Assembly (NCBI GenBank): GCA_949293165.1
Contig: CASFCW010000001.1
Span: 23,979 to 87,978 of the forward strand
DNA from: an uncultured bacterium
GTDB lineage: Bacteria; Bacillota; Clostridia; Oscillospirales; Oscillospiraceae
DNA length: 64,000 nucleotides
Direction of reading: 5' to 3'
Positions 1 to 64,000 of the stretch are shown piece by piece. The notes beneath the pieces were generated by a model. It was not told the DNA's origin. It searched no databases and saw nothing but the letters and a program-made list of their open reading frames with translations. Positions within the stretch are counted from its first letter, which is position 1, and every line of letters starts with the position of its first letter. The position numbers and the translations under genes are program-made.

Positions 1-1
1 C

Positions 2-67
2 ATTCTCTCCCCCATTGAGGCCTTGAACCTGCTGGCGGAGCTGAAACGAGACTTACAGGAGAGCTGA
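2..67 (+). CDS. mutS: DNA mismatch repair protein MutS, C-terminal end only
   Basis: Only the last 21 codons are in the window. They read ILSPIEALNLLAELKRDLQ and end in ES before a TGA. The segment SPIEALNLLxEL is the typical C-terminus of MutS, the mismatch-recognition ATPase. The stop lies two bases before the mutL start, which is the usual tightly coupled mutSL arrangement. The rest of the gene is upstream of the window. Confidence 0.85.
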   Translation: MLSPIEALNLLAELKRDLQES

Positions 68-69
68 CC

Positions 70-2004
70 ATGGCTATGATACAAGTTCTGGACCCCCATG
101 TGGCGGATCTGATCGCCGCCGGCGAGGTGGTGGAGCGGCCTGCCTCCGTGGCCAAGGAGCTGATGGAAAACGCCATTGACGCCGGGGCCAGTGCCGTCAC
201 CGTGGAGATTGCCCACGGGGGCATGACCTTCCTCCGGGTCACCGACGACGGAAAGGGCATCCCCGCCGGGGAGCTGAAAACCGCCTTCCTCCGCCACGCC
301 ACCAGCAAGCTGCGGACGGCCTATGACCTGGAGGCCATCGGCACCCTGGGCTTCCGGGGGGAGGCCCTGGCCGCCATCGCAGCGGTGTCCCGGGTGGAGG
401 TGATGAGCCGCACCGCCGACAGCCCCCTGGGCGCCTCCCTCTGTCTGGAGGGAGGGCAGCCGGGGGAGGTGGAGGAGGCCGGCTGCCCCCTGGGCACCAC
501 CATGGTGGTGCGGGACCTGTTTTTCAACACCCCCGCCCGGCTGAAATTCATGAAAAAAGACGCCGCGGAGGGCGCCTCCGTGTTTGCTGTGGTGCAGCGC
601 ACCGCCCTGTCCCACCCGGAGATTTCGGTAAAGTTTATCCGGGACGGGAAGCAGGAGCTGCTCACCCCCGGGGACGGCCAGCTGCAATCGGCGGTATACG
701 CCGTGCTGGGCCGGGATCTGGCCCTGGGCTTTGACCCGGTGTCCGGCTCCGGGGAGGACATCCAGGTCACCGGCTTTGTGTCCAAGCCCACCTGCTGCCG
801 GGCCAGCCGGAACTGGCAGTTCTTTTTCGTCAACGGCCGGCAGATCAAGTCCCGGCTGCTGATGGCCGCCCTGGAGGAGGCCTATGCCAACCAGAAAATG
901 GTGGGCAAATTCCCCGGATGCGTCCTGCACCTGTCCATGAAGGCCAGCGGCGTGGACGTGAACGTCCACCCCGCCAAGACTGAGGTGAAGTTCAGCCGGG
1001 AGCGGGAGGTCTTTCACGCCGTATACCACACCGTCCTTTCCGCCCTGGAGGGAGGGCGCACTCGCCCCGCGGCCGATTTGACCCGGGCGTCGGTGCCCGC
1101 CCAGCCCGTTCAGACGGCTCCCGCCGCCCCCCAGGCCGTCCGGATGCCGGTGTCCGACGCCGTCCGGCCCACCGTAGCAGCCCCCCGGGTGCCCCCCGTG
1201 CTCCACGCGGCCGCGGCCGTACCCCGTCCCGCTCCCTCCCCGTCCCGTTTTCCCCAGCCCGCCCAATGTGAAGGGAAGGAAAAACCCAGGGTGGAACGGC
1301 GGCCTTGCCCGGAGGCTGTGGACAAAAATGTGGATAATGTGGATAACCTACCAAATGCGGTGGATATTCCCGCCGCCCAGGCACAACCCACCCCTGAACC
1401 ACCGGACAGCCCGGTCCAGGAGGATCTGTCCCTGCCCCAGCAGCCCTGGCGGGTGGCGGGGGAGGTGCTGAACACCTACCTGATTGTGGAACAGGGGGAC
1501 AAGGTCATCCTCATCGACAAGCACGCCGCCCACGAGCGGATGAATTTCGACCGGATGAAGGCGGAGGGCTACGACCCCATGTCCCAAACCCTCCTTACCC
1601 CGGTGGTGTGCCACCTGCCCCCGGAGGAGCAGGCGGTCCTGCTGGCCAACCTGCCCCTGCTGGAGGAGTTTGGCTTTGCCGCGGAGGAATTTGGCGGCGG
1701 CTCCATCCTGGTGCGCCAGGCCCCCTTCGACGTGGCGGTGGGGGAGGTGGAGCCCACCCTGTCGGAAATCGCCCAAAAGCTGCTGTCCACCGGGCGGGCC
1801 GACCCCGCCGCCGCCCGGGATGAGCTGCTGCACACCATGGCCTGCAAGGCGGCTATCAAGGGCGGCTGGAAAACCAGCCCCCAGGAGCTGGAAAAGGTGG
1901 CCCAGGCTGTCCTGTCCGGGCAGGTGAAGTTCTGCCCCCACGGCCGCCCGGTGGCCATTGAGCTGACCCGGAGCCAGCTGGAAAAGCAGTTCAAACGGGC
2001 CTGA
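70..2004 (+). CDS. mutL: DNA mismatch repair endonuclease MutL
   Basis: This 644-residue protein couples mismatch recognition by MutS to strand incision. The N-terminal GHKL ATPase shows motif I (ELMENAIDAGA, about residues 30-40), DDGKGI (59-64) and GFRGEAL (94-100). A proline/alanine-rich linker (about residues 345-465) separates it from the C-terminal dimerisation and endonuclease domain. That domain carries DKHAAHERMNFD near residue 483, ACKAAIK and CPHGRP, the metal-site motifs of MutL proteins that nick DNA. The last acidic position of the DQHAxxExxxxE motif is Asp instead of Glu. The start follows the mutS stop directly. The linker DNA contains tandem DnaA boxes, reported as a finding. 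Confidence 0.97.
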   Translation: MAMIQVLDPHVADLIAAGEVVERPASVAKELMENAIDAGASAVTVEIAHGGMTFLRVTDDGKGIPAGELKTAFLRHATSKLRTAYDLEAIGTLGFRGEALAAIAAVSRVEVMSRTADSPLGASLCLEGGQPGEVEEAGCPLGTTMVVRDLFFNTPARLKFMKKDAAEGASVFAVVQRTALSHPEISVKFIRDGKQELLTPGDGQLQSAVYAVLGRDLALGFDPVSGSGEDIQVTGFVSKPTCCRASRNWQFFFVNGRQIKSRLLMAALEEAYANQKMVGKFPGCVLHLSMKASGVDVNVHPAKTEVKFSREREVFHAVYHTVLSALEGGRTRPAADLTRASVPAQPVQTAPAAPQAVRMPVSDAVRPTVAAPRVPPVLHAAAAVPRPAPSPSRFPQPAQCEGKEKPRVERRPCPEAVDKNVDNVDNLPNAVDIPAAQAQPTPEPPDSPVQEDLSLPQQPWRVAGEVLNTYLIVEQGDKVILIDKHAAHERMNFDRMKAEGYDPMSQTLLTPVVCHLPPEEQAVLLANLPLLEEFGFAAEEFGGGSILVRQAPFDVAVGEVEPTLSEIAQKLLSTGRADPAAARDELLHTMACKAAIKGGWKTSPQELEKVAQAVLSGQVKFCPHGRPVAIELTRSQLEKQFKRA

Positions 2005-2031
2005 CCCGCCCCCCGGAGGAGGTGCCTTGAT

Positions 2032-2712
2032 ATGACCTGGAACGAAAACCTGTACCGCTACTGGAAGGCCCATGGCGGCACTCTGTTCGCCCTGTTGGAG
2101 CAGACCTGGGACGGGACGCTGGTGCTGGAGGGCGGCAAGGGCCCCCTGCTCATCCGCACGGAGGCGGTGGGGCCCAGCCGGTACGAGCTGGATTACTACA
2201 TCACCGTCACCGCCCAGGTCACCCTGGAACGGCCCTACGCTCTGCATATCCGGCCTGCCAGCCTGATGTGGGCCGGGGTTCACCAGGTGCTGGACGGCGT
2301 GATGGATCTGGGCCGGTCCACCATCCTGTACCAGGACCCCCGTGCCCCAAAGGCCCTGAAAAAGCGGCGCATCACCACCAGCGAGCCTCCCTTTACCAAG
2401 TGGGTGCTGCAAAGCGCCCCCTTCGTAGAGCTGCTGGCCCAGCAGAAGGACTGGGCGGTCAGGATCGGCGCCTCCGCCGCCGAGGAACGGCTTCACGCCG
2501 TCACCGCCTACGCCAAATCGGATTCCTTTTCCCTGATGCCTGAGGTGTTCTCCATGGACAGCCCGGAGGCGGTCCAGGCAGAGGACCCGGAGCTGGCCGG
2601 CCTGCGGATGCCCAGCTTCGACGAGACCCTGACCCAGCTGATCCGGCTGGCGGAGGAGGCCGCGGCCGCCGTTACCGCCTGGCCCATGCCCATTCTCCCC
2701 CCAGGGGAGTAA
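2032..2712 (+). CDS. conserved hypothetical protein between mutL and miaA
   Basis: A 226-residue soluble protein that I do not recognise. It begins MTWNENLYRYWKAHGG and has no signal peptide, membrane segment or obvious catalytic motif. The N-terminal half alternates short hydrophobic strands (LFALLEQTWDGTLVLEGG, ELDYYITVTAQVTLE), which suggests a beta-rich fold. The C-terminus is acidic and helical. A strong ribosome site (GGAGGAGG) lies upstream, 27 bases separate it from mutL and 21 from miaA, so it is very probably cotranscribed with both. Real coding is supported by GC-rich third positions and the lack of competing frames with ribosome sites. No function is assigned. Confidence 0.8.
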   Translation: MTWNENLYRYWKAHGGTLFALLEQTWDGTLVLEGGKGPLLIRTEAVGPSRYELDYYITVTAQVTLERPYALHIRPASLMWAGVHQVLDGVMDLGRSTILYQDPRAPKALKKRRITTSEPPFTKWVLQSAPFVELLAQQKDWAVRIGASAAEERLHAVTAYAKSDSFSLMPEVFSMDSPEAVQAEDPELAGLRMPSFDETLTQLIRLAEEAAAAVTAWPMPILPPGE

Positions 2713-2733
2713 CCCAGACAAGGAGGTGGCCCC

Positions 2734-3678
2734 TTGGCCCCTAAACTCATCGCCCTGGTGGGCCCCACCGCCTCGGGCAAAACCCGGATGGCCGTGGAGC
2801 TGGCCCAGCTGCTCAACGGGGAGGTGGTGTCCGCCGACTCCATGCAGATCTACCGCCGCATGGATATCGGCACCGCCAAGCCCACCCGGGAGGAGATGGC
2901 CGGCATTCCCCACCACATGATCGACGTGGCCGACCCGGAGGAGGACTTCTCCGTGGCCCGGTATGTGGACATGGCCTCCGCCTGCGTGGACGGCATCCTG
3001 GCCCGGGGGAAGCTGCCCATTGTGGCCGGGGGCACCGGGCTGTATATCGACTCTCTCCTCTCCGGCCGCACCTTCGCCCCCTTCCAGCCGGAAAGCGGCC
3101 TGCGCCAGGCCCTGGAGGAGGAGCTGGCCCGGGACGGGGGGGAGGCCATGCTGGCCCGGCTGGCCCAGGCAGACCCGGACAGCGCCGCCCGTCTCCACCC
3201 CAACGACCACAAGCGGATCATCCGGGCCCTGGAAATTTACCGCTCCACAGGCAAAACCATCACCCAGCACAACCTGGAAACCCAGGCCATCCCGCCCCGG
3301 TACCAGGCGGTGACCATCGGCCTGGCCTTCGCCCAGCGGCAGCACATGTGGAACCGCATCGACCGCCGGGTGGACGAGATGACGGCCGCCGGCCTGGAGG
3401 GGGAGGTACGGGCCCTGCTGGCCTCCGGCCTGTCCCCCCGGTGCACCGCCATGCAGGCCATCGGCTACAAGGAGTTTACCCGGGCCGTGGAGGGGCTGGA
3501 CAGCTGGGACAGCGCCGTGGAGACGGTGAAGCTCCGCTCCCGGCAGTACGCCAAGCGCCAGCTCACCTGGTTCCGCCGCAATCCGGAAACGCACTGGCTG
3601 TTCTGGGAAGAAATACCAGATTTTGGATTTGCTCGACAGGCTGCGGCAGAAATCGCACAACGGTTTGGGGTAGGATAA
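2734..3678 (+). CDS. miaA: tRNA dimethylallyltransferase MiaA
   Basis: MiaA transfers a dimethylallyl group to N6 of A37 in tRNAs that read codons starting with U. The 314-residue protein has the P-loop GPTASGKT (residues 9-16) and the family block DSMQIYRRMDIGTAKP, followed by GGTGLYI, the normal layout. The start is a TTG placed 5-7 bases after AGGAGGTGG; no ATG fits the ribosome site as well. It precedes hfq by about 50 bases, the classical miaA-hfq order found in many bacteria. Confidence 0.96.
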   Translation: MAPKLIALVGPTASGKTRMAVELAQLLNGEVVSADSMQIYRRMDIGTAKPTREEMAGIPHHMIDVADPEEDFSVARYVDMASACVDGILARGKLPIVAGGTGLYIDSLLSGRTFAPFQPESGLRQALEEELARDGGEAMLARLAQADPDSAARLHPNDHKRIIRALEIYRSTGKTITQHNLETQAIPPRYQAVTIGLAFAQRQHMWNRIDRRVDEMTAAGLEGEVRALLASGLSPRCTAMQAIGYKEFTRAVEGLDSWDSAVETVKLRSRQYAKRQLTWFRRNPETHWLFWEEIPDFGFARQAAAEIAQRFGVG

Positions 3679-3680
3679 AA

Positions 3681-3722
3681 GCACTCTGTACAGGCCTTCT
3701 GTACGAATAGAAAAAGGAGTGC
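3681..3722 (+). promoter_or_regulatory. possible ribosome-site-occluding hairpins in the hfq leader
   Basis: Between miaA and hfq there is a perfect small hairpin, GTACAG (3688-3693) with CTGTAC (3699-3704). It is enclosed by a longer-range pairing of GCACTC (3681-3686) with GAGTGC (3717-3722). The right arm overlaps the hfq ribosome site AAAGGAG. Folding would therefore hide the translation start. This is seen by eye only; no folding energy was calculated. Confidence 0.4.
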
Positions 3723-3729
3723 GTACATC

Positions 3730-3981
3730 ATGCAGAAAACCAACAATCTTCAGGACATTTTCCTCACCCAGGTTCGCCGGGACCGCCGCATGGTCACCAT
3801 GTTTTTGATGAATGGATTCCAGATGCGGGGCTATGTCACCGGCTTCGACGCCTTCACCGTGGTGCTGTCCAGCGACGGGAAGCAGCAGATCGTTTACAAG
3901 CACGCAATATCCACCATTGTACCGGAGCGCCCGGTGCCCCTTTGCCAGCCCAGCCTGGAGGAGGACGACCCGCGCCTATAA
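3730..3981 (+). CDS. hfq: RNA chaperone Hfq
   Basis: Hfq is a hexameric Sm-like ring that binds small RNAs and U- or A-rich mRNA segments. The 83-residue protein has the Sm1 part ([19 protein letters not shown], about residues 21-39) and the Sm2 signature YKHAIS (about residues 55-60) with QQIV before it. The short acidic tail EEDDPRL replaces the long tail of enterobacterial Hfq, as is usual in Firmicutes. A strong AAAAAGGAG ribosome site lies upstream. Potential self-occluding leader hairpins are noted separately. It sits directly after miaA, as in many genomes. Confidence 0.95.
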
Positions 3982-3998
3982 CAGAAAGAGAGTGAACC

Positions 3999-5267
3999 AT
4001 GAAATCGGGAAAGCCGCTGATTACCTTCGTGATGGCCATGCTGGCGGTCAGCCTGCTGTGCTATCTGGGCTACTACGCCTGGACCACCTTCCGAGACCCC
4101 TTTACCACCACCTACGCCTACACCTACCAGCTCAATGACAGCGTGGAGGTGGAGGGGCTGGTGGTACGCAGCGAGTACCTGCTGCCCAGCCGCCAGGGTA
4201 TTGTGGATGTGACCCGGGGGGAGGGGGAGCAGGTGGGCGTGGGCCAGACGGTGGCCCTGGTCTACCAGGATGACCAGGCCCGCCTGGCCCAGCAGGAGCA
4301 GGACAGCCTGCGCACCGAGATTATCCAGCTGCAGTACGCCATCGGCCAGGAGGGGGACGTGGCCTCCGCCGCCAAGGTGGACGACGACATCCTCTCCGGC
4401 CTGATCCAGCTGCGTGGGGACTGCGGCGTGGGGCAGTACGGGGATCTGGAGGATCAGGTGCTGCAGGTGAAAAGCAGCGTGCTGCGGCGGGAATATGCCT
4501 ACGGCACGGAGCTGACGGCGGACGACCTGGCCCTGCGGCTGAGTGAGCTGCGCCAGCGGTATACCGCCCTGCAAAACCAGACCTACGCCACCGTCAGCCA
4601 GATCACCACGCCGGTGTCCGGCACCTTCTCCAGCCAGACAGACGGGTACGAGACCCTGGTATCCCCCGAGACCGTGGTTCAGCTCACCCCCACCGCCCTG
4701 GAAAGCCTGCTCAAGCAGGCCCCCACCGCCGACCAGGGGGCCGCCGGCAAGATCATCACCGGTAACGTGTGGTACTTCGCCGCCGTCATGACGGCGGAGC
4801 AGGCTAAACGCCTGGAGGACCAAACCAGCATCACCATCCGCTTTGCCAGCGATTTTGTGGAAAACATTCCCGCCACCCTGTACCACATCGGGGCCGAGGA
4901 GAACGGGAAGGTAGTGGTGGTGGTGTCCACCAACCGCTGCCTGGAGGATACCACCCTGCTGCGCCTCCAGTCCGCCCAGCTGATTTTCGACACCCAAACC
5001 GGCATCCGGGTGCCCAAGGCCGCCCTGCGCATGGTGACCCGGGAATCCACCGACGAGGAGACCGGCCAGGTGACCCAGACCAGCCAGTCCGGCGTCTATG
5101 TGATTACGGCGGGAAAGGCGGAGTTCAAGGCGGTGGAAATCCTGGGGGAGGGGGAGGATTTTTATGTGGTTCGCTCCCTGAACCAGGAGAAGAAGGCCCT
5201 GCGCGCCGGGGACGAGGTCATCATTCAGGCCACCGATTTGTACGACGGGAAGCTGCTGGAGTATTGA
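3999..5267 (+). CDS. HlyD-family membrane-anchored adaptor-like protein
   Basis: The 422-residue protein has one N-terminal membrane segment (about residues 8-28, TFVMAMLAVSLLCYLGYYAW) and an outside domain. A biotinyl-lipoyl-like half motif follows (GIVDVTRGEGEQVGVGQTVA, about residues 67-86), then a helical stretch rich in Q, E and R, and a beta-rich C-terminal part with RVPKAALR. This layout matches periplasmic-adaptor-like HlyD proteins of Gram-positive bacteria. No exporter gene is adjacent. It lies between hfq and the ylmE-sepF-divIVA division cluster, so a role at the envelope or septum is possible but unproven. Confidence 0.75.
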   Translation: MKSGKPLITFVMAMLAVSLLCYLGYYAWTTFRDPFTTTYAYTYQLNDSVEVEGLVVRSEYLLPSRQGIVDVTRGEGEQVGVGQTVALVYQDDQARLAQQEQDSLRTEIIQLQYAIGQEGDVASAAKVDDDILSGLIQLRGDCGVGQYGDLEDQVLQVKSSVLRREYAYGTELTADDLALRLSELRQRYTALQNQTYATVSQITTPVSGTFSSQTDGYETLVSPETVVQLTPTALESLLKQAPTADQGAAGKIITGNVWYFAAVMTAEQAKRLEDQTSITIRFASDFVENIPATLYHIGAEENGKVVVVVSTNRCLEDTTLLRLQSAQLIFDTQTGIRVPKAALRMVTRESTDEETGQVTQTSQSGVYVITAGKAEFKAVEILGEGEDFYVVRSLNQEKKALRAGDEVIIQATDLYDGKLLEY

Positions 5268-5294
5268 CAGATAGAAAGAAAGAGGGAAGCGTGT

Positions 5295-6020
5295 ATGTCC
5301 ATTCAGGAGCATGTCAGCCAGGTACAGGCAGCCATCGCCGCGGCCGCAGCCGCGGCGGGGCGAGATCCCGGGGAGATCACCCTGTGCGCCGCCACCAAGG
5401 TGCAGAGCGATGACGCCATCCGCGCCGCCATCGCCGCCGGGGTCAAGGTATGCGGAGAAAACCGGGTGCAGGAGCTGCTGGCCCATCTGGAGGGGGACGC
5501 CTACCGGGGCGCCCAGGTACACTTTATCGGCCACCTGCAAACCAACAAGGTCAAGCAGGTGGTGGGCAGGGTGGCCCTGATCCATTCCGTGGACTCCCAG
5601 CGGCTGCTCCAGGCCATTGACACCCAGGCGGAAAAGCTGGGCATCTGCCAGGACATCCTCCTGGAGGTGAACATCGCCGGGGAGGAGAGCAAGGGGGGCT
5701 GCACCCCCCAGCAGGCATGGGAGCTGGCGGCTCAGGCCGGCGCGTGTTCCCATGTGCGGCTGCGGGGCCTGATGGCAATTCCCCCCGCGGCCCAGTATCC
5801 CGGGGAAAATCGCCGGTTTTTTCAGGAAATGCACCAGCTTTATGTTGACATAAAGGGGAAGTTGGGAGATAATCAGAGTAGTATAGACTGCCTGTCTATG
5901 GGGATGAGCGGCGATTTTGCCGACGCCATCGCCGAAGGCGCCACCCTGGTTCGGGTGGGCACCGCTCTCTTCGGCCCGCGGCCTCCCATGGGACACAGTT
6001 CCGCAGCCGGAGCTCTGTGA
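5295..6020 (+). CDS. ylmE: PLP homeostasis protein, YggS/YlmE family
   Basis: A 241-residue protein of the YggS/PLPBP family, which binds pyridoxal phosphate and buffers its level but has no known catalytic reaction. The PLP lysine is in CAATKVQ (K35). Further family motifs are GENRVQE, HFIGHLQTNK, LLEVNIAGEESKGG, LRGLMAIP, SMGMSGDF and VRVGTALFG. Length is normal. In Firmicutes ylmE stands upstream of sepF and divIVA in the ylm division operon, the same order seen here. The sepF start is 30 bases after the stop. Confidence 0.95.
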   Translation: MSIQEHVSQVQAAIAAAAAAAGRDPGEITLCAATKVQSDDAIRAAIAAGVKVCGENRVQELLAHLEGDAYRGAQVHFIGHLQTNKVKQVVGRVALIHSVDSQRLLQAIDTQAEKLGICQDILLEVNIAGEESKGGCTPQQAWELAAQAGACSHVRLRGLMAIPPAAQYPGENRRFFQEMHQLYVDIKGKLGDNQSSIDCLSMGMSGDFADAIAEGATLVRVGTALFGPRPPMGHSSAAGAL

Positions 6021-6049
6021 AGCTCCCCTTGGAGAAAAGAGGTATTACG

Positions 6050-6532
6050 ATGGGTATTTTTGACGAGTTCAAGCGGCTGGCCCGCCCCTACGAGGACGAA
6101 GAGGACGACGCCTTTGACGACGAGTATGACGACGCCCCCCGCGTCCCCGAGCGCCGGGAGCGCAGCACCCGCAGCAGCAGCGATATTCCCTACAGCAGCC
6201 CCGCTTCGGACGACGGGGACAATCGCCGCAACAAGGTGGTCAATATCCGCGCGGCCACTCAGCTCCAGGTGGTGCTGGTCAAGCCGGAGCGGTTTGAAAA
6301 TGCCAGCGAGATTGCCGACCATTTGAGAGAAAAGCGCACCGTGGTGCTCAATCTGGAGTCCGCCAATAAGGAAATTGCCCGCCGCCTGCTGGACTTCCTG
6401 TCCGGCGTGGCCTACGCCAACGAGGGCAAGATCAAGAAGGTGGCCATCTCCACCTACATCATCACCCCCTACAACGTAGACATTCTGGGTGAGCTCATCG
6501 ACGAGCTGGAAAACAACGGCCTGTATTTCTGA
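6050..6532 (+). CDS. sepF: cell division protein SepF
   Basis: SepF bundles FtsZ filaments and ties the Z-ring to the membrane. I choose the ATG that gives MGIFDEFKRLARPYEDEED, because the first residues form the expected amphipathic membrane helix and the ribosome site GAAAAGAGGT lies just before it; an in-frame ATG 11 codons upstream would spoil that helix. The acidic Ser/Arg linker is followed by the SepF core (about residues 70-160) with VVLVKPERFENA, KRTVVLNLE, ARRLLDFLSGVAYA and the C-terminal IDELENNGLYF. The protein has 160 residues, a usual size. Confidence 0.93.
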   Translation: MGIFDEFKRLARPYEDEEDDAFDDEYDDAPRVPERRERSTRSSSDIPYSSPASDDGDNRRNKVVNIRAATQLQVVLVKPERFENASEIADHLREKRTVVLNLESANKEIARRLLDFLSGVAYANEGKIKKVAISTYIITPYNVDILGELIDELENNGLYF

Positions 6533-6656
6533 CAGCCGTCGCCCCCGCCCCAGGGGGCATATGGCCGCTCTGGCGGACGGCCCCGGCGCTTTGCCCCCCT
6601 CTGACGGGCGGGGCGGCCGCCGGCAAAAAAAGTGAGAGATTGAGGAGGTAACCACT

Positions 6657-7403
6657 ATGCTCACACCCCAGGAGGTTTCTCAGTGCGCGTTTCCCAAGGC
6701 GTCCTTCGGCGGCTATAATATGGCCCACGTGGACGAATTTCTGGACGCGCTGACTGGGGATTACACCACCCTCTACAACGAAAACGCGGTGCTCAAGAGC
6801 AAGATGAAGGTCCTGGTGGACAAGGTGGAGGAATACCGGGCCACCGAGGAGGCCATGCGGAAGGCCCTGATGACCGCCCAGCGCCTGGCCGACGACCTGG
6901 TGAAGGAGGCCGAGGAGAAGCGGGCCCAGATCCTGGCCGACGCCCAGGCGGAGGCCCAGGCCCAGATTGAATCCCTCCGCCAGGAGGTCGCCCTGGAGGA
7001 GGGGCGGCTGGCCGCCGCCCAGGAGAACACCGCCTCCTTTGTGGAGAAGGTGCGGGCCCTTTACGCCCAGTCCCAGGCCTTCCTGGACAACCTGGGCCAG
7101 CTGGTCCCCCAGCTTCCCGGCCCCAGCGCCCAGGAGCAGCAGGTGGAGCAGGCCGCCTCCGACATTGACGACAGCGTCCAGCGCCTGGTGGCCCAAGCTA
7201 TGGCCGACGCCGCGGCGGAGAACCAGCGGGCCCAGCAGCAGGAGCAGCAGGCGCAGCAGGATCTGTCTGAGACCACCCTCTTTACCCCGCCCAAGGCGGA
7301 GGAGGAGACGCCCCCCCGGGACGAGGAGCTGGACGAGTTGGAGCGCACCACCAAGATTGATTTCTCCAACCTTCAGTTCGGCCGGGATTACGAGATTAAA
7401 TAA
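6657..7403 (+). CDS. divIVA: DivIVA domain cell-division/polarity protein
   Basis: The 248-residue protein starts with the DivIVA N-terminal motif (MLTPQEVSQCAFPKAS then FGGYNMAHVDEFLD), which binds curved membranes at septa and poles. A long coiled coil follows (about residues 30-115, rich in A, E, K, Q), then a second helical segment and an acidic tail ending in FGRDYEIK. It is the last gene of the ylmE-sepF-divIVA group. The 124-base gap after sepF carries the ribosome site GAGGAGG. A strong terminator follows the stop. Confidence 0.92.
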   Translation: MLTPQEVSQCAFPKASFGGYNMAHVDEFLDALTGDYTTLYNENAVLKSKMKVLVDKVEEYRATEEAMRKALMTAQRLADDLVKEAEEKRAQILADAQAEAQAQIESLRQEVALEEGRLAAAQENTASFVEKVRALYAQSQAFLDNLGQLVPQLPGPSAQEQQVEQAASDIDDSVQRLVAQAMADAAAENQRAQQQEQQAQQDLSETTLFTPPKAEEETPPRDEELDELERTTKIDFSNLQFGRDYEIK

Positions 7404-7408
7404 CCGCC

Positions 7409-7446
7409 TTCCCGCTCCCCGTTTTTCGGCGGAGCGGGAATTTTAT
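7409..7446 (+). terminator. Rho-independent terminator after divIVA
   Basis: A ten-base perfect stem TTCCCGCTCC (7409-7418) with GGAGCGGGAA (7431-7440) is followed by TTTTA. It ends the division-gene transcript before the cell-wall locus. Confidence 0.9.
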
Positions 7447-7541
7447 GGGCCTTCCCCCGGCCCAAGGGTATAAGCCCCCGCCGATACCGGTAAACTTTGG
7501 GTTGTGCCGTCCCCTTTTCCCCGGGATTTTCCTCCCCTCCA

Positions 7542-7570
7542 TTGCCTTTTCCTGGGGAAAGTGCTACAAT
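7542..7570 (+). promoter_or_regulatory. sigma-A type promoter of the D-Asp/MurE-like locus
   Basis: TTGCCT (7542-7547) and TACAAT (7565-7570) are separated by 17 bases. It lies just after the divIVA terminator and about 55 bases before the first gene, so the locus starts its own transcript. Confidence 0.75.
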
Positions 7571-7624
7571 GTTCACTACGGATGGACAATCCCATCCCAC
7601 TGGACAGAAGGGAGCTTATCTATC

Positions 7625-8692
7625 ATGCGTACGCTGGTCATCGACACCTCTGCTCTCCGTGCCAACATCAACGTGATTAAAGACCGTGCGGCCGGTGCTG
7701 TGCTCTACGGCGTGGTCACGGGGGACGGCGGCGGCCTTGGCACAGCCAACCTGGCCCGGCTGATCCGCAACGAGGGAATCAGCCGCTTCGCGGTGGGCTC
7801 TGTGGAGGAGGCCCACGCCCTGCGGGAGGCCGGCTTCGTGGATGAGGAGATCCTGATGCTGCGCTCCACCGTGGACCGGGAGGAGCTGGAGCGGCTGGTG
7901 GACCTGAACGTGGTGTGCACCGTCTCCTCTGTGGACACCGGCATGGCTTTGAACGCCGTGGCGGAAAACCGCTCCACCGTGGCGGAGGCCCACATCCAGG
8001 TGGACACCGGCATGGGGCTGGGCGGCTTCCTGGTGGGGGAGCCGGAAAAAATCCTCCTGGCCTACCGCTCCCTACCCAACGTGGCGCTGTCCGGCATTTA
8101 CACCCAGCTGCACACCGCTTCCCGGCAAAACCGGGAGATCGAGGCCCAGCTGAACCAGTTCCACCAGGTCCTGGACGCCATCCATGCCGCCGGCTTTGAG
8201 ACGGGCACCGTCCACGCCGCCGGCTCCTACGCCCTGCTCCACTTCCAGCAGGCCCGGCTGGACGCCGTGCGGGCCGGCTCCGTTTTGCTGGGCCGCTGCC
8301 GCCGCACCTCCGGAGACGGCCTGACCACCGTGGGCTGCGGCCAGGCCCCCCTGTCCGAGGTCCGCTGGCTGCCCAAGGGCCATACTGTGGGAGCGGACCG
8401 GCTGGTCACCCTGAAACGGCCCACCCGGGTAGCCGTGCTGCCTGTTGGGTACCAAAATGGGCTGGGGGTGGACCGCCCCAGGGACTCCGGTCTGCTTGCC
8501 GCCTTCCGCCAGTGGCGGGCCAAGCGCCGCCGCACGGTTCTGGTGGGCGGGCAGCGGGTTCGGGTCATCGGCTCCATCGGCTCCACCGAGACCATTCTCA
8601 ATGTCACCAAAGTGAAATGTTCCGCCGGGGATCTGGCCACCTTCGACCTGGACCCCCTGTTTGCCAAGGGGTTTCAGCTGGAATTCCGCTGA
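7625..8692 (+). CDS. alanine-racemase-like protein lacking the PLP lysine
   Basis: The 355-residue protein follows the alanine racemase fold throughout: IDTSALRANI at the N-terminus, HIQVDTGMGLGGF, GIYTQLHTAS, VHAAGSYALLH, DAVRAGSVLLG, and the C-terminal barrel with VAVLPVGYQNGLGVDR. The motif that should hold the Schiff-base lysine (VVKANAYGHG in active enzymes) reads VVTGDGGGLG, with Thr32 at the lysine position. Known chemistry of the family cannot work without that lysine, so it is probably a pseudoenzyme or binding partner. I chose the start at MRTLVIDTS over an in-frame ATG 60 codons upstream, which would lie inside the promoter. A D-Asp-ligase-like gene follows after 38 bases. Confidence 0.85.
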   Translation: MRTLVIDTSALRANINVIKDRAAGAVLYGVVTGDGGGLGTANLARLIRNEGISRFAVGSVEEAHALREAGFVDEEILMLRSTVDREELERLVDLNVVCTVSSVDTGMALNAVAENRSTVAEAHIQVDTGMGLGGFLVGEPEKILLAYRSLPNVALSGIYTQLHTASRQNREIEAQLNQFHQVLDAIHAAGFETGTVHAAGSYALLHFQQARLDAVRAGSVLLGRCRRTSGDGLTTVGCGQAPLSEVRWLPKGHTVGADRLVTLKRPTRVAVLPVGYQNGLGVDRPRDSGLLAAFRQWRAKRRRTVLVGGQRVRVIGSIGSTETILNVTKVKCSAGDLATFDLDPLFAKGFQLEFR

Positions 8693-8730
8693 CGGCCCCC
8701 CCGCAATACTCTGATAATTGAGGCTTATCC

Positions 8731-9948
8731 ATGAACGACAATCATCCCTTTCAGCCGCTGCTGTTTGGCGGCGACTTAAACGTCTACAGCGTTGCCCGGG
8801 CCTTCCACGAGGCCTACGACGTGAAAAGTGTGGCTTACGGCAGATTTTCTTCCTCCCCCTGCCACGGCAGCGCCATCATTGATTATCGGGTCTGTCCCGA
8901 TATTGAGCAGGATTCCGTCTTTCTCCACACGGTGGAGCACGCAGCCCGGGAGTTTGCCCACACCACCGTCCTCCTGCTGGGCTGCGGGGACAGCTATGTC
9001 CACCTGGCCGCCAAGTACCGGGATAAAATGCCGGCCAACGTCATCGCCCCCTATATCGACGGCTCCCTGCTGGACACCTTAATCAACAAGGAAAAATTCT
9101 ACCAGCTGTGCGACCGGTACGGCATCGACCACCCCACCACCTTTATCTACGACAAGTCCATGGGCCATGATTTCACCCTGCCCTTTGGCCCCCCCTATAT
9201 TGCCAAGCCAGCCGACAGCGTGGCCTACTGGGCCACCGGGGCCCACGGTCTGTCCAAGGTCTATGTCTGCCAGAGCTGGGACGAGCTGCTCTCCGCCCTG
9301 GACCAGGTCTACCAGGCCGGCTACCCCGACCACATGGTGCTGCAGGAATTCATCCCCGGGGACGACACCTATATGCGGGTGCTGACCAACTATTCCGACC
9401 GCAGCGGCAAGGTCAAGCGCATGTGTTTGGGGCATGTGCTGCTGGAGGAGCATTCCCCCCTGGGAATCGGCAACCACGCCGTTATCATCACCGACTATGA
9501 CGAGGCCCTGTGCCGCCAGATCCAGGGGCTGCTGGACGCCCTGCATTACACCGGCTTTTCCAACTTCGACATCAAGTTCGACGCCCGGGACGGCAAGTAC
9601 AAGGTTTTCGAGATCAACTGCCGCCAGGGCAGAAGCAACTATTATGTCACCGGCGCGGGGGAGAACATCGCCCGCATCCTGGTGGAGGACCGTATCGAGG
9701 GGAAGGAGCTGCCCTTCCGCATCACCCAGACCCGCTCCCTGTGGCGGATGATCCCCAAGGAGCTGGTGTTTGAGTTTGTCCCTCACAAGTACCACAAGGA
9801 GATCAAGGAGCTGATCCATCAGGGGGCGGACTCCCACACCCTGGTGTACCATGGGGATAACTCCCCCGCCCGGCGGCTGCGCATCTGGAAAAACCACCTG
9901 GGCAACCTGCGGCGGTTCCGCCGCTACAACCCCAAACCCCAGAACTAA
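8731..9948 (+). CDS. ATP-grasp ligase resembling D-aspartate ligase
   Basis: A 405-residue soluble ATP-grasp protein. The N-terminal part (PLLFGGDLNVYSVARAFHEAY) resembles the D-aspartate ligases that attach D-Asp to the lysine of peptidoglycan stem peptides. The ATP-grasp core is visible as YIAKPADSV, VLQEFIPGDDTYMRV and the metal-binding C-terminal strand YKVFEINCRQGRSNYY. The family assignment is from memory of the motifs. It is supported by the aspartate racemase encoded next, since D-Asp ligase and Asp racemase are neighbours in Enterococcus and Lactococcus. The acceptor here is unknown. The ribosome site (TTGAGG) is weak. A terminator-like hairpin follows the gene. Confidence 0.7.
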   Translation: MNDNHPFQPLLFGGDLNVYSVARAFHEAYDVKSVAYGRFSSSPCHGSAIIDYRVCPDIEQDSVFLHTVEHAAREFAHTTVLLLGCGDSYVHLAAKYRDKMPANVIAPYIDGSLLDTLINKEKFYQLCDRYGIDHPTTFIYDKSMGHDFTLPFGPPYIAKPADSVAYWATGAHGLSKVYVCQSWDELLSALDQVYQAGYPDHMVLQEFIPGDDTYMRVLTNYSDRSGKVKRMCLGHVLLEEHSPLGIGNHAVIITDYDEALCRQIQGLLDALHYTGFSNFDIKFDARDGKYKVFEINCRQGRSNYYVTGAGENIARILVEDRIEGKELPFRITQTRSLWRMIPKELVFEFVPHKYHKEIKELIHQGADSHTLVYHGDNSPARRLRIWKNHLGNLRRFRRYNPKPQN

Positions 9949-9961
9949 GCATTCGTCCCTG

Positions 9962-10002
9962 TCCGCTCCCGCCTGGCCTCAGGCCGGAGCGGAACCTTTT
10001 TT
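9962..10002 (+). terminator. intra-locus terminator or attenuator hairpin
   Basis: TCCGCTCC (9962-9969) pairs with GGAGCGGA (9986-9993) and GCCTG (9971-9975) with CAGGC (9979-9983). Six T residues follow at 9997-10002. It sits between the D-Asp-ligase-like gene and the aspartate racemase gene, and no clear new promoter follows, so partial read-through or attenuation is likely. Confidence 0.8.
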
Positions 10003-10026
10003 CCACAATTCCCCCGGGAATTGTGG
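10003..10026 (+). repeat. 24-base palindrome just upstream of the racemase gene
   Basis: CCACAATTCCC (10003-10013) and GGGAATTGTGG (10016-10026) are perfect inverted repeats with a two-base centre. It follows the T-run of the previous hairpin directly and ends 24 bases before the racemase start. It could be a protein operator or a second RNA hairpin. Confidence 0.7.
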
Positions 10027-10050
10027 AATGATTTCCGGAGGACTCCATCT

Positions 10051-10770
10051 ATGAAACAAGCTCGACTGGGCGTAATCGGGGGAATGGGCCCCCAGGCCAC
10101 CAATACCTTTTACCAGTTTGTCATTGACCGCACCAAGGCCCGCACCGACCAGGAGCACCTGTCCATGCTGATCTTCTCCGACAGCCAGATCCCCGACCGT
10201 ACCCAGGCCATCCTGGGCACCCCGGAGCAGCGGGAGGAGGTGTTTCAGCGGCTGCTGGCCGACGCCCGCCTGCTGGAGCACGCCGGCTGCACCGTGCTGG
10301 CCGTGCCGTGCAACACCTCCCATTTCTTCCTGGATCAGGTGCAGAAGCAGATCTCCATCCCCATCCTTCATATGATCCGGGAAACCGCCAAGCTGTTGGC
10401 CAGCCAGGGCAAACGCCGCCCTGGCATCCTGGCCACCGACGGCACCATCCGCAGTTCCCTATACCAGAAGGAATTTATTGCACTTAGTATGACTCCTTGT
10501 ATTCCATCTGCCCCGGTCCAGCGCCAGGTCATGTCCCTGATTTACGACGACGTAAAGGCGGGCAAGGCGGGGGACCCGGAAAAGTTCGCCGCCGTCCACC
10601 AGGATCTGGAGGAGCAGGGCTGCGACTGCGCGGTGCTGGCCTGTACGGAGCTGTCGGTATTCGCCGCCCAGCACCATCTGCCCCCCTTCTATGTGGACGC
10701 CATGGCGGTGCTGGCGGAGCGGGCCGTCCAGGCCTGCCACAAGCCTCTGCGAACCATATATTCCAAGTAA
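10051..10770 (+). CDS. aspartate/glutamate racemase family protein
   Basis: The 239-residue protein belongs to the cofactor-independent Asp/Glu racemase family. The two catalytic cysteines are present: C87 in VPCNTSHFF and C198 in ACTELSVF. Other family motifs are LGVIGGMGPQAT at the N-terminus and GILATDGTIRS. This fits an aspartate racemase that supplies D-Asp to the upstream ligase. I chose the ATG after CCGGAGG; a TTG ten codons earlier lies in the palindrome and has no ribosome site. The MurE-like gene follows after 13 bases. Confidence 0.88.
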   Translation: MKQARLGVIGGMGPQATNTFYQFVIDRTKARTDQEHLSMLIFSDSQIPDRTQAILGTPEQREEVFQRLLADARLLEHAGCTVLAVPCNTSHFFLDQVQKQISIPILHMIRETAKLLASQGKRRPGILATDGTIRSSLYQKEFIALSMTPCIPSAPVQRQVMSLIYDDVKAGKAGDPEKFAAVHQDLEEQGCDCAVLACTELSVFAAQHHLPPFYVDAMAVLAERAVQACHKPLRTIYSK

Positions 10771-10783
10771 TGGAGGTAGCTAT

Positions 10784-12940
10784 ATGTCCTTTCCCATTCG
10801 TCCCCTGGGGGAGTACGCGGCTCTGCTGGAGCGGGCCGGTCTGCTCACCGCCCCCATCCCTCACGATCTGGATCGGGCGTTTCCCGTCTCCCTGGTGTCC
10901 TGCGACTCCCGGGAGGTGGTTCCCGGCACCCTGTTTCTCTGCAAGGGCGCGGCTTTCCGGCCGGAATTTCTCCAAAGCGCCCGGGAGAAGAGGGCTGTAG
11001 CCTACGTCAGCCAAACGGAATATCCGGACTGCGGCCTGCCCGCTCTGCTGGTGTCCGACATGCGCCGGGCCATGGCGCCTTTGGCAGATCTGTACTACGA
11101 CCACCCCTCCGCCAAGGTGAAGGTGGCCGGCTTTACCGGCACCAAGGGCAAATCCTCCTCCGCCTATTACCTCAAGTCCATTCTGGATGTTTTCCAGGCC
11201 CAGCAGGGGAAGGGGGAGACCGGCGTGGTGTCCTCCATCGACACCTACGACGGGGTGGAGCGGTTTGAATCCCACCTTACCACCCCGGAGCCGCTGGATC
11301 TCCAGCGCCACTTTGCCAACGCCGCCGGCGCCGGGCTGGAGTATGTGACCATGGAGGTATCCAGCCAGGCCCTGAAGTACCACCGCTCCCTGTGTACCCG
11401 CCTGGCGGCGGCCTGCTTCCTCAACATCGGGTACGACCACATCTCCCCCATTGAGCACCCGGATTTTGAGGACTACTTCGCCTCCAAGCTGAAAATTTTC
11501 CACCAGGCGGAGGTGAATTGTGTAAACCTGGACTGCGACCATGCCCAGCGCATCCTGGCGGCGGCCCAGGAGGCCGGCGCCCCCATCATTACCTTCTCCC
11601 AAAAAGACCCCACCGCCCAGGTCTATGCCAGCCAGGTGCGGAAGGAGGGGGGGCAGATCCTGTTTCACGTGCGCACCCCCAGCTGGGAGCGGGAGCTGCG
11701 CCTGACCATGCCCGGGCTGTTCAATGTGGAAAACGCCCTGGGCGCCATCGCCGTGTGCCAGGCCTTCCACATCCCCCAGTCCGCAATATATACCGGCCTG
11801 GTCCGGGCCCGGGTGCCCGGGCGGATGGAAACCTACGCCAACGCCGACGGCAGCCTGTCCGCCATTGTGGACTACGCCCACAACCGCCTGTCCTTCGAGA
11901 CGCTGTTCCGCTCCGTGCGGGCGGAATATCCCGGCCACGCCATGGCCATTGTTTTTGGCTGCCCAGGCCAGAAGGCCATCGACCGGCGGCGGGATCTGGG
12001 GGAGATGGCGGGACGCTGGTGTGACCGGGTCTACCTCACAGAGGAGGACAGCGGGGAGGAGGACACCCTGGACATCTGCCGGGAGGTAGCCGGCCACGTG
12101 GAAGGGGCGGGCCGCCACCCGGTCATCATCCCCAACCGGGGCGAGGCCATCCGCCAGGCCATTCTGGACAGCGACGGCCCCACCGTGCTGCTGGTGACGG
12201 GAAAGGGCCAGGAAACCCGGCAAAAGCGCGGGCGGGCCTACATTGACACCCCCACCGATGTAGAATATGTGCAGGCATTTTTGCAGGAATATGACCTGCG
12301 CCGGGGCCTGACCGCCGCCAGCTCCGCCCGGGCCGCCCTGGCCATGCTCCCCGGCCTGGAGGAGCGGCAGGGGGAGGCCTGGCTGGTGTGCTGCCCCCAG
12401 GACTGGGAAGATCTTGCCCAGGACGCCGCCGCCCTGGCCCGCACCGGCGTGCGGCTGGTGCTGGTGGCCCCTCAGACGGCTTCTCTGCCCGCCCCTCTTT
12501 CCGGGATCGGGGTATCCCTCTCCGCCGGGGACGGCGGTCTGCTGAAAAAGGCCAGCTCCGGCTATACCGTCCAGCCCAAGGTGCTGGACACCCTTCTGGA
12601 CGGCGGCTTTATCCCCGTCCTCTCCGGCGGTGCGGAGGAGGCCCAGGCCATCGCCCAGGCCATGTCCGTCAGCCGGCTGGTGTTCTTCACCCAGCAGGAA
12701 CCCTCCCTGGCATTGGGGGAAAACCGGCAGGTGGAGCTGCTCCACATGGACGGGAAGAAGGCCGACGAGGTGCTGGCTGAGCACGCCCTGCCCGCCCCCC
12801 TGCAAACCGCCCTTCAGTCCGCCCGGGAATGCGTGGCGCTGGGGGTGGGCTGCGTCACCCTGCTGGATGAAAACGCCCCCCACATCCTGCTGCGGGAGGC
12901 CCTGGGCCAGCGGGTGCTGGGCCTGTCCGTCAAGGGCTGA
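10784..12940 (+). CDS. MurE-like Mur ligase fused to a degenerate amino-acid-kinase-like domain
   Basis: At 718 residues this is much longer than a normal MurE (about 480-500). Residues 1 to about 505 are Mur ligase: P-loop GTKGKSS (119-125), LTTPEPLDL, EVSSQAL, DHISPIEHPDF, PGRMETYA, VDYAHNRLS and LVTGKGQETRQKRGR. The DNPR motif that recognises meso-DAP is replaced by EEDSGEED, so the amino acid added is probably not meso-DAP. The last 200 residues (GVRLVLVAPQ, LLDGGFIPVLSGG, GVGCVTLLDENAPHILL) resemble the C-terminal half of acetylglutamate-kinase-type folds, but the phosphate-binding glycines are lost. The start follows TGGAGGTAG. It shares a transcript with the aspartate racemase. Confidence 0.85.
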   Translation: MSFPIRPLGEYAALLERAGLLTAPIPHDLDRAFPVSLVSCDSREVVPGTLFLCKGAAFRPEFLQSAREKRAVAYVSQTEYPDCGLPALLVSDMRRAMAPLADLYYDHPSAKVKVAGFTGTKGKSSSAYYLKSILDVFQAQQGKGETGVVSSIDTYDGVERFESHLTTPEPLDLQRHFANAAGAGLEYVTMEVSSQALKYHRSLCTRLAAACFLNIGYDHISPIEHPDFEDYFASKLKIFHQAEVNCVNLDCDHAQRILAAAQEAGAPIITFSQKDPTAQVYASQVRKEGGQILFHVRTPSWERELRLTMPGLFNVENALGAIAVCQAFHIPQSAIYTGLVRARVPGRMETYANADGSLSAIVDYAHNRLSFETLFRSVRAEYPGHAMAIVFGCPGQKAIDRRRDLGEMAGRWCDRVYLTEEDSGEEDTLDICREVAGHVEGAGRHPVIIPNRGEAIRQAILDSDGPTVLLVTGKGQETRQKRGRAYIDTPTDVEYVQAFLQEYDLRRGLTAASSARAALAMLPGLEERQGEAWLVCCPQDWEDLAQDAAALARTGVRLVLVAPQTASLPAPLSGIGVSLSAGDGGLLKKASSGYTVQPKVLDTLLDGGFIPVLSGGAEEAQAIAQAMSVSRLVFFTQQEPSLALGENRQVELLHMDGKKADEVLAEHALPAPLQTALQSARECVALGVGCVTLLDENAPHILLREALGQRVLGLSVKG

Positions 12941-12990
12941 CCATATCGACACAGGGCTGCATTTCCTTGCAGCCGGGAAGGAATCGGATC

Positions 12991-13800
12991 ATGAACGAAT
13001 TTCACGGAAGTCAGAATTATGTGGCCGACCCGGAACTGATGCGGGCGGTGAATATTGCCATGGTGCTGCAAAAGCCCCTGCTGATTAAGGGGGAGCCGGG
13101 CACGGGGAAAACCATGCTGGCGGAGGCCATCGCCCAGGCGCTGGACATGGAGCTGATTATCTGGAACATCAAATCCACCACCAAGGCCCAGGACGGCCTG
13201 TATGTCTACGACGTGGTGCAGCGGCTGTACGACAGCCAGTTCGGCACCGCCGGGGTGGACAACATTGAAAAATACGTCAAGCTGGGCAAGCTGGGCCAGG
13301 CCTTCACCGCCGAGAAGCAGGTCATCCTCCTCATCGACGAGATTGACAAGGCAGACCTGGAGTTCCCCAACGACCTGCTTTGGGAGCTGGACCGGATGGA
13401 GTTCCACATCCCTGAGACGGGCAAAACCATCACCGCCAGGCACCGCCCGGTGGTTATCATCACCTCCAACGCGGAGAAGGAGCTGCCCGACGCCTTCCTC
13501 CGCCGGTGCGTGTTCCACTACATCGAGTTCCCCGACAAGGAGCTGCTGGCTGAGATCGTCCGGGTCCACTTCCCTGACCTGGACGAGGCGCTGCTCACCC
13601 AGGTGCTGGAGGCCTTTTACCGCATCCGCCAGCTCCCCTCCATCAAGAAAAAGCCCTCCACCAGCGAGATCATCGACTGGATTCGGGCCCTTCAGCACGG
13701 GGGGATCGACCCCAAGCGGGTGGTAAAGGAAATCCCTTACCTGGGGGTACTGGTGAAAAAGAACGAGGATATGGACACGGTGAACCGGATGTGGCGGTGA
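12991..13800 (+). CDS. MoxR-type AAA+ ATPase
   Basis: A 269-residue single-domain AAA+ ATPase: Walker A GEPGTGKTM, Walker B VILLIDEIDKAD, sensor 1 VIITSNAEKELP and an arginine finger region DAFLRRCVF. MoxR ATPases act with a VWA-domain partner to activate or mature a target protein, and a VWA gene follows after four bases. I chose the ATG giving MNEFHGSQNYV because GGGAAGGA precedes it. The gap of 50 bases after the MurE-like gene holds no terminator, so read-through from the cell-wall locus is possible. The target is unknown. Confidence 0.92.
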   Translation: MNEFHGSQNYVADPELMRAVNIAMVLQKPLLIKGEPGTGKTMLAEAIAQALDMELIIWNIKSTTKAQDGLYVYDVVQRLYDSQFGTAGVDNIEKYVKLGKLGQAFTAEKQVILLIDEIDKADLEFPNDLLWELDRMEFHIPETGKTITARHRPVVIITSNAEKELPDAFLRRCVFHYIEFPDKELLAEIVRVHFPDLDEALLTQVLEAFYRIRQLPSIKKKPSTSEIIDWIRALQHGGIDPKRVVKEIPYLGVLVKKNEDMDTVNRMWR

Positions 13801-13804
13801 GACC

Positions 13805-15013
13805 ATGTTTGAGGACTTTCTGTATTTGCTCCGGCGGAACGGGCTGAAGGTCTCCCTTACCGAATGGATGTCCCTGATGGAAGCCCTGGAGAAGGGGCTG
13901 CACAGCTCCAGCTTTACCGGCTTTTACTACCTGTGCCGCTGTTTGCTGGTAAAAAGCGAGGCGGACTTTGACTGCTTCGACCGCACCTTCCTCCAGTATT
14001 TCCGCGACGTCCCCTTCGAGCAGGAGGTGTCCCAGGAGCTGCTGGACTGGCTGGACCGCCCCGACGTGCTCACCGACTACGCCAACTGGGACGAGGAGCA
14101 GGCCCGCATCAACGAGATGCTGTCGGAAGAGGAGATCGAGCAGATGCTCCAGGAGCGGATGAAGGAGCAGACAGAGGAGCACAACGGCGGCAATTACTGG
14201 GTTGGCACCCACGGCATGTCCGTGTTCGGCAACTCCGGCCTGTCCCCCAAGGGTATCCGGGTTGGGGGGCAGGGGATGCACCGCCGGGCCTTCCGGGTGG
14301 CCGGGGAGCGCCGGTTCCGGGATTTCCGGGGGGACAACACCCTGGACACCCGCCAGTTCCAGGTGGCCCTGCGCCATCTGCGCCAGTTCTCCGGCCTGGT
14401 GGACCTGCCCGCCACGGAGTTCGACGTGGACAACACCATTCAGGACACCGCGGACAACGGCGGGATGCTCACCGTGCGGTATAAAAAGCCCCGGCAGAAC
14501 ACGGTGAAGGTGCTGCTGCTGATGGATTCCGGCGGTTCCATGGATTACTACGCCCAGCTGTGCTCCGCCCTGTTCCAGGCGGTGAGCAAGGTGGGCCACT
14601 TCAAGGATCTGAAGGTGTATTACTTCCACAACTGCCCCTACAACCACATCTACCGCACCCCAAACCTGATGTCCGCCGACGCTTTGCCCACGGATTGGCT
14701 GCTGTCCAACCTGTCCTCGGAGTACAAGGTCATCTTTGTCGGGGACGCCCAGATGGCCCCCCATGAGCTGATGGGCGGCTATTACTACGGCCGGGACCGG
14801 CAAAAGGACCCGGACACCCCCAAATGCGGCCTGGACTGGCTGCGCCGGTTCCGAAACAAATACCCCAATGTGATCTGGGTCAATCCCAGCCAGCGGCCCA
14901 GCTGGGGCCAATACTGGACCCAGACCTACGACACCATTGCCGGCATCTTCCCCATGTTCCCCCTCACCGTGGACGGCCTGGAGGCGGGGATGAAAAAGCT
15001 GCTGGCCCGGTAA
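13805..15013 (+). CDS. VWA domain protein (CoxE-like), MoxR partner
   Basis: The 402-residue protein has a helical N-terminal half and a von Willebrand A domain in the second half. The metal site reads LLMDSGGSMDYY near residue 240; the middle residues differ from the common DxSGS form. It contains no signal peptide or membrane segment, so it acts in the cytoplasm. The gene begins four bases after the stop of the AAA ATPase gene, a typical MoxR-VWA pair. It ends the long plus-strand block and is followed by a strong bidirectional terminator. The client protein is not known. Confidence 0.9.
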   Translation: MFEDFLYLLRRNGLKVSLTEWMSLMEALEKGLHSSSFTGFYYLCRCLLVKSEADFDCFDRTFLQYFRDVPFEQEVSQELLDWLDRPDVLTDYANWDEEQARINEMLSEEEIEQMLQERMKEQTEEHNGGNYWVGTHGMSVFGNSGLSPKGIRVGGQGMHRRAFRVAGERRFRDFRGDNTLDTRQFQVALRHLRQFSGLVDLPATEFDVDNTIQDTADNGGMLTVRYKKPRQNTVKVLLLMDSGGSMDYYAQLCSALFQAVSKVGHFKDLKVYYFHNCPYNHIYRTPNLMSADALPTDWLLSNLSSEYKVIFVGDAQMAPHELMGGYYYGRDRQKDPDTPKCGLDWLRRFRNKYPNVIWVNPSQRPSWGQYWTQTYDTIAGIFPMFPLTVDGLEAGMKKLLAR

Positions 15014-15028
15014 CCCCCGTAAACACAG

Positions 15029-15073
15029 CGCCCCGAATCAGGGACCGGTCGGTCCCCGATTCGGGGCGTTTTT
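15029..15073. terminator. bidirectional terminator between convergent genes
   Basis: CGCCCCGAATC (15029-15039) pairs with GATTCGGGGCG (15058-15068), with an inner GGGACC/GGTCCC stem. TTTTTA follows on the plus strand. It separates the plus-strand VWA gene from the minus-strand sulfatase-type gene. Confidence 0.9.
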
Positions 15074-16976
15074 ATTCTCCCTGTGGGATCAGGTTTTGTT
15101 CCCGATAGGCCTGGGCCAGCAGGAAATCCGCCAGGAAGGCGGAATCCGCCTCATCCAGGGTGTCGGTCAGGTTTCCATCCTCATCCATGTAGATGCCCAG
15201 GGAATGGAGCAGCGGGGTGACCGACCGCATCTCCCGGGACAGCTGAAGGAAGGAGGGGCCTGCCCAGCCGCACTGGTTGAACACCTCCGTCATCAGGAAG
15301 CAGGGGGAGAAGTCCCCGCCGTCCCCCACAAACTCGTTGCCCAGCGCCTCCTTGGCGGCGGAGTTGGCCCAAATCAGGTAGGGGGTGGAGTAGTATTGAT
15401 AAAAGCCCTCCAGGGTGGAGGTGTTGAAGTTGGCGTTGATGCCCAGGTAGCCGGAGTTCCCGTTCCCCGCCCAGGGCTTGTGGTCGCCGAACAGCACCAG
15501 GACCGTGGGCTCCTCCAGCTCCTCCAGCCGCTGGGACAGGCCCACCATGGCCTGGATGGTCTCGTTTATCCCGTGGAGGTAATTGCTGAACACATAGCAG
15601 CTTTCCGCCGGCAGCCCGCTGGTCGCCGGGTCAATGATGGTCTCATAGCTCATGTGGTCGTACTCATAGGGGCCGTGATTCTGGTAGGAGACGGAGAAGG
15701 AGAACACCGGCCCGGCACCCTGCCCAAGCTGGTCCACCAGATCCTGATAGACCTCCTCCACCAGGATATCGTCGGAGTGCCACTGAGCGGCCACAGGGTC
15801 CACCAGCTCCCCGTAGTGGTTTTCCGTAAACCAGTATTCCCGGAAGCCCAGGTATTGGTTAATGGTCTCCCGGTCGTAGAACCACCCGAAGCCCGGGTGC
15901 CCTCCCCGGGTGTTATACCCCTGCCGGTCGAAATACCAGACATAGGAGTCGGTGGGGCGGACAAAGTCGGAATGCCGGCTATAGCCGGTGAGGAAGGCCC
16001 ACTCGCTGTCCACCGTACCGCCGGCAAAAATATTGGTCAGCAGATTGCCTGTGACGGACTGCCCCTCCAGCTGGTGCCAGCTGTCATAAATCTCCTGCAC
16101 CCCCGCCTGCTCCGCCAGGGCGGGGAAGTCGGTCAGGTCGCAGAAGGCCTCCAGCATGATCCCCACCACGTTGACCTTCCGCTCCAGGGGGATATCCGCC
16201 TCCGGGTAGTCGGCCAGGATCTCCTCCGGCGTCCGCTGGCCCTCCTCCCCCGTCACCGGCTCCGGCGCGGGCTGGGGCAGGAGATCGCCTGCGCTGTGCA
16301 GGAAGGAATAGACCACCCCATGGCTGACGTAAACCTGGCTGTCCGACCAAGGGTTGAACCAGTCTGCCTCCGGGTTTTCCCGCTCATACAGCGCCTCATT
16401 CAGGTACAGCGCCGGCATGGCCACCCAAAGCAGCGCCAGGGCGGACAGCAGGCCCAGCAGCCGTTCCCTCGTCCACCCTTTCTTTCTGGGCAGCACCACA
16501 CAAACCACCGCCAGCCCCGCCAGGGCCAGCGCCAAATCCAGCCAGATCAGAGCGGTAAAGTCCAGGGAATATTTCCCCGCCATATTGCCCGCCTCGGACA
16601 CCAGAGCCAGATCCTTCATCAGCAGGGGGTCCCCCCGGAGCTGGATTTTAAAGTAGTTGACCAGGGCAATCAGCAGCACCGGCACCCCGGCAATCAGATA
16701 GGCCGCCCAGCCCCGGCCGGTGAGGCAGTACGCCCCCCACAGCAGCAGCACCACCGGCAGCAGGTTCAGCGCCAGCAGGGTGGGGCTGCCCAGGCAGTTT
16801 TCCAGCAGCACCAGCCCAGACACCTGGGACAGGCTGTCCGCCCCAATGGGCAGGGCCAGCAGCCCCAGAAAAACCCCCGCCGCTGTGAGCCACAGCCCAC
16901 GCCAGACAGGGTACCAGGCCGCCCCCTTTACCCGCTCCATAAAAGCCGGGGCCGTCACATTGTATTTTCCGCCCAT
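15072..16976 (-). CDS. LTA synthase family membrane phosphoglycerol transferase
   Basis: A 634-residue polytopic protein: about five membrane segments within residues 15-190, then an extracellular sulfatase-like domain. The domain starts at VNVVGIMLEAFCDLTDFP and has the nucleophile region NIFAGGTVDSEWAF, aligned with the catalytic Thr block of LtaS. It ends with VLVLFGDHKPW, a metal-ligand motif. The reaction would be transfer of glycerol phosphate or a related group onto a cell-surface polymer. I start at MGGKYNVTAP because ACGGAGGCAG stands just before it; a 29-residue longer in-frame start has no ribosome site. It is a single gene with terminators on both sides. Confidence 0.88.
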   Translation of the reverse strand: MGGKYNVTAPAFMERVKGAAWYPVWRGLWLTAAGVFLGLLALPIGADSLSQVSGLVLLENCLGSPTLLALNLLPVVLLLWGAYCLTGRGWAAYLIAGVPVLLIALVNYFKIQLRGDPLLMKDLALVSEAGNMAGKYSLDFTALIWLDLALALAGLAVVCVVLPRKKGWTRERLLGLLSALALLWVAMPALYLNEALYERENPEADWFNPWSDSQVYVSHGVVYSFLHSAGDLLPQPAPEPVTGEEGQRTPEEILADYPEADIPLERKVNVVGIMLEAFCDLTDFPALAEQAGVQEIYDSWHQLEGQSVTGNLLTNIFAGGTVDSEWAFLTGYSRHSDFVRPTDSYVWYFDRQGYNTRGGHPGFGWFYDRETINQYLGFREYWFTENHYGELVDPVAAQWHSDDILVEEVYQDLVDQLGQGAGPVFSFSVSYQNHGPYEYDHMSYETIIDPATSGLPAESCYVFSNYLHGINETIQAMVGLSQRLEELEEPTVLVLFGDHKPWAGNGNSGYLGINANFNTSTLEGFYQYYSTPYLIWANSAAKEALGNEFVGDGGDFSPCFLMTEVFNQCGWAGPSFLQLSREMRSVTPLLHSLGIYMDEDGNLTDTLDEADSAFLADFLLAQAYREQNLIPQGE

Positions 16977-17079
16977 GCTTCTGCCTCCGTCCAATCCCAC
17001 TTTACCAGCCGTTCCGCCAGCGGGGACAGCCTCGTATCGTTGTATATTATCATATTTTTCCAAAAAAGAAAAGGCGTTT

Positions 17080-17116
17080 TTAAAAAGCGCCGCCGTTGTG
17101 GAAAACGGCGGCGCTT
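17080..17116 (-). terminator. Rho-independent terminator of the M23 peptidase gene
   Basis: A 13-base perfect stem (17085-17097 with 17104-17116, loop of six) is followed on the minus strand by TTTTTA. It lies eight bases after the peptidase stop and prevents read-through into the LTA-synthase-like gene. Confidence 0.9.
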
Positions 17117-17124
17117 AAAATGGA

Positions 17125-18624
17125 TTAGGGCAGGTAGGACAGGGGGTTAACCGCCGTACCGTTGATACGGATCTCAAAGTGGCAGTGGGGCCCGGTGGAG
17201 CGGCCTGTGCTGCCGGCCTTGGCGACCTGCTGGCCCTTATAGACCTTGTCACCCACAGATACCAGCAGGGAGGAGTTGTGCCCGTAGTAGGTCTGTGCCC
17301 CATTGTCGTGGGTAATCACCACCAGATAGCCGTAGGAGCCGCTGTAGCCGGAGAAGGTGACCGTACCTCCGTCCGCGGCGTAGACGGGGGTGCCCAAAGG
17401 CACGGCGATGTCCAGGCCGGAGTGGTAGCTGTAGCTGCCGAAGATATACCGGGTACCGAAGTAGGAGGTAATGGTGCCGGTGGTGGGCCAGCGATAGCTG
17501 CCGGTGGAGGCGGTCTTGGGCTTTTCCTTGGTGCCCACCGCCTTCACGGTGGTGGTGGGTTCCCGCAGGGTGGTGGTGGAATGAATCTCCCGGTCGGTCT
17601 CCTGGCCGTTTTGATAGGTAATGGTGGCGGACACCTGCTCCTCACCCTCCACACCCTGAACCAGGATCTTGCTGCTCCCAATGTACATGGAGGAGTCATC
17701 CCGGGTCTCCACAGGGCACTCGATGGACTGGGTATAGATCACGTCCTCCACCGTTTTCACAGACAGGACAGGGATCAGCTCCTTCACATTGAGGACATCC
17801 CCAATCATCAGCCGGTTGATATCCACCCCGGGATTCAGCTCCGCCAGCTCGCTGGAGGACATGTTGTTGTCGTAGGCAATGCCGTTGAAGGTGTCCCCCT
17901 CCACCACGGTGTAGGTGGTGGAGCCGCTGCTGCTGGCCAGCAGCGCCTGTTCCATCTCGCTGACCGTCATAATCTGATCCGCCTGATAGACCGGCGCAAT
18001 CTCCAGCTGGTTGACAAATTCCACCGATACGGTGTTTTCCGTCACATAGCGCTGCTTCAGGTTTTCCAGCAGCTGGTTCAGGGCGTCCAGATCCTTGACC
18101 ACCCCTACCGCCTTTCCATCAACCAGCACCTGATATTTTCTCAGCTCGCCGCTGATCTCGTCCAGCTGGCTGTAGAAAAAGTTGGCCAGATTCTCCTCTG
18201 AGGTCAGGTCTGAACGGAGGCTGACCACAAAATCATATTCAATATCGCTGTCCACATGGTATTCGTAGCCCAGGATGGCGCTGCCCTCCTGCTCCACGCT
18301 TCGGATGGCCTGCTCCACCACGGACTCGTCGGCCACCACAGCCACCGTCTCCCCATCCACGGTGATGGCATAGCTGGGGGAGTACAGGGTGGTCAGCGTC
18401 AGGGCTACGGCCAGAGCGCCCGCTCCGGCCAAGTAAGTGATGGGCCCGGTCGCCCGGTTGCCGGACACCACCCCGTGCACCGCGTGGACCATCCGCCGCA
18501 CGTGAATGCGGCTCCACTCTTTGGCCGTGGCAGCAAACCGGGCCGCCGGCTCTCTCCAGGGCATATTCGCCAAACAGGACAGGAGGGCTTCCACGCCCTT
18601 ATTCTCGTTGCGTTCCTGTGCCAT
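17125..18624 (-). CDS. cell-wall endopeptidase with LysM, G5-like and M23 domains
   Basis: A 499-residue protein with one membrane segment (about residues 63-85) after a cytoplasmic N-terminus. A LysM domain follows at about residues 238-283 (TYTVVEGDTFNGIAYDNN ... LMIGDVLNV), then a G5-like part (EVSATITYQNGQE region) and a C-terminal M23 peptidase. The zinc ligands HxxxD (HSGLD) and HxH (HCHFE) are intact. M23 enzymes cut peptide bridges of peptidoglycan. It has its own promoter and terminator, so it is transcribed alone. Confidence 0.93.
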   Translation of the reverse strand: MAQERNENKGVEALLSCLANMPWREPAARFAATAKEWSRIHVRRMVHAVHGVVSGNRATGPITYLAGAGALAVALTLTTLYSPSYAITVDGETVAVVADESVVEQAIRSVEQEGSAILGYEYHVDSDIEYDFVVSLRSDLTSEENLANFFYSQLDEISGELRKYQVLVDGKAVGVVKDLDALNQLLENLKQRYVTENTVSVEFVNQLEIAPVYQADQIMTVSEMEQALLASSSGSTTYTVVEGDTFNGIAYDNNMSSSELAELNPGVDINRLMIGDVLNVKELIPVLSVKTVEDVIYTQSIECPVETRDDSSMYIGSSKILVQGVEGEEQVSATITYQNGQETDREIHSTTTLREPTTTVKAVGTKEKPKTASTGSYRWPTTGTITSYFGTRYIFGSYSYHSGLDIAVPLGTPVYAADGGTVTFSGYSGSYGYLVVITHDNGAQTYYGHNSSLLVSVGDKVYKGQQVAKAGSTGRSTGPHCHFEIRINGTAVNPLSYLP

Positions 18625-18705
18625 GCTGTTCCTTCCTCCGCTGTTTCTTCTCCATTAAAAATGACAGAACGGAAAAGAAATGATTACAATTCGGTTACAA
18701 ACGTA

Positions 18706-18734
18706 ACTATACACGGAAAGGCCGCCGCCGTCAA
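18706..18734 (-). promoter_or_regulatory. sigma-A type promoter of the M23 peptidase gene
   Basis: On the minus strand TTGACG (18734-18729) and TATAGT (18711-18706) are 17 bases apart, about 80 bases upstream of the start codon. Between this promoter and the ABC operon terminator I see nothing else. Confidence 0.75.
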
Positions 18735-18816
18735 TACTCTTTTCGGGAAATGATGCAAAAAAGCTGATAAATAAAACATTCTCTCCTTTTTCCCCTGCAT
18801 TTTCCCTATCAAATGA

Positions 18817-18860
18817 AAATTTCCCCGCCGACGCCCGGTGAGGAACAGGCGCCGGCGGGG
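18817..18860 (-). terminator. terminator after the ABC transporter operon
   Basis: Minus-strand CCCCGCCGGCGCC pairs, with one mismatch, with GGCGTCGGCGGGG, and AAATTTT follows. A small perfect hairpin (CCGTTCC/GGAACGG) lies between it and the ATPase stop. Confidence 0.65.
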
Positions 18861-18902
18861 GAGAAGGGAACCGTTCCTGGAACGGGACTGGCACAGTATC
18901 CC

Positions 18903-19682
18903 TTAATCCAGGTTAGGTGCAAAGCAGGCTTTCCGATGAATTTCCTCGATGTATCGTACCTTCAGGGGGAGCTTATACATCCGGGACAGGCGCTCCTCGG
19001 TCATGGTTTCCTCCACGGAGCCGAAGGTCATCCCGCCGTCATAGTCCAGCATTCCCACCCGGCTGCCAAGCATAATCACGTGGTCGGGGGTGTGGGTGGT
19101 CAGAATCAGGGCAAAGCCCTCCTCCGACAGGCGGCGGATCATGTTCACCGTGCGGATCTGGTTCCCATAGTCCAGGTGGGAGGTGGGCTCGTCCAGCAGG
19201 ATGAGCTTGGGCCGCTGAACCAGCACCCGGGCAATGGTCACCTGCTGGCGCTCGCCGCCGCTGATCTGTGTGTAGGGCTTATGGGCCAGCCGCTGGATGC
19301 CCAGCCGTTCCAGCGCCTCCTCCGCCATGTCATAGTCCTCCTGGCTGGGCTTGGAGAACAGGCCGATATAGGGCGCCCGGCCCATCACCACAAAGTCCCG
19401 CACCGTGTAGTCATAGGCGGGGTGGTGGGACTGGGGGACGTAGCCCACGACCCGGGCGATTTCTTCCACCCCCATCCGCTCCATCGGGACGCCCTCCAGC
19501 AAGATTTGGCCGGACTGGGGCCGGAGCAGATTGGCGATGCAGTTGAGCAGCGTGCTTTTGCCCGCCCCGTTGGGCCCCAGGATGGACAAAATCTCCCCCT
19601 CCTGGATACCGAAGGACACGTCATGAAAAATGGTGCGCCCGGTCTTGTACCGGTAGGATAAATCTTTCACTTCCAGTATCAT
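18903..19682 (-). CDS. FecCD-type ABC transporter, ATP-binding protein
   Basis: The 259-residue ATPase has Walker A GPNGAGKST (about residues 36-44), signature ISGGERQ and Walker B LILLDEPTSHLD followed by the H-loop TTHTPDH. It is the energy subunit for uptake of iron-siderophore, haem, corrinoid or other metal-chelate compounds. Its start overlaps the permease stop by four bases (ATGA), so translation is coupled. It is the last gene of a methyltransferase-binding protein-permease-ATPase operon. Substrate cannot be told from this subunit. Confidence 0.93.
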   Translation of the reverse strand: MILEVKDLSYRYKTGRTIFHDVSFGIQEGEILSILGPNGAGKSTLLNCIANLLRPQSGQILLEGVPMERMGVEEIARVVGYVPQSHHPAYDYTVRDFVVMGRAPYIGLFSKPSQEDYDMAEEALERLGIQRLAHKPYTQISGGERQQVTIARVLVQRPKLILLDEPTSHLDYGNQIRTVNMIRRLSEEGFALILTTHTPDHVIMLGSRVGMLDYDGGMTFGSVEETMTEERLSRMYKLPLKVRYIEEIHRKACFAPNLD

Positions 19683-20722
19683 CGCAAGGTGTTCCTTTGT
19701 CGAAAGAGTAGGTAGAAGTAGAAGGGGGCGCCGATGATGCCGGTAATGATGCTGATAGGCAGCTCGGCGGCGGTCAGGGTCCTGGCCACCAGGTCAATCC
19801 AGATCATAAAGGCGGCCCCCAGCAGCACAGCCACCGGAAGCATTTTCCGGTTGTCCGGCCCCGTCATCATCCGTCCCAAATGGGGCACCACCAGCCCAAT
19901 CCATCCGATGGTGCCGGCGATGCACACAGAGCTGGCCGTGAGTATGGTGGCGCAGACGATGACCATAGCCCTGCTCTTTTTAATATCCACCCCCAGGGTC
20001 TTGGCCTCCTGCTCTCCCAGAGAGAGGACATTCAGTCGGAACCGCATCAAAAGCAGCAGGATTCCAGCCGCCAGGATAAAGGGACCGATGGCCGCCAGAT
20101 CCACCATCTGCACATCCGCCAGGGAACCCATGGCCCAGTAGGTCATTTGCGCCAGGGCGGTGTCAGGATCGGCAAAATAGCGGATAATGCCCATAATGGA
20201 GGACATCAGGCCGCCCACAATGACGCCGGACAGCACCAGCATGACCGTAGACTGACTGCCCAGCAGCTTGGGGATTGCCGTGGTCAGGGTTACGGCGGCG
20301 ATTCCTCCCAGGAAGGCCCAAACCTGAATGGTGACCGAGCTCAGGCTAAGGGTAATAGCCAGGGAGGCGCCGATACACGCACCGGAGGAAACTCCCAGCA
20401 GGTCCGGCGAGACCATGGGGTTTTTAAACATGCTCTGGTACGATGCACCGGATAGGGCCAAGGCTGCGCCGATGAGGGCGGCGGCCAGGGTGCGGGGCAG
20501 ACGCAGACGCATGACCACAGAGTCCTGGGTGCTGTCCCAGGTCTGCTCTATGGGAACGACCTTTGACAGGAGAATTTTCAGTGCCTCTCCCACGCTCATG
20601 CCGTACCGTCCCAGGGTTAGGGAAGCCATAACCGAGCAGAGCAGGATCACCAGAAGCACCACCAGCATCAGGCGATACTGCCTGCTGCCGGCATCCAACA
20701 CAATGGGCTTTTTTCCCCTCAT
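19679..20722 (-). CDS. FecCD-family ABC transporter permease
   Basis: A 347-residue permease with about ten hydrophobic segments. FecCD family marks are visible: LRLPRTLAAALIGAALALSGASYQSMFKNPMVSPDLLGVSSGA near residues 73-115 and GTIGWIGLVVPHLGRM near residue 270. As in vitamin B12 and siderophore importers, two copies would form the channel. The start is four bases after the binding-protein stop. Confidence 0.94.
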   Translation of the reverse strand: MRGKKPIVLDAGSRQYRLMLVVLLVILLCSVMASLTLGRYGMSVGEALKILLSKVVPIEQTWDSTQDSVVMRLRLPRTLAAALIGAALALSGASYQSMFKNPMVSPDLLGVSSGACIGASLAITLSLSSVTIQVWAFLGGIAAVTLTTAIPKLLGSQSTVMLVLSGVIVGGLMSSIMGIIRYFADPDTALAQMTYWAMGSLADVQMVDLAAIGPFILAAGILLLLMRFRLNVLSLGEQEAKTLGVDIKKSRAMVIVCATILTASSVCIAGTIGWIGLVVPHLGRMMTGPDNRKMLPVAVLLGAAFMIWIDLVARTLTAAELPISIITGIIGAPFYFYLLFRQRNTLR

Positions 20723-20725
20723 AGC

Positions 20726-21832
20726 TTAACCTTCGTAATCAATTTCACCCTCCGGGGTGAGACCGGCCAGAATATAGCCCGCCTGCTCCTCCGTCAGCTC
20801 AACACCTACGAAGTCCTGATAGAACTCCTGCACCTTCTGCTCCATGTCCACATCCACCAGGTCGGGATGGAGGGTCTGGGCCGCCCAGAGGATCTGCAGG
20901 GCACTCTCCAGGCTGTAGCGATCCCAGGGGAAGAGACCCATGGGGTTGGTATAAACCCGGCCCTCCTTGACAGCGGTAATGTCCTGCCAGGCCGGATCAG
21001 CCATCAAGTCATCGTACAGTTTGTGCTGGGCCGGGCCACCGATAATCACCACGTCGGGATCGAGGGCCAGCACCTCCTCAGCCTGGGCCTGGGAGCCCTC
21101 CAGATTCAGCATATCGGAGGCGAAAACACCGCCGGCATAGTTGACCCACTCGCCCACGATGGTGTTGGCGCCGTATGTGGTATACAGACCGCCGTCGGTC
21201 ATTCCCTGGATGTAGTAAACAAGGGGTTTGTCCTCCTCAGACAGTCCGCTCAGGGCCTCGTCCACCACAGCCAGGTTTTCGTCCAGGAGCGCGCACCAAT
21301 CCTCCGCCTTCTGGACATACTCACCGCCCAGGATTTCACCCAGGAGGGTCACGCCCTCCCGCATGGATCCATAGTCGTTATACATCAGATACATAGCGGG
21401 CAAACCGGCGTTATTCAATGCCTCCGCTGTATCAGGACTGGGGCAGATGATCACGTCCGGATTCATCATCAGCAGCTCTTCGGCATTTTCTGTGGCAGTG
21501 GCCACATTCACGATATCAGGGTACACGAAGTTGGCCCAAGGCAGCTCCTTGGTATAATCCATGGTTCCCACCAACAGATCCCCGGCACCCAGGGCCAGCA
21601 TGGCGGAATTGGAAGACGGCCACAGATTGACCACCGACTTCACCTCAGCAGGAAGGGTTACCTCTGTTCCGCCCATATCAGTGACCACCCGGGTCTCAGC
21701 TCCTGTCTGCTGGCTGGTGCTGCTGTCCTGGCTTCCCTGCTGTGCGCTGCTCGCGTCAGGAGTTCCTCCGCATCCAGCCAGCAGGGCGGCGGCCAGAGCT
21801 GCGGTCGTCATCGCCGCAATTGTCTTTTTCAT
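20726..21832 (-). CDS. metal-chelate ABC transporter substrate-binding lipoprotein
   Basis: A 368-residue lipoprotein: signal MKKTIAAMTTAALAAALLAG with the lipobox Cys next, then a Ser/Gln linker. The class III binding-protein fold follows with TDMGGTEVTLP, NPDVIICPSP, LALDPDVVIIGGP and a long central helix. The C-terminal stretch GRVYTNPMGLFPWDRYSLE resembles proteins that bind iron, haem, corrinoid or oxyanion complexes. I cannot name the substrate. It follows the methyltransferase gene after 32 bases. Confidence 0.92.
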   Translation of the reverse strand: MKKTIAAMTTAALAAALLAGCGGTPDASSAQQGSQDSSTSQQTGAETRVVTDMGGTEVTLPAEVKSVVNLWPSSNSAMLALGAGDLLVGTMDYTKELPWANFVYPDIVNVATATENAEELLMMNPDVIICPSPDTAEALNNAGLPAMYLMYNDYGSMREGVTLLGEILGGEYVQKAEDWCALLDENLAVVDEALSGLSEEDKPLVYYIQGMTDGGLYTTYGANTIVGEWVNYAGGVFASDMLNLEGSQAQAEEVLALDPDVVIIGGPAQHKLYDDLMADPAWQDITAVKEGRVYTNPMGLFPWDRYSLESALQILWAAQTLHPDLVDVDMEQKVQEFYQDFVGVELTEEQAGYILAGLTPEGEIDYEG

Positions 21833-21864
21833 TGTTCTTCCTCCTCTGTTATTTCTCGTTGGTC

Positions 21865-22707
21865 TTATCCCTCAAGGTTGGATCTCACATCCCACCACAT
21901 CAGGTATGTGCGGGTTTTCATCTCAAACCGGTACCCATCCGGGGTCTCCGTCAGAAATTGATCCACATTTTCCCGGAAGCGATCCACTTTTTCCGTGGGC
22001 AGCGAACGCAGACGGCTTAGCTGGGTATAGGCCTCTTCCCGGGTGGAGAAGGTCTTTCGGAACCCGTCCGGGAGCACCAGAATATTGGGCTCATAGCCCA
22101 GATCATAAGCAATATTGTACTGGATGTTATAGCTCACCCGGCGATCATCCGGCATCATTTTGGGACGGTCCGAGGTCCCTTCAAACAGCCGATCCAGCAA
22201 TTCCGGAATGGAAGGACCGTTGGCCCAGCACATGGTAACGGCATATTTGTTGGCAAAGGAGCTAAGCTTCTTCAGATCATACATACCCACGGAACGGGAA
22301 GCGACCACAATGTCGTGTTTTTCCAGGTTTTCACCGGGCACCGCCTCCATCCAGTCCAGGTACCGGGTCTCCACGTTGATTACCCCGGCCTTCCGGGCGT
22401 TTTCCCGGCAATGGGCCAGCATGGGCTGGGAGCTGTCGATCCCCGTCACACGTCTCGCCCGCCGGGCCAGCGGCACCGCCACCCGGCCAGGCCCGCAGCC
22501 CACGTCCAGGACGCTGTCCTCCGGTGAGATGGGCAGGTGGGACAGGATCTCCTGGGTGTACTCCGCCTCCATCTTCGCCATCTGATCGTACATGTCCGCA
22601 CTGTCGTCCCAGATGGACGTTTTTCGTTCCTCCCCTTTGGGCGGTCTGGGCGGGTGAGACAACTCCATCAGGGCTTTCCAGTTAATTAACGGCTGCTTCA
22701 AGTTCAT
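21865..22707 (-). CDS. class I SAM-dependent methyltransferase, first gene of the ABC operon
   Basis: The 280-residue protein has methyltransferase motif I VLDVGCGPGRVAVPLA (about residues 82-97) and VTGIDSSQPML as motif II. After these the sequence is unusual: VVASRSVGMYDLKKL and a Trp-rich end (TRTYLMWWDVRSN). The N-terminus MNLKQPLINWKALMELSHPP is a lid-like extension. Its place as first gene before a chelate importer suggests it acts on the imported compound or on a carrier, but that is inference. The gene is preceded by a 250-base leader with a terminator hairpin, so it is probably attenuated. Confidence 0.85.
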   Translation of the reverse strand: MNLKQPLINWKALMELSHPPRPPKGEERKTSIWDDSADMYDQMAKMEAEYTQEILSHLPISPEDSVLDVGCGPGRVAVPLARRARRVTGIDSSQPMLAHCRENARKAGVINVETRYLDWMEAVPGENLEKHDIVVASRSVGMYDLKKLSSFANKYAVTMCWANGPSIPELLDRLFEGTSDRPKMMPDDRRVSYNIQYNIAYDLGYEPNILVLPDGFRKTFSTREEAYTQLSRLRSLPTEKVDRFRENVDQFLTETPDGYRFEMKTRTYLMWWDVRSNLEG

Positions 22708-22724
22708 TCTCCTCTCTGCACATC

Positions 22725-22757
22725 ATAAAAAAAGGCTCGTCCCGTGGACGAGCCTTT
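22725..22757 (-). terminator. leader terminator in front of the methyltransferase-ABC operon
   Basis: A 12-base perfect stem, AAAGGCTCGTCC with GGACGAGCCTTT (22731-22742/22746-22757), is followed on the minus strand by a T-run that ends 18 bases before the start codon. A terminator between promoter and first gene implies conditional read-through. Confidence 0.85.
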
Positions 22758-22978
22758 GAAAAACAACCAAAACCGCGCCTGTACCTGGTACAGACGTCTG
22801 CCGCTTGCCTTCCAATTTCATCTTCTCAACCACGGAAAGCACAGCCGTTTCCCGCTATACTCTAACGTTCTGAACCCCATATCCAACGACTTAGGGGAGC
22901 AGAATCGAAGAAATCAGAATGTCTTTATTCTATTTTCCGGGAAATCTCCAAGGAGTATCTCCATACAGATTTCCCGAT
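22758..22978 (-). ncRNA. structured leader RNA of unknown class
   Basis: The transcript expected from the promoter at 22980-23008 begins with a hairpin whose nine-base outer arms are GGGAAATCT and AGATTTCCC. A second hairpin has CCCC/GGGG arms, a third GGAAA/TTTCC, and a fourth CTGTAC/GTACAG, ahead of the terminator. The pattern of several helices plus a terminator is that of a riboswitch or attenuator. I compared the sequence by eye with the cobalamin, SAM, T-box, M-box and Moco consensus and found no convincing match. Pairings are by inspection. Confidence 0.5.
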
Positions 22979-22979
22979 C

Positions 22980-23008
22980 ATTATACATTTTTCCATGCTA
23001 TGCATCAA
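22980..23008 (-). promoter_or_regulatory. sigma-A type promoter of the methyltransferase-ABC operon
   Basis: On the minus strand TTGATG (23008-23003) and a perfect TATAAT (22985-22980) are 17 bases apart. The start codon is about 265 bases downstream, leaving room for the structured leader. Confidence 0.85.
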
Positions 23009-23052
23009 GTGGTACTTTTGTTTATAATATGTAGAATTGTTGGTTTTCTCCA

Positions 23053-23083
23053 TAAAAATGGAGGAGGCACTTCTGCCTCCTCC
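23053..23083 (-). terminator. terminator of the SLH-CAP protein gene
   Basis: A ten-base perfect stem GGAGGAGGCA/TGCCTCCTCC with a GAAG loop (minus strand) is followed by ATTTTTATGG, 34 bases after the stop codon. Confidence 0.9.
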
Positions 23084-23117
23084 GTAATGCAACAAAATTC
23101 GTACCTTCCGCCGTGAT

Positions 23118-24176
23118 TTAATAGGAAATGACGCAAAGCGTCCAATAATATCCGTCGCCGGATCCCGCGGCAAAGCCTACTCCCGCCGCATCATATTCCC
23201 CAAGAATCACGTCCCGGTATTCCGGCGACGCCATCCACCCGTTGATGACCGACTCAGGGGAGGGGTAGCCGGCCGCGATTGTTTCCTGGCCATCGGAGAA
23301 GGAAATGCCAGCCGCCTCCATCCGCTGCTCCGCCGTCTGCCCGTCAGGATTTGTATGGGAGTAGAAGGACCTGTCCCGCATATCCTCGCTGTGGGCCCGG
23401 GCCACGGAGACAAGGCCCATGTTGTACTCCAGGGGCTTGCAGCCATTTTCCTCCCGCACCTGGTTTATCAGGCGCAGCGTCCGGTTTTCCCAGTCGTTTT
23501 CATTGCTGACGGTGTTCTGCGCCAGCAGATTGTATTCGCTGATGGTCTCCTGCAGGCGGTACATCACCGCACAGGCCTGGGCCCGGGTTACAGTCTGGTT
23601 CCCCGAAAAGGCGCCGGTCTCGTCCACGCCGGACAGGCAGCCCATGGCGTACATGGCCACCACCGCTTCCACATATCGGGCGGGGATGGATTGGAGATCG
23701 CTGATTTCACCCTGCGCCTTGGCTATCTGGGCCCAGTTCCCCACGGAGATTCCCTGGGCTTTCAGGGTCTGGTACATCACCAGCGCCATATCATACCGGT
23801 TCAGCGGAGCGGTCACCGCCTGGGTGTCCCACCCACCGTCTGTCCGCTGCATATCCAAACCCTGGAGAATCCCGCAGGCATCCAGCTTGGCAAGATAACC
23901 CTCCCACCAGGCGGAGTCTGTGCTGCCGTTGTAGTAGCCCCCATAGAAGGCGTTGACAATCATCACGGAAAACTCCGCCATAGATACGCTGCGGTCAGGC
24001 AGGAACAACCCGTCCCCAACGCCGCTGACAATCCCCTGGCCGGACATGGACTGGACGTAGGGATAGGCCCAATGCCCCTCCGGCACATCCAGGAAGGAGG
24101 AGGGGGCCGCCCCGGCCGGGAGGGCCAGCGACAGCACCAGGACCAGCGCTCCCGCCCTGGCACACCATTTTTTCAC
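23118..24176 (-). CDS. secreted protein with SLH domains and a C-terminal CAP (SCP) domain
   Basis: The 352-residue protein has a signal peptide (about residues 1-23, ending AGA). SLH repeats follow (FLDVPEGHWAYPYVQSMSGQ and the weaker ARYVEAVVAMYAMGCLSG with TRAQACAVMYRL), which bind cell-wall polymers. A CAP domain spans about residues 230-352: RLINQVREENGCKPLEYN, ARAHSEDMRDRSFYSHTNPDG and INGWMASPEYRDVIL. This is the YkwD-like secreted architecture common in Clostridia; its activity is unknown. It starts 36 bases after the typA stop and is likely cotranscribed with it. Confidence 0.9.
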   Translation of the reverse strand: MKKWCARAGALVLVLSLALPAGAAPSSFLDVPEGHWAYPYVQSMSGQGIVSGVGDGLFLPDRSVSMAEFSVMIVNAFYGGYYNGSTDSAWWEGYLAKLDACGILQGLDMQRTDGGWDTQAVTAPLNRYDMALVMYQTLKAQGISVGNWAQIAKAQGEISDLQSIPARYVEAVVAMYAMGCLSGVDETGAFSGNQTVTRAQACAVMYRLQETISEYNLLAQNTVSNENDWENRTLRLINQVREENGCKPLEYNMGLVSVARAHSEDMRDRSFYSHTNPDGQTAEQRMEAAGISFSDGQETIAAGYPSPESVINGWMASPEYRDVILGEYDAAGVGFAAGSGDGYYWTLCVISY

Positions 24177-24212
24177 GGTCGTTCCTCCTTTCCAGTCATG
24201 TGGCTGCTTTTT

Positions 24213-26042
24213 TTACTTCTGTCCGCCCTTCAGCGCCTTCATCCGGTCGCCGTGGTCCAGAATCCGCTTTCTCAGGCGGAGATTCTCCGGGGTACACTCC
24301 AGCAGCTCGTCGTCAGCCAGGAACTCCAGGCACTGCTCCAAGGACATCTTCTTGGGGGTCACCAGGCGCAGGGCGTCGTCAGAGCCGGAGGCCCGCATGT
24401 TGGTCAGCTGCTTCTTCTTGCACACGTTGACGGAGATGTCCTCCGCCTTGGGGGTCTCACCCACGATCATGCCGGCGTACACCGGGGTACCGGCGCCAAT
24501 GAACAGGGTGCCCCGCTCCTGGGCGTTGAACAGGCCGTAGGTCACCGCCTCGCCGGTTTCAAAGGCTACCAGGGAGCCGGTATTCCGGCGCTGGATCTCG
24601 CCCTTCACCGGTGCATAGCTGTCAAAAATGGACGCCATGATGCCCTCGCCCTTGGTGTCGGTCAAAAACTCGTTCCGATATCCAAACAGGCCGCGGGCGG
24701 GCACCAGAAACTCCAGCTTCATCCGCTCGCCCACCGGGTTCATCTCCAGCAGGTCGCCCTTCCGGGCGCCGATCTTCTCCATCACCGCGCCCACGCAGTC
24801 GGCGGGCACATCCACCACAAGCCGCTCAATGGGCTCGCACTTCACGCCGTCCACCTCCTGGTACAGCACACGGGGAGGGGAGACCTGGAACTCATAGCCC
24901 TCCCGGCGCATGGTCTCCATCAGGATGGACAGGGACATCTCGCCCCGGCCGGCCACGTTGAAGGAGTCGGTGGAGTTCTCCATCTCAGACACCCGCAGGG
25001 ACACATCCTTCAGGGTTTCCCGGAACAGGCGGTCTCTCAGCTGGCGGGAGGTGACGAACTTGCCCTCCCGCCCGGCAAAGGGGGAGTCGTTGACAGAGAA
25101 GGTCATCTCAATGGTGGGGGCGGAGATTTTGACAAACTCCATAGGCTCCACACAGTCAGGGGCGCAGATGGTGTCGCCGATGGTTACCTCGCCGATGCCG
25201 CTGAGGGCGATGATGTTGCCGGCGGAGGCTTCCTGCACCGGCACCTTGCCCAGGCCGTCAAACTCGTACAGGGCGGTGGCCTTGGCCTTCTGGGGGGCGG
25301 CGTCGGGATCATGGTAGTTGCACACCACAATTTCCTGGTTCTGCTTGATAGTGCCCCGCTCAATCCGGCCGATGGCAATACGACCCACAAATTCGCTGTA
25401 GTCGATGGAGGAAACCAGCATCTGGAAGGGCTGGTCCACCTCGGCCTCGGGGCCGGGGATGTAGTCCACAATGGTTTCAAACAGGGGCTTCAGGTCGGTG
25501 CCCGCAACCTCGGGGGAGTAGGAGGCGGTACCCTGGCGGCCGGAGCAGAACAGGGTGGGGGACTCAAACTGCTCGTCGGTGGCATTGAGGTCCAGCAGCA
25601 GCTCCAGCACCTCGTCGCACACCTCATGGATGCGCTGGTCGGGCCGGTCAATCTTATTGACCACCACAATGACCTTATGGCCCATCTCCAGCGCCTTGGA
25701 CAGCACAAACCGGGTCTGGGGCATGGGGCCCTCGGCAGCGTCCACCAGCAGAATGACGCCGTTGACCATCTTCAGAATCCGCTCCACCTCGCCGCCGAAG
25801 TCGGCGTGGCCCGGGGTATCCACAATGTTGATCTTCACGTCCTTGTACCACACGGCGGTATTCTTGGCCAGAATGGTAATGCCGCGCTCCCGCTCCAGGT
25901 CGTTGGAGTCCATCACCCGCTCCACCACAGCCTGGTTCTCCCGGTAGACGCCGGACTGCTTGAGCATCTCGTCCACCAGAGTGGTCTTGCCGTGATCTAC
26001 GTGAGCGATAATGGCCACGTTCCTCAGCTTCTCATTTTGCAT
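24213..26042 (-). CDS. typA: translational GTPase TypA/BipA
   Basis: A 609-residue ribosome-associated GTPase that helps assembly of the large subunit and growth under stress. G motifs are AHVDHGKTTL, DTPGHADFGGEV and NKIDRP. EF-G-like domains III and V follow, and the C-terminal TypA domain ends in RKRILDHGDRMKALKGGQK. I start at MQNEKLRNVAI because GGGAGGAAG stands at the proper distance; a much longer in-frame start lies across its promoter. The promoter TTGCCT-17-TATAAT is found upstream. Confidence 0.96.
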   Translation of the reverse strand: MQNEKLRNVAIIAHVDHGKTTLVDEMLKQSGVYRENQAVVERVMDSNDLERERGITILAKNTAVWYKDVKINIVDTPGHADFGGEVERILKMVNGVILLVDAAEGPMPQTRFVLSKALEMGHKVIVVVNKIDRPDQRIHEVCDEVLELLLDLNATDEQFESPTLFCSGRQGTASYSPEVAGTDLKPLFETIVDYIPGPEAEVDQPFQMLVSSIDYSEFVGRIAIGRIERGTIKQNQEIVVCNYHDPDAAPQKAKATALYEFDGLGKVPVQEASAGNIIALSGIGEVTIGDTICAPDCVEPMEFVKISAPTIEMTFSVNDSPFAGREGKFVTSRQLRDRLFRETLKDVSLRVSEMENSTDSFNVAGRGEMSLSILMETMRREGYEFQVSPPRVLYQEVDGVKCEPIERLVVDVPADCVGAVMEKIGARKGDLLEMNPVGERMKLEFLVPARGLFGYRNEFLTDTKGEGIMASIFDSYAPVKGEIQRRNTGSLVAFETGEAVTYGLFNAQERGTLFIGAGTPVYAGMIVGETPKAEDISVNVCKKKQLTNMRASGSDDALRLVTPKKMSLEQCLEFLADDELLECTPENLRLRKRILDHGDRMKALKGGQK

Positions 26043-26148
26043 AGTGTGCTTCCTCCCGTATGAATCCATGCCGCGCCCCGCCCGCTCCATCAGGCGAAGC
26101 CCAGCCAAATGTATCCAGAATCCAGGCTTTTCAAGCCCGTGACAGGAT

Positions 26149-26177
26149 ATTATACCCCTGTTTTTCAGGAAAGGCAA
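26149..26177 (-). promoter_or_regulatory. sigma-A type promoter of typA
   Basis: On the minus strand TTGCCT (26177-26172) and TATAAT (26154-26149) are 17 bases apart, giving a leader of about 100 bases before typA. Confidence 0.75.
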
Positions 26178-26288
26178 CGGCTTTTTCGAAATTTTACCCT
26201 CTCGCCCCCAGGTTTTCCCCCAGCCTGCCAAAGAAATGTGGAAAACTTTGTGGAAATTGTGGAATTACGAAATTTTGTTCTAACCCTC

Positions 26289-26317
26289 TTGACACACCAG
26301 AACACTTGTTGTATATT
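26289..26317 (+). promoter_or_regulatory. strong promoter of the SOS-type small gene pair
   Basis: A perfect TTGACA (26289-26294) and TATATT (26312-26317) are 17 bases apart. A second, weaker LexA-like element (GAAC then ACTT then GTTG, 26300-26311) lies in the spacer. Confidence 0.85.
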
Positions 26318-26323
26318 CTTTTC

Positions 26324-26337
26324 AGAACGAATGTTCT
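26324..26337 (+). promoter_or_regulatory. LexA (SOS) box
   Basis: AGAACGAATGTTCT matches the Gram-positive LexA consensus CGAACRNRYGTTCG in the whole inner core GAAC-RNRY-GTTC. It starts six bases after the -10 element, where repressor binding would block transcription, and 21 bases before the start codon. Confidence 0.85.
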
Positions 26338-26358
26338 TCTTTGAATGGAGGGTGCACC

Positions 26359-26637
26359 ATGGCTATGACCACTTGCCGCCGATTGGATGACAGCCGCCGG
26401 GTTGCTCCGGTGGTGGATTTGACCCGTTACCGCCAGCTGACGGAGCAGGCGGCCCAGTCCCCCTGCCTGGAATGGAGCGTGGCCGATTGCTACCGCCGGG
26501 ATGAGGATGCAATCCCTGCCCGCCGCCGGTCGCGTCCCTCTCGCCGCCGGTCGCCCGGCCTGTTCTGGGACGCCTGCGCCAGCATGGGGATTCTGGTCAT
26601 GACCCTCACCGTCACCCTTCGGGTGCTGGCGATGTGA
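26359..26637 (+). CDS. small SOS-controlled protein with a C-terminal membrane segment
   Basis: A 92-residue basic protein. The N-terminal 55 residues are soluble (VVDLTRYRQLTEQAAQ). An Arg-rich stretch (RRRSRPSRRRSP) follows, and a C-terminal hydrophobic helix (GLFWDACASMGILVMTLTVT) would place it in the membrane. I recognise no family. The start follows GGAGGG, within a transcript driven by a near-consensus promoter under a LexA box. Firmicutes often make a small membrane division inhibitor (YneA type) or a toxin in SOS; this protein has no LysM domain, so it is at most an analogue. A helix-turn-helix-like gene follows after 54 bases. Confidence 0.75.
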   Translation: MAMTTCRRLDDSRRVAPVVDLTRYRQLTEQAAQSPCLEWSVADCYRRDEDAIPARRRSRPSRRRSPGLFWDACASMGILVMTLTVTLRVLAM

Positions 26638-26691
26638 CGGCCCATCTGAAAGGGGACCGGCGCCGGCCGTATCCCCGTTAGGAGGTTTCCC

Positions 26692-26856
26692 ATGCCCCAT
26701 TTTGACCTGGCAATCCGCTTAGAGATTGCCCGCCGCATTCTGGAAGAGACGGTTATTTCCGTTGGGCGGATCGCCCATTGGACGGGCCTGCCCAGGGAAC
26801 GGGTGGAACAGCTCAGCCGTGAGGTAAAGCGCCCGACCCTGTACCAAAAGGAATGA
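26692..26856 (+). CDS. 54-residue protein with a helix-turn-helix-like segment
   Basis: The small gene reads MPHFDLAIRLEIARRILEE and continues with TVISVGRIAHWTGLPRERVE. The part VGRIAHWTGLPRERVEQLSRE looks like the short helix-turn-helix (xxIAxxTGLxxExVxxL) seen at the ends of transposase-like nucleases and small regulators. It has a good ribosome site (AGGAGGTTT) and ends at the base of a terminator, so it very probably belongs to the same SOS transcript as the preceding gene. No function is known. Confidence 0.65.
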   Translation: MPHFDLAIRLEIARRILEETVISVGRIAHWTGLPRERVEQLSREVKRPTLYQKE

Positions 26857-26891
26857 AAATCCCGCCTGGACTTACGTTCAGGCGGGATTTT
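26857..26891. terminator. bidirectional terminator between the SOS pair and glyS
   Basis: AAAATCCCGCCTG (26857-26869) pairs with CAGGCGGGATTTT (26879-26891). The A and T runs at the ends make it active on both strands, so it serves both the small gene pair and the convergent glyS. Confidence 0.92.
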
Positions 26892-26910
26892 GCCGTTTAT
26901 GGGGCTGGAA

Positions 26911-28332
26911 TCAATAGGCCAGCTTCTCCTCCAGCCAGCTCTTCAGCTGATCGACAGGAATACGGACCTGCTCCATGGTATCCCGATCCCGGATGGTGAC
27001 GGCATTGTCCGCCTCCTCGGTATCGCTGCCCACAGTCTGGAAATCCACAGTGATGCAGTAGGGGGTGCCGATCTCGTCCTGGCGGCGATAGCGCTTGCCG
27101 ATGGAGCCGGCGTCGTCATAATCCACCATGCAGAACTTGCTCAGCTCCGCCTGGATCTCCCGGGCCTTGTCCCCCAGCTTCTTGCTCAGGGGCAGCACGG
27201 CGCACTTATAGGGGGCCAGGGCGGGGTGGAGGCGCAGCACGGTGCGGACGTCGTTTTTCGCCTCGTCCACCACCTCCTCGTCATAAGCGTCCACCAGGAA
27301 GGCCAGGGTGACGCGGTCAGCACCCAGGGAGGGCTCGATGACGTAGGGGATATAGTGCTCGTTCTTCTCCTGGTCAAAGTAGGTCATATCCTTGCCGGAG
27401 GTGGTCTGGTGGGCGGTCAGGTCGAAGTTGGTGCGGGAGGCCACGCCCCACAGCTCGCCCCAGCCGAAGGGGAACACGAACTCGAAATCGGTGGTGGCGT
27501 TGGAGTAGTGGCTCAGCTCCTCAGGATCATGGTCCCGCAGGCGCAGGTTCTCGTCCCGGATGCCCAGCTCCAGCAGCCACTTGTGGCAGAAGTCCTTCCA
27601 GTAGGCGAACCAGTCCAGCTCGGTGCCCGGCTGGCAGAAGAACTCCAGCTCCATCTGCTCAAACTCACGGGTACGGAAGGTGAAGTTACCGGGGGTAATC
27701 TCGTTGCGGAAGGACTTGCCCACCTGGCACACGCCGAAGGGCAGCTTCCTCCGGGTGGTGCGCTGGACGTTCTGGAAGTTGACGAAGATGCCCTGGGCGG
27801 TCTCAGGACGGAGATACACGGTGTTCTTGGCATCCTCGGTGACGCCCTGGAAGGTCTTGAACATCAGGTTGAACTGGCGGATGTCCGTCCAGTTGTGCTT
27901 GCCGCAGGAGGGGCAGGGGATGTTGTGCTCCTCCACAAAGGCCTTCATCTCCGCCTGGCTCATGGCGTCCACGCTGTGGCCCAGGTCGAAGTTGTTCTCC
28001 TGGCACCAATCCTCGATCACCTTATCGGCGCGGAACCGCTCCTTACACTCCTTGCAGTCCATCAGGGGGTCGGAGAAGCCGCCCACATGGCCGGAGGCCA
28101 CCCAAACCTGGGGATTCATCAGGATGGCGGCGTCCAGGCCCACGTTGTAGGGGTTCTCCTGGACGAACTTCTTCCACCAGGCCTTCTTCACGTTGTTTTT
28201 CAGCTCCACACCCAGAGGGCCGTAGTCCCAGGTGTTGGCCAGGCCGCCGTAAATCTCGCTGCCGGAGAAGATAAAGCCCCGGCCCTTGCACAGATTTACG
28301 ATCTTTTCCATGGTCTTTTCCGTGTTCTTCAT
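26911..28332 (-). CDS. glyS: glycyl-tRNA synthetase, single-chain class II type
   Basis: A 473-residue homodimer-type enzyme that charges tRNA-Gly. Motifs: [21 protein letters not shown] near the N-terminus, [33 protein letters not shown] (motif 2 region), [14 protein letters not shown] and the C-terminal anticodon-binding domain ending in [12 protein letters not shown] start at [12 protein letters not shown]; the longer frame runs into the T-box leader. Expression is controlled by the T-box. Confidence 0.97.
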
Positions 28333-28376
28333 GGGATATCGCTCCTTTTCCAGTTGATTGGTTCCGGCCCAGGAGC

Positions 28377-28606
28377 AAAAAACGCCCTGAGCCTGTCGGC
28401 TCAGGGCGAACAAAATTGTCCGTGGTTCCACCTGAATTCGTACCTGGTTGGTACGCACTTCCTTCCCGGTAACGGCGGGTTCCGGCGGGCCATTTCCTGC
28501 CCGCGCTCCAGAGCGCCTTCCCACCCCGCCCCGTGAGGATTTTCACCGGCCATCCTCTCTCTGACACCGGAAGCTGGGGGTACTGTTCCCTGTCGTCGCT
28601 TTGCAA
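28377..28606 (-). promoter_or_regulatory. T-box leader of glyS
   Basis: The minus strand has the antiterminator core AGGTGGAACCACGG (within 28422-28435) and, directly after it, a strong terminator: an 11-base stem CGCCCTGAGCC/GGCTCAGGGCG followed by six T. Upstream is a long stem I with the AGAGAG and GGCCGGTGAAAA elements typical of T-boxes. The RNA senses uncharged tRNA, here tRNA-Gly as judged by the downstream gene. A GGC triplet in GGAAGGCGCTC is a candidate specifier, but I could not settle it. Confidence 0.9.
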
Positions 28607-28612
28607 GTTAGC

Positions 28613-28641
28613 ATTGTATGATAGAATCGCCCCGGTGTCAA
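28613..28641 (-). promoter_or_regulatory. sigma-A type promoter of the T-box-glyS transcript
   Basis: On the minus strand TTGACA (28641-28636) and TACAAT (28618-28613) are 17 bases apart. Confidence 0.85.
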
Positions 28642-28672
28642 GGAATTTTTATGGTTCTTTGCCTGCTTCCTT

Positions 28673-29116
28673 TCAGGAGAGCAGGTATTTCCGGCTTTCC
28701 GCCACCGCCAGCTGGTCGCAGCGGTTGTTATAGGGGTTGGAGGCATGGCCCTTCACCCAGTGGAGGTTGACCTTGTGGTAGTCGCACAGGTTCAGCAGCC
28801 GCTCCCAGAGGTCCGGGTTCAGGGCGGGCTTTTTGTCCGATTTAATCCAGCCCCTGGCTCTCCAGCCCCTGGCCCACCCCTTTTCCAGGGCGTCCAGCAC
28901 ATACTTGGAGTCGGAATACAGCTCCACCACGCAGGGCTCCTTCAGCGCCTCCAGAGCGGAGATCACCCCCGTCAGCTCCATGCGGTTGTTGGTGGTCTGG
29001 GCTTCGCCGCCGGACATCTCTTTTTTGTGCGCGCCGTACATGAGGATGGCGCCCCAGCCGCCGGGGCCGGGATTGCCGGAGCAGGCTCCGTCGGTGTAAA
29101 TGGTTACGGTTTTCAT
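28673..29116 (-). CDS. rnhA: ribonuclease HI
   Basis: The 147-residue enzyme cuts the RNA strand of RNA-DNA hybrids. Catalytic blocks are intact: [17 protein letters not shown] (first Asp), NRMELTGVI (Glu), [14 protein letters not shown] (second Asp) and [10 protein letters not shown] (last Asp). The basic handle [10 protein letters not shown] is present. It follows the SHOCT gene by 26 bases in the minus-strand gyrA transcript direction. Confidence 0.96.
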
Positions 29117-29142
29117 GGTCGCTCCTCGGCGGGAGGCCTCCC

Positions 29143-29514
29143 TTACAGGCGGGAGAGGATCTCCTCCCGTTTTTTTTCATATTCCTCCCGGGTAATCAGC
29201 CCTCCGTCCAGCAGGGCCTGGAGCTGTTCCAGCCGTTCCTTGGCGTTCAGGTCCGCCGGGGGCGTGGGGGAGAGGGACTCCCCCTGAGGCGCATCCTCCT
29301 CAATGCTGATTTCCGGGCCTACGTACCCCCTGCCAAAAGCCTGGTATGCGTTCATGGCCGTAATGGCCGCCGCCGCCAGCGTCCACAAGATGCCGAAGGG
29401 GCCGAAGGTGGGGATGACCACAAACAGGCCAATGAGGATGAATACCCCGCCAAAGACCGCGCCCATGGCCCCCTGGGCCTTGCTGGGGCGATAGGTTACC
29501 CGTCGTCTGCGCAC
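29143..29514 (-). CDS. small membrane protein with a C-terminal SHOCT domain
   Basis: A 123-residue protein with two membrane helices (about residues 14-35 and 39-58) and an acidic linker. Its C-terminal SHOCT motif ([20 protein letters not shown] then [11 protein letters not shown], about residues 89-120) is a short module found at protein ends and thought to mediate oligomerisation. It starts 19 bases after the gyrA stop, so it is probably in the gyrase transcript. No specific role is known. Confidence 0.85.
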
Positions 29515-29533
29515 CCGAATTCCTCCTTATGGA

Positions 29534-32026
<2,493 letters not shown>

Positions 32027-32129
32027 CTATGGTTTCCTCCTTGCACACGAGAGGGGTTTTTTAACTGGGAATGAGCGGCCGGGAATTGGCCAGGCCTGGT
32101 TGCCCCGGCTTGGCCGGGCGCTGTCATTC

Positions 32130-34411
<2,282 letters not shown>

Positions 34412-34424
34412 GGTCCCTCCCCCT

Positions 34425-34727
34425 TTATGGATGATCCAGGATTTTCGGGCCCCACAGGCGCCTCCACAGCCGCCAGCCCAGCCAGCACCCCGCCAGGGCG
34501 CAGCCACAGGGCAGGCCGGGAAACAGCAGCAGCTGGGGCAGGGGGGAGGCGGACTCCGACGTCCAAAGCCCCAGCCGGCCGGCCCCGATTCCCGCCGCCG
34601 CCAGCACAACAACCGCCGGCGGGACAGCGCGCTGCCACCGCCCCCTGGGCAGCCGGCAGCAGAGATACTCCGCCGCCAGCCCCACCGCCAGGGGGAGCAG
34701 GCAAAACAGACCGATTACAATGGGCAT
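34425..34727 (-). CDS. small hydrophobic membrane protein between recF and remB
   Basis: A 100-residue protein made mainly of three hydrophobic helices (MPIVIGLFCLLPLAVGLAAE, AVPPAVVVLAAAGIGAGRL and LLLFPGLPCGCALAGCWLGW), ending KILDHP. The start follows GGGGAGGAACG and the stop is 13 bases before remB, so it fits the recF-gyrB transcript. B. subtilis has no gene here. I recognise no family. A rival reading frame across the region lacks a ribosome site. Confidence 0.65.
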   Translation of the reverse strand: MPIVIGLFCLLPLAVGLAAEYLCCRLPRGRWQRAVPPAVVVLAAAGIGAGRLGLWTSESASPLPQLLLFPGLPCGCALAGCWLGWRLWRRLWGPKILDHP

Positions 34728-34752
34728 TCGTTCCTCCCCGGGCCATCGCCCG

Positions 34753-35856
34753 TTAGACCAGGGCGCCGCCCTGAATCCGGAAGCTGGCGCCCTCCTCCAG
34801 GCCCTCCAGCTTTTCCTCCTCGCAGCAGGTGATAAACACCTGCCCGCCTTGAATATGATTGAGCACAAAGGACTGCCGTTTGGCGTCCAGCTCGGACAGC
34901 ACGTCGTCCAGCAGCAGCACGGGGTATTCCCCGGTATCCTGGAAAAAAATTTCCCGCTGGGCCAGCTTCAGGGACAGGGCCGCCGTCCGGGTTTGCCCCT
35001 GGGAGCCGTAGGTTTTGGCCGACCGGCCATCCAGCTCCACCACAAGGTCGTCCTTGTGTGGGCCGGAGAGGCACTGCCTGGCGTCCAGCTCCGCCTGGCG
35101 GTGGCTTTGCTGGTGCTCCAGCAGGCGCACCAGAATATCCCGCGGGGAAGCCATAGGGTCCTCCACTGTGGACACGGTCTCATAAGCCAGGGAAAGGGCC
35201 TCCCGCCCGCCGGAAAAGTCCCGGTGGATGGCGGGGGCCGTCTCTTTCAGCCGGCGGATAAAGTGGGCCCGGTAGTGGATCACCAGCGCCCCCGTCTGGG
35301 CCATGCGGAGGCTGAAGTCGTCCAGCGTGGCCAGCAGGGACGGGTTTTCCGGCCAGTCCCGGAGGATTCTGGTCTTGTGGTCGTACAGCCGCTGGTATTC
35401 TCCCAGCGCCTGGGCATACCTGGGCCGCAGCTGGCAGATGGCGCTGTCCAGAAAGCGCCGCCTGGCCGCAGCCCCCTCCCGGATCAGGGTCAGGTCCTCC
35501 GGGCAGAACAGCACGGTGTTCAAAATACCGGTCAGCTCCGCCGCCGTTTTCAGCCGCACCCCGTTGGAGTACAGCTGGCGGCTTTTTCCCCGGCTGAGCC
35601 TGGCCTCCAGCACAAAGGTGCGCTCCCGGCTGTCCACCTCCCCTTTCAGAAAGGCGTCCCCAACCCCCAGCATAATCATCTCCCGGTCATACCGGGCCCG
35701 GTGGGAGCGGGCGGAGGACAGATAGGCAATGGCCTCCAGCAGGTTGGTCTTACCCTGGGCGTTGTCGCCGTAGATCAGGTTGACCTTCGGATGAAACCGG
35801 GCGGACAAGTGGACATAGTTGCGGAAGTAATCCAGTTCCAGACCCCGGACTCTCAT
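34753..35856 (-). CDS. recF: DNA replication and repair protein RecF
   Basis: A 367-residue SMC-like ATPase that helps load RecA at gaps. Walker [15 protein letters not shown] (about residues 30-43), signature [15 protein letters not shown] and Walker [14 protein letters not shown] are all present. The start [14 protein letters not shown] overlaps the yaaA stop by four bases (ATGA), so the genes are translationally coupled. The longer in-frame start inside yaaA is rejected. Confidence 0.96.
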
Positions 35857-36068
35857 GTCACCGTCAGCTCCAGCTCTCCGTCCAGCACCGCCACGTCGCC
35901 GGGGCGCAGCTTCTTGCCCCGCATGGTGCATACCTGGCCGTTGACCTGGACCCGCCCCTCCAAAATGATGAGCTTGGCGTCGCCGCCGGTCTCCACCGCG
36001 CCGGCAAATTTCAGCAGGTCCTGGAGCTTGATATACTCCGTATGAATGTGAATCGCTTCTCTCTCCAT
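35853..36068 (-). CDS. yaaA: S4-like RNA-binding protein YaaA
   Basis: A 71-residue S4 domain protein: [20 protein letters not shown] then [22 protein letters not shown], the RNA-binding fold of ribosomal protein S4. It stands between dnaN and recF, exactly as in B. subtilis. Its role there is linked to ribosome assembly or RecF expression but is not settled. Confidence 0.93.
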
Positions 36069-36085
36069 GAAACCACCCTATCGGA

Positions 36086-37192
36086 TCAGTTGGCCTTCAG
36101 ACGGACAGGCAGAACCATATAGATAAAGTTCTCCTCCCCCTCCGCGGGCAGGATGACGCAGGGCGCCACGCCGGAGGAAAACTCCATCCGCAGCCGCTGG
36201 GCGGGGGCCGCCTTCAACGCGTCCATCAGGTACTTGTTGTTGAAGCCGATCTCCAGCCCCTGGCCGTCGCCGGTGATGGGGCACTGGTCGGCGGCGTCGC
36301 CGATGCCGGTCTTGGTGGAGATGGACACCATGCCGTCCCCAAAGACGCAGCGCAGAGGGCTTTTCAGCTTCTCGCTGATAATCAGGGAGACGCGCTCCAG
36401 GGAAGCCAGCAGCTCCCTGGCGTCGCACTGGATCTGGATGGGGTTGTTTTTAGGGATGGCGTTGCGGTAAGCCAGGAACTCCCCCTCCAGCCGGCGGCAC
36501 ACCAGCACGGTGTCCCCGGCCCGGAACATGATGTGCCTGGCCCCCTGGTGGATGGTGACGTCCTCCTCGCCGGAGCAGATCTTCTCCACCTCGCTGAGGG
36601 CGGAGCCGGGCACCACGAAGGAGAACGCGTCGCCCCCCGTGGTCTGGGCCACGGTTTCCTGCCGCAGGGCCAGGCGGTAGCCGTCCACGGACACCACAGT
36701 CAATTGATTGTGGTCCACCTCAAACAGGGAACCGGTATGGATGGGCCGGCTTTCGTTGTCGCTGACGGCAAACAGAGTCTGTGCAATCATGGAGCGGAGG
36801 GTGGGCTGGGGCAGGGTGATGGAGCACTGCTGCTCCACGGCGGGCAGTTCGGGAAATTCCTCCGTGTCCATACCCATGATGTTAAATTCGGACATGCCGC
36901 AGCGGATGTTCACCATATGGTCCTTGGTGGAGAAGTAGACGATATCGTCGGGAATTTTCCGAATAATCTCCACAAAAAGCCGGGCAGAAAGCACCAAACT
37001 GCCCGTTTCCTGAATCTCAGCCGGCACAATGGTCCGGATACCCGTTTCCAGATTGTATCCGGTGAGCCGCAGCTGATCGTTGGCTTCTATTAAAATACCT
37101 TCCATGGCGGGGATGGAGCTTTTGGCGGCCACTGTGCGGGAGGTGGTGGATACCGCCGCGGCCAGCAGCGCTTTTTCACAGGAGAAAGTCAT
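36086..37192 (-). CDS. dnaN: DNA polymerase III sliding clamp (beta subunit)
   Basis: The 368-residue clamp made of three similar domains. It begins MTFSCEKALLAAAVSTTSRT and has the usual domain linkers (FAVSDNESRPIHTGSLFEVD, VDGYRLALRQ) and the C-terminal YMVLPVRLKAN. I choose this start because GGAGGCACTTCTCA precedes it; an in-frame start 57 codons upstream lies in the origin sequence. It is 17 bases before yaaA in the same transcript. Confidence 0.96.
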   Translation of the reverse strand: MTFSCEKALLAAAVSTTSRTVAAKSSIPAMEGILIEANDQLRLTGYNLETGIRTIVPAEIQETGSLVLSARLFVEIIRKIPDDIVYFSTKDHMVNIRCGMSEFNIMGMDTEEFPELPAVEQQCSITLPQPTLRSMIAQTLFAVSDNESRPIHTGSLFEVDHNQLTVVSVDGYRLALRQETVAQTTGGDAFSFVVPGSALSEVEKICSGEEDVTIHQGARHIMFRAGDTVLVCRRLEGEFLAYRNAIPKNNPIQIQCDARELLASLERVSLIISEKLKSPLRCVFGDGMVSISTKTGIGDAADQCPITGDGQGLEIGFNNKYLMDALKAAPAQRLRMEFSSGVAPCVILPAEGEENFIYMVLPVRLKAN

Positions 37193-37576
37193 TGAGAAGT
37201 GCCTCCTTGTCCGGTTTTCCTCTCTCCGCAGGAGAGGAAAGGAATATATATTTCGTAACAGTAGCCCGTAGGGGGAAAAAATGTGGAAAAACGGCGCAAG
37301 CCCGTGGGAGAGTAAGAAAAACGCCTCCACAGGGGATGTTGAGAAAACCAGGGGATAATCCACAGGGGAATCTGGGAATCGGAGTTATCCACATTTTGCA
37401 ATCAACTTTCCACAATTAAGTGTGGATAAAATTTTCAGAAAATAGACAGCCCAATTTCCAAACTACGCCAGGAAACAGGGCCGGGTCAGTGAATATGTTG
37501 GGAAGAAAAATACCATCAGCGGTATTACAGAAAGTAATCTGTCCCATGGGGAGGTGGGCTCCCCATGGGGAAGGGG
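37193..37576. other. oriC: oriC subregion between dnaA and dnaN with DnaA boxes
   Basis: Perfect DnaA boxes are TTATCCACA at 37385-37393 and its complement TGTGGATAA at 37421-37429. Near matches lie at 37356-37364 (TAATCCACA), 37406-37414 (CTTTCCACA) and 37282-37290 (TGTGGAAAA). An AT-rich stretch follows at about 37410-37445. The dnaA-dnaN spacer is the usual site of the unwinding element in Firmicutes. Confidence 0.85.
37505..37526 (-). terminator. probable terminator after dnaA
   Basis: A six-base stem AATACC/GGTATT with a six-base loop (minus strand) is followed by TTTCTTCC. Another, stronger hairpin without T-run, an 11-base stem CCCATGGGGAG/CTCCCCATGGG (37543-37569), lies nearer the dnaA stop. 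Together they may limit read-through from dnaA to dnaN. Confidence 0.5.
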
Positions 37577-38890
37577 TCACTCATACCGGATATTGATGTT
37601 GGCGGTGATGTCCTTGATGATTTCCGCCTTCTCCGGGTCGGTTTTCACCAGGTCCTCAATCCGCTCGATGGAATGGAGGACGGTGGTGTGGTCACGGCCG
37701 TCGAATTCCTTGCCGATCTCCTTCAGGGACAGGTTGGTCATGCGGCGGATCTGGTACATGGCGATCTGGCGGGCCAGGGAGATGTCCTTGGCACGGCCCT
37801 GGCCGCGAAGGGTGGCGGGCTCGATGTTGTAGAACTTGCAGACCTCGTCGATAATCACGTCGGCGGTGGGGACGATGTCCGACTTTTCCTTGAACATGTC
37901 CTTGACGGCCCGGACAACCGTGTCCTTGTCCACGGAGTCCCCCATCAGCTGCTGGTAGGCCATGATCTTGTTCACGGTGCCCTCAATCTGACGGACGTTG
38001 GCGGTGATGTTTTCCGCAATCAGCTGGAGCAGGAACTCCGGCAGCTCCACACCCATGCGGATGGCCTTGTTTTTGATAATGGCCATCCTGGTCTCGTAGT
38101 CCGGCGGCTGGATGTCCGCCAGCAGGCCCCACTCAAACCGGGTTTTCAGACGGTCCTCCAGGCGGAGCATCTCCTTGGGCGGCCGGTCGGAGGTGAACAC
38201 GATCTGCTTTTTCAGCTCATAGAGGGTGTTGAAGGTATGGAACATCTCCTCCTGGGTGGAGTCACGGCCGGCGATAAACTGCACGTCGTCCATGAGGAAC
38301 ACGTCGGCGCCCCGGTATTTTTCCCGGAATTCCGCGTTTCTGCCCTCACGGATGGCCTGGATCAGCTCATTGGTAAAGGTGTCCCCCTTGATATAGACGA
38401 CCTTATAGTCCGGATGGTTTTTATGGATGGTGTGGGCGATGGCGTACAGCAGATGGGTCTTGCCCAGCCCGGACTCCCCGTAGATGAACAGGGGGTTGTA
38501 GCTCTGGCCGGGATTGTCCGCCACAGCCCGGGCGGCGGCGTGGGCGAACTTGTTGGAGGAGCCCACCACAAACCGCTCGAAGGTGTAATCCTCCGTGCCG
38601 GGGAAAAAGTCGTTTTTTTCCGGCTGGCGGTACAGATCCAGCTCGCCCTCGGTAAGCACCACCACCTCCATGTCCAAAGAAAACAGCTCCCGAAGGGCGG
38701 CCTGGATCTTGGACAGGTAGCGGGTGGCAATAATGTCCCGCTTGAAGCGGGTGGGGGAATACAGGACAAAACGGTCGTCCTCCAGCGCCACGGCCGAGGC
38801 GTCGTCAAACCAGGTGTTGATGGTGGTGGCCGTCATCTCCGGCTGCATCAGCTCCAATACCTTCGCCCATACATCGGCGGCAGGATTCAT
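37577..38890 (-). CDS. dnaA: chromosomal replication initiator DnaA
   Basis: The 437-residue AAA+ initiator. Domain I is at MNPAADVWAKVLELM; domain III has Walker A GESGLGKTHLLYAI, Walker B VFLMDDVQFIAG and the arginine region LKTRFEWGLLADI; domain IV has the DnaA-box-binding helix DHTTVLHSIERIE. The linker of domain II is short. I start at MNPAADVWAK. A much longer in-frame start would cover most of the leader and lacks a ribosome site. Confidence 0.97.
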   Translation of the reverse strand: MNPAADVWAKVLELMQPEMTATTINTWFDDASAVALEDDRFVLYSPTRFKRDIIATRYLSKIQAALRELFSLDMEVVVLTEGELDLYRQPEKNDFFPGTEDYTFERFVVGSSNKFAHAAARAVADNPGQSYNPLFIYGESGLGKTHLLYAIAHTIHKNHPDYKVVYIKGDTFTNELIQAIREGRNAEFREKYRGADVFLMDDVQFIAGRDSTQEEMFHTFNTLYELKKQIVFTSDRPPKEMLRLEDRLKTRFEWGLLADIQPPDYETRMAIIKNKAIRMGVELPEFLLQLIAENITANVRQIEGTVNKIMAYQQLMGDSVDKDTVVRAVKDMFKEKSDIVPTADVIIDEVCKFYNIEPATLRGQGRAKDISLARQIAMYQIRRMTNLSLKEIGKEFDGRDHTTVLHSIERIEDLVKTDPEKAEIIKDITANINIRYE

Positions 38891-39111
38891 AGCAAGGCAG
38901 ACCTCCTTGATGGAAAATGGTACCCAGGCGGGGAAAGAAAGAGCGGCCCGCGTCCTGTCCAGGCCGGGCCCGATGGCTGCATCAGCGTCATGCCCTTTGA
39001 AAAACGGCGGCGCGGGGCCGGGTGGGGGCATGAAAATGGGGACGGGCAAAGGAATGGCGGGAGTAACGCCCGCCTGAAACACTGAAAAAGGCCGCAATCC
39101 GCCATGGAAGC

Positions 39112-39140
39112 ATTATATCAAAAAAAGCGTGGACAAGCAA
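39112..39140 (-). promoter_or_regulatory. probable promoter of dnaA
   Basis: On the minus strand TTGCTT (39140-39135) and a perfect TATAAT (39117-39112) are 17 bases apart. DnaA-like boxes just upstream could give autoregulation. Confidence 0.7.
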
Positions 39141-39266
39141 GGGAGAGGAAAGGATTTTCCACATTTTTCGTGGCGTGGATGTGGAAAAACCAGGGGACAA
39201 GTGGGTTGGGGCGGCTGGAATGGGGGAAAGATGATGAGAAGATTGCACAAAGAAGCAAAAAAGGAG

Positions 39267-39296
39267 TTGACAGGGGGAAGCACCATCCGCTATAAT
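39267..39296 (+). promoter_or_regulatory. promoter of the rpmH-rnpA-yidC operon
   Basis: Perfect TTGACA (39267-39272) and perfect TATAAT (39291-39296) with 18 bases between them, about 145 bases before rpmH. Confidence 0.85.
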
Positions 39297-39441
39297 AAGT
39301 GACGCTGTTCCGAAAGAGGGGGTTTTCTACCCTTTTTTACGGACATTCCGGGGTTCCCCGGGACAGATTGCGAACCGCAGCCGGAGACGGCTGTTGTTGG
39401 GCCGGCTCGCCGGCTTGAAAATGAATGAGGAGGTGTCCCCC

Positions 39442-39576
39442 ATGCTTCGTACCTATCAGCCCAAGAAGCGCCAGCGTTCCAAGGAGCACGGCTTCCGCAA
39501 GCGTATGGCCACCCGCAATGGCCGCAAGGTTCTGGCTCGCCGCCGCGCCAAGGGCCGCGCTCGTCTGTCTCACTGA
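39442..39576 (+). CDS. rpmH: 50S ribosomal protein L34
   Basis: The 44-residue, very basic protein reads [20 protein letters not shown] and ends in GRARLSH, the standard L34 sequence. The ATG after GAGGAGGTGTCCCCC is chosen; an in-frame upstream ATG overlaps the ribosome site. It is the first gene of the rpmH-rnpA-yidD-yidC-jag operon beside oriC. Confidence 0.97.
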
Positions 39577-39764
39577 GATTGACGGGTTTTGTCCTTCCGC
39601 AGCGATGCGGGCGGACGCTCATCCCAACGAGGATACGACAAAAGGACACTTGTACGCGATTTAGGGGCGTGGGAATGATTCCCCCGCCCCTGCGGTGCAT
39701 ACGGGAAAAATACCCGGGGTCCATAATCGGCAGCAGTTCCAGGCACAGGACGGAGGAATGATTG

Positions 39765-40118
39765 ATGAAGCACACCGTTGCGTTGAAACAGAATCATGAA
39801 TTTCGCCGCCTGTACGCCAAGGGAAGGTCTGCCGTCTCCCCGTATTTTGCCATCTACTGCCGAAAGACCAACCGGCCGGTCAGCCGCCTGGGCATCACCA
39901 CCGGGGTAAAGCTGGGCAACGCGGTCAAGCGCAACCGGGCCCGGCGTCGCATCCGGGAGCTGTACCGCACCCATGAGGGGATGCTGCTGCCTGGCTACGA
40001 CGTGGTGGTGGTGGCCCGCACCCGGGTAATTTACGGCCAGTACCGGGAGCTGGAGCGCAGCTTTCTCCAACTGATGGGTCAGCTGGGCATCCGCCGGCGG
40101 AGGGAGACGGAGGCATGA
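39765..40118 (+). CDS. rnpA: ribonuclease P protein component
   Basis: The 117-residue basic protein that assists the RNase P RNA in cutting tRNA 5' ends. The RNR motif is in [15 protein letters not shown], preceded by [12 protein letters not shown]. Start at the ATG after CGGAGGAATGATTG; a TTG codon just upstream also fits but is less likely. The 188-base gap after rpmH shows no gene. The stop overlaps the yidD start (ATGA). Confidence 0.96.
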
Positions 40119-40333
40119 AAGCGATCCTGTTGTGGATGATCCGATTTTACCAGCGCGAAATTTCCCCCCTGCGTCCCCCATGCTGCCGGTTTATCCCCAC
40201 CTGCTCGGCCTATGCCCTGGAGGCGGTGGAGAAATACGGCCCTGTCAAGGGGGGATGGCTGGCGCTGCGCCGGATTCTCCGGTGCAACCCCTTCCACCGG
40301 CAGGAAACCATCGAGTACGATCCCGTGCCCTGA
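40115..40333 (+). CDS. yidD: membrane protein insertion efficiency factor YidD
   Basis: A 72-residue protein: [20 protein letters not shown] then [20 protein letters not shown] and RILRCNPF, the conserved YidD signature with its cysteines. It helps YidC insert membrane proteins. It overlaps rnpA by four bases and precedes yidC, the standard order. Confidence 0.95.
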
Positions 40334-40372
40334 TGGGCTGCCGGAACCAAAATCACATGTGGAGGTACCATT

Positions 40373-41758
40373 GTGGGTATTATTTTGAAACCCTTTGCCC
40401 TGCTCCTGTTGTTTTTCTACAACTTCTTCCAGAGCTACGGCATCGCGCTGATCCTCTTTGCCCTGCTGGTGAAGCTGATCCTGTTCCCCCTGTCCATCAA
40501 GGGCAAGAAGAGCATGATCCAGATGAATCTGCTCTCCGGGCAGATGCAGCAGATCCAGAAGCAGTACGGCAAGGATCGGGAACGCTATAACGCGGAGATT
40601 CAGAAGCTCTACGCCAGGGAGAAGGTCAACCCCATGGGCGGCTGCCTGTGGTCCCTGATGCCCCTGATCATTCTGATTCCCCTGTACTGGATCATTCGTG
40701 AGCCCGTCACCTACCTGATGGGCGTGAGCGGCGACCTGATTGGGACGGTGGCTGAGGTCACCGGCGTGGCCAATTCCGGCGCCTATCCCCAGATCGCTAT
40801 GGCCGAGGCGCTGGGCAACCCCGACATCCTGGCCAAGGCCCAGCAGGCGCTGGGCGATGCGGGCGCCGGGCTGTTCAGCATGGACTTCTCCTTCCTGGGC
40901 ATTAACCTGGCCGCCATTCCCAAGTGGAATTTCTGGACCCAGGGCTTTGGCTGGGAGAGCATCGGCCTGTTCCTGCTGCCCCTGGTGTCCACCGTGATCT
41001 CCTTCCTGTCCATGAAGGTGAGCATGAAGACCAACCAGATCAACCAGGGCCAGGCTGCCGACGACATGACCAACAAGACCAACCAGTCTATGATGATCAT
41101 GATGCCCCTCATGTCCCTGTGGATCGGCTTCACCGTCCCCGCCGGCCTGTCCATCTACTGGATTGCCCAGTATATCTTCACCATCGCTCAGGAGCTGCTC
41201 AGCAGCAAGATGCTGAAGAAGGACTACGAGGCCGCCCGCGCCGCCGCTGCTGAGCGGGCCAAGAAGGAGAAGGAAGAGGAGAAGCGCCGCAAGGAGGAGG
41301 CCCGCCTGGAGCGCGCCCGCCGCATTGAGGAGGAGAAGAACAACCGCAAGAAGAAGGGCGCCGCCAAGAAGGCTGAGCCCACGGAACCCGGTATCAACAA
41401 GGAGGACAGCCGCATCGGCATCCGGGCCTATGCCAGGGGCCGGGCCTATGATCCCAACCGCTTCGGCGGGGTGACCCCTTATGTGGACCCTGACGAGGAG
41501 ATCCGCCGGCAGATTGCCCAGGCCCAGGCCGGCCGGGTGAAGAAGAACAAGAGCAAGACCAAGGAGGAGACCCCCGCCGTTGAGGAGCCCAAGCAGGCGC
41601 CCCAGCAGCAGGAGGAGACCGCTGCCCCCACCGTCCAGCCCCAGGAGGAGCAGGCTGCCCAGACGCAGGAGGCCCCTGTGGAGATGGAAGAGGTGGAAGT
41701 TGAGGTGGAGCAGGTAGAAGTGGAGCTCCCCGAGGATGACAAGAAGGAGGGTGTCTGA
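40373..41758 (+). CDS. yidC: membrane protein insertase YidC/Oxa1
   Basis: The 461-residue insertase starts with GTG after TGGAGGTACC. The core has about five membrane helices: FALLLLFFYNFFQSYGIALI, then MGGCLWSLMPLIILIPLYWI after the KQYGKDRERYNAEIQKLYAREKVNP hairpin, and IMMPLMSLWIGFTVPAGLSI. No lipobox is visible. An unusually long cytoplasmic tail (about residues 285-461) is first a charged helix and then an acidic Gln/Glu/Val-rich stretch. Such tails can bind ribosomes. Its last base overlaps the jag start. Confidence 0.95.
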   Translation: MGIILKPFALLLLFFYNFFQSYGIALILFALLVKLILFPLSIKGKKSMIQMNLLSGQMQQIQKQYGKDRERYNAEIQKLYAREKVNPMGGCLWSLMPLIILIPLYWIIREPVTYLMGVSGDLIGTVAEVTGVANSGAYPQIAMAEALGNPDILAKAQQALGDAGAGLFSMDFSFLGINLAAIPKWNFWTQGFGWESIGLFLLPLVSTVISFLSMKVSMKTNQINQGQAADDMTNKTNQSMMIMMPLMSLWIGFTVPAGLSIYWIAQYIFTIAQELLSSKMLKKDYEAARAAAAERAKKEKEEEKRRKEEARLERARRIEEEKNNRKKKGAAKKAEPTEPGINKEDSRIGIRAYARGRAYDPNRFGGVTPYVDPDEEIRRQIAQAQAGRVKKNKSKTKEETPAVEEPKQAPQQQEETAAPTVQPQEEQAAQTQEAPVEMEEVEVEVEQVEVELPEDDKKEGV

Positions 41759-42561
41759 TGAGGAAGTGGATTGAGACCACCGGCCGCTCTGAGGAAGACG
41801 CCATTGCCGCCGCCCTGTTCCAGCTGGATTTGGAGCGGGACGATGTATCGGTAGAGGTGATTGAGCGGGCCAAGTCCGGTTTCCTGGGCTTCGGCGGGAA
41901 CCCCGCCAAGGTTCGTGTCAGCTATGAGGTGGCCGGGGAGGGGGAGGCGCCTGTCCCCGCCGCTCCCGCCCAGGAGAGCAAGCCGGAGGCCGCCCCGGTG
42001 GAGGCCGTCCAGCCTGCTGCCCAGGAGGAGCCTGCCCCCCAGGAGGACAACCAGCTTCAGACGGGCGATGAGGTGCTCATCGCCCATGAGGAGGAGGGCC
42101 GGGACGAAAAGGCGGAGAAGATCCGCGTGTTCCTCACCGGCCTGATGGAGCACCTCCATGTGGACGCTGTACCGGAGATCACCCCCAGCGAGAACGGCTA
42201 CAAGGTGGTTCTCCAGGGGCAGGGCCTGGGCGCCATCATCGGGCGCCGGGGCGAGACCCTGGACGCCATCCAGCAGCTGACCAACTACTCTGTCAACCGG
42301 GGCCAGTCCAAGCGGGTGCGGATTCACATTGACGCCGAGGGCTACCGGGCCAAGCGGGAGGAATCCCTCCGGCGGCTGGCGGAGAAGGTGGCCGGCAAGG
42401 TGGTCAAGTACCGCAAGAACATGACGCTGGAGCCCATGAACGCCTACGAGCGCCATGTGATCCATACAGCGCTGCAGGATTATCCCCACGTGACTACCTA
42501 CTCCACCGGCGTGGAGCCCAACCGCCGTACGGTGGTGGCCTACAGCCCGGACCAGAAGTAA
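41758..42561 (+). CDS. jag: RNA-binding protein Jag (KhpB)
   Basis: The 267-residue protein has three parts: the Jag-N domain (MRKWIETTGRSEEDAIAAAL and SGFLGFGGNPAKVRV), an Ala/Glu/Pro-rich linker, and KH (GRRGETLDAIQQLTNYSVNR) plus R3H domains (NAYERHVIHTALQDYPHVTT). Jag/KhpB binds RNA with KhpA and affects cell elongation in streptococci. The ATG shares a base with the yidC stop. A terminator follows. Confidence 0.95.
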   Translation: MRKWIETTGRSEEDAIAAALFQLDLERDDVSVEVIERAKSGFLGFGGNPAKVRVSYEVAGEGEAPVPAAPAQESKPEAAPVEAVQPAAQEEPAPQEDNQLQTGDEVLIAHEEEGRDEKAEKIRVFLTGLMEHLHVDAVPEITPSENGYKVVLQGQGLGAIIGRRGETLDAIQQLTNYSVNRGQSKRVRIHIDAEGYRAKREESLRRLAEKVAGKVVKYRKNMTLEPMNAYERHVIHTALQDYPHVTTYSTGVEPNRRTVVAYSPDQK

Positions 42562-42573
42562 ACATGACCCATA

Positions 42574-42612
42574 CGGCGGGAGGACGGTTGGCGGCCTCCC
42601 GCCGCCTTTTTT
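42574..42612 (+). terminator. terminator after the rpmH-jag operon
   Basis: A ten-base stem CGGCGGGAGG/CCTCCCGCCG is followed by CCTTTTTTC. It is located 12 bases after the jag stop. Confidence 0.92.
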
Positions 42613-42624
42613 CAGGAGGAAGCC

Positions 42625-43941
42625 ATGACCCCTCTTTATCAAGCAATTCTGGATTATCTGTCGGGCAGCCCGGTCCGGATGCACATGCCGGGCCACAAGG
42701 GGAAGCCCCTGCCCATCCCGGAGCTGGCCGGCGCGTCCGCCCTGGACGTGACGGAAATCGGCCCCACCGGAAACCTCTATGAGGGGGGCGGCCCCTTCCA
42801 CCAGGCGGAGGAGCTGTGGGCCCGCCTGCTGGGGGCGGAGGACGCCATGCTGCTCACCGGCGGCTCCACCCAGGGGCTCCACACCGCCCTGTCCCTGTGC
42901 GCCCGCCCTGGGGAACCGGTTCTGGTGGACCGGGGCTGTCACCGTGGCGTGTACAATGCCATGGCGCTGCTGGATTTAAAGCCGGTGTATCTCCAACGGC
43001 CATGGCTGGAGCAGTGGAATATCGCGGGCACAATTTCCCGGGAGGATGTGGAAAAACAGCTGAATGCCCACCCGGAAATAAAAACAGTTTGTATCACATC
43101 GCCGACATATTGCGGGCTGTTGTCTGATGTTGCGGGAATTTCCCACATCGTACACCAACATGGTGGACGGTTGGTGGTGGATGGCGCCCATGGCGCCCAT
43201 CTGCCCTTTCTGGGTGTGGATTGTTTTCAGGGGGCGGACGCGGTGGTCTGCTCCGCCCACAAAACCCTCCCCGCCCTGGGGCAGGCCGCCCTGCTGTTTA
43301 CCCGGGGCTTTGACCCGGCGGAGGTGCGGCGGATGGCGGCGGTGTTCGGCACTTCCAGCCCCTCCTACCCCGTGATGATTTCCATAGACGGGGCAAGGGA
43401 GTGGATGGAAACGGGAGGAGCGGAGGAGTACCGGCGGGCGGCAAGGCGGGTGGCCGGGCTGCGCCGCCGGTTCCCCAGCCTGGCGGGGGAGCGTTTGGAC
43501 CCCCTTCGGCTGACCCTGATGGCCAGGGATGGCCGCGCCCTGTCCGCCGCCCTGGAGGGGGCGGGGATCTGGCCGGAGATGGCGGATGCGGCCCACGTGG
43601 TGCTGATCCTCACCGGCCTGGACAGCGACGGCGAGCTGGAGCGGTTGGAGGGGGCGCTGGAAACCTGCCGGGAGCTGCTGGGCGGCCGGCCGCCGCTGCC
43701 GCCGCCGCCTGTGCCGGAGCAGGTGTGCTCCCTGCGGCAGGCCATGTTTGCCCCCAGGGAAGCCAGGCCGCTGGAGGACTGCCTGGGGGAGACGGCGGCC
43801 GCCGCTGTGGCCCCTTACCCTCCGGGGGTCCCGGTTGTGGCCCCGGGGGAGCGAATTTCCCAAAAAGAACTGGCCTATTTAGAGAAAATAGGATATAATA
43901 TGCGGGAAGCGTCTGCCATCATCAGACGCGGCAGTTTATAA
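42625..43941 (+). CDS. Orn/Lys/Arg decarboxylase family PLP enzyme (YaaO-like)
   Basis: A 438-residue PLP enzyme, shorter than the inducible E. coli decarboxylases and similar in size to B. subtilis YaaO. Motifs: MHMPGHKGKPL (about residues 19-29), TEIGPTGNLYEGGGP, GGSTQGLHTAL, VDGAHGAHLPF and the PLP lysine in CSAHKTLPALGQ. It would decarboxylate a basic amino acid to give a polyamine precursor; which one is not clear. As in B. subtilis, it stands upstream of holB and ricT, though tmk is absent between them. Confidence 0.9.
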   Translation: MTPLYQAILDYLSGSPVRMHMPGHKGKPLPIPELAGASALDVTEIGPTGNLYEGGGPFHQAEELWARLLGAEDAMLLTGGSTQGLHTALSLCARPGEPVLVDRGCHRGVYNAMALLDLKPVYLQRPWLEQWNIAGTISREDVEKQLNAHPEIKTVCITSPTYCGLLSDVAGISHIVHQHGGRLVVDGAHGAHLPFLGVDCFQGADAVVCSAHKTLPALGQAALLFTRGFDPAEVRRMAAVFGTSSPSYPVMISIDGAREWMETGGAEEYRRAARRVAGLRRRFPSLAGERLDPLRLTLMARDGRALSAALEGAGIWPEMADAAHVVLILTGLDSDGELERLEGALETCRELLGGRPPLPPPPVPEQVCSLRQAMFAPREARPLEDCLGETAAAAVAPYPPGVPVVAPGERISQKELAYLEKIGYNMREASAIIRRGSL

Positions 43942-43957
43942 CAGAGGGGGCGGAGCC

Positions 43958-44896
43958 ATGAACCTTTCGGCGCTTGCGGGCAACGGCCCATTGAAGCATC
44001 AGCTGTCCCAGCGCCAGGAGGGTCGGGGCCTGTCCCACGCCTATATTCTGTCCGGCCCGGCGGGGTCTGGTCGGCACACTCTGGCCATGGTTCTGGCCTC
44101 CGCCATGATGTGCACGGGGCCGGTGGAGGGCAGGCCCTGCGGGCAATGCGTCCCATGCAGAAAGGTGCTGGCAGGCGTCCACCCGGACGTATCTGTCCTG
44201 TCAGGTCCGGGGGAGGGCAAGCCCATCACCGTGGACCAGATCCGGGCGCTGCGGGCGGATGCCTATATCCGGCCCAATGAGGGGGATCGGAAGGTCTATC
44301 TGCTGGAAGGGGCGGACGGGATGAATGCCGCCGCCCAGAACGCCATGCTGAAGCTGCTGGAGGACGGGCCGGCCTATGCGGCCTTCCTGCTTTTGGCGGA
44401 AAACGGCGGGGGCCTGCTGGAGACGGTGCGCTCCCGCTGTGAGGAGCTTACCCTCAGCCCGGTTCCGCCCGCCCAGGCGGAGGAGTGGCTGCTCCGGCGG
44501 TACCCCAATCTGGACGGGCAGGCGGTGCGTCAGGCGGCGGCCGACTGCCAGGGAATCCTGGGCCGTGCCGTGGCGGAGCTGGAGGGGGACGATGCCGCCC
44601 GGCGGCAGCGGATGGAGCTGGCCGGTGCTCTGGCCCAGGCGGTGGAGCAGGGGGATGAGCTGGCCCTGTTCCAGGCCGGGATGGCCCTGGAAAAGCTGCC
44701 CAAGGAGGAGCTGCCCCAGCTGATGGAGCAGCTGGTCACCGAGCTCACCGGGCGTATGGCCCGGGGCACGGGAGACAGCCGCCGTTTGCTCAAAGGCGTG
44801 GAGACCGCCAGGCTGCTGTCCCAGGGACTGGCGCTGAACCTGAACCCGGGCCAGGCGGCCGGATGGCTGTGCGCCCAGATGTTTTTGGATGGATAA
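43958..44896 (+). CDS. holB: DNA polymerase III delta-prime subunit
   Basis: The 312-residue clamp-loader subunit. The P-loop GPAGSGRHT has Arg for the usual Lys, typical of a delta-prime subunit that does not hydrolyse ATP. Four cysteines (CTGPVEGRPCGQCVPC) form the zinc module. NAMLKLLEDGPAYAAFLLL and VRSRCEELTL (SRC motif) follow. It is 16 bases after the decarboxylase gene and 38 before ricT. Confidence 0.92.
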   Translation: MNLSALAGNGPLKHQLSQRQEGRGLSHAYILSGPAGSGRHTLAMVLASAMMCTGPVEGRPCGQCVPCRKVLAGVHPDVSVLSGPGEGKPITVDQIRALRADAYIRPNEGDRKVYLLEGADGMNAAAQNAMLKLLEDGPAYAAFLLLAENGGGLLETVRSRCEELTLSPVPPAQAEEWLLRRYPNLDGQAVRQAAADCQGILGRAVAELEGDDAARRQRMELAGALAQAVEQGDELALFQAGMALEKLPKEELPQLMEQLVTELTGRMARGTGDSRRLLKGVETARLLSQGLALNLNPGQAAGWLCAQMFLDG

Positions 44897-44934
44897 CGCC
44901 CCACATTCCGGCGGGGCCGAAGAAGGAGAACACC

Positions 44935-46191
44935 ATGGTAGAAATTATCAGTGTCCGCTTTAAAGAGGGCGGAAAGCAATACTATTTCAATCCCAACGGG
45001 CAGAGCTTCCAGCCTGGGGAGGGGGTCATTGTTGAGACCTCCCGTGGGGTGGAGTACGGGGAGTGCATCCAGGGGAACACCCCCATTGACGAGATGGAGC
45101 TCACCGCCCCCCTGCGCCCGGTGCTCCGCCGGGCCACCCCGGAGGATGAAAAGACCCGGGAAAAGAACAGGGAGAAGGAGGAGCGGGCCTTCCAGATCTG
45201 CCAGGAGAAGATTGCCGCCCACGGGCTGGACATGAAGCTGGTGGAGGCGGAGTACAGCTTTGAGGGGAACAAGGTGCTGTTTTTCTTCACCTCCGAGGGG
45301 CGGGTGGATTTCCGCGCCCTGGTGAAGGATCTGGCCAGCGCCATCCACGCCCGCATCGAGCTGCGGCAGATCGGCGTCCGGGACGAGGCCAAGATGCTGG
45401 GCGGCCTGGGCATCTGCGGCCGGCCCTTCTGCTGCTCCCAGTTCCTGGACGATTTCCAGCCGGTGTCCATCAAGATGGCCAAGACCCAGAACCTGTCCCT
45501 GAACCCCACCAAGATCTCCGGCACCTGCGGCCGGCTGATGTGCTGCCTGAAGTATGAGCAGGATGCCTATGAGGACCTGGTCAAGCGCTGCCCCAAGCAG
45601 GAGTCCTTTGTGGAGACGCCGGACGGGGCGGGAAACGTGTCGTCGGTGAACCTGCTGCGGCAGACGGTGCAGGTGCGCCTGGACTCCGCCCCGGAAAGCC
45701 CCAAAAGCTATCACAACAGCGAAATCCGGGTGGTGCGCAGCGGCAAGGGCAAGCGCCCGGAGGGCTATGTGGAGCCCCCCAAGGAGGAGCTGGCCAAGCT
45801 GAGAAAGCCGGTGGAGCAGGAGGAGGTTCCCGACCTGAAGGGGGCGGCATCCCCCCTGGCCGCGGCGCTGGAAGCGGTATTCAACGGGGAGACGCCCCAG
45901 TATGACGGGCTGATGGAACAGGGCGAGAGCCGCCCCAGCAGCCGCCCCCGCCGCTCCCGCCGGTCCAAAGGCGGAAAGGAGTCCCAGGGCCGGGAGCAGA
46001 AGGATGAGGCCCAGGGGGAGAAGAAGCCGGAGAAGAAGGAAGCCGGCGGGCACAGCCGTCCTGAGCGGCAGAAGGGCGAGGAGGGGAAGAAGCCCCGTCC
46101 GGCGGCCCAGAGCCAGGAGGGCGGGGAGAAGCGCAGCCGTCCCCGGCGCAGACGCTCCCGTGGCGGTTCCGGACAGAAGGCCGGGGAGTAA
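44935..46191 (+). CDS. ricT: PSP1 domain protein RicT (YaaT)
   Basis: The 418-residue protein contains the PSP1 domain with the cysteine clusters GICGRPFCCSQF and GTCGRLMCCLKYE. In B. subtilis RicT works with RicA and RicF as an iron-sulfur complex controlling RNase Y cleavage and phosphorelay. The C-terminal third (from about residue 290) is a long, low-complexity Lys/Arg/Glu/Ser tail, longer than in Bacillus. Start after GAAGGAGAA. The following 75 bases hold a GC-rich inverted repeat but no T-run. Confidence 0.92.
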   Translation: MVEIISVRFKEGGKQYYFNPNGQSFQPGEGVIVETSRGVEYGECIQGNTPIDEMELTAPLRPVLRRATPEDEKTREKNREKEERAFQICQEKIAAHGLDMKLVEAEYSFEGNKVLFFFTSEGRVDFRALVKDLASAIHARIELRQIGVRDEAKMLGGLGICGRPFCCSQFLDDFQPVSIKMAKTQNLSLNPTKISGTCGRLMCCLKYEQDAYEDLVKRCPKQESFVETPDGAGNVSSVNLLRQTVQVRLDSAPESPKSYHNSEIRVVRSGKGKRPEGYVEPPKEELAKLRKPVEQEEVPDLKGAASPLAAALEAVFNGETPQYDGLMEQGESRPSSRPRRSRRSKGGKESQGREQKDEAQGEKKPEKKEAGGHSRPERQKGEEGKKPRPAAQSQEGGEKRSRPRRRRSRGGSGQKAGE

Positions 46192-46266
46192 AGGGCCACG
46201 GCAGGCTCCGGGAGGGGGGAGGGCCCCCTGCCGGAGGGAACTGCTCCAGGATAGGAGAGAGAGAAC

Positions 46267-47211
46267 ATGACGGGATTTTTCAACGCCCTGTCGGCCACCC
46301 TGGTGCTGCTGATGCTCATGGCGGTGGGCTACGGTATGGGCGCGGCGGGTTGGATGACCGCCTCGGAAAAGCGGTTTATCAGCAAGTATATTATCAATAT
46401 AGCGGTGCCCTGCAATTGCATTTCCGGCATCCTGAATAACCTGAACCACAACCAGCTGCTGGATATGGGGATTATGGTGGTGGCCGGTACCCTCAGCGTG
46501 TGCGCCACGCTGGCCCTGTCCATCCTGCTGGCGCTGGTGGTGCGGCCCACCCATGAGCGGTGGGGTGTCTTTGTGGCCATGACCGCCTTTTCCAACACCA
46601 TATTTATCGGCCTGCCGGTGAGCACCCAGCTGTTTGGCCAGGCGTGCCTGCCCTATGTGATGACCTATTACCTGGGCCATACCATCATCGTCCAGTCGGT
46701 GGGCTTTGCCCTCATCGAGCGCTCCGGCACCAAAAAAGGGGCCGGGCCCACGCCCTTGGGCGTGGTCAAAAGCGTATTTACCAAACCGCCCATCCTGACG
46801 GTGCTCTTTTGCATTCTCCTGCTGATTTTGGATCTGCGCCTGCCCAGCTTTTTCATGACCTGGGCGGGATACATCAGCAATTCCGTCTCCCCCATGGCGC
46901 TGATCTACTGCGGCTATATCCTGTACGAGGTGGGGCTGAAAAATCTGCGGCCCCTGCCCGGCATTCCCCTGATGATTGTCATTCGCCTGGGGGTGGCCCC
47001 GGTGATTTGCTGGTTCTTCTGCCGCCTGTTTGGTATGGATGGGCTGGCTATGAGCGTGTTTGTGGTGGAAAGCGCCCTCCCGGTGGTCAGCCAGGTAACG
47101 GTGATGGCGGGAGCCTTTGGGGCCGACGAGCAGTACGCCGCCACCGGCGCCTGCCTGTCCACCCTGTGCAGCTTTATCAGCATCCCCATTCTGATGCTGG
47201 TGTTGGGATAA
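46267..47211 (+). CDS. AEC family transporter (auxin efflux carrier-like)
   Basis: A 314-residue membrane protein with about ten helices in two halves, the AEC fold. Family marks are GYGMGAAGWMTASEKRFIS near the N-terminus, FSNTIFIGLPVS and LPVVSQVTVMAGAFGADEQY. Relatives carry malate or other organic anions; the substrate here is unknown. The next gene begins 12 bases after the stop, so it may be cotranscribed with the ATP-grasp operon. Confidence 0.9.
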   Translation: MTGFFNALSATLVLLMLMAVGYGMGAAGWMTASEKRFISKYIINIAVPCNCISGILNNLNHNQLLDMGIMVVAGTLSVCATLALSILLALVVRPTHERWGVFVAMTAFSNTIFIGLPVSTQLFGQACLPYVMTYYLGHTIIVQSVGFALIERSGTKKGAGPTPLGVVKSVFTKPPILTVLFCILLLILDLRLPSFFMTWAGYISNSVSPMALIYCGYILYEVGLKNLRPLPGIPLMIVIRLGVAPVICWFFCRLFGMDGLAMSVFVVESALPVVSQVTVMAGAFGADEQYAATGACLSTLCSFISIPILMLVLG

Positions 47212-47223
47212 GGAAGGAGGCCC

Positions 47224-48408
47224 ATGGCCATGACAGCCGTGATAACCGACGTCAACTATCGCATGTCCCTGGCCCTGATCCGGGATCTGGCCCAGGCCGG
47301 CGTCCGGGTAGTGGTCTGCCGGCGGGAGGGCAGCGGCGCCCCCCTGGGCTTCCGCTCCAAATATCCCGCCCGACGGGTGACGCTGCCCCAGGAGGGGTGG
47401 CTGGAGGAGCTGTACCGCCTGTGCAGCCAGATCCGGGGGGAGGAGGGGGAGGCCCCGGCGCTGCTCCCTGTGGGGGCGGCCACCCTGGCCGCCCTGGCCC
47501 CCGCGGAGGTGCGGGACCGTTTTGCCCCGGTGTGCGGCCTTTGCATCCCCACCACGGCGCAGCTGGATTTGCTCAACAGCAAGGAACAGGCGGCGCAGCT
47601 GGCCCGATCCCAGGGCGTGGCGGTGCCGGAAGCCTATGCTGTGGAAGAGGGGGAGGAGCTGGCGGCCTTTGCCCGGCGAATCTCCTATCCCTGTGTGGTG
47701 AAGCCCCTGTGCGGGGAAAAGCTGGGTTTGACGGCGGCGGACCGGTACCGGATTGTCAAAACGCCGGAGGAGCTGAAGGTGTGGTACGACCGCTTCTTCC
47801 GCTTGGCGGGGGAGCCGCCCCTGGTGCAGGAGTATCTGTCCGGCGGCGGGCTGGGCTGCTCTGTGCTGGCGGAAAAGGGAGAGATCCGGGCGGTGCTGTG
47901 CCACCGGAGAATCCGGGAATACCCGGTGTCCGGCGGGCCGTCGGCCTGCTGTGAGAGCGTGGAGCGGCCGGATTTGGTGGAGATGGTGAGGCCGATGGTG
48001 GCCCATCTGGGCTATACCGGCCTGGCTATGTTTGAGTTTAAAGAGGATGGGCAGGGGCGGCCCCGCCTGCTGGAGGTCAATCCCCGGATCTGGGGCACCT
48101 ATCCTTTGACCCGGGTCAGCGGCAGCGGCATCTCCCTGCTGTGGTGCGTGCTGGCCTGGAACCGGGGCAATCCTGGGAGAGAGGCGCCTGTACCTGAGGT
48201 GCCCAAGCCCCGCCTGTGCCGGATGCAGTTTGCCGCCTCCGACCTGATGAGCGGGGTGGGCTATGCCAAGGGGGGGCAACTGGGCAAGGCGGTGTCCGCC
48301 GGCCTGGCGGTGCTCTCTCCCCGGGTGCGGGACGGGCTGTGGGAGTGGTCTGACCCCGGCCCTGGGTGGCTGTATTACCGCTCCCTGCTGAGAAAGGAAC
48401 GAGCATGA
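47224..48408 (+). CDS. ATP-grasp carboxylate-amine ligase of unknown substrate
   Basis: A 394-residue ATP-grasp protein with the carbamoyl-phosphate-synthase-like type fold: pre-ATP domain AVITDVNYRMSLALIRDLAQ, then YPCVVKPLCGEK, PPLVQEYLSGGGLG and the metal-binding strand RPRLLEVNPRIWGTYPL. It joins a carboxylate to an amine or similar group with ATP. The final part (VPKPRLCRMQFAASDLMSG) is specific to the family. It overlaps the PHP gene by four bases (ATGA), and a deacetylase follows, so the product may be a surface sugar or lipid modification. That is inference. Confidence 0.85.
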   Translation: MAMTAVITDVNYRMSLALIRDLAQAGVRVVVCRREGSGAPLGFRSKYPARRVTLPQEGWLEELYRLCSQIRGEEGEAPALLPVGAATLAALAPAEVRDRFAPVCGLCIPTTAQLDLLNSKEQAAQLARSQGVAVPEAYAVEEGEELAAFARRISYPCVVKPLCGEKLGLTAADRYRIVKTPEELKVWYDRFFRLAGEPPLVQEYLSGGGLGCSVLAEKGEIRAVLCHRRIREYPVSGGPSACCESVERPDLVEMVRPMVAHLGYTGLAMFEFKEDGQGRPRLLEVNPRIWGTYPLTRVSGSGISLLWCVLAWNRGNPGREAPVPEVPKPRLCRMQFAASDLMSGVGYAKGGQLGKAVSAGLAVLSPRVRDGLWEWSDPGPGWLYYRSLLRKERA

Positions 48409-49133
48409 CCTGTCTTGTGGATTTACATGTGCATACCGACGCCAGTGATGACGGCTGCTCCACGCTGGCTGAGCTGGCCGCCGCCGCCCATAGGGCCGGG
48501 CTGCACGCCATAGCGGTCACAGACCATAACCGCTGCACCCCCGTCCCCCAGGAGCTGGAGGGGGTGGTACTGATCCCGGGCTGTGAGGTTTCCACCCAAA
48601 GCGGCCATGTGACCGGCCTGTTTTTGGAGCGCCCCCTGGATCTGGACGGGCTGCGGCGGGACGGGCTGCCCACGGCCGCCGCGGCGTGTGAGGAAATCCA
48701 CCGGTGCGGCGGTTTGGCCGTGCTGGCCCACCCCTACCAAAAGCGGAATGCCAGCCCCTGTACGGAAGCGGGCTATGACGGGGTGGAGGGCTATAACGCC
48801 CGGGCGGAGTTCAAGGTGCGGGGGGCCAACCTGATGGCCCAGCAGCTGGCCCAGCGCCTGGGCCTGCCTGCCGTGGGAGGCAGCGACGGCCATTCCCGAC
48901 ACGAGGTGGGCAACGCCTACACGGAAGTACAGGCGGCGGATTGCACGCCGGAACAATTGCGGGAGGCCATCCTGAATGGCCGGTGCCGCCCTGTGCTGGT
49001 GCGGCACACCCCCCATTTCCGCAAGGGGCTGTCCCAGTTTCGGCAGACCCGGAAAAAAGGGGGCGGCGCAGCCGCCATAGGGAAGGGCCTTCTTTACCTG
49101 GGCTACAGCGTCCTTTTGGATCTGCGCCCGTAA
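48405..49133 (+). CDS. PHP domain metal-dependent phosphoesterase
   Basis: A 242-residue PHP protein. Motif I DLHVHTDASDDGC, the second His pair in VTDHNR, HPYQKRN and the last motif GGSDGHSRHEVG make up the expected metal site. Such enzymes cleave phosphate esters, often nucleotide 3',5'-bisphosphates or histidinol phosphate. The start at ATG overlaps the ATP-grasp stop. The deacetylase gene follows after 19 bases. Confidence 0.9.
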   Translation: MTCLVDLHVHTDASDDGCSTLAELAAAAHRAGLHAIAVTDHNRCTPVPQELEGVVLIPGCEVSTQSGHVTGLFLERPLDLDGLRRDGLPTAAAACEEIHRCGGLAVLAHPYQKRNASPCTEAGYDGVEGYNARAEFKVRGANLMAQQLAQRLGLPAVGGSDGHSRHEVGNAYTEVQAADCTPEQLREAILNGRCRPVLVRHTPHFRKGLSQFRQTRKKGGGAAAIGKGLLYLGYSVLLDLRP

Positions 49134-49152
49134 TTTCCAACGGGAAGGAGAG

Positions 49153-50508
49153 ATGCATGTGTCTGTGTTAACGAAAGCCATCGGGGTGGCGAAAAAGGTG
49201 AAGCACCGTTACCAGGATCAGATTCGGGAGCGCACCCCGGTTTACCTGTCCCCGGTGCGGCGGATTGAGCGTGTGGCTCTGGAGGAGCGGGTCTGCGCCA
49301 TGACCTTTGACGACGGCCCCTGCCGTCTGCCCGCCAATCCGGACGCCTTTGGGGGCAAGCCCCTGACCCTGGTGCTGGCGGAGACGCTGGAGCGGTTCGG
49401 GGCCCGGGGCTCCTTTGACGTGGTGGGCGATACCTCTGCCAACTACCCCGATCAGGCGGGCAAGCACGGCTCCGCCTCCTGGGGCGGCGTGGCCTATGAC
49501 CACTACCCGGACTTTGGCAAGGACGATCAGGGCGGCGCCCTGCACTGCCCCGACCTGGTCGACCGGCTGCTCCAGGGCGGCCATGAGATTACCAACCATA
49601 CCTACTCCCACGTGCTGTTTGGAAAGAAATCACTGGTTTATAACCACCGGAAGTTTCTCTCCGGCCTGGACCCGGTGGTGGAGGACGTGTGCCGCCTGAA
49701 CCGCCTGATGGAGGAGAAGCACGGCTATCAGGTGAAGCTGGCCCGGCCGCCTCATTATGTGGATGGAATCCAGGGCGGCTTTAACAGCTATGACGCCTAT
49801 GCCAAGGCGGGCTGCCAGTACATGGCCGCCAGCTTCGACGGCGCGGGCTGGCTGCCCCTGGCCACCTATGAGGCGGAGGTGGAGGCCACCTGGAAGCCCA
49901 TTGAGCGGATGCTGAAGGAAAATCCCGATTACTTCTGCGGCCAGATCATTTTCCAGAAGGACGGCTTCAACATGGCTCGCCGTTCCCCCATCGCCCACGG
50001 GCTGAGCAAGCAGCTGGAGCTGCTGACTGCCCAGGGGTACCAGGTGGTGCCGGTGTCAGAGCTGTTGGAGCGCTCCCCCTTCCTGGACGTACCTCAGACC
50101 GACCCCGCCGGGGCGGCGGCCAAAACCCTGCTCCAGGCGGGCTGGTGCCCTGCCTACCGGGATAACAGTCTGCGCCTGGACACGGTGCTGACCCGGGGGG
50201 AGATTGCTATGATGGCCTTTGGCTGGGCTGGTGTGGACAGCCGGATTGCCCTTATCCGGGGGGAGACCGCCTGCCCCTGGAAGGATGTGAAGGCCGGTCA
50301 CCCCTACTCCGGAGCCCTGCTCCAGGCCCAACAGGCGGGCTGCCTGTCCCACGACCAGGGGAGGATGCGGCCTGACGACCCCATAACGGCCCAGGAGCTG
50401 GCCCAATTTTTGGCCAGGAAGCTGGGCAGGGAGGTGGAGATGCCCAAGGGGGAGATAACCCACCGGGCGCTGTTCCTGCTCCTGGCCCCGCTGCTGACAA
50501 GCGAATAA
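49153..50508 (+). CDS. NodB-type polysaccharide deacetylase with a C-terminal SLH-like region
   Basis: The 451-residue protein has the NodB motifs TFDDGP (metal Asp pair) and HEITNHTYSH (metal histidines), then ARPPHYVDG. There is no clear signal peptide: the first 40 residues are basic and polar (AIGVAKKVKHRYQDQIRERT). The last 150 residues have SLH-like pieces (SPFLDVPQTD, DTVLTRGEIAMMAFGW, WKDVKAGHPYSGALLQAQQAG), a wall-binding module. It would remove acetyl groups from a wall or surface polysaccharide. It ends the ATP-grasp/PHP operon before a strong terminator. Confidence 0.88.
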   Translation: MHVSVLTKAIGVAKKVKHRYQDQIRERTPVYLSPVRRIERVALEERVCAMTFDDGPCRLPANPDAFGGKPLTLVLAETLERFGARGSFDVVGDTSANYPDQAGKHGSASWGGVAYDHYPDFGKDDQGGALHCPDLVDRLLQGGHEITNHTYSHVLFGKKSLVYNHRKFLSGLDPVVEDVCRLNRLMEEKHGYQVKLARPPHYVDGIQGGFNSYDAYAKAGCQYMAASFDGAGWLPLATYEAEVEATWKPIERMLKENPDYFCGQIIFQKDGFNMARRSPIAHGLSKQLELLTAQGYQVVPVSELLERSPFLDVPQTDPAGAAAKTLLQAGWCPAYRDNSLRLDTVLTRGEIAMMAFGWAGVDSRIALIRGETACPWKDVKAGHPYSGALLQAQQAGCLSHDQGRMRPDDPITAQELAQFLARKLGREVEMPKGEITHRALFLLLAPLLTSE

Positions 50509-50545
50509 CAAATGGCCGCCCGGCATTGCCGGGCGGCCATTTGTT
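50507..50545. terminator. bidirectional terminator after the deacetylase gene
   Basis: Perfect 18-base arms (50507-50524 and 50528-50545) with a three-base loop; the ends are AACAAAT and ATTTGTT. It overlaps the last codon of the deacetylase gene. Confidence 0.9.
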
Positions 50546-50560
50546 ATTTCGGGTGAGGAG

Positions 50561-50634
50561 GCGGTTAAGCCTCCGGCTCATCCTGCTCCTTGCGGGTAAC
50601 GGCGATAGACAGATCGTCCAGCTGTTTTTCCTCC
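50561..50634 (-). pseudogene. detached second copy of the aspS 3' end
   Basis: This 74-base stretch repeats the end of aspS found at 50788-50861, in the same direction and 227 bases away. It encodes AEEKQLDDLSIAVTRKEQDE then PEA and a stop. The four differences from the real copy are all in third codon positions and synonymous. It has no start of its own. It is therefore a fragment of an older or foreign aspS tail. Confidence 0.9.
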
Positions 50635-50787
50635 GCCCCGCAAAACAGGTTTTGCGGGGGCCCCGTGGGATTTCAATGCTCGGGCAAAGTAAATTTGCCC
50701 TGCGCCAAGGGGCGGCGTGCGCCAGCCCCTTGTACGCGCCAAAGGGCGCGCCCCATTTCATGGGGCCCCTTTGTGGAGGAAAGGGAA
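50635..50787. repeat. hairpin-rich insert between the two aspS tails
   Basis: A 153-base non-coding stretch that is almost a chain of inverted repeats: CCCCGCAAAAC/GTTTTGCGGGG (50636-50659), GGGCAAA/TTTGCCC, CAAGGGGC/GCCCCTTG, and a nested AAAGGG-CCCCAT/ATGGGG-CCCTTT near 50741-50772. I see no gene and no terminator T-run. It may be a palindromic mobile repeat. Confidence 0.7.
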
Positions 50788-50861
50788 GCGGTTAAGCCTC
50801 CGGCTCGTCCTGCTCCTTACGGGTGACTGCGATAGACAGATCGTCCAGCTGTTTTTCCTCC
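50788..50861 (-). repeat. working copy of the duplicated aspS tail
   Basis: The 3' end of the intact aspS, which matches 50561-50634 at 70 of 74 positions. Inverted copies of CTTTGTGGAGGAAA lie at 50769-50782 and, as TTTCCTCCACAAAG, at 50854-50867, bracketing this segment. Confidence 0.9.
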
Positions 50862-52591
50862 ACAAAGTCGGGGCAGTTGGTCATGGGCTCGCTGGCGTTC
50901 TGCACCTTGGGGAAGGCGATTACGTCCCGGATGGACTCGGCGCCCGCCATGAGCATACACAGCCGGTCCAGGCCGTAGGCCAGGCCGCCGTGGGGGGGTG
51001 CGCCGAACTTGAAGGCGTTAATCAGATGGCCGAAGCGCTCCTGGGCGTCCTCATCGGTGAAGCCCAGGGCCCGGAACATGGCCTGCTGGGTCTCGGGGAC
51101 GGAGATACGGATGGAGCCGCCGCCCAGCTCGGTGCCGTTGAGCACGATGTCGTAGGCCTTGGCCCGGCAGTTTTTCTTGTCGGTCTCCAGCTTGTCCAGG
51201 TCCTCGTCCATGGGGGCGGTGAAGGGGTGGTGCATCGCCACGTAACGGCCCTCTTCCTCGCTGTACTCAAACATGGGGAACTGGGTGACCCACAGGAACT
51301 TGAAGTCCTTGGGGTCCAGCAGGCCCAGCTGCTTGGCGCACTCACAGCGCAGGGCGCCCAGGGCGGCAAAGACAACCTCGTCCTTGGCGTCGCCCACAAT
51401 CAGCACCAGATCCCCGTCCTTGGCGCCGGCGCGCTCCAGAATGGCCTTGTTCTCCTCCTCGGTGAGGAACTTCTGGTAGGAGGAGGTCACCTGGCCGTCC
51501 ACCATGCGGGTCCAGGCCAGGCCCTTGGCCTTGTAGGTCTTGACGAAGTCGGCCAGCTTGTCGATCTTCTTCCGGGGGAAGTCCGCGGCGTGACCGTCCA
51601 CGTTAATCAGCCGCACAGAGCCGCCCTCCGCCACAGGACCGGAGAAAACGCCGAAGCCGCAGCCCTTCACGATATCGCTGATGTCCTTGATTTCAAAGCC
51701 GAAGCGGAGGTCAGGCTTGTCGGAGCCGAAGCGGTCCATGGCCTCCCGCCAGGGCATCCGCAGGAAGGGGGTCTGAACGTCCACGTCCAGGACCTCCTTG
51801 AACACCCGCTTCAGGAAGCCCTCCTGAATGGTCATCACGTCCTCCTCGTTGACGAAGGACATCTCCAGGTCAATCTGGGTGAACTCCGGCTGACGGTCCG
51901 CCCGCAGATCCTCGTCCCGGAAGCAGCGGGCGATCTGCATATACCGGTCGAAGCCGGACAGCATCAGCAGCTGCTTGTACTGCTGGGGAGACTGGGGCAG
52001 GGCATAGAACTTGCCGGGATGGACCCGGGAAGGCACCAGGTAGTCCCGGGCGCCCTCGGGGGTGGACTTGGTGAGCATGGGGGTTTCGATTTCCAGGAAG
52101 CCCTGCTCGTCAAAGTAGTCCCGGGCGATCTTGGTGATGCGGTGACGGGTGGCAATGGCCCGCTGCATGTCGGGGCGGCGGAGATCCAGGTACCGGTACT
52201 TCAGGCGCAGCATATCGTTGGCCTTGCTGTCCTCCACAATCTCAAAGGGAGGGGTATCCGCCTTGGCCAGCAGGCGCAGCTCGGTGACGTAGATCTCCAC
52301 GTCGCCGGTGGGGATCTTGTTGGTCTTGCTCTCGCGCTCCCGTACCAGGCCGGTGGCGGCAATCACGTACTCCGCGCGAAGGGAGGCAGCCTTGTCAAAG
52401 ATGGCCTTGTCCGTGCTGTCGTCAAAGGACAGCTGCACCAGGCCGGTGCGGTCCCGCAGATCCACAAAAATCAGGCCGCCCAGATCCCGCTGGCGCTGGA
52501 CCCAGCCGCAGACGGAAACCGTCTTGCCGGCGTCCGTGATCCGGAAGTCGCCGCAATAGTTGGTGCGGTGGAAATTCTGCAAGTTATCCAT
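50792..52591 (-). CDS. aspS: aspartyl-tRNA synthetase
   Basis: A 599-residue bacterial-type AspRS with an OB-fold anticodon domain (VCGWVQRQRDLGGLIFVDLR, about residues 29-48), class II motif 2 (ARCFRDEDLRADRQPEFTQI), the large GAD insertion and motif 3 (GLAYGLDRLCMLMAG). It charges tRNA-Asp, and possibly tRNA-Asn in a strain using the indirect pathway. The C-terminus is EQDEPEA. Its 3' end is duplicated next door. The start is MDNLQNFHRTNYCG. Confidence 0.97.
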   Translation of the reverse strand: MDNLQNFHRTNYCGDFRITDAGKTVSVCGWVQRQRDLGGLIFVDLRDRTGLVQLSFDDSTDKAIFDKAASLRAEYVIAATGLVRERESKTNKIPTGDVEIYVTELRLLAKADTPPFEIVEDSKANDMLRLKYRYLDLRRPDMQRAIATRHRITKIARDYFDEQGFLEIETPMLTKSTPEGARDYLVPSRVHPGKFYALPQSPQQYKQLLMLSGFDRYMQIARCFRDEDLRADRQPEFTQIDLEMSFVNEEDVMTIQEGFLKRVFKEVLDVDVQTPFLRMPWREAMDRFGSDKPDLRFGFEIKDISDIVKGCGFGVFSGPVAEGGSVRLINVDGHAADFPRKKIDKLADFVKTYKAKGLAWTRMVDGQVTSSYQKFLTEEENKAILERAGAKDGDLVLIVGDAKDEVVFAALGALRCECAKQLGLLDPKDFKFLWVTQFPMFEYSEEEGRYVAMHHPFTAPMDEDLDKLETDKKNCRAKAYDIVLNGTELGGGSIRISVPETQQAMFRALGFTDEDAQERFGHLINAFKFGAPPHGGLAYGLDRLCMLMAGAESIRDVIAFPKVQNASEPMTNCPDFVEEKQLDDLSIAVTRKEQDEPEA

Positions 52592-52669
52592 ATAAGATCA
52601 ACTCCATTTTGTAATATTGAAGCAGGAAATTGCTATTTGTTTTAAAAATGTCTGGGAAAGCGGGGCGGA

Positions 52670-53134
52670 TCAACTGCCGTATTTCCCGGCAAGCCGCAGC
52701 ATGGACGGGTCCACATCCCCTCCCATAATCGGTACGTAGCCCAGGTAATGGCTGCCCAGCCAGTTTACCCACAGGATGTGCCCGTCCCACAGCAGCGTGG
52801 TGGCGGAATGGCCGCCGGAGAAGCCGGTCTCGTCATAGTAGTCAATCTTCACCATGACCGGGTTCCGGGGCTGGTGGAGGAAGGGGAGGAGGGTGGTGGG
52901 AACGGCCCAAAACCACACCCCATCCAATTCCTTCTGAAGGTCGGAAAAGGCGTCCAGCTCCTCCTGGCCGGCGCTGAAATCCAAAGCGGCGGAGAGCGCT
53001 GCGCCGACAGGGAAATCCTGTCCACCGGTGACCATACGCTGGGGAATCAGCCAGGAGAAGGGGCGGGGAAACACCGTCCAGGTCAGGAGACAGGCGGCCA
53101 GAAGAATCAAAATGCGTTTGATCCTTTTTTTCAT
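52670..53134 (-). CDS. hypothetical membrane-anchored or secreted protein
   Basis: A 154-residue protein with a basic start (MKKRIKRI) and one hydrophobic segment (about residues 8-32), probably a signal anchor. The outside part has IDYYDETGFSGGHSATTLLW and LWVNWLGSHYLGYVPIMGGD. No family is recognised. It lies between hisS (34 bases after its stop) and aspS (78 bases before its start), likely in one transcript with both synthetases. It does not resemble any known synthetase partner. Confidence 0.75.
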   Translation of the reverse strand: MKKRIKRILILLAACLLTWTVFPRPFSWLIPQRMVTGGQDFPVGAALSAALDFSAGQEELDAFSDLQKELDGVWFWAVPTTLLPFLHQPRNPVMVKIDYYDETGFSGGHSATTLLWDGHILWVNWLGSHYLGYVPIMGGDVDPSMLRLAGKYGS

Positions 53135-53168
53135 TCCAGCACCCCTTTCCTGTCCGGGGGGGAGGGAA

Positions 53169-54530
53169 TTACTCCCCTCTGTCCATAATGGGCTTGCCCT
53201 GGTTGAGCTCGTTCAAACCGGCCTGGATATGGGTGACCGCCTGGCTGGGGGAGAGCTTCACCTGCTCGCCGGAGCGCATGTCCTTCACGGCGGCCACACC
53301 CTGGCTGATCTCATCGTCCCCCAGGAAAATGACGTAGGGGACGCCCAGCTTGTCGGCGTAGGTCATCTTCTGCTTGAATTTTTTCTGCTCCCCGTAAAGC
53401 TGGGTGCGGATGCCGGCCTCCCGCAGCTGGGTGGCCAGGGAAATGGCGGGGCCCAGGTCGTCGGTCATGGGCAGGATGAGTGCGTCGGCGGGGGCGGTGT
53501 TCAGCTGGTCGTTCAGGTAGCCCTGGTCCTCCAGGACAAAGAACAGACGGGTCAGGCCGATGGAAATGCCCACGCCGGGCAGCTGCTTGTCGGTATAATA
53601 CTCCGCCAGGTTGTCGTACCGTCCGCCGGAGCAGATGGAGCCGATCTCCGGGTGGTCCAGCATGGTGGTCTCATAGACCGTGCCGGTGTAGTAATCCAGG
53701 CCGCGGGCGATGGTGAGATCCACGGCGAAATGGCTGTCCGGCACGCCGAAGGCGTCCAGATGCTTCACCACCAGGTTCATCTCCTCCAGGCCGGCATCGA
53801 AGATTTCGTTGCGGCCACGGTAGCCCTCCAGGGCGGCAAGCACCTGCTGGTTGGAGCCGGAAATGCCGATGAAGGACAGAATCTCCTCCGCCTGCTGGGC
53901 GGTGATCCCCGCATCCACCAACAGCTCCCGCACCTTGTCGGGGCCGATTTTCTCCAGCTTGTCCACGGTGCGCATAATCTCGCCGGATTGGGCGGTGAGG
54001 CCCATCATGGCATAGAAACCGTTGAGGATCTTGCGGTTGTTCACCCGGATCTGGAACCGCTTCAGCCCCAGCTTGGTAAAGGCCCGGTAGATGATGGCGG
54101 GAATCTCCGCGTCGTTGGAGGGGGCCAGCTTCCCGTCGCCGATGATGTCGATGTCCGCCTGATAGAACTCCCGGAACCGGCCCCGCTGGGCCCGTTCTCC
54201 CCGGTATACCTTGCCGATCTGGAACCGGCGGAAGGGGAAGGACAGGTCGGAATAGTGCATAGCCACATACTTGGCCAGGGGCACCGTCAGATCAAACCGC
54301 AGGGAAAGGTCGGTGTCCCCCTTCATGAAGCGGTAAATCTGCTTTTCCGTTTCGCCGCCGCCCTTGGCCAGCAGCACCTCGGAGGCCTCGATCAGGGGGG
54401 TGTCCAGGGCGGTGAAGCCGTAGAGGGAATAGGTCTCCCGCAGGATGGCGGCCATCCGGTCAAACTGTGCCTGGCGGCCGGGCAGCAGCTCCATGAAGCC
54501 GGACAGGGTGCGGGGTTGGATCTTACTCAT
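53169..54530 (-). CDS. hisS: histidyl-tRNA synthetase
   Basis: The 453-residue class II synthetase. Seen are TLSGFMELLPGRQAQFDRMA at the N-terminus, motif 2 (RYFQIGKVYRGERAQRGRFREF-like, as RRFQIGKVYRGERAQRGRFR), LTIARGLDYYTGTVYE (histidine A motif) and GVGISIGLTRLFFVL (motif 3). The anticodon domain closes the protein. The ribosome site is GAAGGAGCG. In many Firmicutes hisS and aspS are adjacent, as here. Confidence 0.95.
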   Translation of the reverse strand: MSKIQPRTLSGFMELLPGRQAQFDRMAAILRETYSLYGFTALDTPLIEASEVLLAKGGGETEKQIYRFMKGDTDLSLRFDLTVPLAKYVAMHYSDLSFPFRRFQIGKVYRGERAQRGRFREFYQADIDIIGDGKLAPSNDAEIPAIIYRAFTKLGLKRFQIRVNNRKILNGFYAMMGLTAQSGEIMRTVDKLEKIGPDKVRELLVDAGITAQQAEEILSFIGISGSNQQVLAALEGYRGRNEIFDAGLEEMNLVVKHLDAFGVPDSHFAVDLTIARGLDYYTGTVYETTMLDHPEIGSICSGGRYDNLAEYYTDKQLPGVGISIGLTRLFFVLEDQGYLNDQLNTAPADALILPMTDDLGPAISLATQLREAGIRTQLYGEQKKFKQKMTYADKLGVPYVIFLGDDEISQGVAAVKDMRSGEQVKLSPSQAVTHIQAGLNELNQGKPIMDRGE

Positions 54531-54569
54531 AGTTGTTCGCTCCTTCTAGTTTGGTGTGAGCCGGGAAGG

Positions 54570-54601
54570 TTATCCACTTTTCACCCGAACGGTGTGGATA
54601 A
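54570..54601. promoter_or_regulatory. inverted DnaA-box pair upstream of hisS
   Basis: TTATCCACT (54570-54578, one mismatch) and a perfect TGTGGATAA (54593-54601) face each other with 14 bases between them, next to the leader terminator of hisS. Confidence 0.6.
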
Positions 54602-54634
54602 AAAACGCTCCCGTCCCCGTGGTGGGACGAGAGC
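54601..54634 (-). terminator. terminator between mgsA and hisS
   Basis: On the minus strand GCTCTCGTCCC pairs with GGGACGGGAGC (one bulge-like mismatch), followed by GTTTTTTATCC. It ends the minD-mgsA transcript or works as an attenuator for hisS, since no separate promoter is clear between it and hisS. Confidence 0.75.
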
Positions 54635-54741
54635 AGGAAACGCATCAAATCGCCGCAGGTGGAGATTCCACAGTGCTGTCCCAGATGTGGATGGATTCCT
54701 TACAGGGCAAAGGGAACCCGGTTGGGGTTCATCACCTCGCG

Positions 54742-55116
54742 TCAGTCCAGGTCGCCCCGGGCCAGACCGTGGATCAGCAGCTCGGCGGTGGCCACGTTGG
54801 TGGCCATGGGGACGGAGTGCTGGTCGCACAGGCGGGAGATGTAGAGCACGCTGTCATCCATATCGGTGTCCAGTGGGGAGTTGAAGAACAGAACCATGTC
54901 GATTTCGTTGTAAATAATCCGCTGGCCGATTTGCTCCACACCGCCATGCTCGTGGGAAAGGAAGAGGTTGACCGGCAGACCCGTTGCCTCGGCAATCATA
55001 CGGCCAGTTGCGTTGGTTGCGCAGACGGTGTGCTTGGACAGAATCCCGCAGTAGGCGGTGCAGAACTGGACCATCAGTTCCTGCTTGCGGTTGTGGCACA
55101 TAATGGCAATGTTCAT
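54742..55116 (-). CDS. mgsA: methylglyoxal synthase
   Basis: A 124-residue enzyme that turns dihydroxyacetone phosphate into methylglyoxal, an overflow route of glycolysis. Family motifs are NIAIMCHNRKQELMVQF (His and Lys in the phosphate site), TNATGRMI, EHGGVEQIGQRI and the catalytic-type block FFNSPLDTDMDDSVLYISRL followed by CDQHSVPMATN. The gene is 32 bases downstream of minD. Confidence 0.93.
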   Translation of the reverse strand: MNIAIMCHNRKQELMVQFCTAYCGILSKHTVCATNATGRMIAEATGLPVNLFLSHEHGGVEQIGQRIIYNEIDMVLFFNSPLDTDMDDSVLYISRLCDQHSVPMATNVATAELLIHGLARGDLD

Positions 55117-55148
55117 GGTGTCGGTTATCCTCCTTCGATTTGATCGAG

Positions 55149-55883
55149 TCAGCGAATCCGCATAATGGGGACGCGCTGACCATCCAGACGCTTTGCGATG
55201 TTCAAAAAGGCGTTTGCGGCACCCTGACGCCCGCCCAGAATCAGGGGCTGGCCCATATTGGCGGCCAGCATGACCCGGGAATCCTCAGGGACGACGCCGA
55301 TCAGGGGCAGCCCTGCGGCATCCATGGCGTCGTCAATGGTGGTTCGCAGCTTTCGCAGCAGTTTGGGCTGTACCCGGTTCATCACCAGGTGGACCTGTGG
55401 AATCCGATACAGCTCGGATACAACCCGTTGGGCGTCCCGCAGAGAGGAGGCGTCATTCGTGGCAACCACAAGGGCGCGGTCCGCCCCGCAGATAGCCAGC
55501 CGAAAGCCCTCGCCCAGGCCGGCGGGGGAGTCAATGAGGATGTAGTCGTAACGCTCCCGGGCGGTGCGGAGCATTCCGCGGACGCTGGCCCGGGTCAGCA
55601 GGGGAGGAAGGGACATGGGAGCGGTGAGCAGGGCCAGGCCGGGCAGATCCGGATGGGTGACAGCCGCCCGGGACAGGGGGCAGCGCCCCTCCGCCACGTC
55701 GGTGAAATCCATCAGGGCGCGGTCGCTCATCCCCAGGGAGATGTCCAGATTCCGCAGTCCGATGTCCATATCAATGCAAAGCACCTGCTTGCCCAGCCGG
55801 GCCAGACAAGCGGCCACTCCGCCGGTGACAGAGGTCTTTCCGGTTCCTCCCTTTCCGGAGGCAACGGCGATTACGGTTCCCAT
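55149..55883 (-). CDS. minD: MinD-type septum-site ATPase
   Basis: The 244-residue deviant Walker ATPase: GKGGTGKTSVTGG (signature Lys and P-loop), MDIGLRNLDISLGM and DYILIDSPAGLGEGF. MinD recruits MinC to the membrane to stop polar division. The C-terminus (NIAKRLDGQRVPIMRIR) does not show the classic FLxRLFG membrane helix, so membrane binding may be weak or different. No minC or minE is in the window. I start at MGTVIAVASGKG. A modest promoter (TTGACG-16-TAGACT) lies upstream. Confidence 0.85.
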   Translation of the reverse strand: MGTVIAVASGKGGTGKTSVTGGVAACLARLGKQVLCIDMDIGLRNLDISLGMSDRALMDFTDVAEGRCPLSRAAVTHPDLPGLALLTAPMSLPPLLTRASVRGMLRTARERYDYILIDSPAGLGEGFRLAICGADRALVVATNDASSLRDAQRVVSELYRIPQVHLVMNRVQPKLLRKLRTTIDDAMDAAGLPLIGVVPEDSRVMLAANMGQPLILGGRQGAANAFLNIAKRLDGQRVPIMRIR

Positions 55884-55908
55884 GAAATTCCTCCTATCCA
55901 CCAGATTC

Positions 55909-55936
55909 AGTCTATCACAAATCCATGGGACGTCAA
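55909..55936 (-). promoter_or_regulatory. possible promoter of minD-mgsA
   Basis: On the minus strand TTGACG (55936-55931) and TAGACT (55914-55909) are 16 bases apart, 26 bases before the minD start. The rest of the 136-base gap to rsmG holds nothing I recognise. Confidence 0.5.
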
Positions 55937-56019
55937 TGGTTTTTTTAAAATTAGGGTGAGATATTTGGGGCAATCCCCTGTGAATTCCCCATATGATGAC
56001 AAAACGCCGGGCCCCGCCT

Positions 56020-56733
56020 TTACAGGGGCTGTTTTTGGATTTTGGCCCAGCGGCGGGGATACCCTTTCAGAGTGGGGGCTACCTTCCGGATGCGGATGAC
56101 CCGGTGGGTTACGTCGGTGCCTGGGATGGTGTAGTCATAGCTGTCCTCCAGGCGGCCGCCCAGCAGCTTGATGCAGTGGGCCGCCTCCTCCAGCTCCTGG
56201 CCGCAGTCCACCGTTTTCATGGCCAGAAACAGCCCGCCCACCTTGACGAAGGGGAGGCACAGCTCGCACAGCAGGCGCAGCTCCGCCACCGCCCGGGCGG
56301 TGGCGAAGTCAAAGCTGTCCCGAAACCCCTTTTCCAGGGCTTGCTCCTCCGCACGGGCGTGAATGGCCTGGATGCCGGACAGCCCCAGGGTTTGGGACAC
56401 CTCCGCCAGCCACTGCACCCGCTTGTTCAGGGTGTCCAGCAGGGTAACTTCCAGGCTGGGGCAGAGGATTTTCAGCGGCAGGCCTGGAAAACCGGCTCCG
56501 GTGCCTACGTCGATCAGGGACTTCCCCTCAAATGTCTCACAGCCCAGCAGCGCGGCGCTGTCCAGCATGTGAAGCTGGGCCACCTTGTCCGGCTGGGTGA
56601 TGGCGGTGAGGTTCATTACCTGGTTCTTTTCCAGAAGCAGCTGCCCGTACCGGGCCAGCTGTCCGGCGGCGTCAGGGGGGATGCGAGCGGTCAGCCCAAG
56701 CTCCGCCAGACCTGCGGAAATCATCTGTTCCAT
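56020..56733 (-). CDS. rsmG: 16S rRNA m7G methyltransferase RsmG (GidB)
   Basis: The 237-residue SAM enzyme methylates N7 of G527 (E. coli numbering) in 16S rRNA. Motifs: NLTAITQPDKVAQLHMLDSA, LIDVGTGAGFPGLPLKI (motif I), LEVTLLDTLNKRVQWL, and DFATARAVAELRLLCEL. Loss of this enzyme is known to give low-level streptomycin resistance in other bacteria. It usually lies near noc and parA at the origin; here they are separated by serS and mscL. Confidence 0.95.
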   Translation of the reverse strand: MEQMISAGLAELGLTARIPPDAAGQLARYGQLLLEKNQVMNLTAITQPDKVAQLHMLDSAALLGCETFEGKSLIDVGTGAGFPGLPLKILCPSLEVTLLDTLNKRVQWLAEVSQTLGLSGIQAIHARAEEQALEKGFRDSFDFATARAVAELRLLCELCLPFVKVGGLFLAMKTVDCGQELEEAAHCIKLLGGRLEDSYDYTIPGTDVTHRVIRIRKVAPTLKGYPRRWAKIQKQPL

Positions 56734-56751
56734 GCCAATTCCTCCAGATGG

Positions 56752-57123
56752 TTAAGTCAGAATTGTGACGCCAATGCACATGCCGAAGTTGCTTAGCAGC
56801 CCGGCAATCCCGATGGGAAGGGTGGCCAGGGCGACCAGAAAGCAGACCACAGCCAGCACCACGGCTGCGGCAGGGCCCGGCCGCCCGGTTGTGCGCCAGC
56901 TGACCAGCGTCAGGATGCCCAGCCCCATCAGGCCGGGGACGGCCAGCAGGGGGCCGAGGTTGGTGAGCATGACGCCGTTATAGTAATAGTAGGTGGTCAG
57001 CGCCAGAATAATCAGCACGTAGACCAGGGCAATCCACGCCAGCGTCCGTTTCACCGGGGAGGCGGGGGTGTAGCCCTCCCCCTCCGGCTTTTCAGGGGCG
57101 GGAGAGGTTCGGTTTTCTTTCAT
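56752..57123 (-). CDS. small membrane protein next to mscL
   Basis: A 123-residue protein with a polar N-terminus (KENRTSPAPEKPEGEG) and three hydrophobic helices (WIALVYVLIILALTTYYYYN, LLAVPGLMGLGILTLVSW, VVLAVVCFLVALATLPIGIA). No family is recognised. The start overlaps the mscL stop by four bases, so it is translationally coupled to the channel gene, and rsmG follows after 18 bases. Confidence 0.75.
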   Translation of the reverse strand: MKENRTSPAPEKPEGEGYTPASPVKRTLAWIALVYVLIILALTTYYYYNGVMLTNLGPLLAVPGLMGLGILTLVSWRTTGRPGPAAAVVLAVVCFLVALATLPIGIAGLLSNFGMCIGVTILT

Positions 57124-57506
57124 CCCTGGCGCTCCTTTAACAGGTCGCGGATTTCAGCCAGCAGCTGCTCCTGGGCGGTAGGGGAGGGGGGAGGGGTCTC
57201 CTCCTTCTTCTTTCGGTGGAAGCGGTTGACCACCTTGACGATGCAGAAAACCGCAAAGGCCATAATAAGGAAATTCAAAATGGCCTGGATGAAATTCCCG
57301 TAGGCGATTTGGGCCGAGCCGATGGTCAGCACCAAATCGGAAAAGGATACCCGGCCCACCAGGATTCCCAGCAGGGGCATGAGGATGTCGTTGGTCAGGG
57401 AATCGGCAATGGTCTTGAAGGCTCCGCCTACAATGACGCCCACCGCCATATCCAGGACGTTGCCCCGGGCAATGAAGGTTTTAAATTCAGAAAAAAATGC
57501 GTTCAT
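57120..57506 (-). CDS. mscL: large-conductance mechanosensitive channel MscL
   Basis: A 128-residue channel that opens under high membrane tension in osmotic downshock. It begins MNAFFSEFKTFIARGNVLDM followed by the first helix AVGVIVGGAFKTIADSLTND, then the external loop and the second helix NFLIMAFAVFCIVKVVNRF. The charged C-terminal bundle (AQEQLLAEIRDLLKERQG) is complete. The longer in-frame start is rejected because the MNAFF start has the standard N-terminus and AAAGGAGAAC before it. Confidence 0.95.
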   Translation of the reverse strand: MNAFFSEFKTFIARGNVLDMAVGVIVGGAFKTIADSLTNDILMPLLGILVGRVSFSDLVLTIGSAQIAYGNFIQAILNFLIMAFAVFCIVKVVNRFHRKKKEETPPPSPTAQEQLLAEIRDLLKERQG

Positions 57507-57816
57507 GGTTCTCCTTTGTTTCTTTTGCGCCGTCGCTGCCCACCGGCTCATTTCCTGTGCTCTGAAACCCTTGGGCCCCAAGGGTTTCAGCGGTGTCACC
57601 GTTCTGGAGCGGTTTTTGAGAGTATAAATGACCCTGAATAGGAAACGGGCGGGGGAAAACGGCTGGAAAGCGGTAATACTTTTTGTATTAATTAAAAGTT
57701 ATATTACAATTTGATAAAGGAAGCCTATCTGGGGAGAAAACCACCAGCCCCACGGGGCAATGCTCCGTGGGGCGCTGGACATGCATCTCCCTGTCGGCGG
57801 GGCAGGGGAGGGGAGG
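57507..57816. other. 310-base mscL-serS intergenic region
   Basis: From left: an isolated perfect palindrome CTGAAACCCTTGG/CCAAGGGTTTCAG (57562-57590); a long AT-rich stretch at about 57670-57720 that may hold the mscL promoter (minus-strand TTGTAA ... TACAAA, weak); and the hairpin at 57744-57778 behind serS. No ORF of note is present. Confidence 0.6.
57744..57778 (-). terminator. likely terminator after serS
   Basis: On the minus strand CCAGC and CCCCACGG pair with CCGTGGGG and GCTGG around a short loop, followed by TGGTTTTCTCC. The T-run is short, so confidence is moderate. Confidence 0.6.
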
Positions 57817-59121
57817 TTAAGCCTTGGGGGTAATGACCTCCATGCCGCCGACGTAGGGCCGAAGGGCGGCGGGGATTTTCACGCTGCCGTCAGCCTGGAG
57901 GTTGTTTTCCAGCAGGGCGATGAGCATCCGGGGCGGAGCCACCACGGTGTTGTTCAGGGTATGGGGCAGATAGGTGCGGCCGTCGCTGCCCTTGACGCGC
58001 ATTTTCAGCCGGCGGGCCTGGGCGTCGCCCAGGTTGGAGCAGGAGCACACCTCGAAGTATTTCTGCTGGCGGGGGGACCAGGCCTCAATGTCGCAGGACT
58101 TCACCTTCAGGTCGGCCAGGTCGCCGGAGCAGCATTCCAGCTGGCGGACGGGGATATCCAGGGAGCGGAACAGCTCCACGGAGTAGCGCCACATCTTCTC
58201 ATACCAGTCCATGGACTCCTCGGGCTTACACACCACCACCATTTCCTGCTTTTCAAACTGGTGGATGCGGTAGACGCCGCGCTCCTCAATGCCGTGGGCG
58301 CCCTTCTCCTTCCGGAAGCAGGGGGAGTAGGAGGTAAGGGTCTGGGGCAGCTTCTCCTCGGGGATCATCTGGTCGATGAATTTGCCGATCATGGAGTGCT
58401 CGGAGGTACCGATGAGGTACAGGTCCTCGCCCTCAATTTTATACATCATGGCGTCCATCTCCGTCTGGGACATGACGCCCTCCACCACGTTGCCGTGGAT
58501 CATGAAGGGAGGGATGCAGAAGGTAAAGCCCTTGTTAATCATGAAGTCCCGGGCATAGGCCAGCACACCCTCGTGGATGCGGGCGATGTCGCCCATCAGA
58601 TAGTAGAAGCCGTTGCCGGACACACGGCCGGCGGCGTCCATGTCAATGCCGTTGAAGGACTCCATAATCTGGGTGTGATAGGGGATTTCGTAGTCGGGCA
58701 CCACGGGCTCGCCAAAGCGCTGGATTTCCACGTTGCAGCTGTCGTCCGGGCCGATGGGGACGGAGGGGTCGATGATGTTGGGGATCTGGAGCATGATTTT
58801 GCGGATCTGTTCCGCCAGCTCCGTCTCCCGGGCCTCCAGCTCGGCCAGCCGGTCGGCGTTGGCCTTCACCTGGGCCTTGGCCTCCTCAGCCTCCGCCAGC
58901 TTGGAGGGGTCTTTTTTTGCCTGGCCCATCAGGATGCCCACCTGCTTGGACAGGCTGTTGCGCTTGGTGCGCAGGTCCTGGGCCTCGGCGATGACGGCGC
59001 GGTTTTCCTGGTCCAGGCTCAGGACCTCGTCCACCAGGGGCAGCTTGGCGTCCTGAAACTTCTTTTTAATGTTCTCCCGGACCACATCGGGATTTTCACG
59101 AACAAACTTTATATCCAGCAT
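57817..59121 (-). CDS. serS: seryl-tRNA synthetase
   Basis: The 434-residue class II enzyme with the long N-terminal coiled-coil arm (about residues 30-105) that holds the tRNA-Ser long arm. Motifs: TSEHSMIGKFIDQMI, SPCFRKEKGAHGIEERGVYR then IHQFEKQEMVV (motif 2), ECCSGDLADLK and NNTVVAPPRMLIALLENN (motif 3 region). A parS site lies 32 bases before its start. Confidence 0.96.
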   Translation of the reverse strand: MLDIKFVRENPDVVRENIKKKFQDAKLPLVDEVLSLDQENRAVIAEAQDLRTKRNSLSKQVGILMGQAKKDPSKLAEAEEAKAQVKANADRLAELEARETELAEQIRKIMLQIPNIIDPSVPIGPDDSCNVEIQRFGEPVVPDYEIPYHTQIMESFNGIDMDAAGRVSGNGFYYLMGDIARIHEGVLAYARDFMINKGFTFCIPPFMIHGNVVEGVMSQTEMDAMMYKIEGEDLYLIGTSEHSMIGKFIDQMIPEEKLPQTLTSYSPCFRKEKGAHGIEERGVYRIHQFEKQEMVVVCKPEESMDWYEKMWRYSVELFRSLDIPVRQLECCSGDLADLKVKSCDIEAWSPRQQKYFEVCSCSNLGDAQARRLKMRVKGSDGRTYLPHTLNNTVVAPPRMLIALLENNLQADGSVKIPAALRPYVGGMEVITPKA

Positions 59122-59153
59122 GATTTGTTTCCTCCAATTAGGTTTCTTTTCTC

Positions 59154-59169
59154 TGTTTCACGTGAAACA
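59154..59169. other. parS: parS centromere site 1
   Basis: The sequence TGTTTCACGTGAAACA is a perfect copy of the 16-base Firmicute parS palindrome bound by ParB. It sits in the gap between the coiled-coil gene and serS. Confidence 0.97.
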
Positions 59170-59172
59170 ATC

Positions 59173-59754
59173 TTAATATAGGTTATCGTAGATCTGCTGA
59201 TACCGCTCGGCAGGGGAGAGGCGGTCGGTCTCGGTGATGCTCTCCTTGGGCAGCCACTGGACCAGATCGGTCTCCTCAAAGGCCTGGATGAGGTTCCGGG
59301 CGGTGGTGTAGGCGTAGCGGACGTACGCCTCGTCAATCTGCCAGAACCAGTCCATGGCCTTGGCGGCGTTGGTCTGCTCCTCCAGCTGCTGCTGGATCGC
59401 GTCCAACTGGGCTTGCTGCTCCTCCAGCTGGTCGTTGAGCTGGTTGAGCTCCTCCATCAGCTTTACGTTGTCGTCGTAGATGTCCTGGGTGGATTCCATG
59501 TTGGTGATGGATTCCCGCAGGCCGGATACCGACTGGGTCAGGCTGTCCACCACCGCCTCATTCTGCCGCCGCTCCATGACGTATGTCATCAGCATCAGCG
59601 CAAAGGCCGCGGCGAACAGGATGGTGACGTAGTGGATGACCGACTTGCGCCGTTTCTCCTGGGATGCGGGAGGCGTATAGGCAGGCGGTTTTTCAGGGGC
59701 GGCGGGCGTCTGCTCCGGCGCATCCTGGGGGATGGGGGTTTTTTCTTCAGCCAT
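59173..59754 (-). CDS. coiled-coil single-pass membrane protein coupled to parB
   Basis: A 193-residue protein: Pro-rich cytoplasmic N-terminus (PEQTPAAPEKPPAYTPPAS), one membrane helix (about residues 39-60, VIHYVTILFAAAFALMLMTY), and a coiled coil (about residues 65-135, ELNQLNDQLEEQQAQLDAIQ). Its C-terminal domain ends in SPAERYQQIYDNLY. The start overlaps the parB stop by eight bases, so translation is coupled. A protein with a membrane anchor and coiled coil tied to parB is a candidate for an origin-anchoring or septum factor, but no family is recognised. Confidence 0.8.
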   Translation of the reverse strand: MAEEKTPIPQDAPEQTPAAPEKPPAYTPPASQEKRRKSVIHYVTILFAAAFALMLMTYVMERRQNEAVVDSLTQSVSGLRESITNMESTQDIYDDNVKLMEELNQLNDQLEEQQAQLDAIQQQLEEQTNAAKAMDWFWQIDEAYVRYAYTTARNLIQAFEETDLVQWLPKESITETDRLSPAERYQQIYDNLY

Positions 59755-60640
59755 GGAAGGTGCCCCCCTCTCCGCGCAGTGCGTTCAACAGGGAGAGCAG
59801 CGTCTCCAAATCTTCCGCATTATAGTATTCCAGTTGAATCTTCCCCTTTTGTCCCTGCCCGGAGATGGTCACCTTCCGTCCCAGACGGCCTGACAGGGAT
59901 TTTTCCAGCTCCCCCAGATAGAGGGAGATCTCCTGGGAGGCGGGCTCTTTTTTGGCCTCCTCCTGGCGCTGGAGGGCCTTGACCAGGTGCTCCGTCTGGC
60001 GGACGGACAGCCCGTGGGCCACCACCTGCTTGGCCGCCTCCCGCTGCAGCTCGTGGCTGGGAGCGCCCAGGATGGCCCGGGCGTGTCCGGCGGACAGCGT
60101 ACCCTCCTCCACCATTTGCAGCACATCCTCCGGCAGAGCCAGCAGGCGGAGCATATTGGCGATGGCGGGACGGGATTTTCCCATCCGCTGGGCCACCTGT
60201 TCCTGGGTCAGGCCATATTCGTCCATAAGGACCTGGTAGCCCCTGGCCTCTTCTGCGGGATTCAGGTCCTCCCGCTGCAGGTTTTCAATCAGCCCCAGCT
60301 CCATGACCTTCCGGTCATCCGCCTCTATGACGACCGCGGGAATTTCGTCCAGGCCCGCCTGCTTGGCCGCCCTCCACCGCCGCTCACCGGCGATGATCTG
60401 ATAGTAGCCGGAGGCCAGACGGCGGACTGTCAGGGGCTGGATAACGCCGTGGACCCGAATGGAGTCGGCCAGATCGGCCAGGCTTTCCGGGTCAAAGCGC
60501 TTTCTGGGTTGGTTTAGTCCAGGCTCTACCTGGGAGATGGGGAGAAGAAGGGAGCCCTCCCCCTGACCGGGCAGCTCCGGGTCGCCCAGCAGGGCGTTCA
60601 AACCACGGCCCAGTCCGTGTTCTGATGTTCGTTTTGCCAT
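59747..60640 (-). CDS. parB: chromosome partitioning protein ParB (Spo0J)
   Basis: The 297-residue CTPase that loads on parS and spreads as a clamp. N-terminus RGLNALLG, CTP box IAGERRWRAAKQAG, NLQREDLNPAEEARG, and the DNA-binding part MGKSRPAIANMLRLL. I start at MAKRTSEHGLGRGLNAL since AAGAGGTGTGC precedes it. It lies 69 bases after parA in the same direction, the standard parAB order. Confidence 0.95.
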   Translation of the reverse strand: MAKRTSEHGLGRGLNALLGDPELPGQGEGSLLLPISQVEPGLNQPRKRFDPESLADLADSIRVHGVIQPLTVRRLASGYYQIIAGERRWRAAKQAGLDEIPAVVIEADDRKVMELGLIENLQREDLNPAEEARGYQVLMDEYGLTQEQVAQRMGKSRPAIANMLRLLALPEDVLQMVEEGTLSAGHARAILGAPSHELQREAAKQVVAHGLSVRQTEHLVKALQRQEEAKKEPASQEISLYLGELEKSLSGRLGRKVTISGQGQKGKIQLEYYNAEDLETLLSLLNALRGEGGTFHG

Positions 60641-60709
60641 AGCACACCTCTTTAACATATCAAAAAGGTGGACGTCCGCCAGCCGAAAGGGGAGGGGACG
60701 TCCTGCCCA

Positions 60710-61480
60710 TTACAAACTGGCGGTATGATGGATATCCGTGATTTCCTGGGCCAGGGCGCGGTAAGCCTCCGCGCCCCGGGAATAGGGGTCATAGTCCGTC
60801 ACCGGCTTCCCGTGGCTGGGGGCCTCCGACAGACGCACATTCCTGGGGATGACCGTGGCGTATACCTGGCCGGGGAAATGGCGTTTGACCTCCTCCGCAA
60901 CCTGGAGGGAGAGGTTGGTGCGGCTGTCAAACATGGTGAGCAGCACGCCCTCCAGGGCCAGGGCGGGGTTCAGCCCCCGCTTTACCAGGCGCACCGTGGA
61001 CAGCAAGTCGCTCAGCCCCTCCAGGGCATAGTATTCACACTGCACCGGCACCAAAAGGGTGCCCGCGGCGCACAGGGCGTTGACGGTAAGCATCTCCAGG
61101 GAAGGGGGGCAGTCGATTAAAATGTAATCATAGCCGGAGGACAGCTGATCCAGCGCCTTCTTCAGCAGCCGTTCCCGGTCGGGAATGGCAATCATTTCAA
61201 TCCCGGCCCCCGCCAGCGCCTTGTTGGAGGGGATGACGTCCCCGTACTTGGTGGAGACCACCGCCTTGCGGGGGTCGGCATCGTTGATGAGCACATCATA
61301 TACGTTGGGGGATGCGGTGTTTTTATCCACGCCCATGCCGGAGGTAGCGTTGGCCTGGGGATCAAAGTCGCACAGAAGGACGCGCTTGCCAAGGGCGGAT
61401 AAGGCTGCGGTTAAGTTGACCGTGGTTGTGGTTTTGCCCACGCCCCCTTTCTGATTTACAATGGCAATGATTCTGGCCAT
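60710..61480 (-). CDS. parA: chromosome partitioning ATPase ParA (Soj)
   Basis: A 256-residue ParA: MARIIAIVNQKGGVGKTTTT (deviant Walker A), LLCDFDPQANATSGMGV and DYILIDCPPSLEMLTVNA. It drives origin movement with ParB and influences DnaA. I start at the ATG with GGAGGTACCC before it. It is between noc and parB, like in B. subtilis. Confidence 0.96.
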   Translation of the reverse strand: MARIIAIVNQKGGVGKTTTTVNLTAALSALGKRVLLCDFDPQANATSGMGVDKNTASPNVYDVLINDADPRKAVVSTKYGDVIPSNKALAGAGIEMIAIPDRERLLKKALDQLSSGYDYILIDCPPSLEMLTVNALCAAGTLLVPVQCEYYALEGLSDLLSTVRLVKRGLNPALALEGVLLTMFDSRTNLSLQVAEEVKRHFPGQVYATVIPRNVRLSEAPSHGKPVTDYDPYSRGAEAYRALAQEITDIHHTASL

Positions 61481-61669
61481 AGGGTACCTCCTGACGGGAA
61501 ATGGGTTCCTCGCCCCTGAAAAAGTGGGGCGGGGGCGGAACGGCCGCAACGACGGCCGAACCGGTAACCCTTATTATATCAACCGGAGCAAAGTGTTGCA
61601 ACTCTTTTCCCGGTTTTTCCCCCAGGAATTCCAGACAAGAGGCAGAAATGTTTCACGTGAAACAGCCGT
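61481..61669. other. noc-parA intergenic region with parS site 2
   Basis: The 189-base gap holds the parS site at 61649-61664 and no other clear gene. A possible minus-strand promoter for parA was not certain. Confidence 0.5.
61649..61664. other. parS: parS centromere site 2
   Basis: A second perfect TGTTTCACGTGAAACA, 2.5 kb from the first. It lies directly downstream of the noc stop codon. The two sites frame parA, parB and the coiled-coil gene. Confidence 0.97.
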
Positions 61670-62488
61670 TTAACGGGCGGGAAACTTGGGAATCTCAATG
61701 GTGAGGAGGATGGTGTCCTCCCGTTCCTCCCTGCGGCAGCGGGTGTCAAAGCCGGCAGAGCGCATCAAATCCATGCTGCGGGTAAGGCTGTTGAGGAACA
61801 GCCGCACATCCTTGACCAGGAAGGTGCGCTTGGCTTTTTTGGGCTGGACCGGCTGGGTGGGGTGGAGCAGGCTGTCCACCAGGGCTTCTGTCTGAGCCAC
61901 GGTGAGACGCTGAGCCAGCAGCGCCTCCGCCGCCTGACGCTGCTGCTCCGGGCTGTCCAGGGGCAGCAGGGCGCGGGCGTGGCGCTCCGTGGCGCCGCCG
62001 TCCCGCAGGTGCTGGAGCACGTCGGGGGGGAGGCGGAGCAGACGCAGCTTGTTGGCTACAGCGGACTGGCTCTTTCCAATGCGGCGGGCCGCCTCCTCCT
62101 GGGACAGGTGGTAGGTGGCTATCAGCTTGTCCAGCGCCAGGGCCTCCTCCCAAAAGTCCAGGTCCTTCCGCTGCAGGTTTTCCACCAGCGCCAGCAGGGA
62201 GGAGTGCTGGCTGTCGATTTGAAGGGAAATACAGGGGACCTCCTGCAAACCGGCCAGGCGGGCAGCCCGCAGCCGGCGCTCCCCAGCTACCAGCTCCCAG
62301 CCGTTGGGGCTCCTGCGGACGGTAAGGGGCTGGAGCAGGCCCAGGGAACGGATGGAGTCCGCCAGGGCTTCCAGATCCTCCTGCTGGAAGATCCGCCGGG
62401 GCTGGTCGGGATTTGGGGAAATGGAATCAACGGGGAGGAATAAAACCCTGGGGCTGTCCAAAATGCCGCGTTTCCGCAATAAATTCAT
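61670..62488 (-). CDS. noc: Noc-like ParB-family nucleoid occlusion protein
   Basis: A 272-residue second ParB paralogue. LLQPLTVRRSPNGWELVAGE then RRLRAARLAGLQEVP forms the CTP box, NLQRKDLDFWEEALALD and RRIGKSQSAVANKLRLL the DNA-binding helices. The place upstream of parA and the divergence from ParB match Noc, which binds its own sites near the origin and stops division over the nucleoid. I start at MNLLRKRGILDS because GGAGGTCGGC precedes; MEVGTM five codons upstream would lie in that ribosome site. Confidence 0.85.
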   Translation of the reverse strand: MNLLRKRGILDSPRVLFLPVDSISPNPDQPRRIFQQEDLEALADSIRSLGLLQPLTVRRSPNGWELVAGERRLRAARLAGLQEVPCISLQIDSQHSSLLALVENLQRKDLDFWEEALALDKLIATYHLSQEEAARRIGKSQSAVANKLRLLRLPPDVLQHLRDGGATERHARALLPLDSPEQQRQAAEALLAQRLTVAQTEALVDSLLHPTQPVQPKKAKRTFLVKDVRLFLNSLTRSMDLMRSAGFDTRCRREEREDTILLTIEIPKFPAR

Positions 62489-62651
62489 GGTGCCGACCTC
62501 CATAAAAGAATTTGATAAAGGTAGAATACCATTTTCTGGGAAATACGCGAGAGAAAACCGTCGAGAGGGTTGGAAAATTTTAGAAAATAAACTGTGTGAT
62601 TGTGACAGCAGGGCGCCGTCAGAAGAAAAATGAATCATGAATAAAATGGAC

Positions 62652-62679
62652 TTGCAAAATAATGAAATATTGCTATACT
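62652..62679 (+). promoter_or_regulatory. promoter of the dicarboxylate symporter gene
   Basis: TTGCAA (62652-62657) and TATACT (62674-62679) with 16 bases between, 75 bases before the start. The rest of the 266-base gap to noc is AT-rich and shows only this promoter and, on the other strand, the noc leader. Confidence 0.7.
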
Positions 62680-62754
62680 ATATACCGTGAAGGAGGATAA
62701 AAACGAAAAGCGGTTCCACTGAAAATGCAAAATGTGGGAGGAAGGGATTAAAAT

Positions 62755-64000
62755 ATGACAAAACAGGGGAAAAAGCTGCCGCTGGCAGCGTGGATTTTTT
62801 TTGGACTGGTGGTGGGTATTGTCGGCGGGCTGGCGCTGATGGCCATGCCGGATAAGCAGGGGGTGGAGATTGCCAAAACCTATGTCCAGCCCATTGGGAC
62901 CATCTTTCTGAACCTGCTGAAGTTTGTGGTGGTGCCCATCGTGCTGTTTTCCATTGCCGCCGGTGTGATTTCCATGAAGGACGTCAGCAAGGTGGGAGCC
63001 ATCGGGGTCAAGACGATTGTGTACTACATGTGTACCACCGCCTTTGCCGTTGTGCTGGCCCTGCTGCTGGGGACGGCTGCTGACCGGCTGCATCTGTTCC
63101 CCGCCCTGTCTACCGCGGGGCTGGACTACACGCCTCCCGCGGGGCAGAGCCTGATGGACACCATTGTGGCCATTTTCCCGTCCAACGCGGTGCAGCCTCT
63201 GGCGGATGCTGTTATGCTCCAGGTGATTGTCATTTCCCTGCTGCTCGGCTTCGGCGTGCTGCTGGCAGGGGAGAAGGGCTTTCTGGCCGCACAGGTGATT
63301 GAGAGCTTCAATGAAGTGTTCCTCCGGATTATGGATCTGATTATCCGTCTGTCCCCGGTGGGCGTGGCCTGCCTGATCTGCCCGGTGATTGCGGAAAACG
63401 GCCCTGCCATTTTGGGGCAGCTGGCGCTGGTGCTGCTGGTAGCCTACATCGGCTATATCGTCCACGGCCTGCTGGTATATTCCACCACCGTCGGGCTGTT
63501 GGGCGGCGTATCTCCCAAGGCATTCTTCTCCGGTATGGCGCCGGCCATGATGATGGCGTTCTCCTCCGCCTCCTCGGTGGGGGCCCTCCCCATCAATATG
63601 GAGTGCGCCCAACGGCTGGGGGCCAAGCGGGAGGTGGTCTCCTTTGTGCTGCCCCTGGGCGCCACCATCAATATGGATGGAACCGCCATCTACCAGGGTG
63701 TGTGTGCCGTCTTTATTGCAAGCTGCTATGGGGTCAGCCTTTCTCCCGGGGATATGGTGACCATTGTGCTGACCGCCACCCTGGCCTCCATCGGGACGGC
63801 GGGTGTGCCCGGTGCCGGAATGGTAATGCTTGCCATGGTGCTGCAAAGCGTGGGCCTGCCGGTGGAGGGCATCGCCCTGGTGGCTGGGATCGACCGGATC
63901 TTCGACATGGGCCGCACCACAGTCAATATCACCGGCGACGCGGCCTGCGCCGTGGTGGTCTCCAGGCTGGAGGATAAGCGCATGGCCAGACGTGGAAATT
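62755..64000 (+). CDS. dicarboxylate/amino acid:cation symporter, 3' end missing
   Basis: The gene runs off the window after 415 codons. It starts MTKQGKKLPLAAWIFFGLVV with many membrane helices. The DAACS (GltP) family marks are clear: FSSASSVGALP (Ser-rich loop), LGATINMDGTAIYQG (NMDGT motif), GTAGVPGAGMVML and DRIFDMGRTTVNITGDAAC. Such carriers take up glutamate, aspartate or C4-dicarboxylates with Na+ or H+. The start follows GGGAGGAAGGG. It is divergent from noc and near the end of the usual family length. Confidence 0.95.
   Translation, partial: MTKQGKKLPLAAWIFFGLVVGIVGGLALMAMPDKQGVEIAKTYVQPIGTIFLNLLKFVVVPIVLFSIAAGVISMKDVSKVGAIGVKTIVYYMCTTAFAVVLALLLGTAADRLHLFPALSTAGLDYTPPAGQSLMDTIVAIFPSNAVQPLADAVMLQVIVISLLLGFGVLLAGEKGFLAAQVIESFNEVFLRIMDLIIRLSPVGVACLICPVIAENGPAILGQLALVLLVAYIGYIVHGLLVYSTTVGLLGGVSPKAFFSGMAPAMMMAFSSASSVGALPINMECAQRLGAKREVVSFVLPLGATINMDGTAIYQGVCAVFIASCYGVSLSPGDMVTIVLTATLASIGTAGVPGAGMVMLAMVLQSVGLPVEGIALVAGIDRIFDMGRTTVNITGDAACAVVVSRLEDKRMARRGN

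Follow-up and report, generated by a model that had tools for sequence, protein, structure and literature searches.

The window analysed here, a stretch of 64,000 nucleotides from an uncultured bacterium of the Oscillospiraceae, contains a real, conserved gene block whose core consists of three genes: an AslA-type ATP-grasp ligase, an aspartate-family racemase and a MurE paralogue termed MurEL. The cassette probably provides an alternative peptidoglycan precursor for a wall cross-linked through L-ornithine (less likely L-lysine) and D-aspartate, beside the machinery for meso-diaminopimelate (mDAP).

Four same-strand ORFs fill window positions 7542-12940 (Table 1). The sequence-only reading had described them as one block of an inactive-looking Alr, a D-Asp-ligase-like ATP-grasp enzyme, an aspartate racemase with both catalytic cysteines and a MurE-like ligase with a fused domain. 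The genes lie where it had placed them and their characters are borne out, with two amendments: the Alr is a member of the block in the window but not of the conserved core, and the fused domain, which had been left unnamed, is the remnant of an acetylglutamate kinase (ArgB). The stretches around the two hairpins fold at -27.2 kcal/mol (7400-7450, z -3.8) and -25.9 kcal/mol (9956-10008, z -5.1), the latter not being reported by a consensus scan. An RNA family search of window positions 5000-17500 gave five matches, every one under its gathering score. The first base of the promoter-like site is also the start coordinate that the sequence-only reading had given for the block.

Table 1. Features of the block and its flanks (window coordinates)
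Feature	Position	Strand	Remark
Terminator-like hairpin with U-rich tail	7406..7446	+	3' of a DivIVA-like gene; sets the block apart from that gene
Promoter-like site: TTGCCT, 17 nt, TACAAT preceded by TG	7542..7570	+	Consensus match alone, no proof of a promoter
AlrL, predicted pseudoenzyme of alanine-racemase fold; PLP lysine and catalytic tyrosine missing	7625..8692	+	Lineage-specific accessory
AslA-type ATP-grasp D-aspartate ligase, predicted	8731..9948	+	Core; 405 aa
Strong hairpin followed by U run, between ligase and racemase	9962..10003	+	May be a partial terminator
Aspartate-family racemase, both catalytic cysteines	10051..10770	+	Core
MurEL, MurE paralogue with EDSG in place of DNPR	10784..12253	+	Core; Lys/Orn-type clade
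Degenerate remnant of fused ArgB domain	12254..12940	+	Intact in other relatives

Conservation of the cluster in relatives, on which the sequence-only reading had staked its proposal, is directly observed. Of 75 distinct related loci that extend 4 kb or more downstream, 66 keep the order ligase-racemase-MurEL on one strand, which rules out chance ORFs. Named carriers include the commensals Flintibacter muris DSM 110149, Evtepia gabavorous KLE1738 and Flavonifractor sp. An100 (loci L116, L106 and L060). Among 150 family genomes the ligase is present in 36 and MurEL (E up to 1e-70) in 32; all 32 are also ligase-positive and none of the 114 ligase-free genomes has MurEL, so that MurEL comes only with the ligase. 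Four family genomes carry a ligase and no MurEL (G005, G071, G115 and G121, with G115 79% and G121 71% complete), and these unpartnered ligases are the divergent ones within the family (34-44% identical). Phylum-wide, several of the 12 ligase matches come without a MurEL-type gene (G180, G199, G227, G328, G518 and G551). An Alr gene lies upstream on the same strand in 29 of 96 distinct loci; it is therefore not core, and its being an essential part of the cassette is ruled out. A relA/spoT cluster, present in 35 loci, was dropped as a candidate partner since recJ accompanies it, which marks a housekeeping neighbourhood. Among the recurrent neighbour clusters with a Pfam name, none is a gene for a carrier, transporter or tailoring enzyme; several clusters received no name, and the clusters include antisense ORFs from these GC-rich genomes.

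The ligase has zero Pfam matches by sequence, and PDB sequence searches with the protein and its profile returned nothing useful. Its predicted structure is an ATP-grasp fold (pLDDT 87.7), and all 50 PDB structure matches listed are ATP-grasp enzymes by title. Two PylC entries head these matches narrowly, with biotin carboxylases and other ATP-grasp enzymes scoring nearly equal. PylC joins a D-ornithine-type carboxylate to the epsilon-amine of lysine, a bond of the same kind as that proposed here, but it serves the pyrrolysine pathway and is 15-17% identical to the ligase. The predicted specificity for D-aspartate draws on full-length homology to lactobacillus genes, with 34-36% identity across 96-97% of the ligase; of the 97 columns that are invariant in 19 relatives, 61 are common to all three lactobacillus ligases. 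The L. curvatus homologue adjoins an amino-acid racemase gene and that of L. crispatus adjoins asnB, while the L. fermentum gene adjoins neither. AslA itself is described, in a passage of one source, as an ATP-grasp enzyme that adds D-Asp to L-Lys, and the L. lactis operon also holds racD (PMC4155827). The cassette resembles this racD-aslA pathway of Lactococcus, Enterococcus faecium and lactobacilli (A4alpha) in its homologous ATP-grasp ligase and racemase, in the adjacency of the two genes (found also in L. curvatus and, in the same passage, L. lactis) and in the expected placing of D-Asp on the side-chain amine of residue 3. It differs in that a second MurE is co-encoded, in bacteria which mostly also keep a DNPR (mDAP) MurE, and in having no recognised asnH-type amidation gene.

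The racemase scores 136.1 bits with the Pfam Asp/Glu racemase model and 207.7 bits with TIGR00035 (cut-off 93.1). Both cysteine motifs, PCNT and ACTE, can be read in the window protein, and both are present in 83 of 83 racemase matches from related loci, duplicates included. The protein also passes the cut-off of CuyB, the NCBIfam cysteate racemase (204.1 versus 190), as do four of five other racemases; the L. curvatus protein, whose gene adjoins its ligase, falls slightly under it at 185, so the CuyB and aspartate models evidently separate poorly.

The MurEL ORF (10784-12940) comprises a MurE-like part and about 220 additional C-terminal residues, and it scores 260.6 bits with TIGR01085, barely above the cut-off of 257.3. 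The mDAP motif DNPR, present in 52 of 53 non-MurEL MurE loci, occurs in none of the 89 readable rows of the MurEL family (91 rows in total, 80 distinct sequences), where it is replaced mostly by EDSG, EDAG, DDPG or EDPG, with EDSG in the window. MurEL groups at 100/100 with the MurEs of E. faecalis, L. curvatus and Collinsella aerofaciens, with MurE2 of Vescimonas and with the only MurE of G260, to the exclusion of the window genome's own DNPR MurE; the branches of Collinsella and Vescimonas are long, and the tree program calls their placement unsure. Members have in common a TGTKGK-type P-loop and a two-residue insert, and MurEL shares with the Lys/Orn-type enzymes the loss of the DNPR arginine. 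It differs from them in its own motif, in its status as a second copy next to the genome's mDAP MurE and, in many species, in its fusion to ArgB. The E. faecalis enzyme is annotated as an L-lysine ligase, and the Collinsella wall was reportedly described by Kageyama in 1999 as Orn-D-Asp. With DNPR gone, the sequence of MurEL is unlike that of a diaminopimelate ligase. The single MurE of G260, a genome 98% complete, reads DDPA and is a near relative of MurEL. In G174 (one genome, completeness not given) MurC, MurD, MurF, MurT and FolC were found, and MurEL is the sole MurE found; G172 is cut, with a stop within its MurE match. Thirteen related loci have a DNPR MurE placed after MurEL in the same orientation. 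For the 718-residue MurEL, a structural model built with five sequences reaches a pTM of 0.47, which is a low global confidence.

ArgB is an enzyme of the ornithine pathway, and in many relatives the C-terminus of MurEL is a full ArgB. Intact fused domains score 241.7-252.9 bits with the argB model (cut-off 151.3) in three of three cases, 90-102 bits over the cut-off, and the motifs KYGG, HGGG, NAD and GGMxPK are kept in 10 aligned fused domains. Flavonifractor An100 is one of the carriers with a fused ArgB domain. They differ from ArgB proper in being joined to a Mur ligase, and the window copy is degenerate as well: it has no match to argB, its best related model reaches 17.9 bits and the motifs are lost. 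The extension is absent from 33 of 82 measured MurELs. Among 31 carrier genomes, hand-picked from 72, 15 have a fused ArgB over the cut-off and 14 of these a separate ArgB too; the window genome likewise has a separate ArgB (258.1 bits). No description of a MurE-ArgB fusion was recognised among the literature matches listed. The origin of the fused domain from ArgB points to ornithine: the third residue would most likely be L-ornithine and otherwise L-lysine.

AlrL scores 153.4 bits with Ala_racemase_N and 42.6 bits with Ala_racemase_C of Pfam and stays under the NCBIfam alr cut-off (144.8 versus 168). Where the genome's other Alr has the PLP-lysine motif KADAYGHG, AlrL reads TGDGGGLG, and both the PLP lysine and the catalytic tyrosine are gone in the window protein and in all 32 aligned copies (two being duplicates). 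Judged from these residues and from a simple Nei-Gojobori estimate of dN/dS over 7 pairs, AlrL is a predicted pseudoenzyme under constraint. It is lineage-specific and lies outside the core.

In the proposed mechanism, for which we infer the substrates and the D-Asp bond, the racemase would convert L-Asp into D-Asp, MurEL would add an amino acid with a side-chain amine other than meso-diaminopimelate to UDP-MurNAc-L-Ala-D-Glu, and the ligase would then bond D-Asp, through its beta-carboxylate, to that side-chain amine. The product would be a cross-bridge of type A4beta with Orn-D-Asp or of type A4alpha with Lys-D-Asp. Where relatives have the MurEL-ArgB fusion, it would link the supply of ornithine to its use; in the window, with its decayed ArgB part, the separate argB would have to provide the ornithine. 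A literature search for published muropeptide or enzyme data on carriers found none.

The ligase might instead decorate an ordinary mDAP stem with an A4gamma-like branch, MurEL having some other or auxiliary role. The DNPR MurE kept in the window genome would suit such a scheme, as would G518, with ligase, racemase, a single MurE that reads DNSR and no MurEL, and G005 and G115, with ligase and racemase but no MurEL. It is nonetheless improbable in view of the co-occurrence of MurEL with the ligase (32 of 32 against 0 of 114 ligase-free genomes), of G174, where no mDAP MurE was found, and of the divergence of those family ligases that lack MurEL. The sequence-only reading had offered two outcomes of the added Mur ligase, and the first, an altered stem peptide, is supported by the missing DNPR and the Lys/Orn-type clade. 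The second, a peptide made outside normal murein, does not fare well. Separate MurC-, MurD-, MurE-, MurF- and Ddl-like genes exist in the genome, which makes the block dispensable for a basic wall in this organism, and a soluble peptide or nucleotide containing D-Asp could be imagined as its product; yet the named neighbour clusters offer no carrier, transporter or tailoring gene, and the position of MurEL among MurEs of Lys/Orn walls, together with its sole-MurE status in G174 (and that of its near relative in G260), makes ordinary stem-peptide work the simpler reading. We regard a product outside murein as highly improbable. Scarcely credible is a racemase whose substrate is cysteate or some other acidic amino acid, which the ligase would then attach in place of D-Asp: the window protein does pass the CuyB cut-off and the copy of locus L239 scores 228.3 with CuyB against 224.1 with the aspartate-type model, but the window copy is slightly higher on the latter, and the L. 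curvatus score illustrates how poorly the models discriminate.

The use of L-lysine as third residue is a subdivision of the preferred explanation, an Orn/Lys-D-Asp wall, and its probability is not to be added to those of the other readings. The ArgB fusion would then be incidental or otherwise used, for example in phosphorylating another gamma-carboxylate. The annotation of the E. faecalis MurE and the many MurELs without the extension speak for lysine; we consider it rather unlikely, as 14 genomes carry a fused ArgB in addition to a separate one, for which a reason other than ornithine is difficult to see, and as Collinsella, with its reported Orn-D-Asp wall, has the closest of the named MurEs.

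The cell also keeps an mDAP-type MurE next to the cassette. We infer the timing of each wall and how the two MurEs share the work; a D-Asp-bridged wall in growth and mDAP in the spore cortex would be plausible. Lysinibacillus (Bacillus) sphaericus has two MurEs, a vegetative wall with Lys-D-Asp and a cortex with mDAP. The likeness lies in two MurE types predicted in one genome that bears sporulation genes, plus genes for a D-Asp bridge; the differences are the distant lineage and, here, the probable ornithine and the operon-borne cassette. The sporulation gene spoIVA is present in 22 of 26 named genomes searched and in 39 of 46 others. On the cortex idea an mDAP MurE would be expected to persist only together with sporulation genes. 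Against this, G027, G045, G047 (70-73% complete) and G154 are without spoIVA and still have a DNPR MurE, and G170, though spoIVA-positive, lacks a second MurE above the cut-off. Also against it, described Flavonifractor and Flintibacter isolates are termed non-spore-forming in a passage of PMC12050419.

More tentatively, common gut Oscillospiraceae may possess two peptidoglycans per cell, an Orn-D-Asp type whose genes form a transferable cassette and an mDAP type for the cortex or another stage, with a MurE-ArgB protein through which the synthesis of ornithine would be coupled to construction of the wall, and a dead Alr that one lineage would have taken on as a conserved accessory or sensor. 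Muropeptides with mDAP are NOD1 ligands, and the host reads Orn/Lys muropeptides differently. A passage on PGLYRP-2 in a review bears on this host reading, and the review's table of gut wall types leaves Oscillibacter blank and lists Faecalibacterium as mDAP (PMC11382707). Should the cassette exchange both stem residue and cross-bridge, predictions of host signals, endolysin targets and drug responses for these gut bacteria would have to be revised, and the system would offer a directly testable example of two MurE specificities in one cell together with a MurE-ArgB fusion.

The block of four genes proposed in the sequence-only reading is present on a single strand of the window (7625-12940). 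It encodes an alanine-racemase-fold protein (AlrL), an AslA-type ATP-grasp protein that is a candidate D-aspartate ligase (the ligase), a racemase and a second MurE-like protein (MurEL). YggS-, SepF- and DivIVA-like genes, named from reading the sequence alone, lie upstream beyond a terminator-like hairpin, and an AAA ATPase and VWA pair lies downstream; the MadB-like match of this ATPase falls far under the cut-off. The hairpin within the block suggests read-through control within the operon. Homologues of the sulfatase-domain protein occur close to the ligase in a few relatives (loci L060, L105, L106, L108 and L119). The genome assembly comprises 2.19 Mb in 127 contigs and is 95% complete; its closest named relatives, among the matches listed in the ligase scan, are Oscillospiraceae MAGs, Clostridiales bacterium CCNA10, Pseudoflavonifractor and Flavonifractor.

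Features of the block and its 3' flank (window positions)
Feature	Position	Strand	Remarks
AlrL gene	7625-8692	+	ORF
Ligase (ATP-grasp protein) gene	8731-9948	+	ORF
Strong hairpin with U run	9962-10003		between ligase and racemase; -25.9 kcal/mol, z -5.1
Racemase gene	10051-10770	+	ORF
MurEL (MurE-like) gene	10784-12940	+	ORF
AAA ATPase, then CoxE-like VWA protein	12991-15013		directly 3' of MurEL
Sulfatase-domain protein	15072-17063	-	weak lipoteichoic-acid-synthase match

The block is real and conserved, and its core is the triplet of ligase, racemase and MurEL. The ligase was found in 36 of 150 family genomes (28 of 106 genera) and in 12 of 398 phylum-wide genomes with a completeness floor of 90%. 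MurEL was found in 32 of the same 150 family genomes, accompanied by the ligase in all 32, and in none of the 114 ligase-free ones (E up to 1e-70 in both cases). We examined 100 loci (96 after removal of duplicates), 20 of them chosen from the 36 ligase positives and 80 being the best 80 of at least 451 in a scan of named genomes. Among the 75 distinct loci with at least 4 kb downstream, a sample that is uneven because loci were picked by ligase similarity, the racemase occurs in 68, MurEL in 69 and both in 66, always in the order ligase-racemase-MurEL. Conserved co-occurrence holds for these three genes and not for AlrL, which is found only in part of the family. Nine loci depart from the full triplet (L048, L059, L068, L072, L113, L114, L117, L120 and L128); in the genomes of L048 (G064), L113, L117 and L120 another contig carries a second MurE that scores within the range of MurEL. 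Gene surroundings beyond the triplet differ among relatives, with recJ-relA in many.

Against sequence libraries the ligase gives weak matches, chiefly carbamoyl-phosphate-synthase-like. Its predicted structure is an ATP-grasp fold (pLDDT 87.7) with two PylC entries as the top PDB matches, biotin carboxylases and others scoring nearly equally. Searches of plasmid records (tblastn) returned full-length homologues, 34-36% identical, in L. crispatus, L. fermentum and L. curvatus, and a nearer one in Subdoligranulum (45.8%); 61 of the 97 columns invariant in 19 relatives are identical in all three lactobacillus proteins. Fold and homologues agree with the proposed D-Asp-ligase-like enzyme. The L. 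curvatus gene comes after aspS and the gene of an amino acid racemase, and that of L. crispatus after asnB, matching the AslA/RacD/AsnH setting known from lactic acid bacteria (excerpts of PMC4155827); neither racemase nor asnB adjoins the L. fermentum homologue. The ligase works in other settings too, since it occurs without MurEL in four family genomes with divergent ligases of 34-44% identity (G005, G071, G115 and G121), in G518 and in further phylum-wide carriers. In G518 (L234, L235) ligase and racemase are found and the sole MurE reads DNSR in place of DNPR, the motif of mDAP-adding MurE.

Both catalytic cysteines of the racemase, as first read, are borne out by the Cys motifs kept in 83 of 83 matches from related loci. 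The window protein exceeds the cut-offs of the aspartate-type and cysteate racemase (CuyB) models alike, as do four other racemases tested, that of L. curvatus lying just below the cysteate racemase cut-off; we infer the substrate from gene context. The inactive appearance of AlrL also stands up: the window protein and each of the 32 aligned copies carry T, S or A instead of the PLP lysine and have no catalytic tyrosine at the aligned position. With a dN/dS of 0.11-0.22 over seven pairs, AlrL is constrained to a degree like that of the enzymes and is a conserved pseudoenzyme in part of the family. A normal-looking Alr with KADAYGHG is encoded elsewhere in the genome.

The window genome also encodes MurC-, MurD-, MurF- and Ddl-like proteins (by reading the sequence) and a separate DNPR MurE, adjoining a PBP gene and 30% identical to MurEL, which has EDSG where DNPR is expected. 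The family set comprises 91 MurEL rows, representing 80 distinct sequences; two rows stop short of the motif, and the other 89 show EDSG (52), EDAG (12), DDPG (10), EDPG (9), EDEG (2) and, once each, DDSE, DDSG, EDCG and DDPA. The non-MurEL proteins among the best MurE loci fetched read DNPR in 52 of 53 cases, the exception being DDDR (L161). In two trees, built from 38 and 47 rows, MurEL forms a 100/100 clade with the MurEs of E. faecalis, L. curvatus and Collinsella aerofaciens and Vescimonas MurE2, the Collinsella and Vescimonas branches being long and rated unsure in placement by the tree program; DNPR enzymes fall outside in both trees. MurEL and the other enzymes of this clade, among them the Lys/Orn-type MurEs of E. 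faecalis, L. curvatus and Collinsella, have a P-loop of the TGTKGK type in common as well as an insert, which reads DHISPIEHP in the window protein. A DNPR MurE follows MurEL on the same strand in 13 related loci (including L083, L094 and L100) and lies nearby on the opposite strand in L097; in five genomes searched (G066, G145, G154, G155 and G156) the MurE behind MurEL is the only other one. Vescimonas fastidiosa encodes a further MurE-like protein, whose motif reads DDPD (L176:6034-7521), beside thyA and two genes past pgeF; the 13 kb fetched contain no ligase, and the protein is perhaps another alternative MurE.

Both parts of the proposed MurE-like fusion were recognised, the fused domain being of the ArgB (acetylglutamate kinase) type in relatives: in three tested, the C-terminus scores 241.7-252.9 bits, where the cut-off is 151.3, and matches Pfam AA_kinase. 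Among 82 MurELs measured, 34 (three duplicates among them) are extended by about 300 residues, 13, the window protein among them, retain a remnant of 153-229 residues, and 33 have no extension; two are cut by contig ends (L132 and L056, whose start looks intact). The window remnant has lost the ATP and substrate motifs of ArgB, and dN/dS over seven pairs (0.17-0.61 versus 0.08-0.26) places such remnants under weaker constraint than the MurE part. All 31 carrier genomes chosen from 72 have a standard ArgB match over the cut-off; fused ArgB occurs in 15, of which 14 also have a separate copy, the fusion being the only one in G037. Since ArgB belongs to the ornithine pathway, ornithine would be the likeliest third stem residue.

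Why two MurEs should be kept may relate to sporulation. The sporulation marker spoIVA was found in 22 of 26 named genomes searched (chosen from 80) and in 39 of 46 of a second set including the window genome; it was not found in G154, G166, G172, G174, G027, G045, G047, G121, G199, G260 and G328. MurEL is the only MurE found in two of these: G174 (L134, record UW_MP_ANA2_1, Eubacteriaceae, of unstated completeness), whose six Mur-ligase-domain proteins are MurC, MurD, MurF, FolC, MurT and MurEL, and G172, a 1.5 Mb MAG whose match is truncated and contains a stop. G260 has one DDPA MurE, within the MurEL clade at 100/100, G199 one MurE of another clade, and G166 MurEL and a DDDR protein. G328 (L226-L229), rated 100% complete, has the ligase together with three divergent proteins resembling MurE, of which two carry a DDLN-type motif; no MurE was found in G121 (71% complete). 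G170 has spoIVA and no second MurE over the cut-off. Excerpts of PMC12050419 call related isolates non-spore-forming. A division of labour, with mDAP for the cortex and a D-Asp-bridged wall for growth, is suggestive only and fits the spoIVA pattern only partly, because G154, G027, G045 and G047 (the last three 70-73% complete) keep both MurEL and a DNPR MurE.

Among the matches listed from the open literature, with most subscription journals outside it, we recognised no description of the triplet, of a MurE-ArgB fusion or of D-Asp walls in these genera. On gene content, the block would represent a variation on the D-Asp cross-bridge pathway already known, set apart from it by a Lys/Orn-type MurE of its own and, among relatives, by the ArgB fusion, with the corresponding wall chemistry predicted for these bacteria.
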